Source of the DNA: Marinobacter qingdaonensis
GTDB lineage: Bacteria > Pseudomonadota > Gammaproteobacteria > Pseudomonadales > Oleiphilaceae
Length of the DNA: 64,000 nt
Reading direction: 5' to 3'
NCBI RefSeq assembly: GCF_034555935.1
Contig: NZ_JAYDCJ010000003.1
Location: forward strand, 2,418,001 to 2,482,000
In this document: piece after piece, positions 1-64,000 of the stretch
Layout: the number at the start of each line of letters is the position of its first letter
Numbering within the stretch: the stretch's first letter is position 1
Translations under genes and position numbers: made by a program
The notes under the pieces: model-generated
Told to the model about the DNA's origin: nothing
Seen by the model: only the letters and a program-made list of their open reading frames with translations
The model's database searches: none

Positions 1-791
1 AGGCCATCAAGAAAGCGACCGGTGACATTCTCGTGTTTTCGGATGTCGCTACGTCCATCCCCGAAGATGCCTTACGAAAGCTTGTCCGGTATTTTCAGGA
101 CCCTGCCGTGGGCGCCGTGTCCAGTGAAGACCGTTTTGTCAGCCGCGACGGCAATCTTGTGGGTGAGGGCGCCTATGTTCGGTATGAAATGTGGCTGCGA
201 GGACTGGAATCGGAGCGTGGGGGAATTGTTGGGCTAAGCGGCTCTTTTTTTGCTGCCCGTAAAGCGGTTTGTGAGGAGCACTGGGATATTTATTCTCCCA
301 GTGATTTTAACACTGCTCTGAATTGCGCAAGGAACGATTTGGTCGCGGTCACTGCCCCCGACGTGCTTGGTTACTACCAGGACGTGAGTGACCCCTCCAA
401 GGAATACCAGAGGAAAATACGAACCGTTATTCGGGGCTTGACCGCCCTGGGGCGCCACGTCGAAGTGCTTAATCCCCTCCGTTTCGGCCTGTTCTCCTTC
501 CAGGTTTTTAGTCATAAGCTGATGCGCTGGGCGGTACCCTGGTTTCAGGTGCTATTGTTGATGACATCGTTGCTGTTGGCTGGACGTGGACCGGTGTATC
601 AGCTGGTGCTGCTGGGTCAGATTGCGGTGTACGGACTGGTTATGCTGGGGTGGGTGTTGCCCGAGGTCAGGAATCGCGCCTGGGTGAAGATTCCGTATTT
701 TTTTGTGCAGGTCAACGTTGCCATTGCACACGCGACGATGAATTACCTTGCCGGTAAGCGGATGACGGTATGGACGCCGTCGAAACGCTGA
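1..791 (+). CDS. Family 2 glycosyltransferase, membrane-anchored, 5' end missing
   Basis: The frame is open from the first bases of the window (GCC at 3), so the start lies upstream. The visible part, about 260 residues, carries the end of a GT2 fold: an FSDVATSIP stretch where a DxD-type metal site is expected, a GLSGSFFAARK segment and a QRKIRTVIRGL stretch resembling the Q/RxxRW region of processive glycosyltransferases. The C-terminal third is hydrophobic, with about three membrane spans followed by a short basic tail. GT2 enzymes of this layout add sugars to a polyprenyl-linked or growing polysaccharide at the cytoplasmic membrane. The next gene starts inside its last codons (22 bp overlap), so the two are probably co-translated. 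The exosortase A genes nearby suggest a role in exopolysaccharide assembly. The sugar cannot be inferred. The N-terminal nucleotide-binding part is not visible. Confidence 0.85.
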   Translation, partial: AIKKATGDILVFSDVATSIPEDALRKLVRYFQDPAVGAVSSEDRFVSRDGNLVGEGAYVRYEMWLRGLESERGGIVGLSGSFFAARKAVCEEHWDIYSPSDFNTALNCARNDLVAVTAPDVLGYYQDVSDPSKEYQRKIRTVIRGLTALGRHVEVLNPLRFGLFSFQVFSHKLMRWAVPWFQVLLLMTSLLLAGRGPVYQLVLLGQIAVYGLVMLGWVLPEVRNRAWVKIPYFFVQVNVAIAHATMNYLAGKRMTVWTPSKR

Positions 792-1966
792 TCAGCGAGC
801 GCAGAATGGCGGTGGGTAAGCTTCGGCCCGTCGGCAGCCGGGTGCCGAAATGTGTCAAACGAATGCACGGGCGCCCGGAATTGGACTGGGACACGCGATA
901 CCACACCGAGTGTTCGGCGTCCGGAACTGACGCCCTGTCTATGGCAGTGGCGGTCTCAATGGCTGGGCGTCCGGCCGACTCCACGCCTGAGGTGCTATTA
1001 CCTGCATACGGTTGCCCCGATCTCGTTGCCGCCATCATTGCCCAAGGCGCCAAGCCGATTCTGGTGGATCTGGTGCCTGACTCACCGTACATGGACCTGG
1101 AACACGCGGAACGGGCTATCACCCCAGCCACCGTTGCGCTGATAGGGGTTGGTCTGCTCGGGGTTCCAGAGCGTTTGGACCGACTCTCCGAGCTTTGCCG
1201 TCGCAAGGGGCTGTTCCTGATCGAGGACTCGGCGCAATGCTTTCCACCGGCTTCAACTGAGGGGGGGTGGGCTGATTTCATCGTCTTGAGCTTCGGCCGG
1301 GGTAAGCCCATCAATCTGATGGGAGGTGGGGCATTGTTGGTACGCCGGGATCTGCTAGATCGGGCGCAGCCCGTGCTTGAAAACTTCCCGATTATTGGCT
1401 TTGGATCCGGCCTAAAGTGGGCATTCAGGCGCTGGTTGTTCAATTTTTTGCTGCACCGAATACCTTATCGTGTCCTGGAAAAGTTGCCAGGCCTGAAGCT
1501 CGGTGAGACCAGATTTAGGTCGCTTCAACAGACTCAGAGACTGGCGTTGCCACAAGAAGTGCTGTCCTCGGGCGTTGCACATTTCAGTTGTCGCCCGCCG
1601 ACTCATTCTGGCTATGTTTCGGAGCTGGTGGAATTATCAAAATTTGGCTGGAGAAGCCTCGACGGAACAACTAGCCCAAGCGGTGCCAATCGATTGCCCA
1701 GGAATCGTTTTGGGCTGCTGGCACCGTCGGGCCATTTGAGAGATTTGGTTGAATACGCTCTCAATGATGCCGGGATTGGCGCCAGTGGGTTTTATCGACA
1801 GATTCTTCCGGAGATAGACGGGCTCGAAGCGCTTTTCAGTAACACGGACTACCCGAATGCACGCAACTTCGCTGACAGGTTGCTAACTCTGCCAAGTCAT
1901 GAAGACGTCACTGAAGCTGATGTGACCCGTATCAACAAGATCCTACGGGCCCTCAGCCAGGAATAA
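770..1966 (+). CDS. DegT/DnrJ/EryC1/StrS-family PLP aminotransferase
   Basis: This protein of about 398 residues has the type I PLP fold of sugar aminotransferases. Visible landmarks are a TECSASGTDAL segment (residues 47-56), an acidic IEDSAQ motif with Asp153 and Gln156 placed to hold the pyridine ring, and LSFGRGKPINL with Lys179 in the Schiff-base position. DegT enzymes usually transfer an amino group to a keto-sugar nucleotide, which here would supply an amino sugar for the polysaccharide. The lysine is present, so an active transaminase is likely; the substrate is unknown. The start at 770 overlaps the glycosyltransferase by 22 bp. An in-frame ATG at 806 is an equally plausible start and would remove 12 residues. 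Base composition is low for the window: bases 1621-1680 count 30 of 60 G+C. Confidence 0.85.
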   Translation: MDAVETLISERRMAVGKLRPVGSRVPKCVKRMHGRPELDWDTRYHTECSASGTDALSMAVAVSMAGRPADSTPEVLLPAYGCPDLVAAIIAQGAKPILVDLVPDSPYMDLEHAERAITPATVALIGVGLLGVPERLDRLSELCRRKGLFLIEDSAQCFPPASTEGGWADFIVLSFGRGKPINLMGGGALLVRRDLLDRAQPVLENFPIIGFGSGLKWAFRRWLFNFLLHRIPYRVLEKLPGLKLGETRFRSLQQTQRLALPQEVLSSGVAHFSCRPPTHSGYVSELVELSKFGWRSLDGTTSPSGANRLPRNRFGLLAPSGHLRDLVEYALNDAGIGASGFYRQILPEIDGLEALFSNTDYPNARNFADRLLTLPSHEDVTEADVTRINKILRALSQE

Positions 1967-1984
1967 AATTGCATACACGCAGGT

Positions 1985-2005
1985 ACCCGATATGCCTCTT
2001 CGGGT
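1985..2005. terminator. Weak hairpin between convergent genes
   Basis: ACCCGA (1985-1990) pairs with TCGGGT (2000-2005) across a 9-base loop, in the 52-bp gap between the aminotransferase stop and the stop of the opposing lipoprotein gene. Only a short GTTTAA follows on the plus strand, so it would be a weak terminator serving one or both directions. The position is the main support. Confidence 0.35.
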
Positions 2006-2018
2006 GTTTAACCTGCGG

Positions 2019-3563
2019 TTACTGAACCACGCTGGTTTTAACATCCGAGTATTCGCCGGCCACCCCGTCCGTATCAATCGCCCTGATTTTGAACTGCCAC
2101 TCGCCTTCTTCAAGGTCCCTAACCAGATAGCGATTGGTGCCATCGTTCTCAATGACCTGAGATTGCTCTCCAGCACCTTGCGCATTTACCCGGATGGCGT
2201 CGGCGACAACATAGCCATCGGCGTCATTGTCAATGCGAACCACGACCTGGCCGTCGCTGGTCGAAAACGACCCGAGCTTTTGCCAGGTTCCACCATTGTT
2301 GCGTTGGTCGACCGTGGCAGAGTCAGTGGTCTCGTTGCCGCTGTTGTCCCTGAAGGTAAATTCATACACCGCGTTGGAGGCCCTCAGCCCCGACGATACC
2401 CAGTGTCCGTATAGATCGTAGGAGGTTCCCTGGGTCAGGCCGCTCACTTGCCATGCCGCCGTCACCTCACCGGAACCCGGTTCCATGATGAAATAATCGC
2501 TGCCTATAAAACCACCGTATCCGGTCGAGGCTCGGCCACCTCCCGAAGTCACGAACGCGCTGGATTCATTATCGATGACCCGTTCCTCGCCCTGAACCGC
2601 CCTTTGGTACGAAAGTTCATACTGGGCGATGTCGCTCTCGTTTAACGGACTGCCATCGGTCCTTTGAGTGGGGGGATCCCAGGTAACCAGCACTGACTGA
2701 GTATCCGGTTGGCTGGTATCGTCGCTGGCGCTGGTGCCACCCTGGAACTCTTCCAGATTCGAATAACCATCGTTGTCTGCGTCGCCCGAAGCGTCGTCGA
2801 TGGTGGGGTCGAGGCCGTTGTCGACTTCATAGCCGTCATCAATCCCATCGGCGTCCGTATCCGCCACTGAGGGATCAGTGAGCGCGAGGTATTCATCAGC
2901 GTTGGTCAGACCATCGCCGTCCAGGTCCAAACCTGCATCATCGGGTGAGTCCGGATCGAGACCATAGGTAACTTCCCACTCGTCTGGCAGACCATCGCCA
3001 TCCGTATCGTCGGTGGTCTCAGGCTGATCTCCGGTAGATATCCCTCTTTCCCGAAACAGAATGGCATCAGCTACGACGTAACCGTCGGCATCGTCGCTTA
3101 CTGTGACTCGGCCGGTCAGTGTCGACATTCGGTAGGTCCCCAGCTTGAACCATTCGCCGCCGTTCTCCCTCTGGTCGACCGTTACCGTTTCGGTCACGAG
3201 GTTGTTGGCGTTGTCCAAGTGATGGACCACAAACTTGACGTTGGACCCCCGACGCGGGGTTGACGACCATTTTGCATAGACATCAAAACTGCGAATGATG
3301 TTGAGGTTCCAGGTCGCAACATTGGCGCCGCTTCCTGGCGGAGCAATGAGGTAATCGGTGCCTTGATAACCGGAGATGGAGTCTGAAATTCGCCAGTCTC
3401 CATCCGTGTAGAAGCCAGTATCCTGGCGGTCAATGATGTGTTCGGAGGGGTCGCCCGCGGCTGGGGGGCCTAGCTCATCGAACACAAAAGGTTTCTGAGA
3501 CGCACAACCGGCAAAAAGCGAGCTCGTGATAGACAGAAGTAAAATCCTATTATTTCTGACCAT
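2019..3563 (-). CDS. Surface lipoprotein with two golvesin-type domains and thrombospondin type 3 repeats
   Basis: The ATG at 3563 gives 514 residues and is preceded by a GAGGG ribosome site; longer frames start upstream without support. Residues 1-20 are a lipoprotein signal with lipobox LFAGC (Cys20), so the protein should be anchored in the outer membrane. After it come a golvesin C-terminal/Xly-like carbohydrate-binding domain (GYQGTDYLI ... TVDQRENGG ... DGYVVADAILF), then about 100 residues of DxDxDG calcium-binding thrombospondin type 3 repeats, then a fibronectin III-like segment interrupted by a second golvesin domain (FIGSDYFIM ... TVDQRNNGG ... DGYVVADAIRV). It may hold polysaccharide at the cell surface. 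It sits downstream of the minus-strand operon after a 188-bp gap, so it may have its own promoter. There is no PEP-CTERM signal. Confidence 0.8.
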   Translation of the reverse strand: MVRNNRILLLSITSSLFAGCASQKPFVFDELGPPAAGDPSEHIIDRQDTGFYTDGDWRISDSISGYQGTDYLIAPPGSGANVATWNLNIIRSFDVYAKWSSTPRRGSNVKFVVHHLDNANNLVTETVTVDQRENGGEWFKLGTYRMSTLTGRVTVSDDADGYVVADAILFRERGISTGDQPETTDDTDGDGLPDEWEVTYGLDPDSPDDAGLDLDGDGLTNADEYLALTDPSVADTDADGIDDGYEVDNGLDPTIDDASGDADNDGYSNLEEFQGGTSASDDTSQPDTQSVLVTWDPPTQRTDGSPLNESDIAQYELSYQRAVQGEERVIDNESSAFVTSGGGRASTGYGGFIGSDYFIMEPGSGEVTAAWQVSGLTQGTSYDLYGHWVSSGLRASNAVYEFTFRDNSGNETTDSATVDQRNNGGTWQKLGSFSTSDGQVVVRIDNDADGYVVADAIRVNAQGAGEQSQVIENDGTNRYLVRDLEEGEWQFKIRAIDTDGVAGEYSDVKTSVVQ

Positions 3564-3659
3564 GGGAGCACCCTCTGGAGGCTTGATAGAAAACGTATGG
3601 GAACTCAATGAAGCATGGCACACGGCAGGGATAAATAAACGACGGCGATTAGTTTTTAT

Positions 3660-3673
3660 CCTTTTATAAAAGG
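3660..3673. repeat. 14-bp perfect palindrome in an intergenic gap
   Basis: CCTTTTATAAAAGG reads the same on both strands. It lies in the A/T-rich 188-bp gap upstream of the lipoprotein gene, about 97 bp before its ATG. It could be an operator or part of a promoter (TATAAA core). Nothing else was recognised in this gap, and no intrinsic terminator for the upstream acyltransferase gene was seen. Confidence 0.4.
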
Positions 3674-3751
3674 GCTTTTGATAAGCAAATAGAATTGATT
3701 TTGGAAGCGGAGGCGGAGGGGGTAATCGCCTAATCCGGTCGTTATCGGCGG

Positions 3752-4897
3752 TCAGGTGAATCGCCTCACGAGAGGGCGGGGTTTAAGGCGCTGACGCAAG
3801 GGTACTTCAATCAGGTGATAGCCGAGATGTGAGAGCAACAACACAACCAGCGAGAGGCCGGCCACCAAAATGGCTTGTTCAGTCAAAGACAACAACGCCC
3901 CGGCCGGGGTGCCCTGAAAGAAAGCAATGCTGTCCCGGGTGACATCGAGAACAAACCAGTGGATCAGATAAATTGAATAGGAAATTTTCCCCAGATAGGC
4001 CAGTGGACCGCAATTCAGGATGTGTGGCTGGTCGCCCGGCAGGCGTGCGCAACAAAGTACCAGCCATAAGAAGCCAAAGACCGAGACGACTCCGGGCCCT
4101 GGAAGGGCCATCAGCACGACATTGAACAGCAATACCGGTATGACCAGACTGGCACCCGCGATTTTTAGATAAGAACCTGCCTGGAACCACCGGAAGGCGG
4201 CCACCCCTAGTGCAGCTTCGCAGAGACAACGAATGAGCATCGGCCAGCCTGCATAATGCAGTCCCAGATCGCCAAAATGCCATTCGATCATGGCCAGGGG
4301 GACGAGACAGGTGGCTACGGTCAAAACGGGCGTTCTCCCGGCGATTGGTAGGAGCTTATGCATAAGTAAGGGAAGCGAGAAATAGATCAGCCATTCTGCA
4401 CTGATGGACCACGCTGGCTGGTTCCAGTAGGCCTGCCAATGAAAAGTCTGGACCAGGAGCAGGTTAGTGATCAGAGTTTCGGCGTTCTCATCTCCACTGA
4501 AAGGCGTCGGCAGGTTAGACATACCCACGATGCCAAGCTCGTTCAGCAGCCATTGCAGTCCCTCGAAGGCCACAAATGCCATCAGAACCACGAAATGCAG
4601 CGGATAGATCCGGGCAAATCGGGTCTGCATAAAGATGCGGTAAGTTGTCCTGGAGACACTGTCCTGAAACTGATGGTGGTAAACGTACGCCAGGACAAAG
4701 CCGCTCAGCAGAAAGAAAAGGTCGACACAGAGGTAGGATTTTAAAAAGAGCTTTGATGGTAAGGCCTTCCCAAGATCTGGTAGCAGCACGAAAAAAAAGT
4801 GGTGGTACATGACCAATATTGCAGCAATGCCCCGAAGCGAGGTAAGGCCGACCAGTTCTGTTTTTCCCTGAGGTGACGCTGACGCTGGCCTATTCAT
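3752..4897 (-). CDS. Acyltransferase 3 (OafA/YrhL-type) membrane protein
   Basis: This 381-residue integral membrane protein has about ten hydrophobic spans. The family signature is at the N-terminus: LTSLRGIAAILVMYHHFFF, with the conserved Arg and the His pair, then FLKSYLCVDLFFLLSGFVLAYVY. A second hallmark near the C-terminus is LAYLGKISYSIYLIHW. The family moves acetyl, succinyl or longer acyl groups across the inner membrane onto sugars of O-antigen, exopolysaccharide or peptidoglycan. The length is typical of members lacking an SGNH domain. It is 18 bp downstream of the hydrolase 1 gene and probably the end of the NRPS operon, so it may acylate either the polysaccharide or the peptide product. 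The acceptor is unknown. Confidence 0.88.
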   Translation of the reverse strand: MNRPASASPQGKTELVGLTSLRGIAAILVMYHHFFFVLLPDLGKALPSKLFLKSYLCVDLFFLLSGFVLAYVYHHQFQDSVSRTTYRIFMQTRFARIYPLHFVVLMAFVAFEGLQWLLNELGIVGMSNLPTPFSGDENAETLITNLLLVQTFHWQAYWNQPAWSISAEWLIYFSLPLLMHKLLPIAGRTPVLTVATCLVPLAMIEWHFGDLGLHYAGWPMLIRCLCEAALGVAAFRWFQAGSYLKIAGASLVIPVLLFNVVLMALPGPGVVSVFGFLWLVLCCARLPGDQPHILNCGPLAYLGKISYSIYLIHWFVLDVTRDSIAFFQGTPAGALLSLTEQAILVAGLSLVVLLLSHLGYHLIEVPLRQRLKPRPLVRRFT

Positions 4898-4915
4898 GAG
4901 TTTTAAGTCCGGTGA

Positions 4916-5764
4916 TCAAACAGCTCGGGCGCGCTCGTAGACCCATTCGGTGATGGCGTCCACGACAGCCCTGCGTTCGTTTGGCTCTGACAATATGTGA
5001 CTCGCCTCGGGGCGGTGGATGACCGTCAGGTTGTTGTTGAACGGCACGCCACTGAAGCAATCCTGGAATTGGCCGTGGTACTTGTAGTGTTCGTTGCCGA
5101 GAAAGACGTAAAGCATGTCCAGCCCCCGGTCGTTTAGCCGACCAAGCCCCTGTTCAACCTCTTCTTTGGGCGGGTAACTGGCAAAATCCGGCACTTCGAA
5201 GAACTCCTCTTCGATACCGGAGACCTCAGCGCCTTTTCTCACTTTGCGGAGGCCAAGCTTGCGCAGCAAAAAGGCCATCCAGCGAGACAGCGACAGCAAG
5301 CGCGGGGAGTAATGCATCAAGTGGCTTTTCCAGGTCGTGTAGCAATAGCCATCCAGTTGCACGGTTGCGAGGATGCGGGTATCTGCGAGAGCGGTGCGAT
5401 AGGCGGCAAAGGCACCTGAGCAGAGGCCGTAAAGGATAAACCGGTCGAATCCCTTCCAGCGTTGCAGGTGGTCCATGACTTCCTGGATTTCGTCGATGGC
5501 CGCCTGATTGGCGGTGAGTGTGCCGCGCCTTGCTTCGCTGTCACCGATCCCGGAAAAGTCGAAGCGGAAGGTGGTGATGCCGGCTCTTTCCACCAGCGCT
5601 CGCCCCAGAGTGACCGACAGTCGACATGAACCCACTCGGTGAATCACTCCGGAATTCAACAGGATGACCGCTGTACCCGGGGCTTTGGCTTGATCTTTTT
5701 CGGGTTCGCACAGGATTCCTACCAGGGGCAGTTCGTCTCCCACCATTACGACGCGTTCGCGCAT
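4916..5764 (-). CDS. Alpha/beta hydrolase, exosortase A system-associated hydrolase 1 type
   Basis: This 282-residue alpha/beta hydrolase matches the small hydrolase 1 family that accompanies exosortase A loci. The nucleophile elbow reads G113-L-C-S-G117, so Cys115 stands where serine hydrolases have Ser. FRFDFSGIGDSEARRGT is the typical strand and loop before it, and a late SHILSEP His could complete the triad. The ATG at 5764 is preferred because AAGGGA lies a few bases upstream; an ATG at 5779 overlaps the hydrolase 2 stop as TAATG and is the alternative. The family's substrate is not established. Its place right after two synthetases without a thioesterase suggests release, proofreading or transfer of a thioester-bound chain, which is inference. 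Confidence 0.82.
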   Translation of the reverse strand: MRERVVMVGDELPLVGILCEPEKDQAKAPGTAVILLNSGVIHRVGSCRLSVTLGRALVERAGITTFRFDFSGIGDSEARRGTLTANQAAIDEIQEVMDHLQRWKGFDRFILYGLCSGAFAAYRTALADTRILATVQLDGYCYTTWKSHLMHYSPRLLSLSRWMAFLLRKLGLRKVRKGAEVSGIEEEFFEVPDFASYPPKEEVEQGLGRLNDRGLDMLYVFLGNEHYKYHGQFQDCFSGVPFNNNLTVIHRPEASHILSEPNERRAVVDAITEWVYERARAV

Positions 5765-5778
5765 AATGTTCCCTTTCA

Positions 5779-6564
5779 TTAATGCGTCACCTGGTTGAAA
5801 TAGCTCTCAATGGCGTCAATCACCGGTTTTGGCCACAGAATTCCCCCGACATGGTCCACGTAATTCCAATCGTGGGGAGCGGGGGCCAGTTCTGAATAGA
5901 AGCCCGGGCGCCCGGACAGTTGTTGTTTCAGCCTGTCAAAGGTGTCGGATTCGTGGGACACAATCTGGGCAACCGGCAGATTCAGTTCCTGGGCTTGATC
6001 GTGCAGATTCCACTTCGAGATTGATTCCTGGAACCTTGGTGGCATGCTGAAGCCGTTAAAGTGCAGCGTTCCGTCACTGGCGAGGACTCGGGACCGACTG
6101 GTCTGGGTTCCGCCATTTACAATGGAGGACCGGATGCCGCCAACGTACTCGGCGCCGTCTGCGATGGGATCCCACATCACGAGACGAGAGACCTGGTGGT
6201 GACGGTCGGCTGCCTGCGCCGCGAGCAGGGCGCCCAGACGCAGGCCAATGAGCGCGACACGGGGCACTGCGGCCATGTCCACCAGCTCCTGGATGGCATG
6301 ACCTATGTCATCCACCCAATGATCGGCGGTGTGGCCATCGATATCACCGGCCGAGTCGCCGGTCCCCCGGTAGTCGAAGCGCAACACCGGGTACCCGAGC
6401 TCCGCGAGATTGATTGCCAATCGACGCATGGACTTATGGGCCCTCAAGTACTCCTGACCGAAGGGGTTGCACAGTACGATGCCCTCGTTTCGGTTGGTAC
6501 CTTGCCTGGGATGAAAGAGCCCAAGTAGATAACTTTCTGACGGTCCGAAGTAGAACGCTTCCAA
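5779..6564 (-). CDS. Alpha/beta hydrolase-like protein, exosortase A system-associated hydrolase 2 type
   Basis: This member of the second small hydrolase family of exosortase A loci keeps the fold landmarks FGQEYLRAHKSMRRLA and PVLRFDYRGTGDSAGD. At the nucleophile elbow it reads G107-L-R-L-G111, with Arg109 instead of Ser or Cys. I recall similar Arg-containing elbows in this family, but that should be checked. It may therefore be non-catalytic or use another residue. I chose the TTG at 6564 (261 residues): it has GGGAG upstream, follows the NRPS stop by 46 bp, and no ATG or GTG lies between. The longer frame from 6717 would overlap the NRPS gene by 107 bp. It sits between the synthetases and hydrolase 1, so it is probably co-expressed with them. 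Confidence 0.78.
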   Translation of the reverse strand: MEAFYFGPSESYLLGLFHPRQGTNRNEGIVLCNPFGQEYLRAHKSMRRLAINLAELGYPVLRFDYRGTGDSAGDIDGHTADHWVDDIGHAIQELVDMAAVPRVALIGLRLGALLAAQAADRHHQVSRLVMWDPIADGAEYVGGIRSSIVNGGTQTSRSRVLASDGTLHFNGFSMPPRFQESISKWNLHDQAQELNLPVAQIVSHESDTFDRLKQQLSGRPGFYSELAPAPHDWNYVDHVGGILWPKPVIDAIESYFNQVTH

Positions 6565-6610
6565 TAGATTCTCCCGACGATACTGCGGCCCGGTATGGGA
6601 AGTGGGATGA

Positions 6611-9600
6611 TTACGACGCCCCAAACAGGCGCCGGAAGACTCCCCGACCGGTTTTTCTGACCTTCTCTGTTGATGGTTGTTCGGGTTCCTGATCCACCTG
6701 ACTTCGTTTTTGGTCAATCAGGTTGGCCAGTTGTTCCAGGGTATTCACCCAAAGATCCTGGGGCATGAGCCTGGCCCCAAACGCGTGTTCAATTTCCACA
6801 ATTACTTTGAGCGCAAGCAATGAATGCCCGCCAACGTCCAGGAACTGATCTTCCAGCGCGAAATCGTCTCGCTTCAAAAGCACTTTCCAGATTTCCATCA
6901 GGCCGTTTTCAGTGTCGGTCGGAGCCCTGTGAGAGACACGCCGGGCGGCGGAGCTAGGCTGCATCCCGGTCAGAAGCTTGCGGTTGACCTTGCCTGAGGG
7001 CAGGAGTGGCAAATGGTCATGGGCGGTAAATTGCTGTGGCATCATGTAGTCAGGCAGGAACCGGCGAAGGTACTTGCGCAGTTCGGTGCCGGTCGGCTCA
7101 TCATCTCCTGCGTAAGTGAGGTGCGCAATCAGCCTGTGATCATCGGCGCCTAAATCCTGCACCACGACGGCCGCGTCCGCGACGTTCGGATGGCTGCGGA
7201 GGTTGACCTCGATCTCTTCCAGCTCAATCCGGTAGCCCCGCACCTTGACCTGGTTGTCGACGCGGTCGCCGAACTCTATCTGGCCATCGCGAGTCCAACG
7301 GGCCAGATCTCCGGTCCGGTAAAGGCGCTCGCCCTTCGCCGTTGTGACAAACCGGTTGGCAGTTTGCTCCGGATTGGCCCGGTAACCTTGGGCAAGTCCT
7401 GCTCCACCGATCCAGAGCTCACCATAAACGCCCAGGGGCAGACATTCTCCCTGGTCGTCCAGAACATGAAGTTGGGTGTTAGCCAGTGGCCTGCCAATCA
7501 GTATCCGTGGGCGAGCACCGTTTTTCCCTTCAGCGACCCGATGGCAACTGGTCCAGACGGTGGCCTCAGTCGGGCCATACATGTTCCAGAGCTCAACTTT
7601 GCACCCAAGCAGACTTTCGGCCAGATCTGGTGGCAGTTTCTCTCCACCGATCAGTCCCTTGATGGGTCGCTCGGGAGCGAACCCGGCGTTGAGCATTAGC
7701 CGCCAGGTAGCGGGCGTAGCCTGCAAGGTGGAAATGGCCTGTTCGTTGATCAGATCAATCAATCGATGGGGATCACTGCCGTCTTGAGCAGTGGCAATGA
7801 CCACGGTGGCGCCGACCGATAGGGGCAGGAACAGTTCCAGCAGAGAGATGTCGAAGGCCAAGGTTGTGATGGCCAACAGACGGTCTTGTTCTTTGAGCCC
7901 TGGCTCCCTAGCCACGGCCAGCAGAAAATTGTGAAGGGCCCCGTGGCTGATTTCGACGCCCTTGGGCACGCCGGTTGAGCCGGAGGTGAAAATGACGTAG
8001 GCCAGTGTTTCCGGGGCCAGTGCGCAGGGAATCGGATCGGTTGGCTGCTTATCAATGGCAGCTTGTTCCTGGTCCATCAGCACAGTTAGGCCAGAATGGG
8101 CCGACCTTGCCGCCTGCTGGTCGGAGGTGGTTGCCAGTAGCTTTGGCTGGGCCACCGCCAGAATGGCGCGAATCCGTTCTTCCGGGTACACGGGATCAAG
8201 CGGGACATAGGCGGCGCCCAGTTTCCACAAGGCCATTACCGTGGCAGGCAGGTCCGCATCGCGGGGCAGGAGGAGGGCTACGACATCTCCGGCCTCGACC
8301 CCTTGCTCGGCAAAGAAACGGGCGAGGCGGTTCGCCCGTTGGTCCAGGCTGGCGTAGCTAAGGGAGCGCCGGTCATCGACGCTGGCCGGCTTGTCCCCTT
8401 GTTTATTCACCTGCTTCTGGAATTCGCCAAGGAATCCCTGGTTGAAGGACCAAGCGACTTCTGTCTGATTCCATTCCGCAATCATGGCCTTCTCTTCCTT
8501 GTTTGCACAGACCAGGCTCTCCAGCCTGATGTCGTCCTGTTGTTCACACAGGGCCACGGCACTGTCTTTAAAATAGCTCAAAAATCCCTCAATTGTCCCG
8601 CGTTCAAAGAGCTGAACGGGGTATTCAAACCCGGCTTGTAATCCGTCGGTGTGGCGCTTGAACCAGACGTCCAGATCGGTTTCAACACCCACCCGATCCA
8701 GATTTATCTGGAACCGTTCGATGCCGTCCATCTGGTCTTGCCGGTTCCGGACGTCCTGATAGTTAAACAGAGTTTGTGCGATGGGATTGCGTGACGTATC
8801 ACGGGTTGGATTGATGGTTCTGACCAGCAGGTCGAACGGTGCATCCTGGTGTTCAATGGCCTCAAGCAGCGTGTCTTTGACGTGCGTAAGCAGGGACTCC
8901 AACGACGGGTTTTCAGTGACCTTGAACCGGCAAACCATCACGTTGATCATGGGGCCCATCAAATGACTCAGTTCGTCCTGGTTACGGGCATAAACCGGGA
9001 CATTGATAATCAGATCCGATTGCCTCGTGAAGCGATGCAGCATCAGCACGTAGAGAGTCAGCAGGACCATGAAAAACGTGGTTTGATGCCGAATGGCGAG
9101 TGCTTCAAGGCCGGCTACGGTTGTGCCATCAAGCTCGAACTTTACACCCTCAGACCGATGGGGTTGGGCATAGGGTCGTTCGAAATCGGTTGGCAGCTGC
9201 AATACTGGTAGTTCACCGCCAAGCCGGGTTTTCCAGTAGTCCAGGTGGGCGTCCATCACGTCGCTATTCAGCCATTCCCGTTGCCAGACTGCGAAGTCCC
9301 GGAACTGGACTGGCAGCGCTGGTAGAGGGTTGCCCAGGCCCTGACGATAGGCGTTGTAAAGCGTGCACATCTCTTTAAGCAGCAGGTCGAAAGACCAGCC
9401 GTCGAACACCATGTGATGGATCATCAGGAACAACATGTGGTCTTGATCACCCACCCGAATCAGCGAAACCTTGAAGAGGGCGTCAACACCAACATCGAAG
9501 CCATTAGCGGCCTCCTCCCTTAAGGCTTCCTCCAAAGATTGGATGTCGGAGGCGCCATAATCGGCCGGCGATCTGGGCTTGAGATCGATGGCGCGGTCGT

Positions 9601-12600
9601 GATTGATCACGATCTCGACTTCACCTTGGGGGTTGATGAAGTTGGCTCGCAGAATTTGGTGCCGTTGCAATATGGTGTTGAACGCCTGCTCCAGCGCGCG
9701 AACGTCAAGTGTGCCGCGGAAACGGAACAGGGCGGGTAACGTCAACGCGTGGGAATCTGGAACAATTTCCTCGTGCAGGAACCAGACCTGCTGCTGAGGA
9801 GTGGCGTAGACGATCGCCTCTTGGTCCACTTGGCGGATGGGTGGAAGTTTGCGCGCGCTGGTCGAATTCTGCTCAATCAGTTTGGCCATGGCCCGCACGC
9901 TTGAGGCTTCGAACAGTTTGCCCAGGCCGAAACTGATGCCATAGCGGCTCTTGATTTGGCTCAGCATCTGGGTGCCCAGCAGAGAGTGGCCGCCGGCGTC
10001 AAAGAAGTTTTCGGTCACACTGATGGACTGAAGGCCCAGCACATCGGCCCACAGCGCGCATAGTTCGGATTCTGTTTGAGTAGCTGGCAGGACGAATTCG
10101 GATTTGGGAACCAGAGTCCTATCCGGTTCGGGCAGGGCCTTCCGATCAACTTTGCCGCTGGAGGTCAAGGGGAGCGTCGGCAATTGGATAAAGTGCTGGG
10201 GCAGCATGTATTCCGGCAGATAATGGCCGATGTGTTCTTTCAAATCCTGAAGTTGTTTCCCAAGGTCTGCGCTGGATACCAGATAGGCAACCAGACGCTG
10301 ATCGTTTTTGCGATCCTCCCGCGCCAACACCGCACACTGGGTAATACCGGAGAACTTCAGGATAACGGATTCAATTTCACCGAGCTCAATGCGCAAGCCC
10401 CGGAGTTTGACCTGGAAGTCGTTGCGGCCCATGTAGTCCAACACGCCATCTGCACGCATCTTGACCAGGTCGCCGGTGCGGTAGGCCCTGAAGGGCGCAT
10501 CGCTGAAGGGATCCTGGATGAATCGATCGGCTGTCAGTTCCGGCCGATTCATGTAACCCCGGGCTACCTGAATCCCGGCAATCAGAAGTTCTCCAACCAG
10601 TCCCGGCGCCAACAAGTGCAGGTGATTGTCCACGACATAAAGGCGGGTGTTAGGCAGGGCTGTTCCGATTGGAACTGAGTGATTAGAGATTAACCGCCCA
10701 CATTGCCACCAACTGGCATGCACTGCGGCTTCGGTGGGGCCGTATAGGTTCCAGCACTCGGCATCGGGAAAGGCCGCCAGCATGCGAGTTTCGAGTTCCG
10801 TGCTCACCGCTTCACCGGTAAGCAAGATTCGTCGGACGCTGGGGCAATTGGTTTGGTTATAGGCGTCCAAGAACAGGTAAACCAATGAGGGGACAAAATG
10901 AATGTGGGAAATACCCTGATCGCGGATCAGACTGGCGAGGTAGTCTGGGTCTTTGTGTCCACCCGGCTTGGCGATGACCAGTTTGCACCCAACCATTAGA
11001 GGTAGAAAAAGCTCGCACAACGACACATCAAACGTGTAAGGCGTCTTCAGCATTACGGCATCCGATGGCATCAGCGGAAATGCCTCCTGCATCCACAACA
11101 TGTGGTTGCAGATCGAGCGGTGCTCCAGCAGGACCCCCTTGGGCTTGCCGGTAGACCCGGAGGTGTAGATCACATACGCCAGCTGCGACGGCGAGAAGGG
11201 GCATTCGGGGCGGCGGTCATCGAACTGGTCGAGGGGCAGGTCGGAACCGTCCAGGGCATAGCTTTGCACCGAGTCAGGTACCCGGGGTTGCAGGCCGGAA
11301 AGGGTCAGTACGAACCTTGCCTTGACCTCCTCGAGAATGAACGCGAGGCGGTCGCGGGGATGGTCCGGGTCCAGGGGTAAGTAGGCGCCACCGGCCTTGA
11401 GGATGCCGTTGATCGCCACCAGCATCTCGATGGACCGGTCCATCAGGATAGGAACAATGCTGTCTGCGGTGACCTGCTGCTCACGCAGCCAGTGCGCCAG
11501 GCGGTTGGCGCGTGCGTCCAGTTCCCGGAACGTGAGTTCGTGATCCTCGAACACCAGGGCGATGCGATCCGGAAAACGCTCCGCCGCCGCCTCCACCAGC
11601 CCGTGCAGGCTGGTGTTGTCCAGGTCGTAGTCCCGGTGCACCGAACGCCACTGCTCCCGGTAAAGGGCCAGAGCCTCGTCCGTCAGCAGCCTGTGCTGGC
11701 CAAGGGGGGCGTCGGGCGCCTTCAGCACCTCGTCCATCAGCAATTGCAGCTCGGCCATGCGCTGACGCATGGTTGCGGTATCCCACAACTGCAGATTGTG
11801 TGTGCACTCCATCACCGCGGACCGGTCGGACAGGGTGATGTTCAGGTTCAGATCGAAGTTCTCATAGGCCCGAGGATTGGAGGCGAACGCCGCCTCCAGG
11901 CCGGCGAAGTGAAAATCGGATTCGTTGGCCTGATCGACATTGAAAATCACCGACACCAGCGGTGGCTTGGACGGATCCCGGGCCACGCCCAGGGTTTGCA
12001 GCAAGGTGCCGTAGGTCAGGTACTGGTGCTCGAAAGCCTCGAGCATCTGCTGCTGGGTCTTGCGCAGCAGGGTTTCGAAGGAATCTTCGGCCGACACCTG
12101 GATGTACAGCGGGATGATGTTGACGCAGTGGCCCACCAGACTGTGTTCCTGCTTGGCCATCTGACCGGCGAAGGGGATGCCCAGTACGATGTCCGCGCAC
12201 CCGGAAATGCGGTGGAGATAGCCCACGAAGGCGGCCATCAAAGTGGTGGTGATGGTGCTACTGTTTTTAGCCGCCAAGGTCTTCAGTCCCTTCAGCAGAT
12301 CCATCGGCAGTGGGGTGTCCAGTCGGTACGCGGCAAAGCTTCGGCTCAGCGGTCGGGGCCGGTCATAGGGCAGGTCCAACGTTGGAATCCCGCTGGCAAA
12401 CCGGGCGGTCCAGTAGGCAGCGCTTTGCTCACGCAGGCTCTCGGTGTACTCGCTGCGTTCCCAGTCGGCGTAGTCGCTGAATCGGGGGGGCGGTTCCAGG
12501 GCGGGGGCGTTGTTTGAGTCCACCGTTTCCGAGTACAAATTGCCGAGTTCACTGGCCAGGATGTACAGCGACCAACCGTCGCAAATGGAGTGGTGAAGGG

Positions 12601-13057
12601 TCAGCAGAACACGGGTGTCGGTGTTGTCGATCTGGATGACATCCAGCCGGGCCAGTGGCCCATTGAACAGATCGAAGGCCTCGGTGACCGCGCTGCGGGC
12701 CAGCTCATCAAGCTGTTGCTGCTTTTCGGCCTCCGGCAACGTGATGAAATCATGGACAAGGATGGGCGCGGGACGGTCCTGGTAGATCACCATCTGTTCG
12801 CCGTCGTTGCTGAAACATCCCCGCATCGCCTGATGACGCTGCCAGAGCGCGTCCAGGGCGCGGGTCAGCGCCATCAGATTGACCGGGCCCTTGAGGTTTA
12901 TAAAGACGGACTCGTTGAACGCCGCGCTGGCCTCGTCACCGAACTGGGCGGCCAGCCACACCTCGCGTTGTGATTCCGTGGAAACGATGGTGCCCTCCAG
13001 GTTGCCGAACTGAAAGGGGTCGTGCCGGTCAACGTACTTCAAGACAGCGGTGTTCAT
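6611..13057 (-). CDS. Two-module nonribosomal peptide synthetase, C-A-PCP-C-A-PCP
   Basis: Domains of this 2148-residue synthetase, in order, are: condensation domain 1 with HHSICDG (155-161); adenylation 1 (about 485-985) with YTSGSTGKPKG (631-641), YGPTE and the SSGKVDRK lysine; carrier 1 with Ser1025 in GGHSL; condensation 2 with HHMVFDG (1214-1220); adenylation 2 (about 1530-2035) with FTSGSTGVPKG; and carrier 2 with Ser2079 in GGHSL. There is no epimerisation, methylation, thioesterase or reductase domain. Reading the pocket by eye gives D-V-C-H-L-G-L-V-H-K for A1 (no confident match) and D-I-L-Q-I-G-M-V-W-K for A2, close to known glycine codes. It starts 6 bp after the upstream PKS/NRPS stop, so it should accept that enzyme's product. 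Release of the finished chain is unexplained; the hydrolases downstream are candidates. Confidence 0.95.
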   Translation of the reverse strand: MNTAVLKYVDRHDPFQFGNLEGTIVSTESQREVWLAAQFGDEASAAFNESVFINLKGPVNLMALTRALDALWQRHQAMRGCFSNDGEQMVIYQDRPAPILVHDFITLPEAEKQQQLDELARSAVTEAFDLFNGPLARLDVIQIDNTDTRVLLTLHHSICDGWSLYILASELGNLYSETVDSNNAPALEPPPRFSDYADWERSEYTESLREQSAAYWTARFASGIPTLDLPYDRPRPLSRSFAAYRLDTPLPMDLLKGLKTLAAKNSSTITTTLMAAFVGYLHRISGCADIVLGIPFAGQMAKQEHSLVGHCVNIIPLYIQVSAEDSFETLLRKTQQQMLEAFEHQYLTYGTLLQTLGVARDPSKPPLVSVIFNVDQANESDFHFAGLEAAFASNPRAYENFDLNLNITLSDRSAVMECTHNLQLWDTATMRQRMAELQLLMDEVLKAPDAPLGQHRLLTDEALALYREQWRSVHRDYDLDNTSLHGLVEAAAERFPDRIALVFEDHELTFRELDARANRLAHWLREQQVTADSIVPILMDRSIEMLVAINGILKAGGAYLPLDPDHPRDRLAFILEEVKARFVLTLSGLQPRVPDSVQSYALDGSDLPLDQFDDRRPECPFSPSQLAYVIYTSGSTGKPKGVLLEHRSICNHMLWMQEAFPLMPSDAVMLKTPYTFDVSLCELFLPLMVGCKLVIAKPGGHKDPDYLASLIRDQGISHIHFVPSLVYLFLDAYNQTNCPSVRRILLTGEAVSTELETRMLAAFPDAECWNLYGPTEAAVHASWWQCGRLISNHSVPIGTALPNTRLYVVDNHLHLLAPGLVGELLIAGIQVARGYMNRPELTADRFIQDPFSDAPFRAYRTGDLVKMRADGVLDYMGRNDFQVKLRGLRIELGEIESVILKFSGITQCAVLAREDRKNDQRLVAYLVSSADLGKQLQDLKEHIGHYLPEYMLPQHFIQLPTLPLTSSGKVDRKALPEPDRTLVPKSEFVLPATQTESELCALWADVLGLQSISVTENFFDAGGHSLLGTQMLSQIKSRYGISFGLGKLFEASSVRAMAKLIEQNSTSARKLPPIRQVDQEAIVYATPQQQVWFLHEEIVPDSHALTLPALFRFRGTLDVRALEQAFNTILQRHQILRANFINPQGEVEIVINHDRAIDLKPRSPADYGASDIQSLEEALREEAANGFDVGVDALFKVSLIRVGDQDHMLFLMIHHMVFDGWSFDLLLKEMCTLYNAYRQGLGNPLPALPVQFRDFAVWQREWLNSDVMDAHLDYWKTRLGGELPVLQLPTDFERPYAQPHRSEGVKFELDGTTVAGLEALAIRHQTTFFMVLLTLYVLMLHRFTRQSDLIINVPVYARNQDELSHLMGPMINVMVCRFKVTENPSLESLLTHVKDTLLEAIEHQDAPFDLLVRTINPTRDTSRNPIAQTLFNYQDVRNRQDQMDGIERFQINLDRVGVETDLDVWFKRHTDGLQAGFEYPVQLFERGTIEGFLSYFKDSAVALCEQQDDIRLESLVCANKEEKAMIAEWNQTEVAWSFNQGFLGEFQKQVNKQGDKPASVDDRRSLSYASLDQRANRLARFFAEQGVEAGDVVALLLPRDADLPATVMALWKLGAAYVPLDPVYPEERIRAILAVAQPKLLATTSDQQAARSAHSGLTVLMDQEQAAIDKQPTDPIPCALAPETLAYVIFTSGSTGVPKGVEISHGALHNFLLAVAREPGLKEQDRLLAITTLAFDISLLELFLPLSVGATVVIATAQDGSDPHRLIDLINEQAISTLQATPATWRLMLNAGFAPERPIKGLIGGEKLPPDLAESLLGCKVELWNMYGPTEATVWTSCHRVAEGKNGARPRILIGRPLANTQLHVLDDQGECLPLGVYGELWIGGAGLAQGYRANPEQTANRFVTTAKGERLYRTGDLARWTRDGQIEFGDRVDNQVKVRGYRIELEEIEVNLRSHPNVADAAVVVQDLGADDHRLIAHLTYAGDDEPTGTELRKYLRRFLPDYMMPQQFTAHDHLPLLPSGKVNRKLLTGMQPSSAARRVSHRAPTDTENGLMEIWKVLLKRDDFALEDQFLDVGGHSLLALKVIVEIEHAFGARLMPQDLWVNTLEQLANLIDQKRSQVDQEPEQPSTEKVRKTGRGVFRRLFGAS

Positions 13058-13063
13058 AGGTGG

Positions 13064-16000
13064 TCAACCTGCCCATTTCTCATACTGGTTTTTGTCCGTC
13101 TTGGAGGGGATGTACCAGGCCGCCTTGCCATTTTCGTCGCGACCAAGGCGCGCGCCTTCAATCGGTGGCTTACCCGCAAGCTCCTGATTGGGCCGAGCGG
13201 CGACGTCCGGTGCCGGAAAGAAGTCCATCGCGATCATCTCATCCATCGCCTCCTTGAAGGCCGTGATGATCGCTTCGATGTCCTCGTCGCTGTGGGCCGT
13301 GGTGATGAAGGTTGGGCGGGCGTCCCAGACGTGAATGCCTTTCTCCCGGAGCATCACGTAGATCAGTTCTTCGAACGGGATGTCCTGGGGAATCTTGATC
13401 TTGCACATGGAGCCACAGTGTTCGATCTTTACCGGCGCGCCCACCAACTGCGCATGCTGGTTGATCTGTCCCACCAGGTAGTCGGCCCGCTGGTTCAGTT
13501 GGGCCTGGAGCTCGGGTGCCTCCACCAGCTTGCTCAGCACGGCCACTGCCGCCGCCATAACCAACGGGTGACGCACAAACGTGCCGGCAAAATAGGTGAC
13601 ACCCACTTCCGGTGCCGAGTCGTCGCCAAACTGCCACTGTCCGCCGTCCAGCGCATCCATGTACTTGGCCTTGCCAGAGATGGCACCGATGGGCATGCCG
13701 CCGCCGACAATCTTGCCGTAGGTGCAGATGTCGGCGTCGATGCCGTAGTGGCCTTGCGCGCCTCTCGGATGGATGCGGAAACCGGTGATGACCTCGTCAA
13801 AAATCAGGGCAATGTGGTGCTCGGTGCACAGGTGGCGGGCCTTCTCCAGGAAGGCTTTGGGTTGCAGTTCCGGATTGCGGCTCTGAACCGGCTCCACGAG
13901 CAGGGTGGCAATGTCGTCGGCGTGCTCGCGAATGTAGTCGAGCGAGGCGTCACTGCCGTAATCCAACACGATCATGCTTTCAGCGGCCGACTCGGGTATG
14001 CCGGCAGCAGCGGGTGCCGCGTAACCGGCACTACCGCGGGTGACGATCACCTCATCGTGGATGCCGTGGTAGTCGTTCTCGAAGATCACCACCTTTTCCT
14101 TGGCGGTGACGGTGCGCGCCAGTCGCATGGCGCCGAGGACGGCTTCGGACCCGGTGTTGCAGAACGCCACCCGTTCGTTGCCGGTGACCTGGCAGAACAA
14201 CCGGGAGGCCTCAGCCACCAGGGGATGCTGCGGGCCAATTTCGTAGCCGGTGTTCAGCTGACGGGCAATGGCGTCCCTGATGAAGGGGGCAGAATTGCCG
14301 AAAATGTTGCTGCCGAATCCGCAGGTGATATCGATCAGTTTGCCGCCGTCGATATCCCAGAGATAGGGGCCCTCGGAGCGTTCCACCACGATCGGGTAGA
14401 TCACTTCCTTGATGACATTGCGGAACCCTGACACCACCCGCGGATCCGCCAGGTGTTTTCGGTTGTCCTGGGCGAACTGTTTGGATCTGGCGAAGCGGGT
14501 GTTGTAGCGCTGCGCCAGGCTATCGAAGTTCTCCCGCTGCCGGGCGGTCATGTCGTTGCTGCGCTTGACGTTGATCCGGGTGCCGGCACCGAAGGGTTTG
14601 AGCCCAGAGGCTTTGTCGGTGCGCTTGATGGCGTGGTCAGCGACCGGTGCGGTGGCGCTGGGGGCGCTGCCGCCGGCGGCTGGTTGCGGTGACAGTGAAG
14701 ACAACAGGGTCAGCTGGCCCTGCAGTATCTGCATCTGCTGCTGAAGCAGGGCATGGACATCGCCGTGACCCAGGTTCAGGGCCTGGGGCGGCGGGCTGAC
14801 TGTCCCGGTTGCTGGGTTCGGTGGTTGCAGCCCGGCTGCCGGCGCAGGTGTGGCCGAGGTTTGAGCAGCCTCCAGCTGAACGCCCTCGGCAACGAGGTAG
14901 TCGGCCAGCTTGTCCAGGTTGCCGCAGTCATTGAGCAGTTGCCGGAAGCTGACATTCACCTTGAACTTTTTCTTCAGCTTCAGTGTGGATTGGGTCAGCA
15001 GCAGCGAATCCAGACCCAGTTCAAAGAAGGTTGCGCCAGAGTCCGCCTGGCTGAGGTCGATGCCGGAAATATCTGAAAACAGCGAGCGCAGCTTCTCGAC
15101 AATGGCGTCTTTCATGTCTGGTCCTGCCAAAACCTGGGGGATGGAAACCGGTGCTATGGCATCGGCCACGAGGCTGGCCGCCGGGTCGGTGGACACCGAG
15201 GCGGCTGACAACGGCTCAATAACGTGAGTTCGGTGCTGGAACGGGTAGGCGGGCAGCCTGACGCGCACCTCAGGGCTGGCGGGTCCGCAGGGCCAGTCAA
15301 CCGTGAGGCCCTGGCTCCAGGCCAAACCAAGTCCGCGGGTGAACGACCGCAGCTCTCCGTCCGCTTTCCCGGCATCCGCCAGAAGCGGCACCAGGGCCAG
15401 ATCCCTTTGATCGTCGAGGTTCTGCATGGCCATGCCGCACACGGTGCCTTGCGGGCCGCACTCCAGCACAATCAGATTCTTCATCGCAGCGAGGGTCTGG
15501 CAGCCTTGGCGGAACTGGACCGGCTGGCGGATCTGCTGGCCCCAGTAATGCAGGTCGGTGGCCTGCTCCGGCGTGATCCAGTCCCCGGTCACGCAGGAGA
15601 TGAAGGGAAACTCCGGAGGCTTCATGGCGATGCCGTCAAGCTGGCGGATGAACTCGTCAACGGCCGGGTCCATGGCAGGGGAATGGAAGGCGTGGGAGGT
15701 GTTCAGCGCGCGAACTTTGATCCCGTTCTGTTCCAACACGCCGGCGAGGCTCGCGATGGCCTCGTGGGTGCCCGAGAGGGTACAGGCATCGGCGGTGTTT
15801 TCGGCCGCGATTACCACGTTGCTGCTGAGGAGTGGCTGCAGCTGATCGACACTGGCGCGTGCTGCCAACATGGCCCCGGACGGTTGTGCCTGCATGACCT
15901 CGCCACGGGTCATCACAACACGCAGGGCGGTGGCCAGATCAAACACCCCGGCCACGGTGGCGGCAGCCAACTCACCGATGCTGTGGCCGATAGCGGCCTG

Positions 16001-19000
16001 GGGCTGCACGCCCAGCTGTTGCACCGCCGTTGCCAGGGCATATCCCAGACAGAACAGGCTGATCTGGGTTTTCTGGGTGTCATTCAGTGGATCGCCAGAG
16101 TCGAAGACCAGGGCCTTGAGGTCCAATGCATGGTCGCTCGCGAGAAGGTCCGCGCAATGATCGAAGGCGTCCCGGAATTGGGCGACCTGCGCGTACAGCT
16201 CACGCCCCATGCCCGCTACCTGACTGCCCTGGCCGGGGAAGGCGAACACCACGGCAGCGGAGCTGAAGGCGGCGCTGGCGTCCTCGGCGTCCTCCACCAC
16301 GGTCATCAGCTCATGCACGTTAATCTGCTGGGGCACGGCCGTCCGGTAGCGGAAGGCGCGCCGGTGCCGGATCAGTGCGGCTGCCAGGCCGGCCCGTTCC
16401 TCCGGTGCCTGCATCTGATTCAGCAACGGCTGATAGCGAGACACCGTGGCGGCCAGCGCCTCGGGGGAATGGGCGCCGAAACACAAGGGAACCCAGGTCG
16501 GCGTGGTCCCGGATTCTGCCGCGTCCGGGCGGTTAACGCCCCGCAGCACCACGTGGGCATTGGTGCCGCCAATGCCGAACGAACTGACCCCGGCGGCCCG
16601 GTCGTGTTTGGGGCCGGGCCATTCGGACGATTCGGCAGCGACGATGAACGGGGTTTGCTCCAGATGGAGTTCCGGATTTGGGGTGGCAAAATTGATGGAT
16701 TGGGGAATCTGGCCCCGATCAATCGACAGCGCGCACTTAATCAAGCCAACCACCCCTGCGGCCGCGGTCAGGTGGCCAAAGTTGCTTTTCACCGAGCCCA
16801 GGCGGCAGAACTGTTTGTCCGAAGTGTGCTCGGAGAAGGCTTCATTCAGCGCCGACACCTCAATCGGATCCCCGATCGGCGTCGCGGTGCCGTGGGCTTC
16901 CAGGTAACCGATGGTGCGGACATCAATTCGGGCATCCCGGAGGGCGCCAAGAATGACCGATTTCTGCCCCTGAACACTGGGGCCGGAGAAGCTGCCTTTC
17001 TCGGCACCGTCGTTGTTGACCGCAACTCCGGAAATCGCGGCATAGACATAGTCGCGGTCCCGGAGCGCCTCAATCAGGGGCTTGAGCACCACGATGCCGC
17101 CACCGTCGCTGAATACGGTACCCGAGCTGTCCTTGTCGAAGGGGCGGGTGTGCCCGTCCCGGGTGTAGATGCTGCCTTCCTGATGGGTGTGGGGCTGTTG
17201 CTGGGGAAACGCGATCGACGCGCCGCCGGCGATGGCCATGTCACAGCGGCCCTGGCGGATGGCCTCGACCGCTTCCGCCACCGCCACCAGGGAGGTGGAG
17301 CAGGCGGTGTGGATGCTCAGCGCCGGACCAACCAGGTTGAGCTTGTGCGCCAGCCGGGTGGCCGCATAGTCCTTCTCGTTCGCGACCATCGCTTGAAGTG
17401 ACCCGTAATCTTCAAGTTTTTCAGCATTCTGGAGAACGTTATTCAAGTAGTAGGTGTTGTTGCCGACGCCGCAGAACACGCCAATCCTGCCGGCAAACTG
17501 CTCCGGGTCGTAGCCGGCGTTTTCCAGTCCCTGCCAGGCAAGTTCCAGCAGCAGCCGTTGCTGCGGATCGATGAACTCGGCTTCGATCGGGCTGATGCCG
17601 AAAAACCGGTCGTCGAAGCCCAGGGGATCGTCGAGCACGCCTCGGGCATTGACCCGGCCGCTTTGTGGATCAGTCGGGGCAAAGAACGTGATGGTCTCCC
17701 GACCCTCAACGAGGTTCTGCCAGAACTCCTCGAGGTTCGAGGCTCCGGGCACTCGCAGGGCCATGCCAATAATCGCGACGTCCCGAACCTGGGCATCCGG
17801 AAGCTCATGGCTGCTGTCGGTCCGGGCCAGAGTTGTTGGCACCGACTGCCTGGCCAGCGCGTAGTCGAGGAATTTGCTCAAGTTCCGATACTGGAACAGG
17901 GCATAAACCGGGATGGACAGACCCTGGTGTTCGTACAAGCTGGCCGCAATGCGATTGGCGGCCAGGGAATCCATGCCCAGATTCAGAAGGTTGTCCTCCT
18001 CAGACAGCTCAGCAAGGTTGAGCTCCCTCTGGATCAGATCTTTCAACCGTTGCCGAGCGTCCGGGGCGTGCCCCACGGCACTTGACGGTTCAGCGGCGAG
18101 GCTTTCGATCATCGATTTGCGATCGATCTTTCCCGAGGGAGTCTTCTGCAATTGACTGAGCCAGTGGAACCGGCTGGGAATCATGTACCCCGGCATCGAG
18201 GACTGCAGCAGGCCTTTGAGGCGCGCCTCCAGCTGGCTGTCCTGGTCGGTCGCCGTCACAAACGCGATCAGTTTTTTTTGACCCTCGACGTCCTGTACCG
18301 CGGCGGCGGCTTCGTCCACCAGCCCGGTATCGAGTAGCCGGGCCTCGACTTCGCTGAGTTCGACGCGATAGCCGCTGATTTTCACCTGGTTGTCGATGCG
18401 TCCGTGGTACAGCAGCTCGGACTTGCCGTTCCAGCTCACCAGGTCGCCGGTGCGATAGGCCCGTTGGCCGCCGAGGTGGGACAGAGTCACGAATCGTTGG
18501 GCGGTCTGCTCCGGACTGTTGATGTAGCCATGGGCCAGAACCGGACCGCTGATGTACAACTCGCCGACCTCGCCGGCTTCCAGTTCTTGCTGTTCATCAT
18601 CGAGAATCAGCAGTTCCGCACGGTCGATCGCCTGTCCGATCGGCGGCAGGGCCGGCCAGTCATCCGCCGGCGGATACAGAATGTGTTCGCTTACCACGTG
18701 GGTCTCGCAGGGCCCGTATTGATTGCTCAGGGTGGCATTGGGCAGGGCGTTGAAAGCCTTCCGGAGTTCCTTGCTGACCACAAGTTGTTCGCCCGCGGTG
18801 ATGACTTCCGTCAGTGCTGCGGGGTAGAGATTCAATCGGTTGGCCCACATCACGAGCTGCAGCAGCGCGATGTAGGGTAAAAACATGCGCTCGATGCCCT
18901 GTTCGTCTATGTACTCCAGCAGCTGTCGGAAATCCTGCTTCATGTCGTTGGTGATCAGATACAGCGTGCCGCCAAGGGTCAGGGTGGAGAAAATTTCCTG

Positions 19001-19618
19001 GAACGAAACGTCGAAGCTGAGGGCGGAGAATTGCAGGGTTTTCGGACGTGCGCCCGCCCGATAATGGCCATTTTGCCAGTGGATCAGGTTATCGAGGGTG
19101 CCATGGTTCATCAGCACGCCCTTGGGCCTACCGGTGGAGCCGGAGGTGTAGATGACGTAGGCATTGGCCTCTGGACCTGCTCCTGCGGATTGCGGAATGG
19201 CTTCCGGAGGCTCGTTGAGGTCGATCGCCCTGAGATCCAGATGCTGCCCGACTGGGGACCGGAAATCGTCGTTGTCCGTGATGGTCAGCTCGACCCCCGC
19301 GTGGCTCACCATGTAGGCGAGACGTTCTTCCGGATACAGGGGGTCCAGGGGCAGGTAAGCGCAGCCATGCCTGAGCACCGCAATTATGGCGATGATGGCC
19401 GACTCGCGACTGTGGGTGTGGATGGCAATCGGGCTGCCCTCAGTCACACCGGATTCGGAAATCCATGCCTGGACGGCCGTGGCACGGGCGCTGAGATCGT
19501 GATAGCTGAGGGTGCTGTCCGGGGAGCAAAGAGCAGGCGAATGGGCACTGTCCCGAGCCGTGCGTTCAAATTGGGCCAGGAAGCCGGGTACAACTGGAGT
19601 AGACTCTCTAGCATTCAT
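13064..19618 (-). CDS. Hybrid NRPS/PKS with terminal aminotransferase, A-PCP-KS-AT-ACP-AMT
   Basis: Domains of this 2184-residue enzyme: loading adenylation (about 20-510; YTSGSTGRPKG 157-167, TPSGKIDRK); carrier with Ser551; ketosynthase (612-1030) with Cys773, His910 and His949 all present; acyltransferase with Ser1213 in GHSIG and HAFH 1309-1312, which indicates malonyl-CoA; second carrier with Ser1538; a Pro/Gln-rich linker; and a class III PLP aminotransferase (about 1690-2170) with Asp1941 and Lys1969. No ketoreductase or dehydratase is seen. The logic is that an amino acid is loaded, extended by two carbons to a beta-keto thioester, then transaminated to a beta-amino acyl chain, as in the mycosubtilin/iturin initiation enzymes. 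The pocket reads D-V-Q-F-I-A-Q-V-V-K, close to proline codes. GGAAGG precedes the ATG at 19618. It is the first gene of the operon. Confidence 0.95.
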   Translation of the reverse strand: MNARESTPVVPGFLAQFERTARDSAHSPALCSPDSTLSYHDLSARATAVQAWISESGVTEGSPIAIHTHSRESAIIAIIAVLRHGCAYLPLDPLYPEERLAYMVSHAGVELTITDNDDFRSPVGQHLDLRAIDLNEPPEAIPQSAGAGPEANAYVIYTSGSTGRPKGVLMNHGTLDNLIHWQNGHYRAGARPKTLQFSALSFDVSFQEIFSTLTLGGTLYLITNDMKQDFRQLLEYIDEQGIERMFLPYIALLQLVMWANRLNLYPAALTEVITAGEQLVVSKELRKAFNALPNATLSNQYGPCETHVVSEHILYPPADDWPALPPIGQAIDRAELLILDDEQQELEAGEVGELYISGPVLAHGYINSPEQTAQRFVTLSHLGGQRAYRTGDLVSWNGKSELLYHGRIDNQVKISGYRVELSEVEARLLDTGLVDEAAAAVQDVEGQKKLIAFVTATDQDSQLEARLKGLLQSSMPGYMIPSRFHWLSQLQKTPSGKIDRKSMIESLAAEPSSAVGHAPDARQRLKDLIQRELNLAELSEEDNLLNLGMDSLAANRIAASLYEHQGLSIPVYALFQYRNLSKFLDYALARQSVPTTLARTDSSHELPDAQVRDVAIIGMALRVPGASNLEEFWQNLVEGRETITFFAPTDPQSGRVNARGVLDDPLGFDDRFFGISPIEAEFIDPQQRLLLELAWQGLENAGYDPEQFAGRIGVFCGVGNNTYYLNNVLQNAEKLEDYGSLQAMVANEKDYAATRLAHKLNLVGPALSIHTACSTSLVAVAEAVEAIRQGRCDMAIAGGASIAFPQQQPHTHQEGSIYTRDGHTRPFDKDSSGTVFSDGGGIVVLKPLIEALRDRDYVYAAISGVAVNNDGAEKGSFSGPSVQGQKSVILGALRDARIDVRTIGYLEAHGTATPIGDPIEVSALNEAFSEHTSDKQFCRLGSVKSNFGHLTAAAGVVGLIKCALSIDRGQIPQSINFATPNPELHLEQTPFIVAAESSEWPGPKHDRAAGVSSFGIGGTNAHVVLRGVNRPDAAESGTTPTWVPLCFGAHSPEALAATVSRYQPLLNQMQAPEERAGLAAALIRHRRAFRYRTAVPQQINVHELMTVVEDAEDASAAFSSAAVVFAFPGQGSQVAGMGRELYAQVAQFRDAFDHCADLLASDHALDLKALVFDSGDPLNDTQKTQISLFCLGYALATAVQQLGVQPQAAIGHSIGELAAATVAGVFDLATALRVVMTRGEVMQAQPSGAMLAARASVDQLQPLLSSNVVIAAENTADACTLSGTHEAIASLAGVLEQNGIKVRALNTSHAFHSPAMDPAVDEFIRQLDGIAMKPPEFPFISCVTGDWITPEQATDLHYWGQQIRQPVQFRQGCQTLAAMKNLIVLECGPQGTVCGMAMQNLDDQRDLALVPLLADAGKADGELRSFTRGLGLAWSQGLTVDWPCGPASPEVRVRLPAYPFQHRTHVIEPLSAASVSTDPAASLVADAIAPVSIPQVLAGPDMKDAIVEKLRSLFSDISGIDLSQADSGATFFELGLDSLLLTQSTLKLKKKFKVNVSFRQLLNDCGNLDKLADYLVAEGVQLEAAQTSATPAPAAGLQPPNPATGTVSPPPQALNLGHGDVHALLQQQMQILQGQLTLLSSLSPQPAAGGSAPSATAPVADHAIKRTDKASGLKPFGAGTRINVKRSNDMTARQRENFDSLAQRYNTRFARSKQFAQDNRKHLADPRVVSGFRNVIKEVIYPIVVERSEGPYLWDIDGGKLIDITCGFGSNIFGNSAPFIRDAIARQLNTGYEIGPQHPLVAEASRLFCQVTGNERVAFCNTGSEAVLGAMRLARTVTAKEKVVIFENDYHGIHDEVIVTRGSAGYAAPAAAGIPESAAESMIVLDYGSDASLDYIREHADDIATLLVEPVQSRNPELQPKAFLEKARHLCTEHHIALIFDEVITGFRIHPRGAQGHYGIDADICTYGKIVGGGMPIGAISGKAKYMDALDGGQWQFGDDSAPEVGVTYFAGTFVRHPLVMAAAVAVLSKLVEAPELQAQLNQRADYLVGQINQHAQLVGAPVKIEHCGSMCKIKIPQDIPFEELIYVMLREKGIHVWDARPTFITTAHSDEDIEAIITAFKEAMDEMIAMDFFPAPDVAARPNQELAGKPPIEGARLGRDENGKAAWYIPSKTDKNQYEKWAG

Positions 19619-19655
19619 CTCTCTGCCTTCCTTAGATAGAGATCTACGAATACGG

Positions 19656-19677
19656 CTCGGCAGAATTCCTTGCCGAG
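19656..19677 (-). promoter_or_regulatory. Stem-loop in the leader of the PKS/NRPS operon
   Basis: CTCGGCA (19656-19662) pairs perfectly with TGCCGAG (19671-19677) across an 8-base loop. It lies 38 bp upstream of the ATG at 19618 and downstream of the proposed promoter, so it would fold in the 5' untranslated leader. There is no U-tract, so it is not a simple terminator. It could affect RNA stability or translation. Confidence 0.4.
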
Positions 19678-19719
19678 GGTCTAATGGTCTTTGGGAACAG
19701 CGCGCGGACCAGTTGTTAC

Positions 19720-19748
19720 ATTATGTAAGCTAGCATAGCCGCTGGTAA
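19720..19748 (-). promoter_or_regulatory. Candidate sigma-70 promoter for the PKS/NRPS operon
   Basis: On the minus strand TTACCA (19748-19743) and CATAAT (19725-19720) are spaced by 17 bp, 4 of 6 and 5 of 6 matches to the sigma-70 consensus. The -10 lies inside a 13-bp dyad, TTACAT-T-ATGTAA on the plus strand (19716-19728), which could be a repressor site. The start point would be near 19713, giving a leader of about 95 bases. Confidence 0.4.
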
Positions 19749-19799
19749 TGCGCTATAGCCCGCGAATCAGTGCTATTGCTCTCTTGGGGCTTAAAAAAG

Positions 19800-19820
19800 T
19801 AACTATTTAACCGATAGTTA
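19800..19820. promoter_or_regulatory. 21-bp inverted repeat, candidate operator
   Basis: TAACTAT (19800-19806), 7 bp, then ATAGTTA (19814-19820) form a perfect dyad in the A/T-rich 313-bp region between the divergent operons (19619-19931). Half-site length and spacing suit a dimeric helix-turn-helix regulator, but no regulator gene is adjacent. No convincing promoter for the plus-strand genes was found in the rest of this region, and no open frame looks real. Confidence 0.4.
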
Positions 19821-19931
19821 GGGCGCTTTTCGGGCTAAAGAAAATTGTTGCACACGTGGCGCAGATTTCATTTTTCGTTTTTCCGTCCGGTTACCTAAAC
19901 TTACAAATACCAGGTCACGAGGCGGCTGGTT

Positions 19932-20534
19932 GTGAAAACACTGAAACGGAGTTTGGGACTGCTCAAACGAAAACTTGGCCGCATGGTCGAGATCAAAGCC
20001 GGGATTCTACTGCACCAGCCGGTCGCAGCACGTGAAGGTGCCGGCATTCCCGGGGCACAGTTGGCCAGGGCGTCGGTATACCGGCCCGACCTGGACTACT
20101 CCAAAGACGAATTCACCCGGCGTAACCTCCGACAGAACGATCTCTACGAGCTGCTTGTAGACCGGCGGCCCGTATGTTTTGGCTGGGTCGCCCGGGCCGG
20201 GGCGCGGGTCGGGATTCTTCACGATATCCAGATGACGGTCCCCGACCGGGCGTTTTACATCTGGGATTGCGTGACGCCACCGGAATATCGCGGGCGCGGT
20301 TATTTTCAGAGCCTGCTGAAACAGCTGGTAAGTTCGCGGGACACGGGCGCCAATCTGGCCTTGGTGGCCGTCGATACCCGCAATACGGCCTCCAGAAAGG
20401 CGCTGGCCAAGGCCGGATTCCAACCCCTGTTCTCCTATCTGAGTATTCGGGTGTTGGGCCGGGTGGTGCTGGCCGTCGCCAACAGGGGCCACCGCCTGTC
20501 CCAAGCCCAGATCCTGTTCGATCAACTTGCGTAG
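19932..20534 (+). CDS. GNAT-family N-acetyltransferase
   Basis: This is a 200-residue single-domain GNAT. The acetyl-CoA pyrophosphate loop reads YRGRGYFQSLLKQL, preceded by IWDCVTPPE. NTASRKALAKAGFQPLFSYL is the usual late helix and strand of the fold. The chosen start is GTG at 19932, since no ATG fits and the N-terminus is basic and helical. It is the first gene of a plus-strand set diverging from the PKS/NRPS operon, with a 142-bp gap before the next gene. Related acetyltransferases occur in exosortase A loci. The acceptor may be an amino sugar or a free amine of the peptide product, but nothing in the sequence decides this. Confidence 0.82.
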   Translation: MKTLKRSLGLLKRKLGRMVEIKAGILLHQPVAAREGAGIPGAQLARASVYRPDLDYSKDEFTRRNLRQNDLYELLVDRRPVCFGWVARAGARVGILHDIQMTVPDRAFYIWDCVTPPEYRGRGYFQSLLKQLVSSRDTGANLALVAVDTRNTASRKALAKAGFQPLFSYLSIRVLGRVVLAVANRGHRLSQAQILFDQLA

Positions 20535-20676
20535 GTACATCAGGCAATGGCTCGTGCTTGCAGCTTTCAGGACCTTGGCATATCGTTAATTTGTGCCCTG
20601 CCAGATGATGTACCACAGGAAGTTGGTATTGGCTGAGGCGCGCGGACGCAGTAGTTCGTTGAATAGGGAAGTCGAC

Positions 20677-21531
20677 ATGAACTTATTTGATCTTTCCGGG
20701 CCGGATGCCATTGAAACCATACCTTTTCCCGAGCACAAGGATGGTTTGCTTCCTTACATAGAACGCCGTCAACCGGTCCTGCTCTCGGGCGTTCGTGCCG
20801 CGCTTCCATTTACCCGCCAGTGGAATTACGACTATTTCCGTGAGTCGTTGACGTCGATTCGAATTCAGCGCAAATCCGAGGATGGCATCTTCCATTACCT
20901 GGGGTTTGAACGGGTCCCGATGTCGGACTTTAACGAGGTCATGGAGACGACCCACAACGGCTACGCGTTGGAGCCCTTGTTGGGGCATGGGGTCTCGGAA
21001 GATCTGCCCGCTGACATTTCCGTGACCTTGCCCGCCTTTGTGCCTGACACAGGCTTTCGCGTGTCCAATCTGTACATCGGCCCAGGCCAGAACAAATCAC
21101 TGCTGCACTACGATGAGACCCACAGCCTGCTCATGATGCTGGAGGGGCGGAAGCGGTTCATCCTGTTTTCGCCCGATCAGAGCGACTGCATGTACGCCTA
21201 CAGCCCGTTCAGCCTGAAAGCCATTCGGGAAAATCGGGTCGTCGACAGCAAGATCGACTGTCAGAATCCGGACTTCACGACCTTTCCCAAGCTTAGCCGT
21301 GCCAGGGGGCTTGCCGGCTGGCTCGAGGATGACCAGGCCCTATTTATCCCCGCTGGCACCTGGCATTTCATTGAAGCCGAGGGTCGCAATGTATCGGTCA
21401 ACTATTTCTGGTTTCAGAACCGGTTCAAGGATTGGCTGCATCAACCATTGCTGGATTTCTGGCTCAAACGCCGTGCTATCGGTGTGCTTGACCAATTACG
21501 TAAGGTAAAGCACAAGCTGTCGGCGGCGTGA
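20677..21531 (+). CDS. Cupin-like (JmjC-related) Fe(II)/2-oxoglutarate oxygenase
   Basis: This is a 284-residue protein of the cupin_8/JmjC-like group. The metal triad is visible: His144-x-Asp146 in SLLHYDETHS and His230 in PAGTWHFIEAEG. LEGRKRFILFSPDQ, which often contributes the lysine or arginine that binds 2-oxoglutarate, follows the first motif. Members hydroxylate side chains of proteins or small molecules. The ATG at 20677 has AGGGAAG upstream; longer frames to a GTG at 20593 lack support. The gene lies between an acetyltransferase and a FemAB-like gene and may hydroxylate a residue of the nonribosomal peptide, which is inference from position only. Confidence 0.82.
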   Translation: MNLFDLSGPDAIETIPFPEHKDGLLPYIERRQPVLLSGVRAALPFTRQWNYDYFRESLTSIRIQRKSEDGIFHYLGFERVPMSDFNEVMETTHNGYALEPLLGHGVSEDLPADISVTLPAFVPDTGFRVSNLYIGPGQNKSLLHYDETHSLLMMLEGRKRFILFSPDQSDCMYAYSPFSLKAIRENRVVDSKIDCQNPDFTTFPKLSRARGLAGWLEDDQALFIPAGTWHFIEAEGRNVSVNYFWFQNRFKDWLHQPLLDFWLKRRAIGVLDQLRKVKHKLSAA

Positions 21532-21584
21532 AGGCCCGGCCGTGTCGGAAACAATCAACCTATAGGTCAGGAACGCTTAATACC

Positions 21585-22703
21585 GTGGAATTAAGAGTCG
21601 TCCGGGGGGAGGAAGAGTTCCAGCAGGTCAAACCGCAATGGGATGCTCTGGTTGCCAGTCTGACGCCAACCCCTTTGCCCATGACCCACGCCTGGTTAGT
21701 GGCGTGGTGGAGGGCCTTTGCCGACAACATGACGATGGAATTCCGGTGCGTGTTCGACAATGGTTGCCTGGTTGGTATCGCCCCGCTGGTTCGAAGCCGG
21801 GAAAGCTACCGAGGCATACCCGTGACCCTGCTAAAGCTGGCCGCCAACGGCCACAGTCCATTTTCCTCCATCGTTGTCGACGCCTCGCTGACCCCCGGCC
21901 AACGCGATGAGGTGCTGGCGTTGCTGACGGCGGTCACCCCTCGGGAAATCGCGCTCTTCTTCAAGATCGGACAAGACAGCGACTTAAAGAATTTTCTGCT
22001 GGACAGTAACAAACCTGGCCATCAGCGGGTGGGGGAGAAACCCAGCCTGAAGACGCCGGTCATCGACATCAACCAGAGCTGGGACGAGTTCTACCGGGCC
22101 AGGCCGAGAAGTCTCAAGAAAAGTCTCAATAACAAGCTCAACCGGTTCAGGCGGGATGACGGATTTACCATTGAGCAGGAGTGGATCACGGATCCGGAAC
22201 AGCCCATTGTCGATGAACTGGTCACCATTTCGGCGAAGAGCTGGAAAACCTCCATCGGCAATGATCTGAAATCGAACCGTCGCAGCCGCTCGTTCCTGCT
22301 CAACCTGATCGAGTCGTTCGGCCGTTCCGGGACCCTCAGTGCCTGGATTGTGAGGCACCGGGGCAAGCCGGTCGCATTTGAGTTGCACATTGTCTGCGAT
22401 GACGTGGTCTACCCGATACGAGCGGATTATGACGAGGCGTTCAAGGCCTTTTCCCCAGGTTCGGTACTGGAATACTCGGCACTGAAGAGCCTGTTCGAAC
22501 AGGGCCAGTACCGACAGTATTACACCTGCGCCGACGATTACTGGTATCTGAGCAACTGGACCCACAACTACCGGAACCTCTGCTCCATCGAATTGTTCGG
22601 CGACAGCCTGAAATTGCGTTTGCTGTATTTTGCGGAGTATCGACTCATACCGTTGATCAAACGGTTCATCCACGTAAAGCGGACCAGCCGTCGTCCGGCC
22701 TGA
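21585..22703 (+). CDS. FemAB-like GNAT acyltransferase, exosortase-locus type
   Basis: This protein of about 372 residues has the double-GNAT layout of the BioF2/FemAB-like family found in polysaccharide loci. Landmarks are PLPMTHAWLVAWWRAFA, a central basic RPRSLKKSLNNKLNRFRR helix, and a second half with GTLSAWIVRHRGKPVAFELHIV and GSVLEYSALKSLFEQG. FemX-like enzymes use aminoacyl-tRNA, whereas many GNATs of this kind use acyl-CoA; the donor cannot be told here. The start is uncertain. GTG at 21585 follows AGGAA and leads straight into conserved-looking sequence. GTG at 21528 would overlap the previous stop by four bases (GTGA) and add 19 residues. It lies 23 bp upstream of the formyltransferase gene. 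Confidence 0.78.
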   Translation: MELRVVRGEEEFQQVKPQWDALVASLTPTPLPMTHAWLVAWWRAFADNMTMEFRCVFDNGCLVGIAPLVRSRESYRGIPVTLLKLAANGHSPFSSIVVDASLTPGQRDEVLALLTAVTPREIALFFKIGQDSDLKNFLLDSNKPGHQRVGEKPSLKTPVIDINQSWDEFYRARPRSLKKSLNNKLNRFRRDDGFTIEQEWITDPEQPIVDELVTISAKSWKTSIGNDLKSNRRSRSFLLNLIESFGRSGTLSAWIVRHRGKPVAFELHIVCDDVVYPIRADYDEAFKAFSPGSVLEYSALKSLFEQGQYRQYYTCADDYWYLSNWTHNYRNLCSIELFGDSLKLRLLYFAEYRLIPLIKRFIHVKRTSRRPA

Positions 22704-22726
22704 GGTCGCAGGGAGCGAGTGAAGCT

Positions 22727-23635
22727 ATGCGTGTTGTTGTGGTAGTCAGTCAGGATAAATCCGACATCTTCTTTGCCAACCAATTGATGAGGTCCTTGCC
22801 CGTCGTTGGGGTGGTGGTGGAAAACCAGGTGCCCAGGCGCGATAGGGCATCGCTGCTGTCCAAGTCCCTGAAATACCTCTCCCAGCCCGGGGTGTTCGTC
22901 CAGAAAACCCTGGAGGTTGTTGATCGCACCCTCATCGAACCCAGGCAGGTCTATAACCGGCCTGAGAACGCCCTGGATTTTGGCGAAGAAGGTCGCACAC
23001 TGCGCCCGAACGCCAGAATTCCGGTGCTGTATACCAAGGGGGTGAATGCCATCAACGCGCCGGAAAATCGGGCCTGGATTCGCGGGCGTCAGCCAGATTT
23101 GATAGCGGTTTGCGGCGCGTCCATCCTGAAGCCGGAGCTGCTCTCGGTACCTCGACACGGTGTCCTGAACCTGCACGGTGGCCTGTCGCAGTTCTATCGC
23201 GGGCTATTCACGACGGATTGGGCGATTCACAACCGCGAGCCGGAGTGCGTGGGTGCCACCGTGCATTTCGTGTCGGAGGGAGTGGACGACGGCGATGTTG
23301 TCTACCAGGGCAGGCCGGTGGTGAGCGCCGGTGACAACCCCAACAGCCTGTACGCCAAGGTGGTAAGGCTTGGGGTGGAGATGATGGTACGCGCGGTCCA
23401 GGATATTGAGGCGGGCGCCTGCAACGCCCACAGGCTGGACCGAAAGGGTCGGCTGTATCTGAATCACATGTTCAGCACCGGCGCCAAACGGGCCACCTGG
23501 CATCAACTGGAGAGCGGGGTCATCGAAGATTACCTGGGCAGCAAGGCCGAGCGTGACGCCCGGGTTCTCGAGGCCATGATCAATCCTTTTCCGGAATCGC
23601 TCAACACCAGCCGTCGGCTCTCCGCGGCGCACTGA
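22727..23635 (+). CDS. Formyltransferase (Fmt-fold, probable amino-sugar or amine N-formyltransferase)
   Basis: This 302-residue protein has the formyltransferase core: GVLNLHGGLSQFYRG with Asn148 and His150, and VDDGDVVYQG with the late Asp motif. These are the folate-dependent catalytic landmarks shared by methionyl-tRNA formyltransferase and sugar N-formyltransferases. It lacks the tRNA-binding C-terminal domain, and its context argues against an Fmt role. It would transfer a formyl group from 10-formyl-tetrahydrofolate to an amine, perhaps on an amino sugar made with the DegT enzyme, or on the peptide. The ATG at 22727 has GGGAG upstream. It ends the plus-strand set, 5 bp from the opposing xrtA stop, with no visible terminator between. 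Confidence 0.85.
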   Translation: MRVVVVVSQDKSDIFFANQLMRSLPVVGVVVENQVPRRDRASLLSKSLKYLSQPGVFVQKTLEVVDRTLIEPRQVYNRPENALDFGEEGRTLRPNARIPVLYTKGVNAINAPENRAWIRGRQPDLIAVCGASILKPELLSVPRHGVLNLHGGLSQFYRGLFTTDWAIHNREPECVGATVHFVSEGVDDGDVVYQGRPVVSAGDNPNSLYAKVVRLGVEMMVRAVQDIEAGACNAHRLDRKGRLYLNHMFSTGAKRATWHQLESGVIEDYLGSKAERDARVLEAMINPFPESLNTSRRLSAAH

Positions 23636-23640
23636 GCTAG

Positions 23641-25140
23641 CTATCGCCGGGCCTTGCCCAGGAACTGTTCGAAGGCGACCCTCTGCAAGTCGCAGTTCTG
23701 GGCGTCGCATCGCCCTGCCAGGGCCCAGAGCGCCCCTCGGCTGTCGCCGCTGATCTTCTTGAGCGCCCCCACCAGCTTGGCCTCGATCTTGGAGTGGGTC
23801 AGGAAGCCGCCGACGTCGTACCAGGACCAGACAATGACCCGGGACTGATCCTGCCGGCTTTCAATCACGGTTTCATTGACCGCCTGTGGGCTCAGACTGA
23901 AATCATCCGGGAGTGGGCGTTCGCCGTCGGAAACCAGTTGCCATTCGGCGTTGTCGTAGAGGCGGTTGCGGTAGAAGATCAGTTCCTTTTCCTGCCGCTG
24001 GTGGCGGTACCCCGTGATCTGGAGCTGAACCTGCTGACGCTTCTCCGAGACATAGACGCCGCTGAGATCAATGTCATGGCCTGAAAATTCCGGCTCCCAG
24101 ACACTGGCGTGGCGGAGTGGCCCGCGCCAGCCGGCCACCGAGTCCATCAGGGTCGGACTCCAGGTTTTTGCCATTTGCTCGGTCTTTGCCTGCAGCGCCA
24201 TGGGCAGCAGCGCTGGCCAGAGCACCAAAACCGACGCCACGGCCGGCCATAACCAGGGCCATGGTGGGGAGGCGGGCGTTCCGGCTGGGGCCTGGCTGGT
24301 CTCAGGGGTATGGGATTGCCCTTGGGCGCGCTCAAGTCGTGTCGCCACATAGAACAGCGGTGCCAGGGTGAAGATCACGAAGATCACCCAGCCAAACAGT
24401 TCGTGATCCTTCACCAACGACGTTTCCATGTCGGTGTAGTGGCCTGCGGCAATGACGCCGAACACCCTGATCCAGTTGGCCAGCATCGACAGAAGGCCCG
24501 CCGTGACCACCAGCAGGGCGGTCGAACCGAACGAACGATAGTACATCTGGCCATAGAAAGACCCCAGGAACAGGGCAACCATGAGATAGCGAACGCCACT
24601 GCACCCGTCCTCCACAAGAAAGGCGCCCACTTCAAGCACGATCAGGAACTCTTCGATTCTGGCCTCAATATCTGCCAGTTGCAGGAACAGGGTGTTGAAG
24701 AACACGGTGATGTGCTGAAGCAGCGGGGAGAAGTCATCCCAAACCGGCACCGCAAACAGCAGCAGCATAACAGGGCCGCCGGCGATACGGACAAAAGGCC
24801 AGCCCCAGATTGACCAGCCCCAGAGCAGGATCACCACGGGCGTTAGTAGCAATCGCACCACACGAATGTCTGCGGCCTGGGCAAGCAGCAAGGCGACACT
24901 GGCGCCAGCGAGCAGGAGCAGCGCAAGGGATGAGCCGGTCACCGTGAGTTGCCGGAGCAGGGCGCGACGGTCAAAGAGCAGAAACAGGGTGCCGGCGAGC
25001 ACCAGGTACCCGTGCGCATAGATGATGGAGTCGTACCAGAGTGCGAAAAAATCCGACCATTCCGCCCACAGCGCGAGCGCCAGCAGGGGGAACGCGAGCA
25101 CCCAGCGATACTGGGCCTGGTGTAGGGTGGTGGCGCTCAT
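23641..25140 (-). CDS. xrtA: Exosortase A fused to an EpsI domain
   Basis: Exosortase A is an inner-membrane transpeptidase that cuts PEP-CTERM sorting signals of exported proteins. This copy has about eight membrane spans in its first 290 residues. The catalytic set is present: Cys180 in GCSGVRYL, Arg225 in ANWIRVFG and His246 in KDHELFGW. After a last span (about 305-325) comes the periplasmic EpsI domain found fused in this subtype, including the YVSEKRQQVQLQITGYRHQ region. ATG at 25140 (499 residues) is chosen; it lies 13 bp after the prsT stop, while a TTG at 25170 would overlap prsT. No PEP-CTERM substrate is encoded in the window. It is the last gene of the prsK-prsR-prsT-xrtA group. 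Confidence 0.92.
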   Translation of the reverse strand: MSATTLHQAQYRWVLAFPLLALALWAEWSDFFALWYDSIIYAHGYLVLAGTLFLLFDRRALLRQLTVTGSSLALLLLAGASVALLLAQAADIRVVRLLLTPVVILLWGWSIWGWPFVRIAGGPVMLLLFAVPVWDDFSPLLQHITVFFNTLFLQLADIEARIEEFLIVLEVGAFLVEDGCSGVRYLMVALFLGSFYGQMYYRSFGSTALLVVTAGLLSMLANWIRVFGVIAAGHYTDMETSLVKDHELFGWVIFVIFTLAPLFYVATRLERAQGQSHTPETSQAPAGTPASPPWPWLWPAVASVLVLWPALLPMALQAKTEQMAKTWSPTLMDSVAGWRGPLRHASVWEPEFSGHDIDLSGVYVSEKRQQVQLQITGYRHQRQEKELIFYRNRLYDNAEWQLVSDGERPLPDDFSLSPQAVNETVIESRQDQSRVIVWSWYDVGGFLTHSKIEAKLVGALKKISGDSRGALWALAGRCDAQNCDLQRVAFEQFLGKARR

Positions 25141-25153
25141 GGTGTCTGATCGC

Positions 25154-27853
25154 TTACCCAGGTTCGCCAAATTTTTCCAGAATTCGTCGGGCGGCGGAGT
25201 TCATCCCAACCACCCGGTACGCCTCCGCCAGATGGCGGGCAATTTCTTCGGAGTCCGGTTGCAGTTCGTGGGCCTTCTCGAGCACCGGCACGCTTTCCTG
25301 GTGATTGCCTGCCTGCAACATGATCCAGCCATAGGTGTCGGCGATGGCAGCGTTGTCGGGGCTGAGCTCGTAGGCCCGCTGGGCCAGCTTGACCGCTCGT
25401 GGATCATCGACCTTGTGATAGAGCCACGCCAGGTTGTTCAAAACCACCGTGTTGTCCGGCATCGCCGCCAGCAACACTTCGTAATTGGACATGGCGCCTT
25501 GTTCCTTGCCCGTGGACTGCTGCAGCAGGGCCAGATGCAAACGAAGCTGAAGGTTGTTGGGGTGATCACCCAGCTCGGCCTCAAGAAATTCCAGGGCCTC
25601 ATTGCTGCGCCCGGACCGCTGGAGGTTTCGCACGTAGCCAGTCACGATATCAGGTCGTGAGAGCTTGGCCAGCGCCTTTTCGTAAAGCTCGGCGGCACCG
25701 AGATAGTCGGCCGCGCTCTCCAGAAGTCCGGCTTCGGTAAGGTAAGGCCCCGGCGAATTGGGAAACTGTTGTCGGGTGCTGGCCAGCAGGGTCATGGCCT
25801 GCTCGCGGTCCCCATTGGCAAAAGCCTGCTCTGCAGTGAGCAACTGAATCCTCTCGTTCTCGGGAAACAGCACCTGAGCCCGCTCAAGCACGGAACTGGC
25901 CAATGAGGAACGATCGCTGTGTTTCAGGTTGGTCACGACATTGCCGTAAATCTCGGCGACCAGATGCGATGCCGGCGCGGGTGTGTTGGCACTTGAGCGT
26001 TCCAACAGTGACGCGGTCAGCTCGTTCACCGTGTCGGTATCGTCATCAAGCAACGCGAATTCCAGCAGAATCAGCCGGGGTCCGGTAGCTTGAGGATGGC
26101 GATCCAGCAGGCCTCGCATGAAATCCCGGGTCTCGGCCCGTTCCTGAACTGAAATCAGTCCCTGCAATGCCTGTGCATTATCCGGAGCCTGTTCCACGGC
26201 CCGGCGAAACTGATTCCCGGCCTCGGACCGATCGCCTTGCACCAGGGCCAGTCTGCCCAGGGCAAGCGTGGGGGCGATGGACTGCGGCGATGTTTGCCGG
26301 GCCCGCTCGAAATAGCTGCGGGCCTGCTCCGTATTCCCCGCGCGGGCCGCAAGGTTGCCGCGGGAGAGCAGGGCCTGAACGTTGTTGGGTTGCTCCTTGA
26401 TCCACCGATCCGCAGCCTGTTCGGCGGTTTTGATGTCCCCGGATTCTGCATAGGCTGTGATCAGCGAGTGTCTCGCCTCGGCCAGATCCGGCGCGTGTTT
26501 TCGGACCAGTCCCGCCTGTGCGAGGGCCCGGTCGTATTCGCCTCGCTGGGTCAGGTAGCCGGCGTACCTCAGTCGAAGCTCGTGGTTGTCCGGATTGATG
26601 GCCAGGGCCTTTTCCATCAGCGCCTCGCCAGTTTCGACGTCGCCATTCTCCAGTGCGGCGATGGCGACCAGGGTCAGTACTTCCGGGTCAGAGTCGTCGC
26701 TTTGAAGTTTGGCCAGTGTGGACTGGGCGCCCTCGGGGTTGCCCATCCGAAGCATGGTCGCGGCCAGCATTTTGGTGGCAATCTCGGAATTACCCATGCT
26801 GGCGATCGGGGCGAGCAGATCCTGGGCTTCCTCGGGGCGCCCCTGTCTGAAACGGATCAGCCCCAGCATCAGGGTGGATTGTTCGTGCGAGGGGGTTTGC
26901 GCAAGGATTTCCTGTAAGTACCGCTCGGCCTCGGCCAGGTTGTCGGCGCGCAGGGCCTCATCGGCTGCCATCAGATTACTTCGGATTTTGCCCGGGGGAG
27001 ACTTGGCCAGTATTTCCTCGTAGACATAAGCCTCGGAAAACTTTCTCTGGGCGCGGAGCACCTCAATCAGCGCGGTGATGGTTGCGTACTTTCTGGCGGT
27101 CATGAGGTCGTACTGACCGATGTCCTCCAGGGCCCGGATGTACCCGTCCTCGGCGGCCTGCCACCGCTCTTCCAGATGCGCCAGCTGGGCTTTCCAGAGC
27201 CACAACTCTGCGTGGTTCTGGTCAATGTCTTCAGCCTGGCGGATGTATTCACCGGCCTGGGTCCGGTTTTCCTGCGTTAGCGACACCTTGGACAGGCCAA
27301 CGAGCGCTTCCACGGCGGATGGGGTCAGGGACTTTGCCTCCAGAAACGCAGTTCGGGCCAGCTCCAGGTTGCCGGCATTGAGATGAATCTGACCTTTGAG
27401 CAGGGCGGCTTTGAGCTTGGTGTCTTCGGCAGGATCGTCCAGGTCCGCGAGCGCGGCCAGGGCTTCGTCATTCCGGCCCTGCTTGAGCGCAGCCTCGGCA
27501 AAAATCAGCTGGGCGCGGTTGGTAATAGCGGCGTTGGCCTGGGGTGGGGTGATGCGTGCCAGTACCTGCCTGAGCTGGCGCTCCGCGTTCACCGCGTCGC
27601 CGGCGGTCAGCAGATTGTCGATGATGAGGAAGTAGGGTTCGATCTGGTCGGGTTGCAGTTCGATCGCGCTTCGTGCTTCCTGGGTACTGGCCTTCAATTC
27701 ACCCTGGCGCTGGTAAAAACGGGACTGATCAACATGACTGAGGAACTGGATGTCCTGCTGGCTCAGGTCCTCGTCGCCACTGCCACAGGCGGCGAGAGTC
27801 AACGCGGTGACCAGTGCGAGACAGGCGGAACGTACTGTTGATACTGATTTCAT
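25154..27853 (-). CDS. prsT: PEP-CTERM system TPR-repeat lipoprotein PrsT
   Basis: This is an 899-residue lipoprotein made almost wholly of TPR repeats, matching the PrsT family in length and position. The signal peptide ends in a LAAC lipobox with Cys23. Repeats run from about residue 35 to the end, with motifs such as NGDVETGEALMEKALAINPDNHELRLRYA and NNLAWLYHKVDDPRAVKLAQRAYELSPDNAA. TPR lipoproteins in polysaccharide loci act as scaffolds between inner- and outer-membrane export parts. The ATG at 27853 has AAGGA about 10 bases upstream; longer frames are unsupported. It is 47 bp downstream of prsR and 13 bp upstream of xrtA, so the three are probably one transcript. Confidence 0.93.
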   Translation of the reverse strand: MKSVSTVRSACLALVTALTLAACGSGDEDLSQQDIQFLSHVDQSRFYQRQGELKASTQEARSAIELQPDQIEPYFLIIDNLLTAGDAVNAERQLRQVLARITPPQANAAITNRAQLIFAEAALKQGRNDEALAALADLDDPAEDTKLKAALLKGQIHLNAGNLELARTAFLEAKSLTPSAVEALVGLSKVSLTQENRTQAGEYIRQAEDIDQNHAELWLWKAQLAHLEERWQAAEDGYIRALEDIGQYDLMTARKYATITALIEVLRAQRKFSEAYVYEEILAKSPPGKIRSNLMAADEALRADNLAEAERYLQEILAQTPSHEQSTLMLGLIRFRQGRPEEAQDLLAPIASMGNSEIATKMLAATMLRMGNPEGAQSTLAKLQSDDSDPEVLTLVAIAALENGDVETGEALMEKALAINPDNHELRLRYAGYLTQRGEYDRALAQAGLVRKHAPDLAEARHSLITAYAESGDIKTAEQAADRWIKEQPNNVQALLSRGNLAARAGNTEQARSYFERARQTSPQSIAPTLALGRLALVQGDRSEAGNQFRRAVEQAPDNAQALQGLISVQERAETRDFMRGLLDRHPQATGPRLILLEFALLDDDTDTVNELTASLLERSSANTPAPASHLVAEIYGNVVTNLKHSDRSSLASSVLERAQVLFPENERIQLLTAEQAFANGDREQAMTLLASTRQQFPNSPGPYLTEAGLLESAADYLGAAELYEKALAKLSRPDIVTGYVRNLQRSGRSNEALEFLEAELGDHPNNLQLRLHLALLQQSTGKEQGAMSNYEVLLAAMPDNTVVLNNLAWLYHKVDDPRAVKLAQRAYELSPDNAAIADTYGWIMLQAGNHQESVPVLEKAHELQPDSEEIARHLAEAYRVVGMNSAARRILEKFGEPG

Positions 27854-27900
27854 GGCCCTGGTCCTTTTCCTTACGGCGCCTGGTTTGCACATCCGGTTGT

Positions 27901-29274
27901 TCAGGTTTTTGAAGCCTCGGCGGAGGTTTCAATTCGATACTTGTCGGTCAGGTTGTAAAGCGTCGGCCGGGTGACACCGAGCAGGCGGGAGGTCTGGGCC
28001 ACGTTGAAATTACAGGTTCTGAGGGCCTGGACGATGGCCTGACGCTCGGCATTCTCCCGCACCTGACGCAGATTCAGCTGGTGGTCGTGGCTGGTGTGCT
28101 CGGATGGCAGCTCGAGGTCTTCCGCCGTCACCCGTTTGCCGTCCGCCATGATGGTCGCGCGCTTGACCTTGTTGATCATCTCCCGGACGTTGCCGGGCCA
28201 GGCGTAGCTGCTGATGGCGTCGATGGCATCCTCGGAGAACGTGAGAGTGGGCCGGTCCATCTGCTTGCCAAGGTTCTTGAGCAGGGACTGGGCAATCACC
28301 AGGGCGTCGCCTTCACGGTCGCGGACCGCAGGCACGTCCAACGTGATCTCGCTGATGCGATAGTACAGATCCTCCCGAAAATCGCCGCTGTCGATCAGGG
28401 ACTTGACGTCTCGATGGGTCGCACAAACCACCCGGACATCGACTGGGATCGGTTGAACCGAGCCGACCCGGTCCACCACCCGTTCCTGCAGGAAGCGCAG
28501 GAGCTTGGCCTGGAGTGCCATGGGCATGTCGCCAATTTCATCCAGGAACAGGGTGCCACCGTTGGCACTTTCGATTTTGCCCTTCTTGGTCTGGGTGGCG
28601 CCGGTGAAAGAGCCTTTTTCGAAGCCGAAGAGTTCGCTTTCGAGCAGGTTTTCCGGAATGGCGGCGCAGTTGATGGCGGCGAAGGGTTTCCGGCTGCGGT
28701 GGCTGAGGTCGTGGATCGCCCTGGCCAATAACTCCTTGCCGGTGCCGGTTTCTCCGGTGATCAGGGTAGTGACGTCGGTCGGAGCGACCTTTTCCAGGGT
28801 CCGGCAGATGGCCAGCATTTGCGGGCTGGCGGCTACTATGCCCTTGATGTTGGCGCCATTGCGTTGCCGGGCGAGATCCTGATTTTCCCGCTCCAGCTCG
28901 GCCAGACGGAAGGCCCGGTTGACCACGAAGTTCAGGATGTCGGCGTCCAGCGGCTTTTGATAGAAGTCGCAGGCCCCCATGCCAATTGCCTTGACGGCGT
29001 TTTCCTTGTCTTCCCGCCCGGTCACCACAATGACCTTGGTCAGGCTGGCCAGACGAAGTATTTCTTCCAGGAGACTGAAGCCTTCGGATGAGCCGCCCGG
29101 ATCCGGCGGCAGACCGAGATCAAGCGTTACGACATCCGGCTCAACTCGCCTCAGTGCCGCCAACGCCGATTCCCGATCGGACGCCACAGTAATGTCGAGG
29201 TCCTCGTTAAAACACCAACGCATCTGGCTCTGTAGGCCTGGGTCGTCCTCGACAATCAAGAGTCTTCTAGTCAC
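27901..29274 (-). CDS. prsR: PEP-CTERM-box sigma-54 response regulator PrsR
   Basis: This 457-residue NtrC-type activator has a receiver domain (1-118) with acidic pair Asp10/Asp11, phosphoacceptor Asp52, Thr85 and Lys107; an AAA+ domain with Walker A GETGTGKE (174-181), sigma-54 contact loop GSFTGA (221-226, usually GAFTGA) and Walker B TLFLDE (241-246); and a C-terminal Fis-type helix-turn-helix, VAQTSRLLGVTRPTLYNL. PrsR family members activate exosortase and PEP-CTERM genes with RpoN. I chose GTG at 29274, which begins right at the receiver (VTRRLLIVEDD) with AGGGAA about a dozen bases upstream; GTG at 29322 would add 16 residues. The partner kinase PrsK lies directly upstream. Confidence 0.93.
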   Translation of the reverse strand: MTRRLLIVEDDPGLQSQMRWCFNEDLDITVASDRESALAALRRVEPDVVTLDLGLPPDPGGSSEGFSLLEEILRLASLTKVIVVTGREDKENAVKAIGMGACDFYQKPLDADILNFVVNRAFRLAELERENQDLARQRNGANIKGIVAASPQMLAICRTLEKVAPTDVTTLITGETGTGKELLARAIHDLSHRSRKPFAAINCAAIPENLLESELFGFEKGSFTGATQTKKGKIESANGGTLFLDEIGDMPMALQAKLLRFLQERVVDRVGSVQPIPVDVRVVCATHRDVKSLIDSGDFREDLYYRISEITLDVPAVRDREGDALVIAQSLLKNLGKQMDRPTLTFSEDAIDAISSYAWPGNVREMINKVKRATIMADGKRVTAEDLELPSEHTSHDHQLNLRQVRENAERQAIVQALRTCNFNVAQTSRLLGVTRPTLYNLTDKYRIETSAEASKT

Positions 29275-29364
29275 GGCAGCAACATTTCCCTTGTTGAAAA
29301 CCCTGTTAAGTTGACGAGACACTTTTGATCCTGGAGTGTCTTAACTTTGATTCTTGTCTGAATG

Positions 29365-29426
29365 TTGGCGCTTTGCAATATTTCCTGTCGGTCGATTTTA
29401 AAAGTGCCGATTAATTGGCGCTTTGC
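29365..29426. repeat. Two copies of a 12-bp direct repeat upstream of prsR
   Basis: TTGGCGCTTTGC occurs at 29365-29376 and again at 29415-29426, exactly 50 bp apart start to start, near five helical turns. The second copy overlaps the last codons of prsK; the first is in the 136-bp prsK-prsR gap. Nearby GACACT and AGTGTC halves flank 11 bp (about 29319-29341). These may be regulator sites for prsR. Confidence 0.45.
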
Positions 29427-31552
29427 CGCGGAGGCAAGGGCTTGGTCTCCACCCGCTCAGGCTCGTTGGCCCCGGTTTCCGCCAGCGAAGAGGAGGCCGC
29501 CAAGGGGATCCGGACCGAAAAACAGGAGCCAACGCCCGGCTCACTGGTCACGTCGATACTGCCCCCGAGCTTGCGAACGTATTCGCGAGCCTGAAAAGCG
29601 CCAATGCCCATGCCGGTCAGGCCCTTGGTGCTCTCAAACGGTTTGAACAGCTGGTAGTTAATGAATTCTTCAGTCATGCCGCAGCCGGAGTCGTGGATAA
29701 ACAACACGACATTGCCTCGGGACAGTTTCAGCGACAGGGTGATTTCGCCATGGGCGGGGGTGGCTTCCTGGGCGTTCTGGATCAGGTGACCCAGTACGCT
29801 GCGCAGCTGTTCCTCATCGGCCATGATCAGGGCCTGGGGAGGATGGCCTTCCAGTTTCGGGCTTGGCTGCTGATGGCTGTAGTGGTCGATCAGGCTGTAC
29901 ACCACGCCGGTCAGGTCCAGTTCCCGCAAGTCGGCACTCGCGTCATGGGCGGGGCGGCGCATGTGGTCGACCAGATTGGTCATCTTGCGCACAGCGTGCT
30001 CGGTGGTATCAATCATGTCGTCAATGAAGGCGGTGTTGTGCCGGTGCTTGGGCGCGTTCTTGACCAACAGAGACAACTGCGCAATGACGGTCTTCAGGTC
30101 GTGGATCATGAACGCGGAGGCCTTGCTCACGGCCTCGAACTGCATGGCGCGGGAAAGCTGGTGTTGGGCATCGGCCTGGGCGAGCAGGTTGCAGGTCTGG
30201 CGGGCAACCACTTTGATCAGATCGAAGTTCTCCCAGTTCAGTTCGACCCTGGCGTAGGGACGACCCACCATGGCAATGCCGTACAACTCGTTCCCCAGGT
30301 ACAGGGGGATCACCAGCCAGGCATCGGGCATGCGGGCGATGGCGTCGGGAATTTCCAGAAGGTCGTAGGCGAGGGGATCGGCGCGATAGTCATCCAGATT
30401 CACCACCCATTCCCGATGCTTGAAGAAACGAACCAGATCGGCGTCGGCGTCAATGATCGTGAACCTGGGCGCCCGGATATTGACCGAGGTCATGAGGAAA
30501 TAGCTGTCCTGGTCGCCTTTCAGCCAAAGTGCCCCGGCGTTGCTCTCCACCAATCCGGCCAGAATCCGGGTGACCCGCTCGGGGAAGGGCGGTTCGTTAC
30601 TGAGATCCGCCAGTTCGCGGGTCATCTTCAGCCACTCTTCCCGGTAATCGTACTTGTAATCGAAGAAATTCTGGCTGATCAGCACCATCAACTTGGCGCG
30701 AATGCGCCGGGACAGGACCAGTGTGGCCAGGAACGCCAGGGAAATGGTGAAAAACAACACCTGCAGGGCGTCGCCCCAGTCGCCACCCAGGACCCGGACG
30801 TAGTAGCCGCCGATGGCCAGACAAAGAAGATAGCCACCGGCGAAGATGAGGGTGCCGGCGTGAAAGACTGCGGACCGGGAAAGATGAAAATCCACCGGTT
30901 GTTTTCGGGTGTTGATGACGTTGATGGCAAACAGGGGCACCAGCAGGGCGTTGACGAAGCCGCGCGCATTCCAGAACGAATCCGACACCTGGCCAAAGAG
31001 CAGGGCGTCGGCGTACATGAAGAAGTCGAAGGCGAACAGGGTTGCGGTGCCGATGCACAGGTACTTGATGCTGGAGCGGCCAAAGGCGGGCGAATTGCGC
31101 CAGATCTGTTCCACCAGGGAGAGCCCGAGCAGGGACAGGGCAATCTGGCCCAGCAGTCGGGTTTTGCCATTGAGGATAGACAGGTCAAACACGAACTCGA
31201 GCAGGCCGAACCCCACCAGCAGGAACAGCAGGACCACCGTGGCTACACCCAGAATCTGCTTGAGTTGGCCAGTGAGGCGGCTCTGCTGGAAGGAGTTCCG
31301 GAGCATGGCGAACAGCAGGAGAATCCATGAGGCGTACCGGAGCAGTTCGAGCAGATAGCGGGTGAAGAAGCCGGGCTGCCCGAACAGGCTCTGCAGGACC
31401 AGGACCGAGGCCCAGAGCGTGGTCACCACGGCCGCCAGAAACAGGGATCGATCCACATCCCGGCGGACGTAGCGGGTGGCAACCAGAATGGCCAGCAAAC
31501 CAAAGGTCAGCGCCGCGGCAACGTGGCTGATTACGCTGAAGTCGTTTAGCAT
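29411..31552 (-). CDS. prsK: PEP-CTERM system sensor histidine kinase PrsK
   Basis: This 713-residue membrane kinase of the PrsK family has about eight hydrophobic spans in residues 1-285, then a GAF-like domain (about 320-460) with WVVNLDDYRADP, then a histidine kinase core. The H box reads FMIHDLKTVI with His484; the N box is HLIQNAQEA, with DSGCGM and GMGIGAFQAREY as ATP-binding G boxes. It should phosphorylate PrsR, whose gene lies 136 bp downstream. ATG at 31552 is preferred because AGGA sits about 9 bases before it; an ATG at 31561 adds three residues. The signal it senses is unknown; the many spans suggest a membrane-embedded cue. Confidence 0.92.
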   Translation of the reverse strand: MLNDFSVISHVAAALTFGLLAILVATRYVRRDVDRSLFLAAVVTTLWASVLVLQSLFGQPGFFTRYLLELLRYASWILLLFAMLRNSFQQSRLTGQLKQILGVATVVLLFLLVGFGLLEFVFDLSILNGKTRLLGQIALSLLGLSLVEQIWRNSPAFGRSSIKYLCIGTATLFAFDFFMYADALLFGQVSDSFWNARGFVNALLVPLFAINVINTRKQPVDFHLSRSAVFHAGTLIFAGGYLLCLAIGGYYVRVLGGDWGDALQVLFFTISLAFLATLVLSRRIRAKLMVLISQNFFDYKYDYREEWLKMTRELADLSNEPPFPERVTRILAGLVESNAGALWLKGDQDSYFLMTSVNIRAPRFTIIDADADLVRFFKHREWVVNLDDYRADPLAYDLLEIPDAIARMPDAWLVIPLYLGNELYGIAMVGRPYARVELNWENFDLIKVVARQTCNLLAQADAQHQLSRAMQFEAVSKASAFMIHDLKTVIAQLSLLVKNAPKHRHNTAFIDDMIDTTEHAVRKMTNLVDHMRRPAHDASADLRELDLTGVVYSLIDHYSHQQPSPKLEGHPPQALIMADEEQLRSVLGHLIQNAQEATPAHGEITLSLKLSRGNVVLFIHDSGCGMTEEFINYQLFKPFESTKGLTGMGIGAFQAREYVRKLGGSIDVTSEPGVGSCFSVRIPLAASSSLAETGANEPERVETKPLPPRQSAN

Positions 31553-31603
31553 CACTCGCATCCTGCGTGAGTGGCGTCTGCTCCCTGACGGCTGACTCCC
31601 TGG

Positions 31604-32551
31604 CTAAACCGGTTTCTTGTTGTCCCGGTAGAACCGGAAGATCTCCTTGAGCGGTCGTCTGGGCTGAAAGCCAAATTCCCGGGCAAAGGCTCGACCGTCG
31701 ATTACTACAGGATACTTGAAAAACGCCATCAGGTACGACGGAAAACTTCTCAGCTTGAGTGTGCGCAGGATCAGACTTGGCACCACCGGCGGCACCGAGG
31801 GGATGGGAATCCGTCGGCAGTCACAGAGTTTCAGGGCGTGCTGGTACGCCACCCAGTCCTGGGGCGCAACGTTGAAAACCCCGCGGATCTGTTTCTCATA
31901 GGCGAGCACAATGGCGTCGGCCATGTCGTCGATGTGGATGAACTGCATCATCGGCGAGAATCCGGCCAGGACCGGCGCCCGCTCGCTCGCGAGCAGGGTG
32001 CTGATGGTATTGCGCACCCCCGGCCCCACGATGTTGCAGGGCCGAAGGATGGTGATGTTGAGCTCCGGGTAGCGCCAGAGGTAGATGTTGGCCAGGTTTT
32101 CCAGCTCTACCGAGTCGATCAGGTCGGCGCTCAGGCCCGCGCTTTTCAGGGGCGCGGACTCGTCGATCAGGGCCGGGTTGTAGGCCACGGCGCCATAGAC
32201 GTGGAAGGTCGAGAGCACGACCACCCGCTTGATGCCGTACTTATGGCTCAGATCCAGCAGTTTCTGGGTGCCCAGCACATTGGCGTTGTACCGCCGCATG
32301 CGGGTGAGCTGGCTCGACATGATGCGGCCCATGTGGATCACCCCGTCGAACTCGTAGCGGCGAAACAGGTCCTCGAAGCCCCGCTTGTTGAAGTCGATGC
32401 AGTAACTGGGAATGTCGTCCCCAAGGTACACCTGCTCCCGGAAATCCACCGCCACCAGGTCGCACTGGTCCCTGAGCTGATCGATTACCTGTTGCGCCAG
32501 CGCACCGGCCGCGCCGGTCACGAGAATATGCGGCCTGCGATGCTCGGTCAT
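31604..32551 (-). CDS. Extended SDR-like (epimerase-family) protein with atypical active site
   Basis: This 315-residue Rossmann protein of the NAD-dependent epimerase type begins HILVTGAAGALAQQV (G13-A-A-G16-A-L-A19; the third Gly of the nucleotide motif is Ala) and has VVVLSTFHVYGAVAYNP, ILRPCNIVGPG and FIHIDDMADAIVLAYE, all extended-SDR landmarks. The expected Tyr-x-x-x-Lys catalytic pair is not visible where it should be; that stretch reads DLIDSVELENLANIY. It may therefore bind a nucleotide sugar or cofactor without classical redox chemistry. The ATG overlaps the previous stop by one base (TGATG), which couples it to the acyltransferase gene. It lies upstream of prsK on the same strand. 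Confidence 0.8.
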   Translation of the reverse strand: MTEHRRPHILVTGAAGALAQQVIDQLRDQCDLVAVDFREQVYLGDDIPSYCIDFNKRGFEDLFRRYEFDGVIHMGRIMSSQLTRMRRYNANVLGTQKLLDLSHKYGIKRVVVLSTFHVYGAVAYNPALIDESAPLKSAGLSADLIDSVELENLANIYLWRYPELNITILRPCNIVGPGVRNTISTLLASERAPVLAGFSPMMQFIHIDDMADAIVLAYEKQIRGVFNVAPQDWVAYQHALKLCDCRRIPIPSVPPVVPSLILRTLKLRSFPSYLMAFFKYPVVIDGRAFAREFGFQPRRPLKEIFRFYRDNKKPV

Positions 32552-33366
32552 CAGAACAACCTCTTTCGTTCGCTCAATCCCTTGTCGATCAGGCGACTGA
32601 TCTCCGCCTTGACCGTTTCCACCCGTTCGGCCACCTGTTCCTCCGGAATCTCGCGGTCGTCGAAATACATCGGATCGCCAAAATTGAGGTGGACCTTGGC
32701 CGGCAACACCACCGGCAGCGCCAGTGGCGCGTAGGGAATGCCCAGACTCTTGGCCAGCGGCTTGATGTTGGCGATGGCGGGAATGGTTTCCTCGCAGCCG
32801 ACCACGCCGACGGGCACGATGGGCGCCTTGTACTTCATGGCCAGGTGCATGAAGCCATTGCCAAACCGTTTCAGTTGATAGCGGTCCCGGTAAAGCTTGC
32901 CGGAGCCGCGAATGCCTTCGGGAAAAACGATCACGGCTTCGTTATTGGCCAGCATCTTGGCGCAGTTCACCGGGTCGCCCAGAACCGCGCCCACTTCGTT
33001 CAACAGGTTGCCGAGCCAGGGCACGGTTGGAAAAAACCGTTCAATCATGGCGCGGGGCATGCGTGGATTTTCCGCCCGGGACGCCAGCGCGTAGCCGATC
33101 AGCAGCCCATCGATGGGCAACTGGCCGCTGTGGTTGGCGATGATCAGCACCGGTCCCTCGGCCGGGATTTTCTCCACGCCCCGGGCCTGGACCCGAAAGT
33201 ATTTCTCGTAGATCTGGCGGGTGAGCGCGAGTCCGTATTTCACGGCCTCGTTGTTGTAGCCCCACGGGTCGTAGCCCAGTGAGCCGATGGGCTTGCGTAT
33301 CCGGTTTACCTGCTGATCCAGGTCTGCAGGCACCAGCCTGGACTTTAGAAACGATGCCAGACTCAT
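32551..33366 (-). CDS. Lysophospholipid acyltransferase family protein
   Basis: This 271-residue PlsC-like acyltransferase of the diacylglycerol-acyltransferase-like subgroup shows block I, IIANHSGQLPID, carrying the catalytic His and Asp; the later VIVFPEGIRGSGK block corresponds to motif III; and VPVGVVGCEETIP is the product-side motif. Such enzymes esterify lysophospholipids, glycerols or similar acceptors with fatty acyl-CoA or acyl-ACP. There is no clear transmembrane helix, so it is probably peripheral to the inner membrane. It is translationally coupled to the SDR-like gene, and the mutarotase stop lies 37 bp upstream. The acceptor is unknown. Confidence 0.85.
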   Translation of the reverse strand: MSLASFLKSRLVPADLDQQVNRIRKPIGSLGYDPWGYNNEAVKYGLALTRQIYEKYFRVQARGVEKIPAEGPVLIIANHSGQLPIDGLLIGYALASRAENPRMPRAMIERFFPTVPWLGNLLNEVGAVLGDPVNCAKMLANNEAVIVFPEGIRGSGKLYRDRYQLKRFGNGFMHLAMKYKAPIVPVGVVGCEETIPAIANIKPLAKSLGIPYAPLALPVVLPAKVHLNFGDPMYFDDREIPEEQVAERVETVKAEISRLIDKGLSERKRLF

Positions 33367-33403
33367 GCTGACTCCCTGTTGGTTGGCGAAAGCGTAAAAG
33401 CGG

Positions 33404-34324
33404 TTAGCCGCGGCCGATCAGAACGCCCAGTGTGTGGCTCTGGCCCTCGTTCAGCACCCGGTAGTCGCCCGCCGCATTGGCGGTTTCGACACACAGCATC
33501 TTTTTCCAGGCCTGATCGGGAAAGTCGGACAGCCGGGCGGCTTTCTCCGGGCCCGGGTTCCAGACCACGGTGGAGTCGCTGCCCACCGTGCGAAGCTTGC
33601 GACTGCCCCGGGGCGTGACGATGGTCAGGGGCTCGCCGCTCTCGTAGATGCGGTCCACCTCGCCGTCGAAGTACACCGGGCCGTCCTGGCTGCGGTAATC
33701 CCATTCCTGCAGGGTGTCGATGTAGTTGGACTGGCCCAGGCCGAGTACCCGGCTGCGGCTGATGTCGGCCGTGGGGAAGTAGCTGTGCAGGGCCTGGCTG
33801 AAGGCCAGGGGTTCGGAGCTGAGGTTGGTGGTGGTGAGTGCAATCTGGCAGCCGCGTACGGAAAAATTGAAGGTCATCAGGGCCAGCGCGTGCCCGCTCC
33901 ATAAGTCCCGAAAATCCTCGTTGGCATCCAGGGACAGACTGATCTCCACTTCGTGGGCGCTTTCCCGAACGTCCTCCAATTTCCACAGTGCGGTGCGCGC
34001 GAATCCGTGGGCCTGGCTGGCGTGAATGCGCCTCTTCACCTCGGGGGCATTGCGCTCGGGCGCTCCGAACCAGGGCCAGCACACCGGAACGCCGCCGCGG
34101 ATGGCCCGGCCTGGTTCCAGTCGCGCCGTTTCGCTCAGCCACAGCCAGTCGGCTTCGTCCCGGGGGGCGAAGTGGGTCAGGTGGGCGCCTTGCAGGAAAA
34201 CCGTAGCCCTGAACAGGGGATGGTTGACGTCCAGGGCTTCAAGCTGGCCCACGGTACGCCAGCGGGTAAAGGACCATTGACCGGGAGACAGGGAGACGGG
34301 GGGCCGGTTACTGCTTTCTGACAT
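33404..34324 (-). CDS. D-hexose-6-phosphate mutarotase (YeaD-like)
   Basis: This 306-residue protein with the aldose 1-epimerase-like beta-sandwich speeds anomer interconversion of glucose-6-phosphate and related sugars. Motifs typical of the YeaD group are GVPVCWPWFGAP, HASQAHGFARTALWKL with the first active His, ALHSYFPTADI and VVWNPGPEKAARLSDFPD. Length is normal for the family. The ATG at 34324 has AGGAAG about a dozen bases upstream. It is the first gene of the minus-strand run leading to prsK and xrtA, diverging from the oxygenase gene; the 115-bp gap between them must hold both promoters. Confidence 0.88.
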   Translation of the reverse strand: MSESSNRPPVSLSPGQWSFTRWRTVGQLEALDVNHPLFRATVFLQGAHLTHFAPRDEADWLWLSETARLEPGRAIRGGVPVCWPWFGAPERNAPEVKRRIHASQAHGFARTALWKLEDVRESAHEVEISLSLDANEDFRDLWSGHALALMTFNFSVRGCQIALTTTNLSSEPLAFSQALHSYFPTADISRSRVLGLGQSNYIDTLQEWDYRSQDGPVYFDGEVDRIYESGEPLTIVTPRGSRKLRTVGSDSTVVWNPGPEKAARLSDFPDQAWKKMLCVETANAAGDYRVLNEGQSHTLGVLIGRG

Positions 34325-34439
34325 GGTTCGAATCGGGCTTCCTGGGTTACGGGTATTTGCCTACACAGAGAGTAAATTAAAACTCCCGTTCCGGCGAGAA
34401 CTGAGCCTAAAATACCGCCAAGTTTTCAGGGAGACTGCC

Positions 34440-35141
34440 ATGAATCCATCCACCGTTGTTCCGCTGGGAAACCCTCAGCTCGTTGCCTCAGGCAGTGAGC
34501 CCGCTGCCAACCTTGAGGCCGGGCAATGGCTGGACGATCTGGCGGACGGCCTGAGTGAGCACGGCTGGGTCAGCCTTGATGTCCAGGATCTGCTCGGCCG
34601 GGAACTGCTCGATGCGCTGGCCTCCGAGGTCACCATACTGGACCGGTCGAACGCCATGAAACGGGCCGGCATAGGGCGGGGCAGCGATCCGGTCAGGGAC
34701 CGGTCGGTGCGTCGGGACAAGATTGCCTGGCTTCAGGGGGTCAGCGCGCCGCAAGCGGCCCTGTTCAGGTTCCTGGATGAGCTCCGGCTCGGCCTGAACC
34801 AGCGTCTGTTCCTTGGTCTGAAGCGGTTTGAGAGCCATTACGCCACCTATCACCCCGGTGATTTCTACCGCAAGCACGTGGACAGCTTCCAGGGGCGGGC
34901 GTCGCGCGTGGTCAGTCTGGTGCTGTATCTGAACGACGGCTGGCACTCGGTCGATGGTGGCGAGCTCCAGATTTTCAATCGTGAGAACGACGCGGAGGTC
35001 TGCGCGCAGGTACTGCCGGAGGCGGGCCGCATGGTGGTGTTTCTGAGCGAGGAAATTCCGCATGAGGTCATGCCGGCACACCGCACTCGGCACAGCCTGG
35101 CTTGCTGGTTCCGGCAGGACGAAATTCCCTTGCCGCTCTAG
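34440..35141 (+). CDS. 2-oxoglutarate/Fe(II) prolyl-4-hydroxylase-like oxygenase
   Basis: This 233-residue protein is of the SM-20/prolyl-4-hydroxylase-like family. The metal ligands read His146-x-Asp148 in YRKHVDSF and His208 in IPHEVMP, with Arg217 placed to bind 2-oxoglutarate. The sequence between them, VSLVLYLNDGWHSVDGGELQIF, is the standard double-stranded beta-helix core. Members hydroxylate protein residues or small molecules; the target here is unknown. The ATG at 34440 follows AGGGAG at good spacing; a longer frame from 34323 has no support. It stands alone on the plus strand before the SRP RNA gene. Confidence 0.88.
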   Translation: MNPSTVVPLGNPQLVASGSEPAANLEAGQWLDDLADGLSEHGWVSLDVQDLLGRELLDALASEVTILDRSNAMKRAGIGRGSDPVRDRSVRRDKIAWLQGVSAPQAALFRFLDELRLGLNQRLFLGLKRFESHYATYHPGDFYRKHVDSFQGRASRVVSLVLYLNDGWHSVDGGELQIFNRENDAEVCAQVLPEAGRMVVFLSEEIPHEVMPAHRTRHSLACWFRQDEIPLPL

Positions 35142-35189
35142 GCCGCCCGATCCCGGCGCCGGTGATTTTCAATGCTGGCGCAATTGCCG

Positions 35190-35218
35190 TTGTAGTCCGC
35201 AAACCCTTTTGCTACTAT
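35190..35218 (+). promoter_or_regulatory. Candidate sigma-70 promoter for the SRP RNA gene
   Basis: TTGTAG (35190-35195) and TACTAT (35213-35218) are 17 bp apart, followed by a G/C-rich stretch typical of stable-RNA discriminators. Transcription would begin near 35225, about 30 bases before the mature RNA. Confidence 0.4.
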
Positions 35219-35227
35219 GCGCGCCGC

Positions 35228-35248
35228 TTTCGGGGAATTGTCCCGAAA
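35228..35248 (+). other. Hairpin in the 5' leader of the SRP RNA
   Basis: TTTCGGG (35228-35234) pairs perfectly with CCCGAAA (35242-35248) over a 7-base loop, just before the mature RNA. If the proposed promoter is right, the precursor starts almost on this hairpin, which may guide 5' processing. Confidence 0.4.
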
Positions 35249-35257
35249 CGCCGTTAT

Positions 35258-35368
35258 GGTGGCCCCATTGGTGCCTCCGCAACATGAAACCGTGAACTCG
35301 GTCAGGCCCGGAAGGGAGCAGCCGCAGCGGTGGAATTGTGTGCCGGGGTGTCGCTGGTGGGGTCACCC
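35258..35368 (+). ncRNA. ffs: Signal recognition particle 4.5S RNA
   Basis: The conserved SRP core is plain: GGTCAGGCCCGGAAGGGAGC with GCAGCC on the rising side and GTGTGCCGGGGTGTCGCTGG on the falling side, including the GGAA tetraloop and the asymmetric loop that bind Ffh. The ends pair with each other: GGTGGCCCCA at 35258-35267 with TGGGGTCACC ending at 35367, allowing one G-U. Length is about 111 bases against 114 in E. coli. A T-tract at 35390-35396 may end transcription. It lies upstream of dnaX, as in many pseudomonad-like genomes. Confidence 0.95.
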
Positions 35369-35516
35369 CCAGATCTTCCCCTCCTGCAGTTTTTTTCCAG
35401 AATCGAATCGATCCGTTGGCACTGGTCCGACGCTGAGGTCCAGCGCCGATCTCCGCTTCTTATCAAGTCGGGTCCATGCTAAGGTTAAGCCCATTTTTCA
35501 CAGCAGTTGACGGAAC

Positions 35517-37520
35517 ATGAGCTACCAGGTACTTGCCCGCAAATGGCGCCCGAAAACCTTCGAAGACATGGTCGGACAGGAGCATGTGCTCCAGGCCCTG
35601 ATCCATGCCCTGGAAAACCAGCGCCTGCACCACGCCTATCTGTTCACCGGCACCCGGGGGGTAGGCAAGACCACCATCGGTCGCCTGCTGGCGCGATGCC
35701 TCAACTGCGAGACCGGAATCACACCCCGCCCCTGCGGCGAGTGCACCAGCTGCACGGAAATCCAGGAAGGGCGGTTTGTTGATCTGATCGAAATCGACGC
35801 GGCGTCCCGCACCGGTGTCGATGACATGCGTGAACTCACGGACAACGTGCAGTACGCGCCGACTCGAGGCCGGTATAAGGTGTACCTGATCGACGAGGTG
35901 CACATGCTCACCAACCAGTCGTTCAACGCCTTCCTGAAAACCCTGGAAGAGCCGCCCGAGCACGTCAAATTCCTGTTGGCGACCACCGATCCCCAGAAGC
36001 TTCCGGTCACCGTCCTGTCGCGCTGTCTGCAGTTCAATCTCAAGCGCATGACCCCGGAGCACATTGCCGGGCACCTGCAGCACGTGCTGACCGAGGAGCA
36101 GGTGCCATTCGAGGAACCGGCGTTGTGGTTGCTGGCCCGGGCCGCCGACGGCAGCATGCGGGACGCTCTGAGCCTGACCGATCAGGCCATAGCTTTTGGC
36201 AACCAGAGACTGGCCGCCAGCGATGTTAGCAACATGCTGGGCACCATCGATCAGCGCGACATTGAGCGTCTGGTCAATGCGCTGGTCGAGCGGGACGGAC
36301 CGGGCTTGTTGTCGGAAATCGGCCGGATATCCGACTTTGCGCCGGATTACAGTGTGATCCTGGCCGACCTGCTGTCCCTGTTCCACCGGGTCACCATGGA
36401 GCAGGTCGTGCCGGGGAGTGCCGATAACGCCCTGGGGGACGCCGAGCAGGTCCAGGCCTTGGCCCGCCGCCTGAGCGCCGAAGACGCGCAGTTGTTCTAT
36501 CAGGCAGCATTGATGGGACGAAAAGACCTGGCGGTTACCCCGGACGCCCGCATGGGCTTCGAGATGACCCTGCTTCGGATGTTGGCCTTCCGGCCTGGCG
36601 CCGATCGCCGGGAACCGCCGGCGGTCGCTTCAGCTTCTCAGACAACATCGTCAGAGTCCCGGGACGAACCCGAGCCTGGACCAGCCGCGTCCTCGCCGAC
36701 CGAGGTCGGCGAACCTGCCCGGCAAATGGCGCCGGCGGAGCCGGTTGCAGCGCCCGCGGATACGGCCCCGACGGCGGCCGCGCCTGAGCCCCAGCCGGAA
36801 TCCGAGCCCAATTCTAATCCCAATCCAGAATCTGAACCTCAACCGGTGGATTCGACCAGTACCGGGAACGGCCCAGGGCCGGAGCAGCCTGGGGACGACT
36901 CCTGGCTGGCCAGTCTCGACGCCCAGGCCGATGCCATGGAGGCGGGGCCGTCCGAGGTGCCGAACGCGGACCCCGAGCCACCGGTTGCACCCGACCCAGA
37001 CCCCGTGCCCGCTCCTGCGGCGACCCCGTCGGCCTCCCCCGCGCCGTCTGAACCAAGGCCAGAGCCTGCACCTGAGCCCAAAGCCGAAGCCACGGCCTCA
37101 ATCGCCCCGGATCCCGTGCCCGAGGCCAGCGGTGATTTTGTCTGGGAGCGCGACTTCCGATCCCTGGAAATCGTCGGAATGCCCGGCAATCTGGCCAGTC
37201 ATGGTGCGCTGTCCTGGGACGGCGACACCGTGGTGCTGACCATCGACGAGGGCCACGCCCGGTTGCTGAACGCCCGCCATGAGGAAAAAATCCTGGCTGG
37301 CTTGAGAAATCGCTTCGGCGCTACCACAGAATTACGTATTGAGGCCGGTGAGCCCGGTCCGCACACGCCCGCTGCCTACGAGGAGCGCCTGCGCAAGGCG
37401 CGTCAGCAGGCCGCCGAGGAGTCCATCAGACAGGATCCGGCGGTGCAGTCCATCGTTGAACGATTCGAGGCCCGGGTAGTCGAAGACAGTATCCGGCCAA
37501 TCGAGACAAGCAGGAGATAG
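35517..37520 (+). CDS. dnaX: DNA polymerase III subunits tau/gamma
   Basis: This is the 667-residue clamp-loader ATPase. The N-terminal AAA+ region carries Walker [10 protein letters not shown], a zinc-binding set ([19 protein letters not shown]) and [24 protein letters not shown], with the sensor region [15 protein letters not shown]. Residues about 370-540 form a long Pro/Glu/Ala-rich linker, then a compact C-terminal tau domain that binds the polymerase. No E. coli-type A-AAA-AAG slippery heptamer in frame was seen at the corresponding place, so whether a short gamma form is made is open. The ATG at 35517 begins [12 protein letters not shown], the usual start. The ybaB gene follows after 4 bp. 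Confidence 0.97.
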
Positions 37521-37524
37521 CCAG

Positions 37525-37848
37525 ATGATGAACAATATGGGCGACCTGATGAAAAAGGCCCAGAAGATGCAGGAAGAAATGCAGAAGGCCCAGGAGGAAA
37601 TCGCCAAAGCCGAAGTGACCGGTGAGGCCGGGGCTGGCCTGGTCAAGGTCACCATGAACGGGCGTCACGATGTCCGCAAGGTGGACATTGATCCCTCGCT
37701 GATGTCCGAGGACAAGGACATCCTGGAAGATCTGCTGGCCGCCGCCGTGAACGATGCCGTGCGTCGGGTCGAGGCGAACCAGAAGGACAAGATGTCCGGC
37801 ATGATGTCCGGCATGGGTATGCCTCCCGGCTTCAAGATGCCGTTTTAA
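37525..37848 (+). CDS. ybaB: YbaB/EbfC family nucleoid-associated protein
   Basis: This 107-residue DNA-binding protein matches the YbaB/EbfC family in size. It begins with the Met-rich helix [23 protein letters not shown], then [30 protein letters not shown], the strongly conserved core, and ends with a Met/Gly-rich tail. It forms dimers that bind DNA; in other bacteria it is linked to nucleoid structure and RecR function. It lies 4 bp after dnaX and 37 bp before recR, the standard dnaX-ybaB-recR order. Confidence 0.96.
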
Positions 37849-37885
37849 CCCGGACCGGGACCGAATCACAGCTTGAGGACTCTAC

Positions 37886-38488
37886 ATGGCATTTAGCCCA
37901 CTGGTTGATGAATTGGTCGAATCCCTCCGGTGTCTGCCCGGCGTTGGCCAGAAAACCGCCCAGCGCATGGCCTTTCACCTGTTGGAGCGGGGCCGGACTG
38001 GCGGGACACGGCTGGCGGACGCGCTGGGTCAGGCCATGACCGGGGTCCGACGTTGCACCAGTTGCCAGAATTTTGCCGACACCGAGATTTGCGGTATCTG
38101 CGACAACCCGGTTCGCCGTACTGGCAGCCTCTGCGTGGTTGAAAGTCCCTCCGATCTCTTGGCCATCGAGCAGGCGGGGGATTATCGAGGTGGCTATTTT
38201 GTCCTGATGGGCCACCTCTCGCCGATTGATGGCGTGGGCCCGGAGGAAATTGGTATCGAGCGGCTGTTGCAGCGGGTTGAGGATGAAAACATCAGCGAAC
38301 TGATCCTGGCCACCAACCCCACCGTGGAAGGGGAGGCGACTGCTCACTACATCGCCGACCGCCTCGATGGCCGGGACATCCTCATCACCCGTCTTGCCCA
38401 CGGCATCCCGGTCGGCGGTGAGCTCGGCTATGTCGATGGCTTCACTCTGACCCACGCCTTCCGAGGCCGAAAGCCTCTGTCCGACTAA
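37886..38488 (+). CDS. recR: Recombination mediator RecR
   Basis: This is the 200-residue RecR, which with RecO and RecF loads RecA on gapped DNA. It shows the helix-hairpin-helix start ([20 protein letters not shown]), the Cys4 zinc finger ([16 protein letters not shown]), and a Toprim domain with [27 protein letters not shown], followed by the Walker-like C-terminal tail [21 protein letters not shown]. Length is the family norm. GAGGA precedes the ATG. It sits in the dnaX-ybaB-recR operon, with rnd 19 bp downstream. Confidence 0.97.
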
Positions 38489-38507
38489 GCAACCACCAGG
38501 CAGTTCT

Positions 38508-39656
38508 ATGACTTCGAAAACCCCGGCTGTTGACGTCCCACCGGCCCCCGACACCATTAACTGGCTCCGGGAGCCCGCCGAGCTCGACCGTTGGCTGGAA
38601 CGGGTGTCCGGGGAGCGCCTGTCACTGGATACCGAATTCGAGCGGGTGAACACCTTCTACCCGATCCCGGGTCTGGTCCAGCTCGGTATCGACGGCGATT
38701 ATTGCCTGATCGATCCCGAGGTGGCGGCGGCGTCCACCCGGTTCAAGGAGGTGCTGGCGGACGCGAACACGCCAAAGCTGCTCTACGCCATGAGCGAGGA
38801 CCTGGAACTGTTTCGGCACTGGCTCGGCGTTGAGATTCGGGGGGTGCTGGATTTGCAGATTGGCGCTGCGTTGGCCGGCGCCGGCTTCTCCCTCGGCTAC
38901 GCCAAACTGGTGGAATCGCTGTTTGGCGAGAGCCTCGACAAGTCCGCCACGCGCTCTGACTGGCTGGCCAGACCCCTGAGTGACGCGCAACAGCGCTACG
39001 CGGTGGACGACATTCGCTTTCTCGAACCGATGTATCATTGGGTCCGGTCCCAGCTTGAACAACGGGGTCTGGAGTACGCCCTGGCTGAGGAATCGACCCG
39101 CTTTGCCGAGGAACTGGCGGGCCAGGAAGAAATTGCCGATCACTACCTGAAGCTGCGTGGAGGCTGGACCTTGAGCCCTAGGCAGCAGGGCGTGCTTCGA
39201 GCCCTGGCGCACTGGCGCGAGCAGGAGTGCCGGCGCTTGGATCGCCCGCGTAATCGCGTGCTGGCGGACGCGCTGTTGATCGCCATTGCCGACCGGATGC
39301 CAGCAAGCCGCCGCGCCCTGGCCGACATCCAGGGTGTACCTTCCGGCGCCGTACGACGTTACGGCGATGCTTTGATCGAACTGATTGGTGAAGCCCGGGA
39401 CGCCGATCACGCCAACATCGAACCGATTTCACCGCCCCTGACCCGGGACCAGCAAACCCTGTTCAAAACCCTGAAACGGCAGTTCAGAACCGCTGCGGAG
39501 ACCGCGGATGTGCCGATCGAACTGTTGGCGCCGCGCAAGCGCCTGGAGAAGGTGGTGCAGGACCAGACACTGTCGGGCCAGGTGTTCTTCCAGGGCTGGC
39601 GCGAACAGATCCTGGCTCCGGTCAGGGCAAACATCGAGGAACTACTGACATCATGA
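38508..39656 (+). CDS. rnd: Ribonuclease D
   Basis: This 382-residue 3'-5' exoribonuclease of the DEDD family trims stable RNA precursors. Exo I is LSLDTEFERVNTFYP with the Asp-x-Glu pair, Exo II is around KLLYAMSEDLELFRHW, and Exo III is YAVDDIRFLEPMY with the catalytic Tyr and Asp. Two HRDC-like regions follow, including SPRQQGVLRALAHWREQECRRLDRPRNRVL. It is 19 bp after recR and overlaps ycgL by four bases (ATGA), marking the start of a coupled group. Confidence 0.95.
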   Translation: MTSKTPAVDVPPAPDTINWLREPAELDRWLERVSGERLSLDTEFERVNTFYPIPGLVQLGIDGDYCLIDPEVAAASTRFKEVLADANTPKLLYAMSEDLELFRHWLGVEIRGVLDLQIGAALAGAGFSLGYAKLVESLFGESLDKSATRSDWLARPLSDAQQRYAVDDIRFLEPMYHWVRSQLEQRGLEYALAEESTRFAEELAGQEEIADHYLKLRGGWTLSPRQQGVLRALAHWREQECRRLDRPRNRVLADALLIAIADRMPASRRALADIQGVPSGAVRRYGDALIELIGEARDADHANIEPISPPLTRDQQTLFKTLKRQFRTAAETADVPIELLAPRKRLEKVVQDQTLSGQVFFQGWREQILAPVRANIEELLTS

Positions 39657-39946
39657 AAGACCGCCAATTCGTTTCCGTCTTTCGCAGCAGCAAGAAGGCA
39701 GACACCTATCTCTTCGTCCGGCGCGGGCAGGATTGGGAGGCCTTGCCGGAAAGCCTGCGGGGGATTTTCGGGGCGCCAGTTCATTCCATGGATCTGGTGC
39801 TGACTCCGGATCGCAAGCTCGCCCGTACCACCGGTGAGCAGGTGTTGGCGGCGCTGGAGGAAAAGGACTTTTTCCTGCAGATGCCGGAAGAACAGGACAG
39901 TTATGTCGTGGAATTCCGCCGAAAGCTGGCGAAACGCGATTCATGA
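39653..39946 (+). CDS. ycgL: YcgL domain-containing protein
   Basis: This 97-residue protein is of the YcgL family. It keeps the family sequence VSVFRSSKKADTYLFVRRGQDWEALPESLRGIFG and the late LAALEEKDFFLQMPE-like segment. The function in the cell is not firmly known. It overlaps rnd by four bases and ycgN by four bases, and the rnd-ycgL-ycgN order is typical of gammaproteobacteria such as pseudomonads. Confidence 0.93.
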   Translation: MKDRQFVSVFRSSKKADTYLFVRRGQDWEALPESLRGIFGAPVHSMDLVLTPDRKLARTTGEQVLAALEEKDFFLQMPEEQDSYVVEFRRKLAKRDS

Positions 39947-40389
39947 TTGCCCAGATTCCCTTCTGGCAGCGTAAACGCTTGCACGAAATGACGCCGGCGG
40001 AGTGGGAATCCCTGTGCGATGGCTGCGGCAAGTGTTGCCTGAACAAGCTCGAAGACGAGGACACGGGCGAGGTCTACCACACCGATCTGGTGTGCCGGTA
40101 CATGGACCAGGAAACCTGTCAGTGCACCGTCTACCGGGAGCGGTTACAGAAGGTACCCGGGTGCACCGTGCTGACACCGGACACCGTTGACGACTACCAT
40201 TGGCTGCCATACACCTGCGCCTATCGCACGCTGTCGGAAGGGCGGCCGCTGGCGGACTGGCATCCGCTGCGCAGCGGCGACCCGGGGACGGTGCACGACG
40301 CAGGCGTGTCCATTCGGGACAAAGTGGTTTCTGAAACCCAGGTGCCCGAACAGGACTGGGAAGAACATATCATTCACTGGATACTGTAA
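39943..40389 (+). CDS. ycgN: YcgN-like (UPF0260) cysteine-cluster protein
   Basis: This 148-residue protein has the UPF0260 pattern: CDGCGKCCLNKLEDEDTGEVYHTDLVC, then CQCTVY and VPGCTVLTPDTV, altogether eight Cys that probably bind a metal or cluster. The late PYTCAYRTLSEGRPLADWHPLRSGD is also characteristic. The role is unknown. It overlaps ycgL by four bases and the next gene by one (TAATG). Confidence 0.93.
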   Translation: MIAQIPFWQRKRLHEMTPAEWESLCDGCGKCCLNKLEDEDTGEVYHTDLVCRYMDQETCQCTVYRERLQKVPGCTVLTPDTVDDYHWLPYTCAYRTLSEGRPLADWHPLRSGDPGTVHDAGVSIRDKVVSETQVPEQDWEEHIIHWIL

Positions 40390-40733
40390 TGATCGATACG
40401 GACGCTCAACTAGCTTACGGAATTTTCTGGTGTGCCTACGCGGTGGCCTTCGTCGTGTTGTTTTACATGATGAAAAAACTGTTCCGTTTTTTGCCACTCT
40501 ACGGTCTCAGGACGCTGCTGTTGGCGGCGCTGGTAGCATTGCTGCTGACTCCGGTGGAATCGCCGGAGCTGGCCAACTGGTGGATACCGGCCTGGCTCTA
40601 CGGCGGTTATGAACAGATTCTGGGCGATGCGGATGCCGCGGGTAAGGCCTGGTTTAATCTGGGGCTTGCGGGGCTGGTGATGGTTCTGGTCTGGATTCTT
40701 GATCTGGTCCGATATCGTCTGGTTTCGCGGTAA
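40389..40733 (+). CDS. Small membrane protein of unknown function
   Basis: This 114-residue hydrophobic protein is not recognised as a named family. Three membrane spans are visible: residues about 8-26, 38-55 and 88-106, separated by short charged loops (MMKKLFRF and EQILGDADAAGK). Its start codon overlaps the ycgN stop by one base, so it is surely translated with the rnd-ycgL-ycgN group. Nothing in the sequence suggests an enzyme; it may be an accessory factor of the envelope gene that follows 33 bp later. Confidence 0.8.
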   Translation: MIDTDAQLAYGIFWCAYAVAFVVLFYMMKKLFRFLPLYGLRTLLLAALVALLLTPVESPELANWWIPAWLYGGYEQILGDADAAGKAWFNLGLAGLVMVLVWILDLVRYRLVSR

Positions 40734-40766
40734 AAGGTCGATGGGTATCAGGGAAGGGACAAGTCG

Positions 40767-42893
<2,127 letters not shown>

Positions 42894-42907
42894 CAGGAAC
42901 CAAGCCC

Positions 42908-43750
42908 ATGAAGTTTACCGGTACCGAAAAATACGTAGCCACGGATGACCTGCAAATGGCCGTTAACGCCGCGATCTCGCTGCAGCGCCCGCTGCTGATC
43001 AAAGGCGAGCCGGGAACCGGCAAGACCTTGCTGGCAGAAGAGATGGCCTCGGCGCTCGGCATGAAGCTGATTCCCTGGCACATCAAGTCCACCACCAAGG
43101 CCCAACAGGGGCTCTACGAATACGACGCGGTTTCCCGCCTGCGTGATTCCCAGTTGGGCGACGAGAAGGTCAAGGACATCCGCAATTACATCGTCAAGGG
43201 CAAGCTGTGGGAAGCCTTCGAAGCCGATGAGCAGGTTGTTCTGTTGATCGACGAGATCGACAAGGCCGACATTGAATTTCCGAACGACCTGTTGCTGGAA
43301 CTCGACCGCATGGAGTTCTACGTTTATGAGACGCAGGAGTTCGTAAAGGCCAAGCACCGGCCGATCGTGGTCATCACCAGTAACAATGAAAAGGAACTGC
43401 CGGACGCCTTCCTGCGTCGCTGTTTCTTCCATTACATCAGTTTCCCCGATCACGACACCATGAAGGACATCGTGGATGTGCACTTCCCGGGGCTTCAGCA
43501 AGCGATCGTGCGCGACGCCCTGGAAGTGTTTTTCGACGTGCGCAAGGTGCCAGGGCTGAAGAAGAAGCCGTCGACTTCAGAACTGATCGACTGGCTCAAA
43601 CTGCTGATGGCGGACGAATTGTCTGCGAAAATGCTTCAGGAGAAAGACACCAGTTCGGCGTTGCCACCGCTGTACGGCGCACTGGTGAAGAACGAGCAGG
43701 ATGTTCACTTGCTGCAGAAACTGGCATTCATGGCCCGTCGTCGCAGCTAA
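42908..43750 (+). CDS. MoxR-type AAA+ ATPase
   Basis: This 280-residue AAA+ protein of the MoxR group shows Walker A GEPGTGKTLLAEEMA, Walker B VVLLIDEIDKAD, and the sensor 1/arginine-finger stretch PIVVITSNNEKELPDAFLRRCFFHYISFPD. It is slightly shorter than many MoxR proteins. MoxR ATPases work with VWA-domain partners as chaperones that mature or activate protein complexes. Two such partners flank it: the membrane VWA protein 14 bp upstream and the CoxE-type VWA protein 22 bp downstream. Confidence 0.92.
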   Translation: MKFTGTEKYVATDDLQMAVNAAISLQRPLLIKGEPGTGKTLLAEEMASALGMKLIPWHIKSTTKAQQGLYEYDAVSRLRDSQLGDEKVKDIRNYIVKGKLWEAFEADEQVVLLIDEIDKADIEFPNDLLLELDRMEFYVYETQEFVKAKHRPIVVITSNNEKELPDAFLRRCFFHYISFPDHDTMKDIVDVHFPGLQQAIVRDALEVFFDVRKVPGLKKKPSTSELIDWLKLLMADELSAKMLQEKDTSSALPPLYGALVKNEQDVHLLQKLAFMARRRS

Positions 43751-43772
43751 CACCCGGCAAGAGTCTGGTTTT

Positions 43773-44951
43773 ATGTTGATTGATTTTTTTCTCGAAGTGC
43801 GGCGGGCGAAGGTGCCCGCGAGCCTGCGCGAATTCCTGGATCTGCTGGAGGCCTTGCAGAATCGTCTGGCCTTTGCCGATATGGAGGAGTTCTATTACCT
43901 GGCACGTTTGTGTCTGGTAAAGGACGAGCGCCATTTCGATAAGTTTGACCGCGCGTTCAAAGCCTACTTCGAAGGCATCGAAAACCTGGAAGACCTGATG
44001 GAGATGTTGATCCCGGACGACTGGCTGCGCGCCGAGTTCGAGAAACATCTGACCGAGGAGGAAAAGGCGAAAATCGATAGCCTGGGCGGACTTGAGGAGT
44101 TGATCGACACCTTCAAGAAGCGCATGGAGGAGCAGAACGAGCGCCACGCCGGGGGTAACAAGTGGATTGGCACTGGCGGCACCTCGCCGTTCGGCGCCGA
44201 TGGCTATAACCCCGAGGGCTTCCGCATCGGTCAGAAGGGCGGTCGCCAGGGCCGGGCGGTCAAGGTCTGGGAAAAACGGGCGTTCAAGGATCTGGACGAC
44301 AGCATCACCCTGGGCATTCGCAACATCAAGGTGGCCTTGCGGCGTCTGCGCAAGTTCGCCCGCCAGGGCGCGGCCGAGCAGTTGGACATGGACGACACCA
44401 TCCGTTCTACCGCCCGAAACGCCGGTTACCTCGATCTGAAAATGGTTCCCGAGCGTCACAATGCGGTCAAGGTACTGATTTTCTTCGATGTTGGTGGCTC
44501 CATGGATCCGCACGTGCGGGTCTGCGAGGAACTCTTCTCAGCGGCGCGTCTCGAGTTCAAACACATGGAGTACTTCTACTTTCATAACTTTATCTATGAA
44601 AGCGTCTGGACCAACAACGTCCGGCGGATGAACGAGACGACCAGTACCTGGGACATCCTTCACAAGTACTCGCCGGATTACAAAGTGATCTTTGTCGGAG
44701 ATGCGACCATGGCGCCCTACGAGATTTCGCACCCGGGCGGCTCCATCGAACATTGGAACGAGGAGGCCGGCGCCACATGGTTCCAGCGAGTTTCCGAGCA
44801 TTTCCGCAAGGTGGTCTGGCTCAACCCGCTGCCTGAGAACTATTGGGGCAACGGCGGATCCCTGGGGATGACGCGCCAGCTCGTCAACGAGCACATGTAC
44901 CCGCTCACCATCGATGGCCTCGAGTCGGCCATGAAGCATCTGAGCAAATAA
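43773..44951 (+). CDS. CoxE-type VWA-domain protein
   Basis: This soluble protein of 392 residues has an N-terminal helical region (about 1-110) and a basic linker, followed by a C-terminal VWA-like domain. The metal site reads VLIFFDVGGSMDPHVRV, that is Asp-x-Gly-x-Ser rather than Asp-x-Ser-x-Ser. KVIFVGDATMAPYEI provides the later Asp. This layout matches CoxE-like partners of MoxR. The ATG at 43773 is chosen because the MLIDFFLEVRRAKVPASLREFLDLL start is family-like; the frame opens earlier inside moxR. A minus-strand terminator begins right at its stop codon. Confidence 0.88.
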   Translation: MLIDFFLEVRRAKVPASLREFLDLLEALQNRLAFADMEEFYYLARLCLVKDERHFDKFDRAFKAYFEGIENLEDLMEMLIPDDWLRAEFEKHLTEEEKAKIDSLGGLEELIDTFKKRMEEQNERHAGGNKWIGTGGTSPFGADGYNPEGFRIGQKGGRQGRAVKVWEKRAFKDLDDSITLGIRNIKVALRRLRKFARQGAAEQLDMDDTIRSTARNAGYLDLKMVPERHNAVKVLIFFDVGGSMDPHVRVCEELFSAARLEFKHMEYFYFHNFIYESVWTNNVRRMNETTSTWDILHKYSPDYKVIFVGDATMAPYEISHPGGSIEHWNEEAGATWFQRVSEHFRKVVWLNPLPENYWGNGGSLGMTRQLVNEHMYPLTIDGLESAMKHLSK

Positions 44952-45023
44952 AAAAAGCCGATGCGGTTGAGTGCATCGGCCAAGCTCGGCATATCAAGCG
45001 GGGTTTCCTGAAAGGCACCCCGC
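44950..45023 (-). terminator. Minus-strand intrinsic terminator with a second hairpin, in a 334-bp gap
   Basis: GCCGATGC (44957-44964) and GCATCGGC (44973-44980) form a perfect 8-bp stem with an 8-base loop. Seven A residues at 44950-44956 make a U-tract when read on the minus strand, so it terminates minus-strand transcripts; no T-tract follows on the plus strand. A second hairpin, GCGGGGT (44998-45004) with ACCCCGC (45017-45023), lies just upstream in the minus direction. The rest of the gap (45024-45285) holds no recognisable gene and no convincing promoter. Confidence 0.6.
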
Positions 45024-45285
45024 GATTCCCACCAATGCAGTTTCAATACCACTCCTCAAAAAATGTAGAAAAACAGAAGGTTGCGGCAGCCAAAAAACAA
45101 CTGCATCAAATCTGTCACACCGAACCCGTCTTACCTGTAAAAAATATCGACATTTATCTTGATTGCCCGCACGGTTTTTCCATTTGGTGATCTGCATACC
45201 GTTCTTGCCGTTTACCAAATGTTACGCTTCCTGCCAGCTTGTTACATAAGAACAAACGTCGGCAGGCAGGAGGCACCCGGGAATC

Positions 45286-45831
45286 ATGCTCGGCACAAGG
45301 ACAGCACCAACAGGCCGGATTCACTCAACAGGCTTGGCCGCGCTCATCGCCCTGGCATTCAGTCTGGGCGCACCGCTGGCCCGGGCCTCAGAGCTTGATC
45401 ACGAGATCGACCAACTGAAGGCGCAGGTGGCCCAGCACTCGGCCGCCGTGTATACGTTTGAGCAAAAGATCCTTTATCCGGCCAGTACCCGTCTCGCCGT
45501 GTTCCTGACCCAGGTCGGGCAGGCCGCCCTGAGCCTGGATGCCGTCGAACTCTTTCTGAACGGACAGCCGGTTACCAGTCATCTCTACAGCGAACGCGAG
45601 CGCGACTCCCTGGAGCAGGGCGGGGTCCAGCAACTATTTGTCGGCAACCTGCCCAACGGTGAGCACGAACTCAAAATCGTGGTCAGTGCCCGTTCGGTGA
45701 AGGACACCTATGTCCGCAGGGAAGCCATTCATCGGTTTGAAAAACGTCCGGGGAGTACTCGCCTGCAATTGAGTCTCGATGCCCCGGCCCCGGACTTTGC
45801 CCCCCGCGTTTCCCTGGTGGATTGGAAGTAA
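45286..45831 (+). CDS. Secreted coiled-coil protein, first gene of an Agl/Glt-like module
   Basis: This is a 181-residue protein with a signal peptide (cleavage near ARAS, residue 35), a short coiled coil, ELDHEIDQLKAQVAQHSAAVYTFEQKIL, and a beta-rich C-terminal part that includes LSLDAVELFLNGQPVTSHLY and LPNGEHELKIVVSARSV, which resembles a small sandwich domain. I do not recognise a named family. It is followed at 6 bp by the first TPR gene, and all nine genes to 53784 are packed with overlaps or short gaps. It is probably periplasmic and part of the same complex. AGGAGG lies before the ATG. Confidence 0.75.
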   Translation: MLGTRTAPTGRIHSTGLAALIALAFSLGAPLARASELDHEIDQLKAQVAQHSAAVYTFEQKILYPASTRLAVFLTQVGQAALSLDAVELFLNGQPVTSHLYSERERDSLEQGGVQQLFVGNLPNGEHELKIVVSARSVKDTYVRREAIHRFEKRPGSTRLQLSLDAPAPDFAPRVSLVDWK

Positions 45832-45837
45832 TTCGCC

Positions 45838-47487
45838 ATGGCTCGTTTTCCTGCGCTCGGTCTTCGGTGTGTTGCTGGCTTGCTGCTGGCTTGGCATGCC
45901 TTGTCGCCGTCGGCCGAGGCCTCCGAAACGATGGCGCCGGCTGAGCTTCTACCCGGCCTGGTTCATTTTGCCCTGGCAACGGAGGACCTGGTTCCGGTCC
46001 TGGCCAGTAGCAACGAGCTGGAGGGGGAGTCAGGCGCCTTTCTGCGAGCACGTCTGCTGCTCGAAAGCGGTCATTCGGACCAGGGCCTGGCCTTGCTGGA
46101 GCAAGTTGCCGGGGGCCAGCACCATCGGGCCGAGGCCGCCGTTCTGCTTGGCCGGGTTTATGTGGAACGTGGGCAACTGGCGGCCGCCAAGGCCTGGTTT
46201 GATCGGGCTCGAAAGGTGGGGTACGGGCAGGCTCGTGAGCAGGCCGCTTACGGACTGGCGGAAATGGCGCGCCGACAGGGACAGCCGGACCAGGCCGGCA
46301 AGATACTGGCAGGGATGAACGCCGGCTACTGGGCGGCGACCGGTTACCTCAACCTGGCGGCCGATTACGCGGCGGAAGATCTGAACACCACCCGGGCCCT
46401 GGTGGCCGTGAGAGTGGCACTGGCCCTGGCCGAGACTGACCCCGACGATGACCGGCGCGCATCTCTGATGGATGAGCTGCGTGTGCGGGCCGGCTTCCTG
46501 GCGTTCCAGAATGACGAGCCGGACAAGGCCATCGGCTTTCTCGAACAGGTCAGGCTCGATGGCTATGACACGCCCCAGGCCCTCTATCTGCATGGCCTGG
46601 CCCTGACCAGCAAGGGCAATCATCGGGCTGCCATGCAGAGCTGGCATCGAGCCAAGAAATACCCCCTGGCGTTTGCCGGCGTTGCCGAGGCCTGGATGGC
46701 GATGGGCCGTGGTTACGATCTGTCGGGATATCTGGGGCAGGCGGGTGAGGCCTATCTGGCCGCCAATTCCGCCTACGAGAGTGAGCGGGTGACGCTGCGC
46801 AAGCTGGCCGAGGGAATTCGTTCCCGGGGCGCATTCAAGGTCTTGGTGGCCGATGCCGGGGCCTCCGATGTCGAATGGTTCCTCTCCGACAGCCGCACCC
46901 TGACACAGCCGCGTCTGGCCTATTTACTGGATTTCCTGCAGCAGGAATCGTCGCAAATCGCGGTCCACCGCGTCGCCGAACTGACCGCAATGAGTGAGGC
47001 TCTGGCGCGGCAGGTGGCGGACCTGGCGGTTTTTATCCAGTCTCTGGAGCAACAACTGACCACCCTGGAAGAAGACGTCGGCGCGCCTGTGCGCGCCCTG
47101 AAAAGCGAGCAGGAGGCACTGGAGCAGCGGTTAAACCGGATCCGAGCCAAGACCCCCGGCCGAAGTCAGGAACTGGCGTCGCTGGCAGTAGTGCTCGGGG
47201 CAGCGGCTGACAGCCTCCGGGGATTTTCCGACCGGGCGCAAGGCCGCCCCGAGCAGATCCAGCGCCTTCTGGCCCAGGCCCGCCGGCTCCAGGTCAACAG
47301 CTCCGAGTACGCTCAGAAGGCGGGTGCCCTGCGGCAACGGGCGGAAACTGAATTGGACGGATTGGCCCTGGCCTACGTCGAATTCCAGGATCAGAAGATG
47401 GTGGCCGCCCAGGACAAGACTGAGCAACAAATTGCTCATCTTTACGAGTACCTGGCACTGGAAAACCTCGAGGGACAGGGACCGTGA
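45838..47487 (+). CDS. Exported TPR and coiled-coil protein
   Basis: This 549-residue protein has a signal peptide ending near SPSAEA (about residue 28), then TPR-like helical pairs to about residue 330 (for example EAAVLLGRVYVERGQLAAAKAWFDRARKVGYG and PQALYLHGLALTSKGNHRAAMQSWHRA), then a long coiled coil (about 375-530), QVADLAVFIQSLEQQLTTLEEDVG and following. It is likely periplasmic. Its GTG-stop overlap with the next gene is four bases, showing translational coupling. No enzymatic motif is present; scaffold or adaptor is the natural reading. A match to a specific Glt protein cannot be claimed by eye. Confidence 0.8.
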   Translation: MARFPALGLRCVAGLLLAWHALSPSAEASETMAPAELLPGLVHFALATEDLVPVLASSNELEGESGAFLRARLLLESGHSDQGLALLEQVAGGQHHRAEAAVLLGRVYVERGQLAAAKAWFDRARKVGYGQAREQAAYGLAEMARRQGQPDQAGKILAGMNAGYWAATGYLNLAADYAAEDLNTTRALVAVRVALALAETDPDDDRRASLMDELRVRAGFLAFQNDEPDKAIGFLEQVRLDGYDTPQALYLHGLALTSKGNHRAAMQSWHRAKKYPLAFAGVAEAWMAMGRGYDLSGYLGQAGEAYLAANSAYESERVTLRKLAEGIRSRGAFKVLVADAGASDVEWFLSDSRTLTQPRLAYLLDFLQQESSQIAVHRVAELTAMSEALARQVADLAVFIQSLEQQLTTLEEDVGAPVRALKSEQEALEQRLNRIRAKTPGRSQELASLAVVLGAAADSLRGFSDRAQGRPEQIQRLLAQARRLQVNSSEYAQKAGALRQRAETELDGLALAYVEFQDQKMVAAQDKTEQQIAHLYEYLALENLEGQGP

Positions 47488-50282
47488 ATCTCCCCATTCG
47501 ACTGATTTGGCTTCTCTGCCTGCTGGCATCGCCGGCATTGGCCCAGGACTCGTTCCGGATGGAGCTGGGCCGTGACGGGGAAACCATCGGCGACATGCGG
47601 CCGGTGTTCCTGAAGTTCGAGGCTCGGTCCCTGCCGGATATCTCGCCGGCCGAGGTGGCGCGCCGGTACCGGGCGCTGTTCCAGAGCTCCGATGAGCCGG
47701 AGGTTCGGGTCGACGCCTTGAATCGACTGAGCAATCTTCGCGACCGGTCGGGGCGGGACATCGGTTACTCAATCGAGGATGAGCAGCGAATTTACCAGGA
47801 AGTCCTTGGCAGCTACGAATCGATCCTGGCACGCGGCTCATTCAGCGGTCGACTCGATGAACTCTTGTACCAGATGGCCAAGGCCCATGCCCTGACCGGG
47901 CAATCGGAGGAGTCCATCGAACGCCTGAAGCAGCTGGTGGGGCTATACCCCAAGTCGGGTTTGGTACCAGAAGCCCGTTTCCGGATGGCCGAGGCGGCCT
48001 TTGCTCATGGTCACTACGAAGAGGCCGAAGTCCACTATCAGGCGTTGCTTGAATCCGGTGAAAGTGGCGGGTTGCAGGCGAAAGCCCGCTACATGCTGGG
48101 CTGGAGCCAGTTCAAGCAGGGTGACGTCGCTTGGGACCGGGCTGGTCAGACCTTCCTGGCAGTGCTGGATGAGTTTCTGCCCTCCGTCGACAGTCTTGCC
48201 AGTATTGCCCCCTCAAGCGTGGACACCATCGACGATACCTTCCGGGTTTTGGCGATCATGGCGGCCCGAAGGGACGGCCCGGCCACCCTCGCCGAATGGT
48301 TGGAGGGGACTCCAAGCCGGCCCTGTGCCTACCTTCTGTTTGATCGCCTGGCCGATTTTTTCGCCGTGAACGGCGACGTCGAAGCCAGCGTTGCCACCAA
48401 CCTTTATTTTGTTCGTTACCAACCCGAGCATCCCCACATCCCGCTGTTTCTGGCGCAGGTGGTGTCCGTATGGGAACAGGCCGGACACCAGACCCGGATC
48501 CGGGAGGCCAAGGCCAGTTACCTCGCCAGGTTTGCCGGTGACCCGGAGTACAGCCGCCTTACGGGCAAGGAGCAGTCGCGCTGGCGCACGTACGCCCGCG
48601 AACTGGCTGAAGTCCACTATCGCCAGGGGACGAGCCTGCTGGAAGCCAATCCGCAGGGTGCGGGGCAGGCCGCCTTTGCCCGGGCGGCCGGCTATTATGA
48701 AAGTCTGGCCGCCCGTGTCGACGATGCCGGCCCGGAATTCAGGCTGGCGGGTGATGCCCGTTTGCAGGCAGGGGACTATGCCGCTGCACTGGCCAATTTC
48801 CGCCAATCCGCCTATCAGACTGACGACCACGCCGAGGGTGCAGACGCTGGCTGGGCCGGGCTGGTGCTGCTCAGGGATGGGCTGGACGGGGCACTCAACG
48901 GTCCAGGGTTCCGGCCGGACCTGAGCACCCTGTCCGACGAGACTGATCGGTTCAGGTCGCGTTATGGCGACGATGCCCGGCTACCCGGCCTGCTGGCTGA
49001 TATTGCGTCAAGGTGGCTGTCGGCGGGGCAGCTTGAAGCGGCGCTGGGTTACGCCAGCGCGGCGGCGAGCCATGGGCTATCCAGTACCCGCGAACGTTAC
49101 GTCGCTTGGCAGGTCGTTGCGGAGGCGCGCCAACAGCAGGGGGATTATGCCCTGGCGGAGCGGGCCTGGCAGCAGGTCCTGCAGGTAACCGACTCAGCCG
49201 GAAATGGGCCGGAAATACGGGATGCCGTAACGCAGCAGTTGGCCACGGCCATCTATCGTCAGGGCGAGCGGGCGGCCAGCCAGGGCCAGGTGGCCACGGC
49301 GGTTCGCCATTTTCAACGCATTGAGCCGGTCCTGCCGAATTCCGAGCTGGCCATCAGCGGCCGCTTTGATGCCGCCAACACCCTGCTGAAGGCTTCCGAA
49401 TTGCCAACGGCCATCCGGGAGCTCGAGCGCTTCCGTCAGGATTTTCCGGGCCATCGGCTCAGCGACAGGATCAGCGATAAACTGGTGCACGCCTACGCCG
49501 AATCCGGTCAACCCCTGAGGGCTGCCGAGGAGCTGCTCAGCCAGGCGGACACCGCCGTCGAGCCCTGGCCTCTTCGACTTCGGGCCGCCGAACTGTTTCA
49601 CCAGGCCGAGGCCTGGCCGCGGCGAAACCCGATTTACTCGTCGTATCTCGCGACCGGGCCCCAGGTGGCGGATGCCGATCATCATGTGCAGCTCCAGACC
49701 TTCCGGCACCGGTTGATTGAGGCGGGCGTGGACGAACAACGTTTGCGTGCTGAGCTGGTCCGATCCGAACTTGCCAGCCAATTCCACTCCCAGCAGACCC
49801 TGACCTGGGCGGCGCGCAGTTCCCTGGCGCTTGGCGCCCGGGCTGCCGCGAGCTTCTCCGCCATTGCCCTGACCGCACCCTTAGACGCCGCTCTCGAACG
49901 CAAGCACAAGGCTCTGGAGCTCGCCCGCCAACGGTTTCTGGATGCCGAGCGGCTGGCGGGCGAACAGGTCCGGTCCGAGTCCCTGTATCGACGCGCGGAG
50001 CTATATCGAATCATGGCTCAGGACCTGATGGCGTCTTCGGTTCCGGCCGAACTGAATGAGCTGGAAGCCATGCAATACCAGATGCTGCTTGAGGAGGAGG
50101 CCTTTCCCTTTGAAGAGAAGGCGATCCGTCTGCACTCTGAAAATCACCAGCGCATCTCGAGCCAAGGCTACGACGCCTGGATTGGCAAAAGCCTCAGCGC
50201 CCTGGCGGCACTCAATCCTGGTCGCTATGAGCGGGCGGTGCGCTGGATGAGCTGGATCCCGGAGACTTCCGATGACGTTTAA
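47484..50282 (+). CDS. Large exported TPR protein
   Basis: This is a 932-residue protein with a signal peptide (cleavage near ALAQD, residue 21) and TPR-type repeats through most of its length, such as YQMAKAHALTGQSEESIERLKQLVGLYPKSGLVPEARFRMAEAAFAHGHYEEAEVHYQALLESG and RFDAANTLLKASELPTAIRELERFRQDFPGHRLS. The spacing with PGS or YP between repeats recalls periplasmic TolA-binding YbgF/CpoB-type TPRs. The start is GTG at 47484, overlapping the previous stop by four bases. It likely forms a periplasmic scaffold for the TolQR-like motor encoded downstream. It overlaps the next gene by 11 bp. Confidence 0.82.
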   Translation: MNLPIRLIWLLCLLASPALAQDSFRMELGRDGETIGDMRPVFLKFEARSLPDISPAEVARRYRALFQSSDEPEVRVDALNRLSNLRDRSGRDIGYSIEDEQRIYQEVLGSYESILARGSFSGRLDELLYQMAKAHALTGQSEESIERLKQLVGLYPKSGLVPEARFRMAEAAFAHGHYEEAEVHYQALLESGESGGLQAKARYMLGWSQFKQGDVAWDRAGQTFLAVLDEFLPSVDSLASIAPSSVDTIDDTFRVLAIMAARRDGPATLAEWLEGTPSRPCAYLLFDRLADFFAVNGDVEASVATNLYFVRYQPEHPHIPLFLAQVVSVWEQAGHQTRIREAKASYLARFAGDPEYSRLTGKEQSRWRTYARELAEVHYRQGTSLLEANPQGAGQAAFARAAGYYESLAARVDDAGPEFRLAGDARLQAGDYAAALANFRQSAYQTDDHAEGADAGWAGLVLLRDGLDGALNGPGFRPDLSTLSDETDRFRSRYGDDARLPGLLADIASRWLSAGQLEAALGYASAAASHGLSSTRERYVAWQVVAEARQQQGDYALAERAWQQVLQVTDSAGNGPEIRDAVTQQLATAIYRQGERAASQGQVATAVRHFQRIEPVLPNSELAISGRFDAANTLLKASELPTAIRELERFRQDFPGHRLSDRISDKLVHAYAESGQPLRAAEELLSQADTAVEPWPLRLRAAELFHQAEAWPRRNPIYSSYLATGPQVADADHHVQLQTFRHRLIEAGVDEQRLRAELVRSELASQFHSQQTLTWAARSSLALGARAAASFSAIALTAPLDAALERKHKALELARQRFLDAERLAGEQVRSESLYRRAELYRIMAQDLMASSVPAELNELEAMQYQMLLEEEAFPFEEKAIRLHSENHQRISSQGYDAWIGKSLSALAALNPGRYERAVRWMSWIPETSDDV

Positions 50283-50736
50283 ATCCCGAATGGCCGCAGT
50301 GGGGCTTCTGTTCCTGGTGGGCTGCACCAGCCCCTCGGTGAAGCCGCCGACTCCAGTCCCCTCGGATCCCGTGGCGGCGGCGGAGTGGGTGCGACAAGGA
50401 CAACTGGCCCTGGAGCAGGGGGGCAAACTGGCGGCAATCCGTGCCTGGCGTGAGGCGGTCCGGCTCGATCCGGGCAACCCGGTGGTCGTCAACAACCTGG
50501 CGGTGCTGTTGATCGAGCAGAATCAGTTTGCCGACGCGGCCACTGTGCTGGAACAGGGGGTGGAGTTCACGCCGACCGTCGCCGAACTGCATTACAACCT
50601 GGCTGTGGTGTCTGAGCTGTATCTGCTGGACCTCGGGAAGGCGCTGAGTCACTACCACCGCTACCGGGCGTTGACGCCGGCGGACGATGAGGCGGTGGCG
50701 GGCTGGATTGCCGATCTGGAACGGAGGCTGGACTGA
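50272..50736 (+). CDS. TPR lipoprotein
   Basis: This is a 154-residue lipoprotein with lipobox LVGC (Cys18) and a Pro-rich spacer (PSVKPPTPVPSDP), followed by two to three TPR repeats (GKLAAIRAWREAVRLDPGNPVVVNNLAVLLIEQNQFADAATVLEQG). Residue Thr19 after the Cys does not suggest inner-membrane retention, so it is probably in the outer membrane. It overlaps the large TPR gene by 11 bp and abuts the next gene without a gap. It may anchor the module to the outer membrane. Confidence 0.82.
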   Translation: MTFKSRMAAVGLLFLVGCTSPSVKPPTPVPSDPVAAAEWVRQGQLALEQGGKLAAIRAWREAVRLDPGNPVVVNNLAVLLIEQNQFADAATVLEQGVEFTPTVAELHYNLAVVSELYLLDLGKALSHYHRYRALTPADDEAVAGWIADLERRLD

Positions 50737-51102
50737 ATGCGCGCACTGGGATGGATCCGGTTTGCCGCCTGGCTTCTGGCGTTGTTGCTGGTCCTGCTAG
50801 CGCTGATGAAGCCAGTTCAGGCTCGGGCGGAGGGCAATGCAGGCGCAATGACGCTCTCGGTGGAAGGCATTTCCGCCAGCGTCGGTGAGGACAACCCGAG
50901 GGTGCTGTTTGTCCTGCCGTGGCAGGCACCGAGCCTGCCACGTCGGCCCAAGGCAAGCCTGGATGGTCCGGCATCCGACCTGATGGCCCCGATTGACCCG
51001 CTCACTCTGGAGCGACACCGGGTGTTTCGTCACACCCTCGACCCCCTGGTTCTCAGCCCCAAACGGGGCTTGGACTCAACCTCTCAGTCATACGGAGACT
51101 AG
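50737..51102 (+). CDS. Small single-span exported or membrane protein of unknown function
   Basis: This 121-residue protein has one N-terminal hydrophobic segment (about 6-25, WIRFAAWLLALLLVLLALM), either a signal peptide or an anchor, and a Pro-rich remainder (VLPWQAPSLPRRPKASLDGPASDLMAPIDPLT). I do not recognise a family. Its start codon directly follows the TPR lipoprotein stop, and the TolQ-like gene starts 2 bp after its stop, so its product belongs to the same complex or its assembly. Confidence 0.72.
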   Translation: MRALGWIRFAAWLLALLLVLLALMKPVQARAEGNAGAMTLSVEGISASVGEDNPRVLFVLPWQAPSLPRRPKASLDGPASDLMAPIDPLTLERHRVFRHTLDPLVLSPKRGLDSTSQSYGD

Positions 51103-51104
51103 AC

Positions 51105-51752
51105 ATGCTGGATACCCTGGTAAGGTTTTTTCAGGACGGTGGACCGTTCATGTACCCGATCGCGGTTGTGTTGGCACTGGGCCTGGCGATCACGCTCGAG
51201 CGCTTCTTCTATCTGGCATCGGTACGGCGAAGAAACCGCCTGGCGTTCGAACAGGGCATTCTGCCGCTGTTGAGTCGACGCGACTATCAGCGCGCCATGA
51301 AGGCCGCCAACAATTCCGACAGTGCCATTGCCTCTATCATGGCGGCCGGCATCGGGCGCCTGCTCAACAACAGCCGCCGGGAAGATATCGAGTACGCCAT
51401 GGAAGAGGGCTTGATGGAGGTGCTGCCGCGCCTGGAAAAACGAACCCAATACCTGGCAACCCTGGCCAACATCGCAACCTTGCTCGGTCTGTTGGGCACC
51501 ATCATCGGCCTTATCTCCGCCTTCACCGCGGTGGCCGCCGCAGACCCGTCACAAAAGGCGAGCTTGCTCTCGGAAAGCATTTCGGTGGCCATGAACACCA
51601 CCGCATTTGGCCTGATGTCAGCGATACCCTTGCTGATGTTCCATGCCGTGCTGCAGACCCGCACCAACGAACTCGTGGACAGTTTCGAGATGGCGGGCGT
51701 CAAACTGCTGAACATCGTGTCCGATCAGGGCGGCCAGTCTGCGGCCGCATGA
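51105..51752 (+). CDS. TolQ/ExbB/MotA-family proton channel subunit
   Basis: This is a 215-residue inner-membrane protein with the three-span TolQ/ExbB topology: span 1 FMYPIAVVLALGLAITLERFFYLA, a long cytoplasmic loop, then YLATLANIATLLGLLGTIIGLISAFTAV and VAMNTTAFGLMSAIPLLMFHAV. The GLLGTIIG and NTTAFGL motifs are conserved in the channel core. With TolR/ExbD partners it uses the proton gradient to drive movement of a periplasm-spanning protein. Two such partners follow directly. GGAG precedes the ATG. Confidence 0.93.
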   Translation: MLDTLVRFFQDGGPFMYPIAVVLALGLAITLERFFYLASVRRRNRLAFEQGILPLLSRRDYQRAMKAANNSDSAIASIMAAGIGRLLNNSRREDIEYAMEEGLMEVLPRLEKRTQYLATLANIATLLGLLGTIIGLISAFTAVAAADPSQKASLLSESISVAMNTTAFGLMSAIPLLMFHAVLQTRTNELVDSFEMAGVKLLNIVSDQGGQSAAA

Positions 51753-51798
51753 CTCGATTTTTCCTGGATTTCCCCGCTGGCTGCGAGAGTAGATTCGT

Positions 51799-52329
51799 AT
51801 GAGACGCCGACATCGGAAACTGACGAGTTCGCCGGATCTGGACATCACCCCGTTCATGAACCTGATGATCGTGTTGGTGCCGGTTCTGTTGCTGGGCATG
51901 GTGTTTTCCCAGTTACGTACCATTGAGCTGAATTTTCCCGGCAGCGAGTCCGGGCAGACGCCGTCATCGGATGAGTTTCAGCTTCTGGTGACCCTGATTC
52001 CTGCCGGGATCGAAGTGACTGACAGCGAACGCGGGGTCCTTGCGGTGCTGCCGGCGAGGCGTGGCGCGCAGGATTTTGCCGCTCTGCGGGAGACACTGAA
52101 ACAGATCAAGCGATCCGTACCGAACAAGACCGACCTGGTTTTGCAGGTGGGGCCCGATGTTGATTACCAGACCCTTATCACCGCAATGGACACGGTCCGA
52201 TCCTACCCGGCGGTGGTGGCCGCCAGTGTGGTCGAGGGAGAGCTGTTTCCGGATGTGGCGTTGATGGACGCCGCGGACAACCGGGAACTGGCCACCCGTG
52301 GCGGGATACCGGACGGGGAGGGCGCATGA
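51799..52329 (+). CDS. TolR/ExbD-family protein with Asn at the proton-relay position
   Basis: This is a 176-residue single-span protein. The membrane segment reads DITPFMNLMIVLVPVLLLGMVF; Asn21 stands where TolR and ExbD carry the essential Asp (TPLLD in TolR). The periplasmic part (about 55-160) has the usual ExbD fold, ending with VDYQTLITAMDTVRSYPAV. Without the Asp it should not relay protons itself and may be structural. It overlaps the second ExbD gene by four bases and follows the TolQ-like gene after 46 bp. Confidence 0.9.
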   Translation: MRRRHRKLTSSPDLDITPFMNLMIVLVPVLLLGMVFSQLRTIELNFPGSESGQTPSSDEFQLLVTLIPAGIEVTDSERGVLAVLPARRGAQDFAALRETLKQIKRSVPNKTDLVLQVGPDVDYQTLITAMDTVRSYPAVVAASVVEGELFPDVALMDAADNRELATRGGIPDGEGA

Positions 52330-52814
52330 AGCGATCGCGCAGAGCCGGAAGAATTCAGTGCCATTACCGCCGCATGCACCGCACCGGTGGCTTGAACCTG
52401 GTGTCCCTGATGGACATCTTCACCATTCTGGTGTTCTTCCTGATGGTCAACTCATCCGACGTCAAGGTCCTGCAGAACACGGCTGACGTGCCGTTGCCCA
52501 CATCCACCTCCGAGCTGGCGGCCGAGGACACCCTGACCGTTCAGGTGTCCGGTGGCGTGATTCTGGTGCAGGGCCGGGAAGTGGCCAGGGTCGAGGGCAT
52601 CGAGGCAACCGATTCAAACATCGGAGGCCTGGCCCAGGAGCTTGCTTACCGACGGAGCCTTCGCACCGATAGCACCGAATCGGGCTATGAAGTCACCATC
52701 ATGGCCGGCCGTGACACCGATTACCGGTTGCTGCGCAAGATCATGCAGACCTGCGTCGATCAGGACTATCGCCAGGTGCGACTGGCGGTCGAAGCGGGGG
52801 TGCGCAATGGTTGA
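52326..52814 (+). CDS. TolR/ExbD-family protein with intact Asp
   Basis: This 162-residue single-span protein has the membrane segment NLVSLMDIFTILVFFLMVNSS, which retains Asp30 at the proton-relay position, followed by a periplasmic domain with ILVQGREVARVEGIE and TDYRLLRKIMQTCVDQDYRQVRLAV. It should be the working proton-coupled partner of the TolQ-like channel. It overlaps the gene before it by four bases and the TonB-like gene after it by eight. Confidence 0.9.
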   Translation: MKRSRRAGRIQCHYRRMHRTGGLNLVSLMDIFTILVFFLMVNSSDVKVLQNTADVPLPTSTSELAAEDTLTVQVSGGVILVQGREVARVEGIEATDSNIGGLAQELAYRRSLRTDSTESGYEVTIMAGRDTDYRLLRKIMQTCVDQDYRQVRLAVEAGVRNG

Positions 52815-53784
52815 TCGATCCGATGCGGTCAGCCGCGGGGCCGGATTGCCCTGGAGCCGGGACGCCCGGGAGGAGCGCCGTTTTGTCATTATCGTCCTGC
52901 TGGTGGCTGCCCTGTTTGTTCCGTTGGCGGTGTTGATTCCGGGTCTGGACGTACCCGACATTGACCGCACCGAGGCCGAGAAAATCCCGCCACGACTGGC
53001 GCGGCTGATTGAGCGCCCTGAACCCGAGGCCGCCCCGAGACCGGCTGTCTCTCCGCCGAAACCCGAACCGCAACCCGAACCGGAACCACAACCCCTGGCC
53101 GAGACTGCATCCAAGCCTGAGCCGAAGCCAGAGCCGGCCCAGAAACCGCCCGTGGAGCCGGCCAAACCAAAGCGTCCCGGGGCCCAGACTGTGGCGCAGG
53201 CACGGGAGACGGCTTCTCGCTCCGGATTGCTGGCCATGAAGGACCGCTTGGCATCAATGCGCGCAGACGAGCCGGCCGCGCCAACGCAAATGCAGGCAAA
53301 CGCCGAAGCGGCCACCGCCGGAGCTGCCGCGTCCACGGGTTTTGATCAGACACTGCGGGGCAGTGGTGGCGTGGCCGATACTGACGCGCCCCGAAGCCAG
53401 GTTGCCGTCCAGGGTCACGAGGTCAAACGGGTTGAGGCAGCGGCTCCGGCCAAGGCAGTGGCCGCCCGGTCGAAACCTAAGAAGCCGGAAGCCGGGGAGC
53501 GAGCCATGAGCAACATCCGTCGGGTGTTCGATGCCCAGAAGACGGCGCTCTATTCGATGTATCGGCGGGAACTGCGCCAGGACCCGACCCTGGAGGGCAA
53601 GGTCCTGCTGGAGCTGGTGATCGAGCCGGATGGGTCGGTGTCCGCGTGCCAGGTGGTCAGCTCGGAGCTGAAGCATCCGACCCTGGAGCAGCGCATCGCA
53701 ATGAGGGTACGGTTGTTCAACTTTGGCGCCGACAACGTGGGCGCGCGCAAGGTCCGTTTTCCCATCGACTTCCTGCCCGGGTGA
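52807..53784 (+). CDS. TonB-like protein with AgmX/PglI C-terminal domain
   Basis: This is a 325-residue protein with a short cytoplasmic start, one membrane span (about 25-48, FVIIVLLVAALFVPLAVLIPGL), then a long Pro/Glu/Lys-rich stretch (about 60-130) typical of TonB-like proteins that cross the periplasm. The C-terminal 95 residues (RRVFDAQKTALYSMYRRELRQDP ... GKVLLELVIEPDGSVSACQVVSSELKHP ... FPIDFLPG) match the AgmX/PglI C-terminal domain found in Myxococcus motility proteins. The ATG at 52807 overlaps the ExbD stop by eight bases. It is the likely moving arm of the motor. It ends 7 bp from the convergent hydratase gene. Confidence 0.85.
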   Translation: MVDRSDAVSRGAGLPWSRDAREERRFVIIVLLVAALFVPLAVLIPGLDVPDIDRTEAEKIPPRLARLIERPEPEAAPRPAVSPPKPEPQPEPEPQPLAETASKPEPKPEPAQKPPVEPAKPKRPGAQTVAQARETASRSGLLAMKDRLASMRADEPAAPTQMQANAEAATAGAAASTGFDQTLRGSGGVADTDAPRSQVAVQGHEVKRVEAAAPAKAVAARSKPKKPEAGERAMSNIRRVFDAQKTALYSMYRRELRQDPTLEGKVLLELVIEPDGSVSACQVVSSELKHPTLEQRIAMRVRLFNFGADNVGARKVRFPIDFLPG

Positions 53785-53791
53785 ACCTTAC

Positions 53792-54277
53792 TTAACTCTC
53801 GATGGTGATCTTCGGCAGGCGGGGTTTGCGCAGCGACACTTTCTCGGTGGGCGCGATAACCCGGGCTTCGCCACCGACGACGCGCTGATTGCTCTGGTTG
53901 CGGACGTCACACTTGAACACGACCCGATTTTTCGGTTCCTTACGCAACACGCTCAGGGTCACCGTCAGGGTGTCGTCGAGCTTGACTGGCCGCTTGAAGT
54001 TCAGGCTCTGTTCCAGGTACACGGTACCCGGGCCGGGCATCACGGTCGCCAACGCCGCGGAGATCAGCGACCCACTCCACATCCCATGGGCAATCCGTTC
54101 CTTGAACACCGAATCGGCCGCGAACTCGGAATCCAGGTGTACAGGATTGACGTCCCCTGACACCGCCGCGAACAGCACCAGTTCCTCTTCCGAAAGGGTG
54201 CGGGTGAAGGTTGCGGTGTCGCCCTCGTTCAACTCGTCATAGGTAATGTTTTCAAGGGTGTCCAGGGTGTCGCTCAT
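53792..54277 (-). CDS. MaoC-type (R)-specific enoyl-CoA hydratase
   Basis: This is a 161-residue hot-dog-fold hydratase. The catalytic segment is FAAVSGDVNPVHLDSEFA, with the Asp/Asn/His set of (R)-enoyl-CoA hydratases (PhaJ-like), and HGMWSGSLISAALATVMPGPGTVYLEQSLNF follows. Such enzymes convert trans-2-enoyl-CoA to (R)-3-hydroxyacyl-CoA, linking beta-oxidation to polyester or fatty acid synthesis. It diverges from fadD across a 187-bp gap, which fits shared regulation. Confidence 0.88.
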   Translation of the reverse strand: MSDTLDTLENITYDELNEGDTATFTRTLSEEELVLFAAVSGDVNPVHLDSEFAADSVFKERIAHGMWSGSLISAALATVMPGPGTVYLEQSLNFKRPVKLDDTLTVTLSVLRKEPKNRVVFKCDVRNQSNQRVVGGEARVIAPTEKVSLRKPRLPKITIES

Positions 54278-54324
54278 GGGGTGCTCCGCACAATTCCTTG
54301 TTGAGTACAGGTGTTCATACTTGA

Positions 54325-54336
54325 AGTTTGAAAACT
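54325..54336. promoter_or_regulatory. Near-palindrome between the divergent hydratase and fadD genes
   Basis: AGTTTGAAAACT is a near-perfect dyad in the A/T-rich gap that must hold both promoters. Fatty-acid regulators of the PsrA type bind similar AAAC/GTTT halves, but the centre differs from the consensus I know, so this is only a candidate operator. No clear -35/-10 pair was chosen. Confidence 0.25.
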
Positions 54337-54464
54337 ACCTCATCGTTAACAAAACTGCTATTCTCTCTCCACTTTTTTCCGACTGAGACTTTAGTAGGGT
54401 TGATTTTTGATCAGTCTGGCAAATTCGGAGCATTACAATCAGAAACGCCAAACAGGAGATGGTG

Positions 54465-56141
54465 ATGGATTTTGAGCAGTTCTATCAGGACAAATACCCC
54501 GCCGGGGTGCCCCGCGAGGTAGACCTGAACAAGTACAGCAGCATGGTCGAAGTGTTTGAGCAGGCCGTCAAGAAATACGCGGACCGCCCAGCCTTCAGCG
54601 CTGTTGGAGCGACTCTCACCTACCGTGACCTGGACACCCAGAGCCGGAACTTCGCCGCCTGGTTGCAGAACAAGACCGATCTGAAGCCCGGAGATCGCAT
54701 TGCGGTCCAGATGCCCAACGTCAGCCAGTACCCGGTTGTCGTATTCGGCGCCATGCGCGCCGGTCTGATCGTGGTGAACACCAACCCCCTGTACACAACC
54801 CGGGAAATGGAGCACCAGTTCAATGATTCCGGCGCCAAGGCGCTGGTGGTGCTGGCCAACATGGCCGAAAATGCCGAGAAGGTGCTGCCGAACACCGGCA
54901 TCGAGCACGTCATCGTGACCGAAATCGCGGACATGCATTCGCCGATCAAGCGCACCCTGCTGAACGCCGTGATCAAGCACGTCAAGAAGATGGTGCCGCC
55001 GTTCAACATTCCCGGAGCGCACAAACTGCCTGCGGTCCTGAGTGCCGGTGCCCGTGAGAAATTCAGCCCGGTCGAGTGCAAGTCCGACGACATCGCCGTA
55101 CTCCAGTACACCGGTGGCACCACCGGTGTTGCCAAAGGTGCGATGCTGACCCACGGCAACCTGGTCGCCAACCTGCTGCAGACCCGCCCGATGATGGGCG
55201 ACATCGTGGTCGAGGGCCAGGAAGTGGTGATCGCGCCGCTGCCGCTGTACCACATCTACTCCTTCACTCTGAACTGCGGCATCATGCTGGAAGCCGGTGC
55301 CCACAACGTCCTGATCCCGAATCCCCGGGACATTCCAGGGTTCGTGAAGGAACTGAAGAACCACAAATTCAGCGCGTTCCTGGGCCTCAACACCCTGTTC
55401 GTGGCGCTGTGCAACAACGAGGAGTTCCGCAACCTCGACTTCAGCGCCCTCAAGCTGACCTCGTCCGGCGGTATGGCCCTGACCAGTGATACCGCCAAGA
55501 TGTGGCAGCGTGTGACCGGTTGTGAGATTTCCGAGGGCTACGGCATGACCGAAACCTCCCCGGTGGTTACCTTTAACCCCCACGTCGCGATCCAGTTGGG
55601 CACCATCGGCCTGCCGATCCCGTCCACCGTCATCAAGACCATCGACGAAGAGGGCAACGAAACCCCGCTGGGCGAGCCGGGTGAGCTGTGCGTCAAGGGA
55701 CCTCAGGTCATGCGGGGCTACTGGCAGCGTCCGGAGGACACCCAGAAGTCCTTCACCGAGGACGGTTTCCTGAAAACCGGGGACGTCGCGCTGATCCAGG
55801 AAGATGGGTACATCCGCATCGTCGACCGGAAAAAGGACATGATCATTGTCTCCGGCTTCAACGTCTTCCCGAACGAAATCGAAGACGTGGTAAGCAGCCA
55901 TCCCAAGGTGGTTGAGTGCGCGGCCGTTGGTATTCCTGATTCCAAGAGTGGGGAAGCGGTGAAGGTGTACCTGGTGCCCACCGGTGAGGGCGTGAGCGAA
56001 AATGAGCTCAAGGAATTCTGTCGCGAACGGCTCACCGCTTACAAGGTGCCCAAGCACTTCGAGTTCCGCGAGGAGCTGCCGAAGACCAACGTCGGCAAGA
56101 TCCTGCGCCGTGAGCTGCGGGACGAGGCCAACGCCAAGTAA
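54465..56141 (+). CDS. fadD: Long-chain fatty acid-CoA ligase
   Basis: This 558-residue acyl-CoA synthetase shows the AMP-binding motif YTGGTTGVAKGAMLTH, the YGMTETSPV block, and the hinge and FACS region KTGDVALIQEDGYIRIVDRKKDMIIVSGFNVFPNEIE; KTNVGKILRRELR carries the catalytic lysine. It activates exogenous or recycled fatty acids for beta-oxidation or lipid synthesis. The ATG at 54465 is chosen (MDFEQFYQDKYP) because AGGAG lies 6 bases before it; an ATG two codons earlier overlaps the ribosome site. A strong terminator follows. Confidence 0.95.
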   Translation: MDFEQFYQDKYPAGVPREVDLNKYSSMVEVFEQAVKKYADRPAFSAVGATLTYRDLDTQSRNFAAWLQNKTDLKPGDRIAVQMPNVSQYPVVVFGAMRAGLIVVNTNPLYTTREMEHQFNDSGAKALVVLANMAENAEKVLPNTGIEHVIVTEIADMHSPIKRTLLNAVIKHVKKMVPPFNIPGAHKLPAVLSAGAREKFSPVECKSDDIAVLQYTGGTTGVAKGAMLTHGNLVANLLQTRPMMGDIVVEGQEVVIAPLPLYHIYSFTLNCGIMLEAGAHNVLIPNPRDIPGFVKELKNHKFSAFLGLNTLFVALCNNEEFRNLDFSALKLTSSGGMALTSDTAKMWQRVTGCEISEGYGMTETSPVVTFNPHVAIQLGTIGLPIPSTVIKTIDEEGNETPLGEPGELCVKGPQVMRGYWQRPEDTQKSFTEDGFLKTGDVALIQEDGYIRIVDRKKDMIIVSGFNVFPNEIEDVVSSHPKVVECAAVGIPDSKSGEAVKVYLVPTGEGVSENELKEFCRERLTAYKVPKHFEFREELPKTNVGKILRRELRDEANAK

Positions 56142-56196
56142 CCCGAGCTTCGGACCCGGACAGCGCCGGATCGCGATCGAGCGATTCGGCACCGGC

Positions 56197-56227
56197 AAAA
56201 CCCCGCCCCGGCGGGGTTTTCGTTTTT
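56197..56227 (+). terminator. Strong intrinsic terminator after fadD
   Basis: AAAACCCCGCC (56197-56207) pairs perfectly with GGCGGGGTTTT (56210-56220), an 11-bp stem with a very tight loop, followed by a T-run (56223-56227). It is 55 bp past the fadD stop and separates it from hrpA. Confidence 0.92.
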
Positions 56228-56299
56228 ATGCGCACGGCTTTCCCGCTAGACTGTCGCCATTTCGCCAATCATTCCGACCGAGACCGATTACCCACTGCA

Positions 56300-59200
56300 A
56301 TGACCAGAACCAGTCCGAAGAGTGCCGACACCACGACGCTGAAGCCCGACGGTAAAGCCGCCGTGAAAGCCATGATGGAGCAGTTGGATGCCTGCAACCA
56401 GCAGGAGGCGGCACGGATCGTCAAGACGGTCGCCCGCACCAAGGGTAACCCGGGTGAAAAGGACCTGCAGAAAATGGCGGGCTGGCTCGAGCGGGGGTTG
56501 GAAAAGGTGCAACAGCGCCAGGCGCTGCACAAGCCCGCGAGCTTCCCGGATGGCCTGCCGGTGTCGGAACGGGTCGACGATATCCGCGATGCAATTGAAC
56601 AGAATCAGGTGGTGATCATCGCCGGTGAGACCGGGTCCGGGAAAACCACCCAGATTCCCAAGATCTGCATGAACAGCGGTCGGGGCATCCGCGGCCTGAT
56701 TGGCCACACCCAGCCCCGGCGTATTGCGGCGCGCAGCGTGGCCGGGCGGATTGCCGAAGAACTGGGGGAGCAGACCGGTCAGCAGATCGGCTACCAGGTG
56801 CGTTTCACCGACACCACCTCGGACCAGTCCCGGGTCAAGGTGATGACCGACGGGATCCTGCTGGCCGAGGTTCAGCACGACCGATTCCTCGATCGCTACG
56901 ACACCTTGATCATTGATGAGGCCCACGAACGCAGCCTGAACATCGACTTCCTATTGGGGTACCTGCGTCAGCTGCTGCCCAAGCGCCCGGACCTGAAAGT
57001 GATCATCACCTCCGCCACCATTGAGGTCGAGCGCTTCAGCGAGTTCTTCGACCAGGCGCCGGTCATCGAAGTCAGCGGTCGGACCTACCCGGTGGATGTC
57101 CGCTATCGGCCATTGACGGGCGACGAAGACGACCGTGACCAGGGCTGGACGGACGGAGTGCTGGGCGCCCTGGATGAAATTGAACAGCACGAACGCGCCG
57201 AGAAACAGCCGCCTGGCGATGTCCTGGTGTTTTTGCCGGGTGAACGGGAAATCCGGAACCTGAGCAAGGTCCTTCGCCATGTCGACCTGAAGCACACCGA
57301 GGTGCTGCCGCTGTATTCCCGGCTGAGCAACCAGGAACAGAATCGGGTGTTCCAGTCGCACCGGGGCCGACGGATCGTTCTGTCCACCAACGTGGCCGAA
57401 ACCTCCCTGACGGTGCCGGGTATCCGGTACGTCATCGATACCGGGGTCGCCCGGATCAGCCGTTACAGTGTGCGGTCGAAAATCCAGCGTCTGCCCATTG
57501 AGCCGGTCTCCCAGGCCAGCGCCAACCAGCGTGCTGGCCGCTGTGGTCGGGTTGCGCCCGGTATCTGCTTCCGGCTGTACGATGAAACCGATTTCATCAA
57601 TCGCCCGGAGTACACCGACCCGGAAATCCTGCGGACTAACCTGGCCTCGGTCATCCTGCAGATGGCCACCTCCGGGCTCGGGGACATCCGCAACTTCCCG
57701 TTCCTCGAGGCGCCGGACAAGCGCCAGATCAATGATGGCTACAAGCTGCTCGAGGAACTCAGCGCGGTTGATGACAAACGCCGGGTTACCAAGCTCGGCC
57801 GCACCATGGCGAAACTGCCTCTGGATCCCAGGTTGGCGCGGATGCTGGTGACGGCGGCGGAGCAGGGCAGTCTGGCCGAGACCCTGATCGTGATCGCCGG
57901 CTTGAGCGTGCAGGACCCCCGGGAACGGCCCCAGGAGAAGCAGCAGGCGGCGGACCAGGCGCACGCGCCGTTCAACGACAAGGAATCGGATTTCCTCACC
58001 CTGTTGAACATCTGGAATTTCTACGAGGAGCAGCGCCAGGAGCTGTCCCAGAATCAACTGAAAAAGCTGTGTCAAAAGAGCTTTCTCAGTTGGATGCGCA
58101 TGCGCGAGTGGCGGGACATCCACCGGCAGCTGACGTTGATCTGCCGGGATCAGAAGATGGCGTTCAACCGGGATGCGGCCAGCTACGAGGCCTTGCACAA
58201 GGCCATCCTGGCCGGTTTGTTGGGTCAGGTGGCGGTCAAGGTGGAAAAAAAGGAGTACCTGGCCACCCGCAATCGCAAGTTGATGATCTTTCCCGGTTCC
58301 AAGGTGGCCAAGACCGGCCCCAAGTGGATTGTCGCCACCGAAATTGTTGAAACCAGCCGGGTGTTTGCCCGCATGGTCGCCGCCATTCAGCCGGAATGGC
58401 TGGAGCCGCTCGCCGGCCACGTGGTCAAACGCTCTTATTTCGAACCGCACTGGGAGCAGAAGCGCGCCCAGGTGATGGGCTATGAGAAGGTCACCCTTTA
58501 CGGCCTGGATGTAGTGCCCAAGCGCCGCATTGCTTACAGCAAGATCGATCCGGTGGAGTGCCGGAATCTCTTTATCAGGCGCGCGCTGGTAGAGGGGGAT
58601 TACCGGTCCAAGGCCCCATTTATCGCCCGTAATCGGGAGATGCTGGATACCGTCGAGAACCTTGAAAAGAAGACCCGGCGTCGGGACCTCCTGGTTGACG
58701 ACGAGGTTCTGGTCGCGTTCTACGACCAGCGCCTGCCTGCGGACATCGTCAGTGGCCGTCATTTTGAGGACTGGTGGAAACGACTGTCGTCCCAGGAGCT
58801 GAAGGAGCTGGAGCTGACCGAGGCCGATGTGCTGCAGCGGCCGGTGGATGCCCAGGCCGGGAACCTCTACCCCGATTTTCTGGAGTGGGAGGGGGTGCAG
58901 TACCCCCTGAGCTACGAGTTCGAACCCACCAGCGAAAGGGACGGCGTAACCCTGCAGGTGCCTCTGATGGCATTGAAGCAGATTCCGTCCCGGCGGCTGG
59001 AATGGCTGGTGCCGGGCCTGCTTCGAGAGAAGTGCGTGGCCCTGGTGAAAGGGCTGCCGAAGGCGCTCCGGCGCAATTTTGTACCGGTGCCAGACTTCGT
59101 CGACGCGGCGCTGGCCAATCTGCAGCCGTCGAACGAGCCCCTGACCCTCCAGCTTGGCGAGCAATTGCGGCGCATGACGGGGGTGCGAATCGATCCCGAC

Positions 59201-60235
59201 GCCTGGTCTGAATCGGAATTGCCAAAACATCTGCGAATGAACCTGCGGGTGCTGGGCGACGGCGGCAAGGTCATGGCCGAAAGTCGGGAAGCGGTCCGGT
59301 TGCAGGATCAGTTGGAAGGCAAGGCGGAAGCGGCGCTGGCATCCGCGGAGAGTGACACTCGGGATAGTGAGCCGGCCGGGGACCACCCCGACTGGCAGTT
59401 TGGCGCACTGCCGGAGCAGGTACAGACCGAAAAAGGCGGTATGCAGGTGACCGTGTATCCGGCGCTGGAGGATCTGGGCGAGACCGTTCGTCCGATTCGT
59501 TGCCTGGACCGGCTCACCGCCGAGGACACGACCCGGAAGGGCGTCGCCCGGCTGATTCTCAACCGGTTCGGCAAGACCCTGGACGACCTCGAGCGGAAAT
59601 TGCCCCGGTTCAAACAGTCGGCGTTGATGTTCGCGCCGGTGGGCCGGGCCAAGGTGTTGCTGGACGACCTGCTGCTGGCGACGGCCATGCAGCATTTCCT
59701 GGCCGACGGGCTGCCCCGGGACCGGAGCGCGTTCGACCTTCTGTTCGACCGCCATCGGGGTGACTTCATTCCCGCCCTGGAAGCGGCGGATGAGCGCCTG
59801 TACCAAGCCATGACCGGCTACCAGAAAGTGGCGAAGCAGCTCAAGGGCAAGATCAACCTGGCCCTGGCCAACAGCATGGCGGACCTGAAATTTCAGATGG
59901 AGCAGCTGGTGTATCCCGGGTTCCTGGTCGCGACACCGGGTGAGTGGTTGGCCGAGTTCGGGCGCTATTTCGAGGCGGCCCTGGTCCGGCTGGAAAAAAT
60001 GCCCCGGGAAATGGGCCGCGAGCGGGAATTCCTGCACGCGATCGAGCCACTCTGGTCCCGCTACGCCAGCAAGCGGGAGGAACAGCTGCGGCAGGGTGTA
60101 CGGGACCCGGAGCTGGTGCGTTACCGGTGGATGCTGGAAGAATTTCGGGTGTCGTTTTTTGCCCAACAGCTGGGCACGGTGATGACCGTCTCGGTCAAGC
60201 GCCTGGATAAGCAGTGGGAGCAAACCCGGGTCTGA
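56300..60235 (+). CDS. hrpA: ATP-dependent RNA helicase HrpA
   Basis: This 1311-residue DEAH-box helicase has the size of E. coli HrpA. Walker A is GETGSGKT (109-116), with QPRRIAARSVA (Ia), DEAH (206-209) in IIDEAHERSLNIDF, SAT in VIITSATIEVERF, STNVAETSLTVPGIRYVID (V), and QRAGRCGRVAPG (VI). The HA2/ratchet and OB regions and the long HrpA-specific C-terminal domain follow. HrpA works on mRNA and stalled ribosomes. The ATG at 56300 is taken; the frame is open to 56228 but that part reads like upstream, noncoding sequence. No strong ribosome site is visible. Confidence 0.95.
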   Translation: MTRTSPKSADTTTLKPDGKAAVKAMMEQLDACNQQEAARIVKTVARTKGNPGEKDLQKMAGWLERGLEKVQQRQALHKPASFPDGLPVSERVDDIRDAIEQNQVVIIAGETGSGKTTQIPKICMNSGRGIRGLIGHTQPRRIAARSVAGRIAEELGEQTGQQIGYQVRFTDTTSDQSRVKVMTDGILLAEVQHDRFLDRYDTLIIDEAHERSLNIDFLLGYLRQLLPKRPDLKVIITSATIEVERFSEFFDQAPVIEVSGRTYPVDVRYRPLTGDEDDRDQGWTDGVLGALDEIEQHERAEKQPPGDVLVFLPGEREIRNLSKVLRHVDLKHTEVLPLYSRLSNQEQNRVFQSHRGRRIVLSTNVAETSLTVPGIRYVIDTGVARISRYSVRSKIQRLPIEPVSQASANQRAGRCGRVAPGICFRLYDETDFINRPEYTDPEILRTNLASVILQMATSGLGDIRNFPFLEAPDKRQINDGYKLLEELSAVDDKRRVTKLGRTMAKLPLDPRLARMLVTAAEQGSLAETLIVIAGLSVQDPRERPQEKQQAADQAHAPFNDKESDFLTLLNIWNFYEEQRQELSQNQLKKLCQKSFLSWMRMREWRDIHRQLTLICRDQKMAFNRDAASYEALHKAILAGLLGQVAVKVEKKEYLATRNRKLMIFPGSKVAKTGPKWIVATEIVETSRVFARMVAAIQPEWLEPLAGHVVKRSYFEPHWEQKRAQVMGYEKVTLYGLDVVPKRRIAYSKIDPVECRNLFIRRALVEGDYRSKAPFIARNREMLDTVENLEKKTRRRDLLVDDEVLVAFYDQRLPADIVSGRHFEDWWKRLSSQELKELELTEADVLQRPVDAQAGNLYPDFLEWEGVQYPLSYEFEPTSERDGVTLQVPLMALKQIPSRRLEWLVPGLLREKCVALVKGLPKALRRNFVPVPDFVDAALANLQPSNEPLTLQLGEQLRRMTGVRIDPDAWSESELPKHLRMNLRVLGDGGKVMAESREAVRLQDQLEGKAEAALASAESDTRDSEPAGDHPDWQFGALPEQVQTEKGGMQVTVYPALEDLGETVRPIRCLDRLTAEDTTRKGVARLILNRFGKTLDDLERKLPRFKQSALMFAPVGRAKVLLDDLLLATAMQHFLADGLPRDRSAFDLLFDRHRGDFIPALEAADERLYQAMTGYQKVAKQLKGKINLALANSMADLKFQMEQLVYPGFLVATPGEWLAEFGRYFEAALVRLEKMPREMGREREFLHAIEPLWSRYASKREEQLRQGVRDPELVRYRWMLEEFRVSFFAQQLGTVMTVSVKRLDKQWEQTRV

Positions 60236-60307
60236 CGGGCGCCTGTTCGCGCTGCACCGATGCGGTGCCCGGTGCACGGTTTACTGGCGGGCAATCCCCT
60301 GAGACTG

Positions 60308-60316
60308 TGTTAGTAT
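60308..60316 (+). promoter_or_regulatory. Extended -10 promoter before the KAS III gene
   Basis: TG-T-TAGTAT at 60308-60316 matches an extended -10 element 55 bp upstream of the GTG start. No good -35 is present, as is usual for this class. It lies in the 135-bp gap after hrpA, for which no terminator was seen. Confidence 0.4.
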
Positions 60317-60370
60317 TTCCGTCAGCTCACTAAATCCGTCCAGATTCCATAACCATGACGTGGGGTTCGT

Positions 60371-61492
60371 GTGATTAAAGCCGTCATTAGCGGAACCGGT
60401 CTCTATACACCGCCGGCGACCATCGACAACGACGAGCTGGTTGAAGCCTTCAACCAGTATGTAGAACAGTTCAATTCCGAACACGCGGATGAAATAGCCC
60501 GCGGCGACGTGGCGGCGTTGCAGCCATCCTCGTCGGCGTTCATCGAGAAGGCGTCGGGCATCAAGCGCCGGCATGTCATCAACAAGGATGGCATCCTGAA
60601 CCCGGAGCGGATGACCCCGTCGATTCCGGAGCGCAGCAACGACGAGCGGTCCGTGCAATGTGAGATGGCGGTTGCCGCCTGTAATGAAGCGCTGGCCCAG
60701 GCGGGCAAGACCGCGGACGACGTCGATGCGGTGATTGTGGCCTGTTCGAATCTGCAGCGCGCCTACCCGGCCATCGCCATCGAGGTCCAGCAGGCCCTGG
60801 GTGTGAATGGTTTTGCCTACGACATGAACGTGGCCTGCAGTTCCGCCACTTTTGGCCTCCAGGCTGCGGTCAATTCGGTGGAAAACGGCGCGGCTCGTTC
60901 GGTACTGGTAGTCAGTCCGGAGATTTGCTCCGGTCACCTGAATTTCCGGGACCGTGACAGTCACTTTATCTTCGGGGATGCCTGCACCGCTATCCTGGTG
61001 GAGCGGGAAGAGAACACCCAACCCGGCTCGGGCTTCGAAATCCTCGGAACCAGTCTCAAGACTCAGTTCTCCAACAACATCCGCAACAACTTCGGGTTCC
61101 TGAACCGCGCCGACGAATCCGGTGTCGGCAAGCCGGACAAGCTGTTTATCCAGCAGGGTCGAAAGGTGTTCAAGGAAGTGTCGCCGCTGGTGGCCGAAAC
61201 CATCCAGCACCAGCTCGAAGGCCTGTCCCTGACGCCGGATAACCTGCGTCGCATGTGGTTACATCAGGCCAATCTGAACATGAACCAACTGATTGCCCGG
61301 AAGGTGCTGGGCCGGGATGCCGATGCCGACGAGGCACCGGTAATTCTGGATGAGTACGCCAACACCAGCTCGGCCGGCTCGATCATTGCTTTCCACAAGC
61401 ACAAGAGCGATCTGGTGTCTGGCGACATCGGCGTGATTTGTTCCTTCGGGGCCGGTTATTCCATCGGCAGCGTGGTCGTTCGCCGCCGTTAG
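60371..61492 (+). CDS. Beta-ketoacyl-ACP synthase III family enzyme
   Basis: This is a 373-residue thiolase-fold condensing enzyme. The catalytic triad is visible: Cys156 in NVACSSATFG, His298 in WLHQANLNMNQ and Asn331 in EYANTSSAGS. It is some 55 residues longer than E. coli FabH, with extra sequence in the first 90 residues. Such longer KAS III proteins may start fatty acid synthesis from longer acyl-CoA, or make beta-ketoacyl products; the exact role is unproven. The start is GTG at 60371. It ends 6 bp from a convergent thioesterase gene. Confidence 0.9.
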   Translation: MIKAVISGTGLYTPPATIDNDELVEAFNQYVEQFNSEHADEIARGDVAALQPSSSAFIEKASGIKRRHVINKDGILNPERMTPSIPERSNDERSVQCEMAVAACNEALAQAGKTADDVDAVIVACSNLQRAYPAIAIEVQQALGVNGFAYDMNVACSSATFGLQAAVNSVENGAARSVLVVSPEICSGHLNFRDRDSHFIFGDACTAILVEREENTQPGSGFEILGTSLKTQFSNNIRNNFGFLNRADESGVGKPDKLFIQQGRKVFKEVSPLVAETIQHQLEGLSLTPDNLRRMWLHQANLNMNQLIARKVLGRDADADEAPVILDEYANTSSAGSIIAFHKHKSDLVSGDIGVICSFGAGYSIGSVVVRRR

Positions 61493-61498
61493 GCGGGG

Positions 61499-61906
61499 TC
61501 AGTTGCTCGCCAGGTTCCGCAAGGCATCTGGCAGTCGGGTCGAGGTCCGGCTCTGCCGGTCAAACCAGACGACCTTGGCGTAGCCTTCCGCGTAGACTTC
61601 TCCAGTCTCGGCATCTTTCAGCAAGTGGTAGGTGTCGAGGCTGGTATTCCCTGCCTTGTCGGCGTATGTTTCCACCACCACGGTCGCCGGGTGGGTCAAT
61701 TCCTTCAGAAACGTGGCGCTGGTCTTTATAATGACCGGCCCGGTGGGTTCATCGGGGCCGCCCAGACCAAGTGAGGCGAGCCAGACGATCCGCGCTTCCT
61801 CAAAAAAGCGGAAATACACGGTATTATTGGCGTGGCCGTATGCATCCATGTCGCCCCAGCGAAGCGGTGTGGTGATGGTATTTACCAGGTTTCCTGGTAC
61901 GGACAT
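61499..61906 (-). CDS. 4HBT-type acyl-CoA thioesterase
   Basis: This is a 135-residue hot-dog-fold thioesterase. The YbgC-type signature is near the N-terminus, LRWGDMDAYGHANNTVYFRFFEEAR, with the catalytic Asp and His region. It should hydrolyse short or medium acyl-CoA. It converges on the KAS III gene and diverges from mlaA across 92 bp, which must hold both promoters. Confidence 0.9.
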   Translation of the reverse strand: MSVPGNLVNTITTPLRWGDMDAYGHANNTVYFRFFEEARIVWLASLGLGGPDEPTGPVIIKTSATFLKELTHPATVVVETYADKAGNTSLDTYHLLKDAETGEVYAEGYAKVVWFDRQSRTSTRLPDALRNLASN

Positions 61907-61998
61907 TGGATTCCTCCGGGTCGATGGTCTTTATAACAATTACATGGCGCCCGATATTCTCGACGAACGGAAACGACTCAACAACCCAAGAGCAGAGC

Positions 61999-62784
61999 AT
62001 GAGACAAGTTTTTTATTGGCGCAGAGGCCCGGTCCTGTTGCTGGCAGCGACGCTGCTGGCGGCCCAAGGCGGGCAGGTCCTGGCCCAGGCCGTGCAGGAG
62101 CCGGCTCCCGGTGGCTCTGCCCCGGTGACGGCCTCCGATCCCTATGAAAGCTGGAACCGGAAAGTCTTCCGGTTCAACGAAACCATCGACCGCTGGTTCC
62201 TCAAACCCGTCGCCCAGACCTATCGGGCCATCACGCCATCGGTGGTGGACCGGGGCGTCACCAACTTCTTCAATAACCTGCAGGAGGTGCGCAATTTTGC
62301 TAACAGCCTGTTCCAGTTGAAGGGGGAGTCGGCGGTGGTCGCGGCGGGGCGGTTCACCTACAACACGGTGTTCGGACTGGCCGGGATCTTTGACGTGGCC
62401 ACGGCGTTCGACCTGCCGGAGCGGCCCGAGGACTTCGGTCAGACCCTGGGGTACTGGGGCGTTGGTTCCGGACCCTACCTGATGCTGCCGCTGCTTGGCC
62501 CTTCAAGCCCACGGCACGCCACCGGTTTGGGCATGGACATGGTTGTGCTGCCGTCGCCGTGGGACTACGCGGAGAGTCCGGAACGGTACTACGCCCGCGG
62601 GCTGCAGATCGTCGACACCCGCGCCGATCTGATTCCGGCGGAAAGCTTCATCTCCGGCGACAGCTACATTTTCGTGCGCAACGCATTCCTGCAGCGTCGG
62701 GAGTACCTCATCAACGACGGCAAGGTCACGGACGATCCCTTTGCAAACGGCGATGATGAAGATTTAATGCTGGAAGAATTCTAG
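61999..62784 (+). CDS. mlaA: MlaA/VacJ outer-membrane lipid-asymmetry protein
   Basis: This is a 261-residue MlaA homologue with conserved YESWNRKVFRFNETIDRWFLKPVAQTYRAITPS, FFNNLQEVRNFANSLFQLK, RFTYNTVFGLAGIFDVATAF and YWGVGSGPYLMLPLLGPS. It removes misplaced phospholipids from the outer leaflet of the outer membrane and passes them to MlaC. The N-terminus (residues 1-30) is a signal peptide ending near VLAQA; no lipobox cysteine is seen, unlike E. coli MlaA, which is a lipoprotein. The ATG at 61999 is preceded by an AGAG-rich stretch; the frame opens earlier without support. A patatin-like gene lies 32 bp downstream. Confidence 0.93.
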   Translation: MRQVFYWRRGPVLLLAATLLAAQGGQVLAQAVQEPAPGGSAPVTASDPYESWNRKVFRFNETIDRWFLKPVAQTYRAITPSVVDRGVTNFFNNLQEVRNFANSLFQLKGESAVVAAGRFTYNTVFGLAGIFDVATAFDLPERPEDFGQTLGYWGVGSGPYLMLPLLGPSSPRHATGLGMDMVVLPSPWDYAESPERYYARGLQIVDTRADLIPAESFISGDSYIFVRNAFLQRREYLINDGKVTDDPFANGDDEDLMLEEF

Positions 62785-62816
62785 GCCCGCGAGGCGGGCA
62801 TGGCAGGAGGTGACCG

Positions 62817-64000
62817 GTGATCAGGGACCCAAGAATCAAGAAATTCCGCAAGATGCTGGCGGAGGCCCCCAATTACGAGGTCTGGAAGGCCGCCGCGCTG
62901 GAATTGGACTTTCTTGAGGGCAACGCCGAGTGGAAAGAGGATTTTGCCTCCGACCTGTACCACTATGAGTTGATCTACGACCGGCTCAGCAACCTGAAGC
63001 AGTACCGACAGCAGAACGACTTTGAGCGACTCAAACGTGCGCTGCGGGAGGGTCTGCATCACGACCTGGGCAACATGGGCAATCCGGCGCTCTACACCCA
63101 TTCCCGGGTCGGTACCAAGCATCTGGTCGAGGAGTACATCACCCAGGTGTGCGAAGCCCTCGATTACCTGTGCGATCATCCGGTTCCCGGTTTCCCCATC
63201 GCCGACAAACTGCAGTTTTTCCGGGATACCCTGACCAGCTATGGCCGGCCGGCGTTGCTGCTCAGCGGCGGTGCGACCCTGGGCATGTTCCACTTTGGCG
63301 TGATCAAGGCGCTGTGGGAAAAGGGCTTGCTGCCCCAGGTCATCGCCGGCTCCAGCATTGGCGCCATCATCGCCGGCATTCTCGGCGTCCACACCGATGC
63401 CGAAATTCCGGAAATGCTGGTCCCGGAGAACCACGACCTGAGAGCCTGGAAGTGGCGCGGCCTGCTGAGCGCGGTCCGGGGCGATGGCCTGATGGACCAG
63501 GATCAGCTGAAGAGCTGTCTGCGCGCCAACATCGGCGAATACACCTTCGAAGAGGCGTATCAGCGGACCGGGCGGTCGATCAACGTCAGCGTGTCGCCGA
63601 TACAGGCACACCAGAAGGCTCGGCTGCTGTGCGGTTACACCTCACCCTACCTGTTGGTGTGGAGCGCGGCCCTGGCGAGTGCGGCGGTGCCGGGCATCTT
63701 CCCGCCGGTGACGCTGATGAAAAAGGACCTCTACGGCAATGCACTGCCGTACATGCCTCGATTGAAATTCGTCGATGGCTCCGTGGTCAGTGACCTGCCG
63801 ATTGAACGCCTGATGCATCTGTACGACGTCAATTTCACCATCGTCAGTCAGACCAACCCCCATGTGGTGCCATTCCTCGGCAATTACGGTCTGGATGAAA
63901 AACTGGCGGCCCCGAGTCTGCCCATGCACATCCTCAGATCGGAATTCCAATTCCACGGACGGGGCCTGTTCGATTACCTGAGAAAGCGACTGAAACCCGA
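62817..64000 (+). CDS. DUF3336/patatin-like phospholipase, cut by the window end
   Basis: The visible 394 residues include an N-terminal DUF3336 region (about 1-140) with DFASDLYHYELIYDRLSNLKQYRQ, then a patatin domain: oxyanion loop SGGATLGMFHFG, nucleophile elbow AGSSIGA with Ser180, and catalytic Asp320 in FVDGSVVSDLP. DUF3336-patatin proteins are lipases related to yeast triacylglycerol lipases; bacterial members act on phospholipids or neutral lipids. The start is GTG at 62817, with AGGAGGTGA just before it. It is 32 bp after mlaA, so both may serve envelope lipid turnover. The gene runs past 64000. Confidence 0.92.
   Translation, partial: MIRDPRIKKFRKMLAEAPNYEVWKAAALELDFLEGNAEWKEDFASDLYHYELIYDRLSNLKQYRQQNDFERLKRALREGLHHDLGNMGNPALYTHSRVGTKHLVEEYITQVCEALDYLCDHPVPGFPIADKLQFFRDTLTSYGRPALLLSGGATLGMFHFGVIKALWEKGLLPQVIAGSSIGAIIAGILGVHTDAEIPEMLVPENHDLRAWKWRGLLSAVRGDGLMDQDQLKSCLRANIGEYTFEEAYQRTGRSINVSVSPIQAHQKARLLCGYTSPYLLVWSAALASAAVPGIFPPVTLMKKDLYGNALPYMPRLKFVDGSVVSDLPIERLMHLYDVNFTIVSQTNPHVVPFLGNYGLDEKLAAPSLPMHILRSEFQFHGRGLFDYLRKRLKP

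What the first reader, a model, noticed from the sequence alone, without database searches (positions are those of the whole stretch)
6611..19618. PKS/NRPS assembly line with a built-in aminotransferase inside an exosortase A locus
The sequence shows A-PCP-KS-AT-ACP-aminotransferase followed 6 bp later by C-A-PCP-C-A-PCP, in one operon with the two exosortase A-associated hydrolases and an acyltransferase. Typical exosortase A loci instead carry a separate acyl-CoA ligase, a PLP decarboxylase and a stand-alone acyl carrier protein with these hydrolases (Haft and colleagues' families). The giant enzymes could be a fused, elaborated form of that set, making a beta-amino peptide that decorates the polysaccharide or the sorted proteins.
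Basis: partly seen in the sequence, partly recalled or inferred. Interest (0 to 1): 0.82.

Follow-up and report, generated by a model that had tools for sequence, protein, structure and literature searches.

The report
Peptide factory swapped into exosortase locus
A marine bacterium carries, inside the gene cluster that builds its surface sugar coat and sorts surface proteins, a giant enzyme line that should make a short unusual peptide, and it feeds the same pair of odd enzymes that other bacteria feed with a much simpler amino-acid loader, which suggests what that unexplained pair does.

Summary
PKS1 (13064-19618) is A-PCP-KS-AT-ACP-aminotransferase; NRPS2 (6611-13057, 6 bp on) is C-A-PCP-C-A-PCP without thioesterase; then hydrolase-2-like, hydrolase-1-like and acyltransferase genes, in an XrtA/PrsT/PrsR/PrsK and glycan locus. 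Predicted product: Pro, malonate-extended and beta-aminated, a Ser-like residue, Gly. In the genus PKS1 occurs in 18 of 124 genomes, 1.1-5.6 kb from xrtA in the 15 that have xrtA over its curated cut-off. The classical ligase and decarboxylase are over cut-off in 0 of 124; conversely 28 stretches chosen for the decarboxylase show no C, KS or aminotransferase domain. Both arrangements share the hyd2-hyd1 pair. Unexpected: every hyd1 read has a cysteine nucleophile, every hyd2 an arginine there, and 7 genomes fuse the two. I read the pair as a Cys-dependent acyltransferase moving an amino-bearing acyl chain from a carrier protein onto an acceptor, most likely the surface glycan. Acceptor and chemistry are inferred.

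The parts
13064..19618 (-). PKS1: A(Pro-like code DVQFIAQVV)-PCP-KS-AT-ACP-class III aminotransferase
6611..13057 (-). NRPS2: C-A(DVCHLTLVH, Ser-like, unsure)-PCP-C-A(Gly-like DILAIGMVW)-PCP, no thioesterase match
5779..6564 (-). hyd2: alpha/beta-hydrolase fold, Arg at the nucleophile elbow (GLRLG), nearest family TIGR03101 (below cut-off)
4916..5779 (-). hyd1: alpha/beta-hydrolase fold with Cys120 at the nucleophile elbow (GLCSG) and His261, nearest family TIGR03100 (below cut-off)
3752..4897 (-). membrane acyltransferase (Acyl_transf_3), possible O-acyltransferase
   Evidence: found in 4 of 5 named Marinobacter loci with the block, L011-L014 but not L021
2019..3623 (-). putative surface lipoprotein (lipobox by eye) with Golvesin_C and a TSP3 repeat; also present in loci without PKS/NRPS
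19932..20534 (+). GNAT acetyltransferase, first gene of the divergent cluster
20593..21531 (+). Cupin_8/JmjC-like putative hydroxylase; co-occurs with PKS1
21528..22703 (+). FemAB-like GNAT (Acetyltransf_6); co-occurs with PKS1
22727..23635 (+). formyltransferase; co-occurs with PKS1
23641..25170 (-). XrtA exosortase with EpsI domain, over TIGR03109 cut-off
25154..27892 (-). PrsT TPR protein
27901..29322 (-). PEP-CTERM-box response regulator PrsR
29411..31561 (-). histidine kinase PrsK
33..1966 (+). glycosyltransferase (33-791) and DegT-type sugar aminotransferase (770-1966); glycan genes continue for over 20 kb upstream of the window (L009, L010)

Best explanation
The block is a thioester factory plugged into an XrtA/exopolysaccharide locus. 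PKS1 loads an amino acid (Pro by code), adds one malonate unit and converts the beta-keto thioester to a beta-amino thioester; NRPS2 adds a Ser-like residue and Gly and leaves the chain on the last carrier, as it has no thioesterase. The hyd2-hyd1 pair then takes the chain off: hyd1 by acyl transfer through Cys120-His261, hyd2 as a non-catalytic partner (Arg where the nucleophile should be). The chain is passed to an acceptor, most likely an amino or hydroxyl group of the exopolysaccharide made by this locus. In classical XrtA loci the same pair is fed by a ligase, a carrier protein and a BtrK-like decarboxylase instead. SHOWN: gene order, linkage in this genus, the either-or distribution of the two gene sets, the constant Cys/Arg, fusions of hyd2 with hyd1. 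INFERRED: substrates, acyl transfer rather than hydrolysis, and the acceptor.
For: Linkage: PKS1 lies 1.1-5.6 kb from XrtA in 15 of 15 genus genomes that have both PKS1 and XrtA over cut-off; 3 more PKS1 genomes (G085, G089, G092) are fragmented and gave no over-cut-off XrtA. Two feeders, one pair: in 28 stretches chosen for the decarboxylase, a stand-alone ligase is in 24, and C/KS/AMT domains in 0; PKS/NRPS loci gave no such decarboxylase or carrier; TIGR03098 and TIGR03099 are over cut-off in 0 of 124 genus genomes. The canonical decarboxylase of G407 is closest among solved proteins to BtrK, which acts on a carrier-bound glutamyl group (E 5e-78); the aminotransferase domain to MycA's (E 5e-109). 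hyd1: Cys and His in 120 of 120 (the best 120 of 385 homologues), Cys in 45 of 45 locus ORFs of both kinds and Cys and His in 31 of 31 regions of loci L220-L249, a set that overlaps the last. hyd2: Arg in 120 of 120 (best 120 of 820), 49 of 49 and 30 of 30 (overlapping). Models put both residues at the strand-helix elbow. hyd2 and hyd1 share one reading frame in 7 genomes. In fetched genus loci with PKS1 or NRPS2, hyd2 is in 16 of 16 and hyd1 in 15 of 16 (the other stretch ends before it); both in 0 of the 19 others.
Against: The block exists without exosortase: Corallococcus (L016, L028) and L018 have it with no exosortase found, so XrtA is not needed for its function. Nine of 30 genomes with XrtA over cut-off show no NRPS domain in the fetched stretch (one, G074, on a 14-kb contig; another, G024, has an NRPS 25 kb off), and 4 more have a different NRPS without the hyd pair. 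In canonical loci hyd1 was found in only 16 of 28, and 8 of 14 canonical hyd2 matches are weak (34-59 bits). In the order, G453 has the block on a 456-kb contig without exosortase. No experiment shows transfer to a glycan. Structural neighbours of hyd1 are mostly serine esterases, lipases and thioesterases, so hydrolysis stays possible. Product prediction rests on recalled adenylation codes. The linkage P value (1e-8) ignores relatedness.
Confidence: 0.5

Rival explanations
1. The assembly line makes a free, secreted small peptide natural product (signal, protease inhibitor or antibiotic), and hyd1 is simply its releasing thioesterase, with hyd2 a helper; its place next to xrtA reflects a hotspot for variable genes.
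For: The block occurs in myxobacteria without detected exosortase. The zone after xrtA is variable across the genus and also hosts a different NRPS, in the one case scanned with its own thioesterase. hyd1 resembles esterases and thioesterases.
Against: In the genus all 15 PKS1 genomes with XrtA over cut-off have it within 5.6 kb of xrtA. The same hyd pair stands in canonical loci with no assembly line. Glycan genes flank the block.
Confidence: 0.33
2. The chain is attached to the sorted PEP-CTERM proteins or serves only their processing, not the polysaccharide.
For: PrsK/PrsR/PrsT/XrtA close to the block; a PEP-CTERM protein at the far end of the locus (L010).
Against: The block occurs without detected exosortase elsewhere, and many XrtA loci lack the hyd pair.
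Confidence: 0.1
3. The giant enzymes descend from the classical ligase, decarboxylase and carrier by fusion.
For: The NRPS A domains match TIGR03098 weakly (up to 231 bits against a cut-off of 592).
Against: TIGR03098 also matches other ligases in the same genome as well or better (up to 259 bits); the PLP enzymes belong to different families; hyd clades are separate.
Confidence: 0.03

Closest known systems
Exosortase A accessory set (TIGR03098 ligase, TIGR03099 decarboxylase, carrier protein, TIGR03100/TIGR03101 hydrolases)
   Same: Same hyd2-hyd1 pair with the same unusual residues; same kind of glycan/XrtA locus; carrier-bound amino-acyl chemistry expected
   Different: Ligase, decarboxylase and carrier replaced by PKS1 and NRPS2; hydrolases below the family cut-offs and in separate clades
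Mycosubtilin/iturin-type aminotransferase PKS module (MycA)
   Same: Class III aminotransferase domain after an ACP; closest solved relative by far; makes beta-amino acyl chains (function of MycA recalled)
   Different: Here the starter is an A-domain amino acid, not a fatty acid (MycA's starter recalled), giving a beta,gamma-diamino unit; no thioesterase; exosortase context
Butirosin side-chain system (BtrJ/BtrI/BtrK/BtrH; roles of BtrJ and BtrI recalled)
   Same: Amino acid on a carrier, modified there by a PLP enzyme, then moved to a sugar compound by BtrH, called an acyl carrier protein:aminoglycoside acyltransferase in the passage read in PMC10318531; the canonical XrtA decarboxylase is closest to BtrK
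   Different: BtrH has a papain-like fold, hyd1 an alpha/beta-hydrolase fold; no BtrK-like gene was found in the window

Membership tests
XrtA/PEP-CTERM locus | XrtA, PrsT, PrsR, PrsK over curated cut-offs | tested here: met
   223.7/208, 391.4/312.2, 674/502.6, 669.9/300 bits
XrtA/PEP-CTERM locus | PEP-CTERM proteins encoded in the genome | tested here: met
   5 matches over the 16-bit cut-off; best E 3.1e-6; controls are over the cut-off in 2 of 14, so the weaker ones are unsure
Classical XrtA accessory set | TIGR03098 ligase and TIGR03099 decarboxylase over cut-off | tested here: not met
   0 of 124 genus genomes including the window's own. Limits: one search scored the 10 best candidates per genome and rang in no control; TIGR03099 does ring over cut-off in 18 of 299 phylum genomes. 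The own genome has two sub-cut-off TIGR03099 matches (239.9 and 204.3 bits against 478.45) about 1 Mb or more from the locus
Classical XrtA accessory set | stand-alone carrier protein beside the hydrolases | tested here: not met
   none by tblastn (E <= 1e-4) in the window plus the 20 kb before it, using one canonical carrier as query; a very different carrier could be missed
TIGR03100 hydrolase 1 | score over 168.45 bits | tested here: not met
   80.7 bits, best family
TIGR03101 hydrolase 2 | score over 202.75 bits | tested here: not met
   102.8 bits, best family
hyd1/hyd2 pair in the wider sense (my definition) | Cys elbow plus His in hyd1, Arg elbow in hyd2, adjacent genes in that order | tested here: met
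Aminotransferase-bearing PKS/NRPS | KS, AT, ACP and class III aminotransferase with intact catalytic residues | tested here: met
Cys-dependent acyltransferase | acyl transfer shown biochemically | not testable with these tools
   only residues and fold were examined

The most novel reading that the evidence does not exclude
Both feeders deliver an acyl chain that carries a free amine (a decarboxylated amino-acid chain in classical loci, a beta-amino peptide here), and hyd2-hyd1 puts it on the glycan. That amine could be the nucleophile onto which exosortase A transfers cleaved PEP-CTERM proteins, much as the glycine bridge of Gram-positive walls serves sortase. The pair would then build the missing acceptor of the exosortase reaction, at least in the XrtA genomes that have it.
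Probability: 0.07. Interest if true: 0.93.

Novelty: new variant of a known kind. Interest (0 to 1): 0.62.

Why it matters
The two 'exosortase A-associated hydrolases' are named as hypothetical families, and my searches found no described job for them. Finding that two unrelated thioester-building gene sets take turns in front of the same pair, that one member had a cysteine nucleophile and the other an arginine in place of a nucleophile in every copy read, and that the two are sometimes one protein, turns them into a testable enzyme: a carrier-protein-to-acceptor acyltransferase. It also predicts that exopolysaccharides of exosortase bacteria carry amino-acyl or peptide groups that ordinary sugar analysis would miss.

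Tried and rejected
Descent of the giant enzymes from the classical genes: rejected. Exclusive tie to exosortase: rejected because of Corallococcus and L018. Within-genus swap between the two gene sets: cannot be shown, since no genus genome has the classical set over cut-off; the either-or pattern is between lineages.

Literature: full-text searches in the held open-access library listed no paper whose title or abstract start describes an NRPS/PKS in an exosortase locus or a Cys nucleophile in these hydrolases (lists were capped at 10 to 20); subscription papers are mostly not held. Haft 2006 (PMC1569441) was only searched for six terms, none present. Passages only were seen in PMC10318531, PMC8233155 and PMC2922099; all other papers were seen as search listings. 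The meaning of adenylation codes, of the AT and KS motifs and of MycA's function, and the Cys enzymes named in the full report, are recalled.

Limits of the computations: only the 3 best candidates per genome were scored, the 10 best, the 6 best. In one search two canonical hyd1 proteins (G378, G420) were first filed as hyd2; corrected. The profiles were built from part of the proteins they then found. In one search, 8 weak canonical hyd2 rows were left out before the tree; one row labelled hyd2 (G265) is a fused protein and falls with hyd1; the canonical hyd1 branch has only 91/83 support, the root is a midpoint, and the program warns of long branches. Structure neighbours of hyd1 and hyd2 gave no functional clue beyond the alpha/beta-hydrolase fold. 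Solved-structure searches with both alignments found only distant esterases and hydrolases.
Full report
OBSERVATION. The two giant genes are as described. Pfam and NCBIfam give A-PCP-KS-AT-ACP-aminotransferase for 13064-19618(-) and C-A-PCP-C-A-PCP for 6611-13057(-), with 6 bp between. Pfam shows no ketoreductase and no thioesterase. The genes that follow encode two alpha/beta-hydrolase-fold proteins and an Acyl_transf_3 membrane protein. The best families of the first two are TIGR03101 and TIGR03100, but at about half the cut-off scores. XrtA, PrsT, PrsR and PrsK are all over their cut-offs. Upstream of the window lie an initiating sugar transferase, a GNVR/Wzz-type chain-length protein, an XrtA-associated tyrosine kinase just under its cut-off, the XrtA-associated FemAB protein over its cut-off, a putative O-glycosylation ligase below its cut-off, glycosyltransferases and a pyruvyl transferase, and a PEP-CTERM protein. 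So the block sits between glycan genes and the exosortase genes.

PREDICTED PRODUCT (inferred). Adenylation codes computed against a recalled GrsA fragment are DVQFIAQVV (Pro-like), DVCHLTLVH (Ser-like at best) and DILAIGMVW (Gly-like). Of the 120 listed relatives of PKS1 (best of 7202), 98 gave a code, one of them partial, for an A domain before the KS, and 72 of these begin DVQF, Pro-like. Variants in the genus have a Val-like starter and a single Gly-like module (G112, G004, G117, G060); L028 is Pro-Gly-Gly, L018 Pro followed by three Gly, L036 Val-Gly-Gly, all by code. The aminotransferase domain is closest, among solved proteins, to that of mycosubtilin synthase.

DISTRIBUTION IN THE GENUS. 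Of 124 genomes, 30 have XrtA over cut-off. PKS1 is found in 18: 13 at 65-74% identity (one cut by a contig end, one split in two pieces) and 5 at 38-41% (one cut by a contig end). In the 15 with XrtA over cut-off, the two matches are 1.1-5.6 kb apart; Fisher P 1e-8, uncorrected for relatedness. I read 35 genus loci, some on one side only: 14 have PKS1 (besides the window), 2 have NRPS2 with the hyd pair but no PKS1, 4 have a different NRPS of about 1940 aa (the one scanned, in G069, ends in a thioesterase) and no hyd pair, and 15 show no NRPS domain in the fetched stretch. Of these 15, 6 belong to below-cut-off exosortases, one lies on a short contig, and one (G024) has an NRPS 25 kb from XrtA. 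In the 16 with PKS1 or NRPS2, hyd2 is in all and hyd1 in 15, the last stretch ending before it; neither is in the other 19. The formyltransferase, FemAB-like and cupin genes are in 13 of the 14 PKS1 loci and 0 of the other 21, which points to a tailoring role for the PKS1 product.

THE CLASSICAL SET. No genus genome has TIGR03098 or TIGR03099 over cut-off (rang in no control genome and scored 10 candidates per genome). Nearly all genus genomes have sub-cut-off TIGR03099 matches, as expected of diaminopimelate and similar decarboxylases; those of the window's genome lie about 1 Mb or more from the locus. In 299 phylum genomes, 18 have TIGR03099 over cut-off and 28 reach E 1e-110. I read stretches of 14-60 kb around all 28. 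A stand-alone ligase is in 24, and in 17 of the 18 over cut-off; a carrier-like gene in 17 of those 18; condensation, KS or aminotransferase domains (tblastn, E <= 1e-10) in 0 of 28. hyd1 was found in 16 of 28 counting the fused one; of 14 hyd2 matches 8 are weak. The order carrier-hyd2-hyd1 is plain in G159. The decarboxylase of G407 is far closer to BtrK (E 5e-78) than to diaminopimelate decarboxylases (best E 1e-50). So both gene sets should present an amino-bearing acyl chain on a carrier to the same pair.

THE PAIR. hyd1 has GLCSG or a near variant at the nucleophile elbow: Cys and His are constant in the 120 listed homologues of 385, Cys is in 45 of 45 ORFs of both kinds with His in all 42 that reach it, and both are in 31 of 31 regions of loci L220-L249, which overlap that set. 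hyd2 has Arg there in the 120 listed of 820, in 49 of 49 (8 weak canonical matches included) and in 30 of 30. Predicted structures (mean pLDDT 87 and 91) place both residues between the strand and helix that form the elbow. hyd2 and hyd1 regions share one reading frame in 7 genomes (G265, G656 and those of loci L236, L241, L246, L248, L249), the hyd2 region of L241 being weak. A tree puts window-type and canonical-type proteins in separate clades within both hyd1 and hyd2, the canonical hyd1 branch with modest support. Cys in this fold is known from polyester synthases and some peptide-synthetase thioesterases that favour transfer over hydrolysis (recalled).

OUTSIDE THE GENUS. Corallococcus (L016, L028), a myxococcote bin (L018) and an uncultured bacterium (L036) have PKS1, NRPS2, hyd2 and hyd1 together. 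Of 18 loci with PKS1-like genes, 17 lay in genomes that could be searched for exosortase: 4 gave a match and 2 were over cut-off; none of the 7 Corallococcus genomes nor that of L018 did; L029 could not be searched. In 390 genomes of the order, 37 have a hyd1-like match, the window's own included. I read 15 loci from 14 genomes outside the genus: all have both hyd1 and hyd2; 10 have KS or C domains nearby, 3 have the classical set, 2 are on short contigs. Of 17 order genomes with hyd1 searched, 13 have an exosortase over the TIGR02602 cut-off. It lies on the same contig as hyd1 in G566 (about 3 kb), G504 (about 19 kb) and G586 (about 31 kb) among PKS/NRPS types and in G544, G656 and G649 (about 19-32 kb) among classical ones, and not on the 456-kb contig of G453; in the rest the contigs are different. 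Whether these are XrtA proper was not tested.

VERDICT. The anatomy is real and the linkage in this genus is strong. The best-supported mechanism is a thioester factory feeding a two-part Cys acyltransferase that decorates the surface glycan; the acceptor is the weakest link.

Noticed in passing
L134:1644-2306(+) (G029 locus; G113 has an ORF of the same length in the same place): A phosphopantetheinyl transferase-like gene (below the family cut-offs) sits directly after xrtA in a locus that has NRPS2 and the hyd pair but no PKS1.
   Followed up: partly
L111:8170-13998(+) and the loci of G035, G100, G039: A different NRPS with Gly- and Val-like codes; the one in L111 ends in a thioesterase. It stands near xrtA in four other genus genomes without the hyd pair.
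   Followed up: partly
L250 (G586): Two tandem hyd2-hyd1 pairs in one PKS/NRPS locus, with an Acyl_transf_3-like gene nearby.
   Followed up: no
L157 (G077): PKS1 is in two pieces, with a stop inside the match, so probably inactive or a sequencing error.
   Followed up: no
genus genomes: Two further classes of exosortase (about 175-206 and 127-155 bits to TIGR03109) occur in most other genus genomes; in four of the five loci of the first class read on both sides, the exosortase has only 31-33% identity to the window's and PrsT/R/K lie on its other side.
   Followed up: no
window 42908-53784: A cluster with a MadB-like ATPase, a protein with BamD-like repeats, a TolQ/ExbB-like, two ExbD-like and an AgmX/PglI C-terminal-domain protein, resembling a gliding or outer-membrane energising system.
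   Followed up: no
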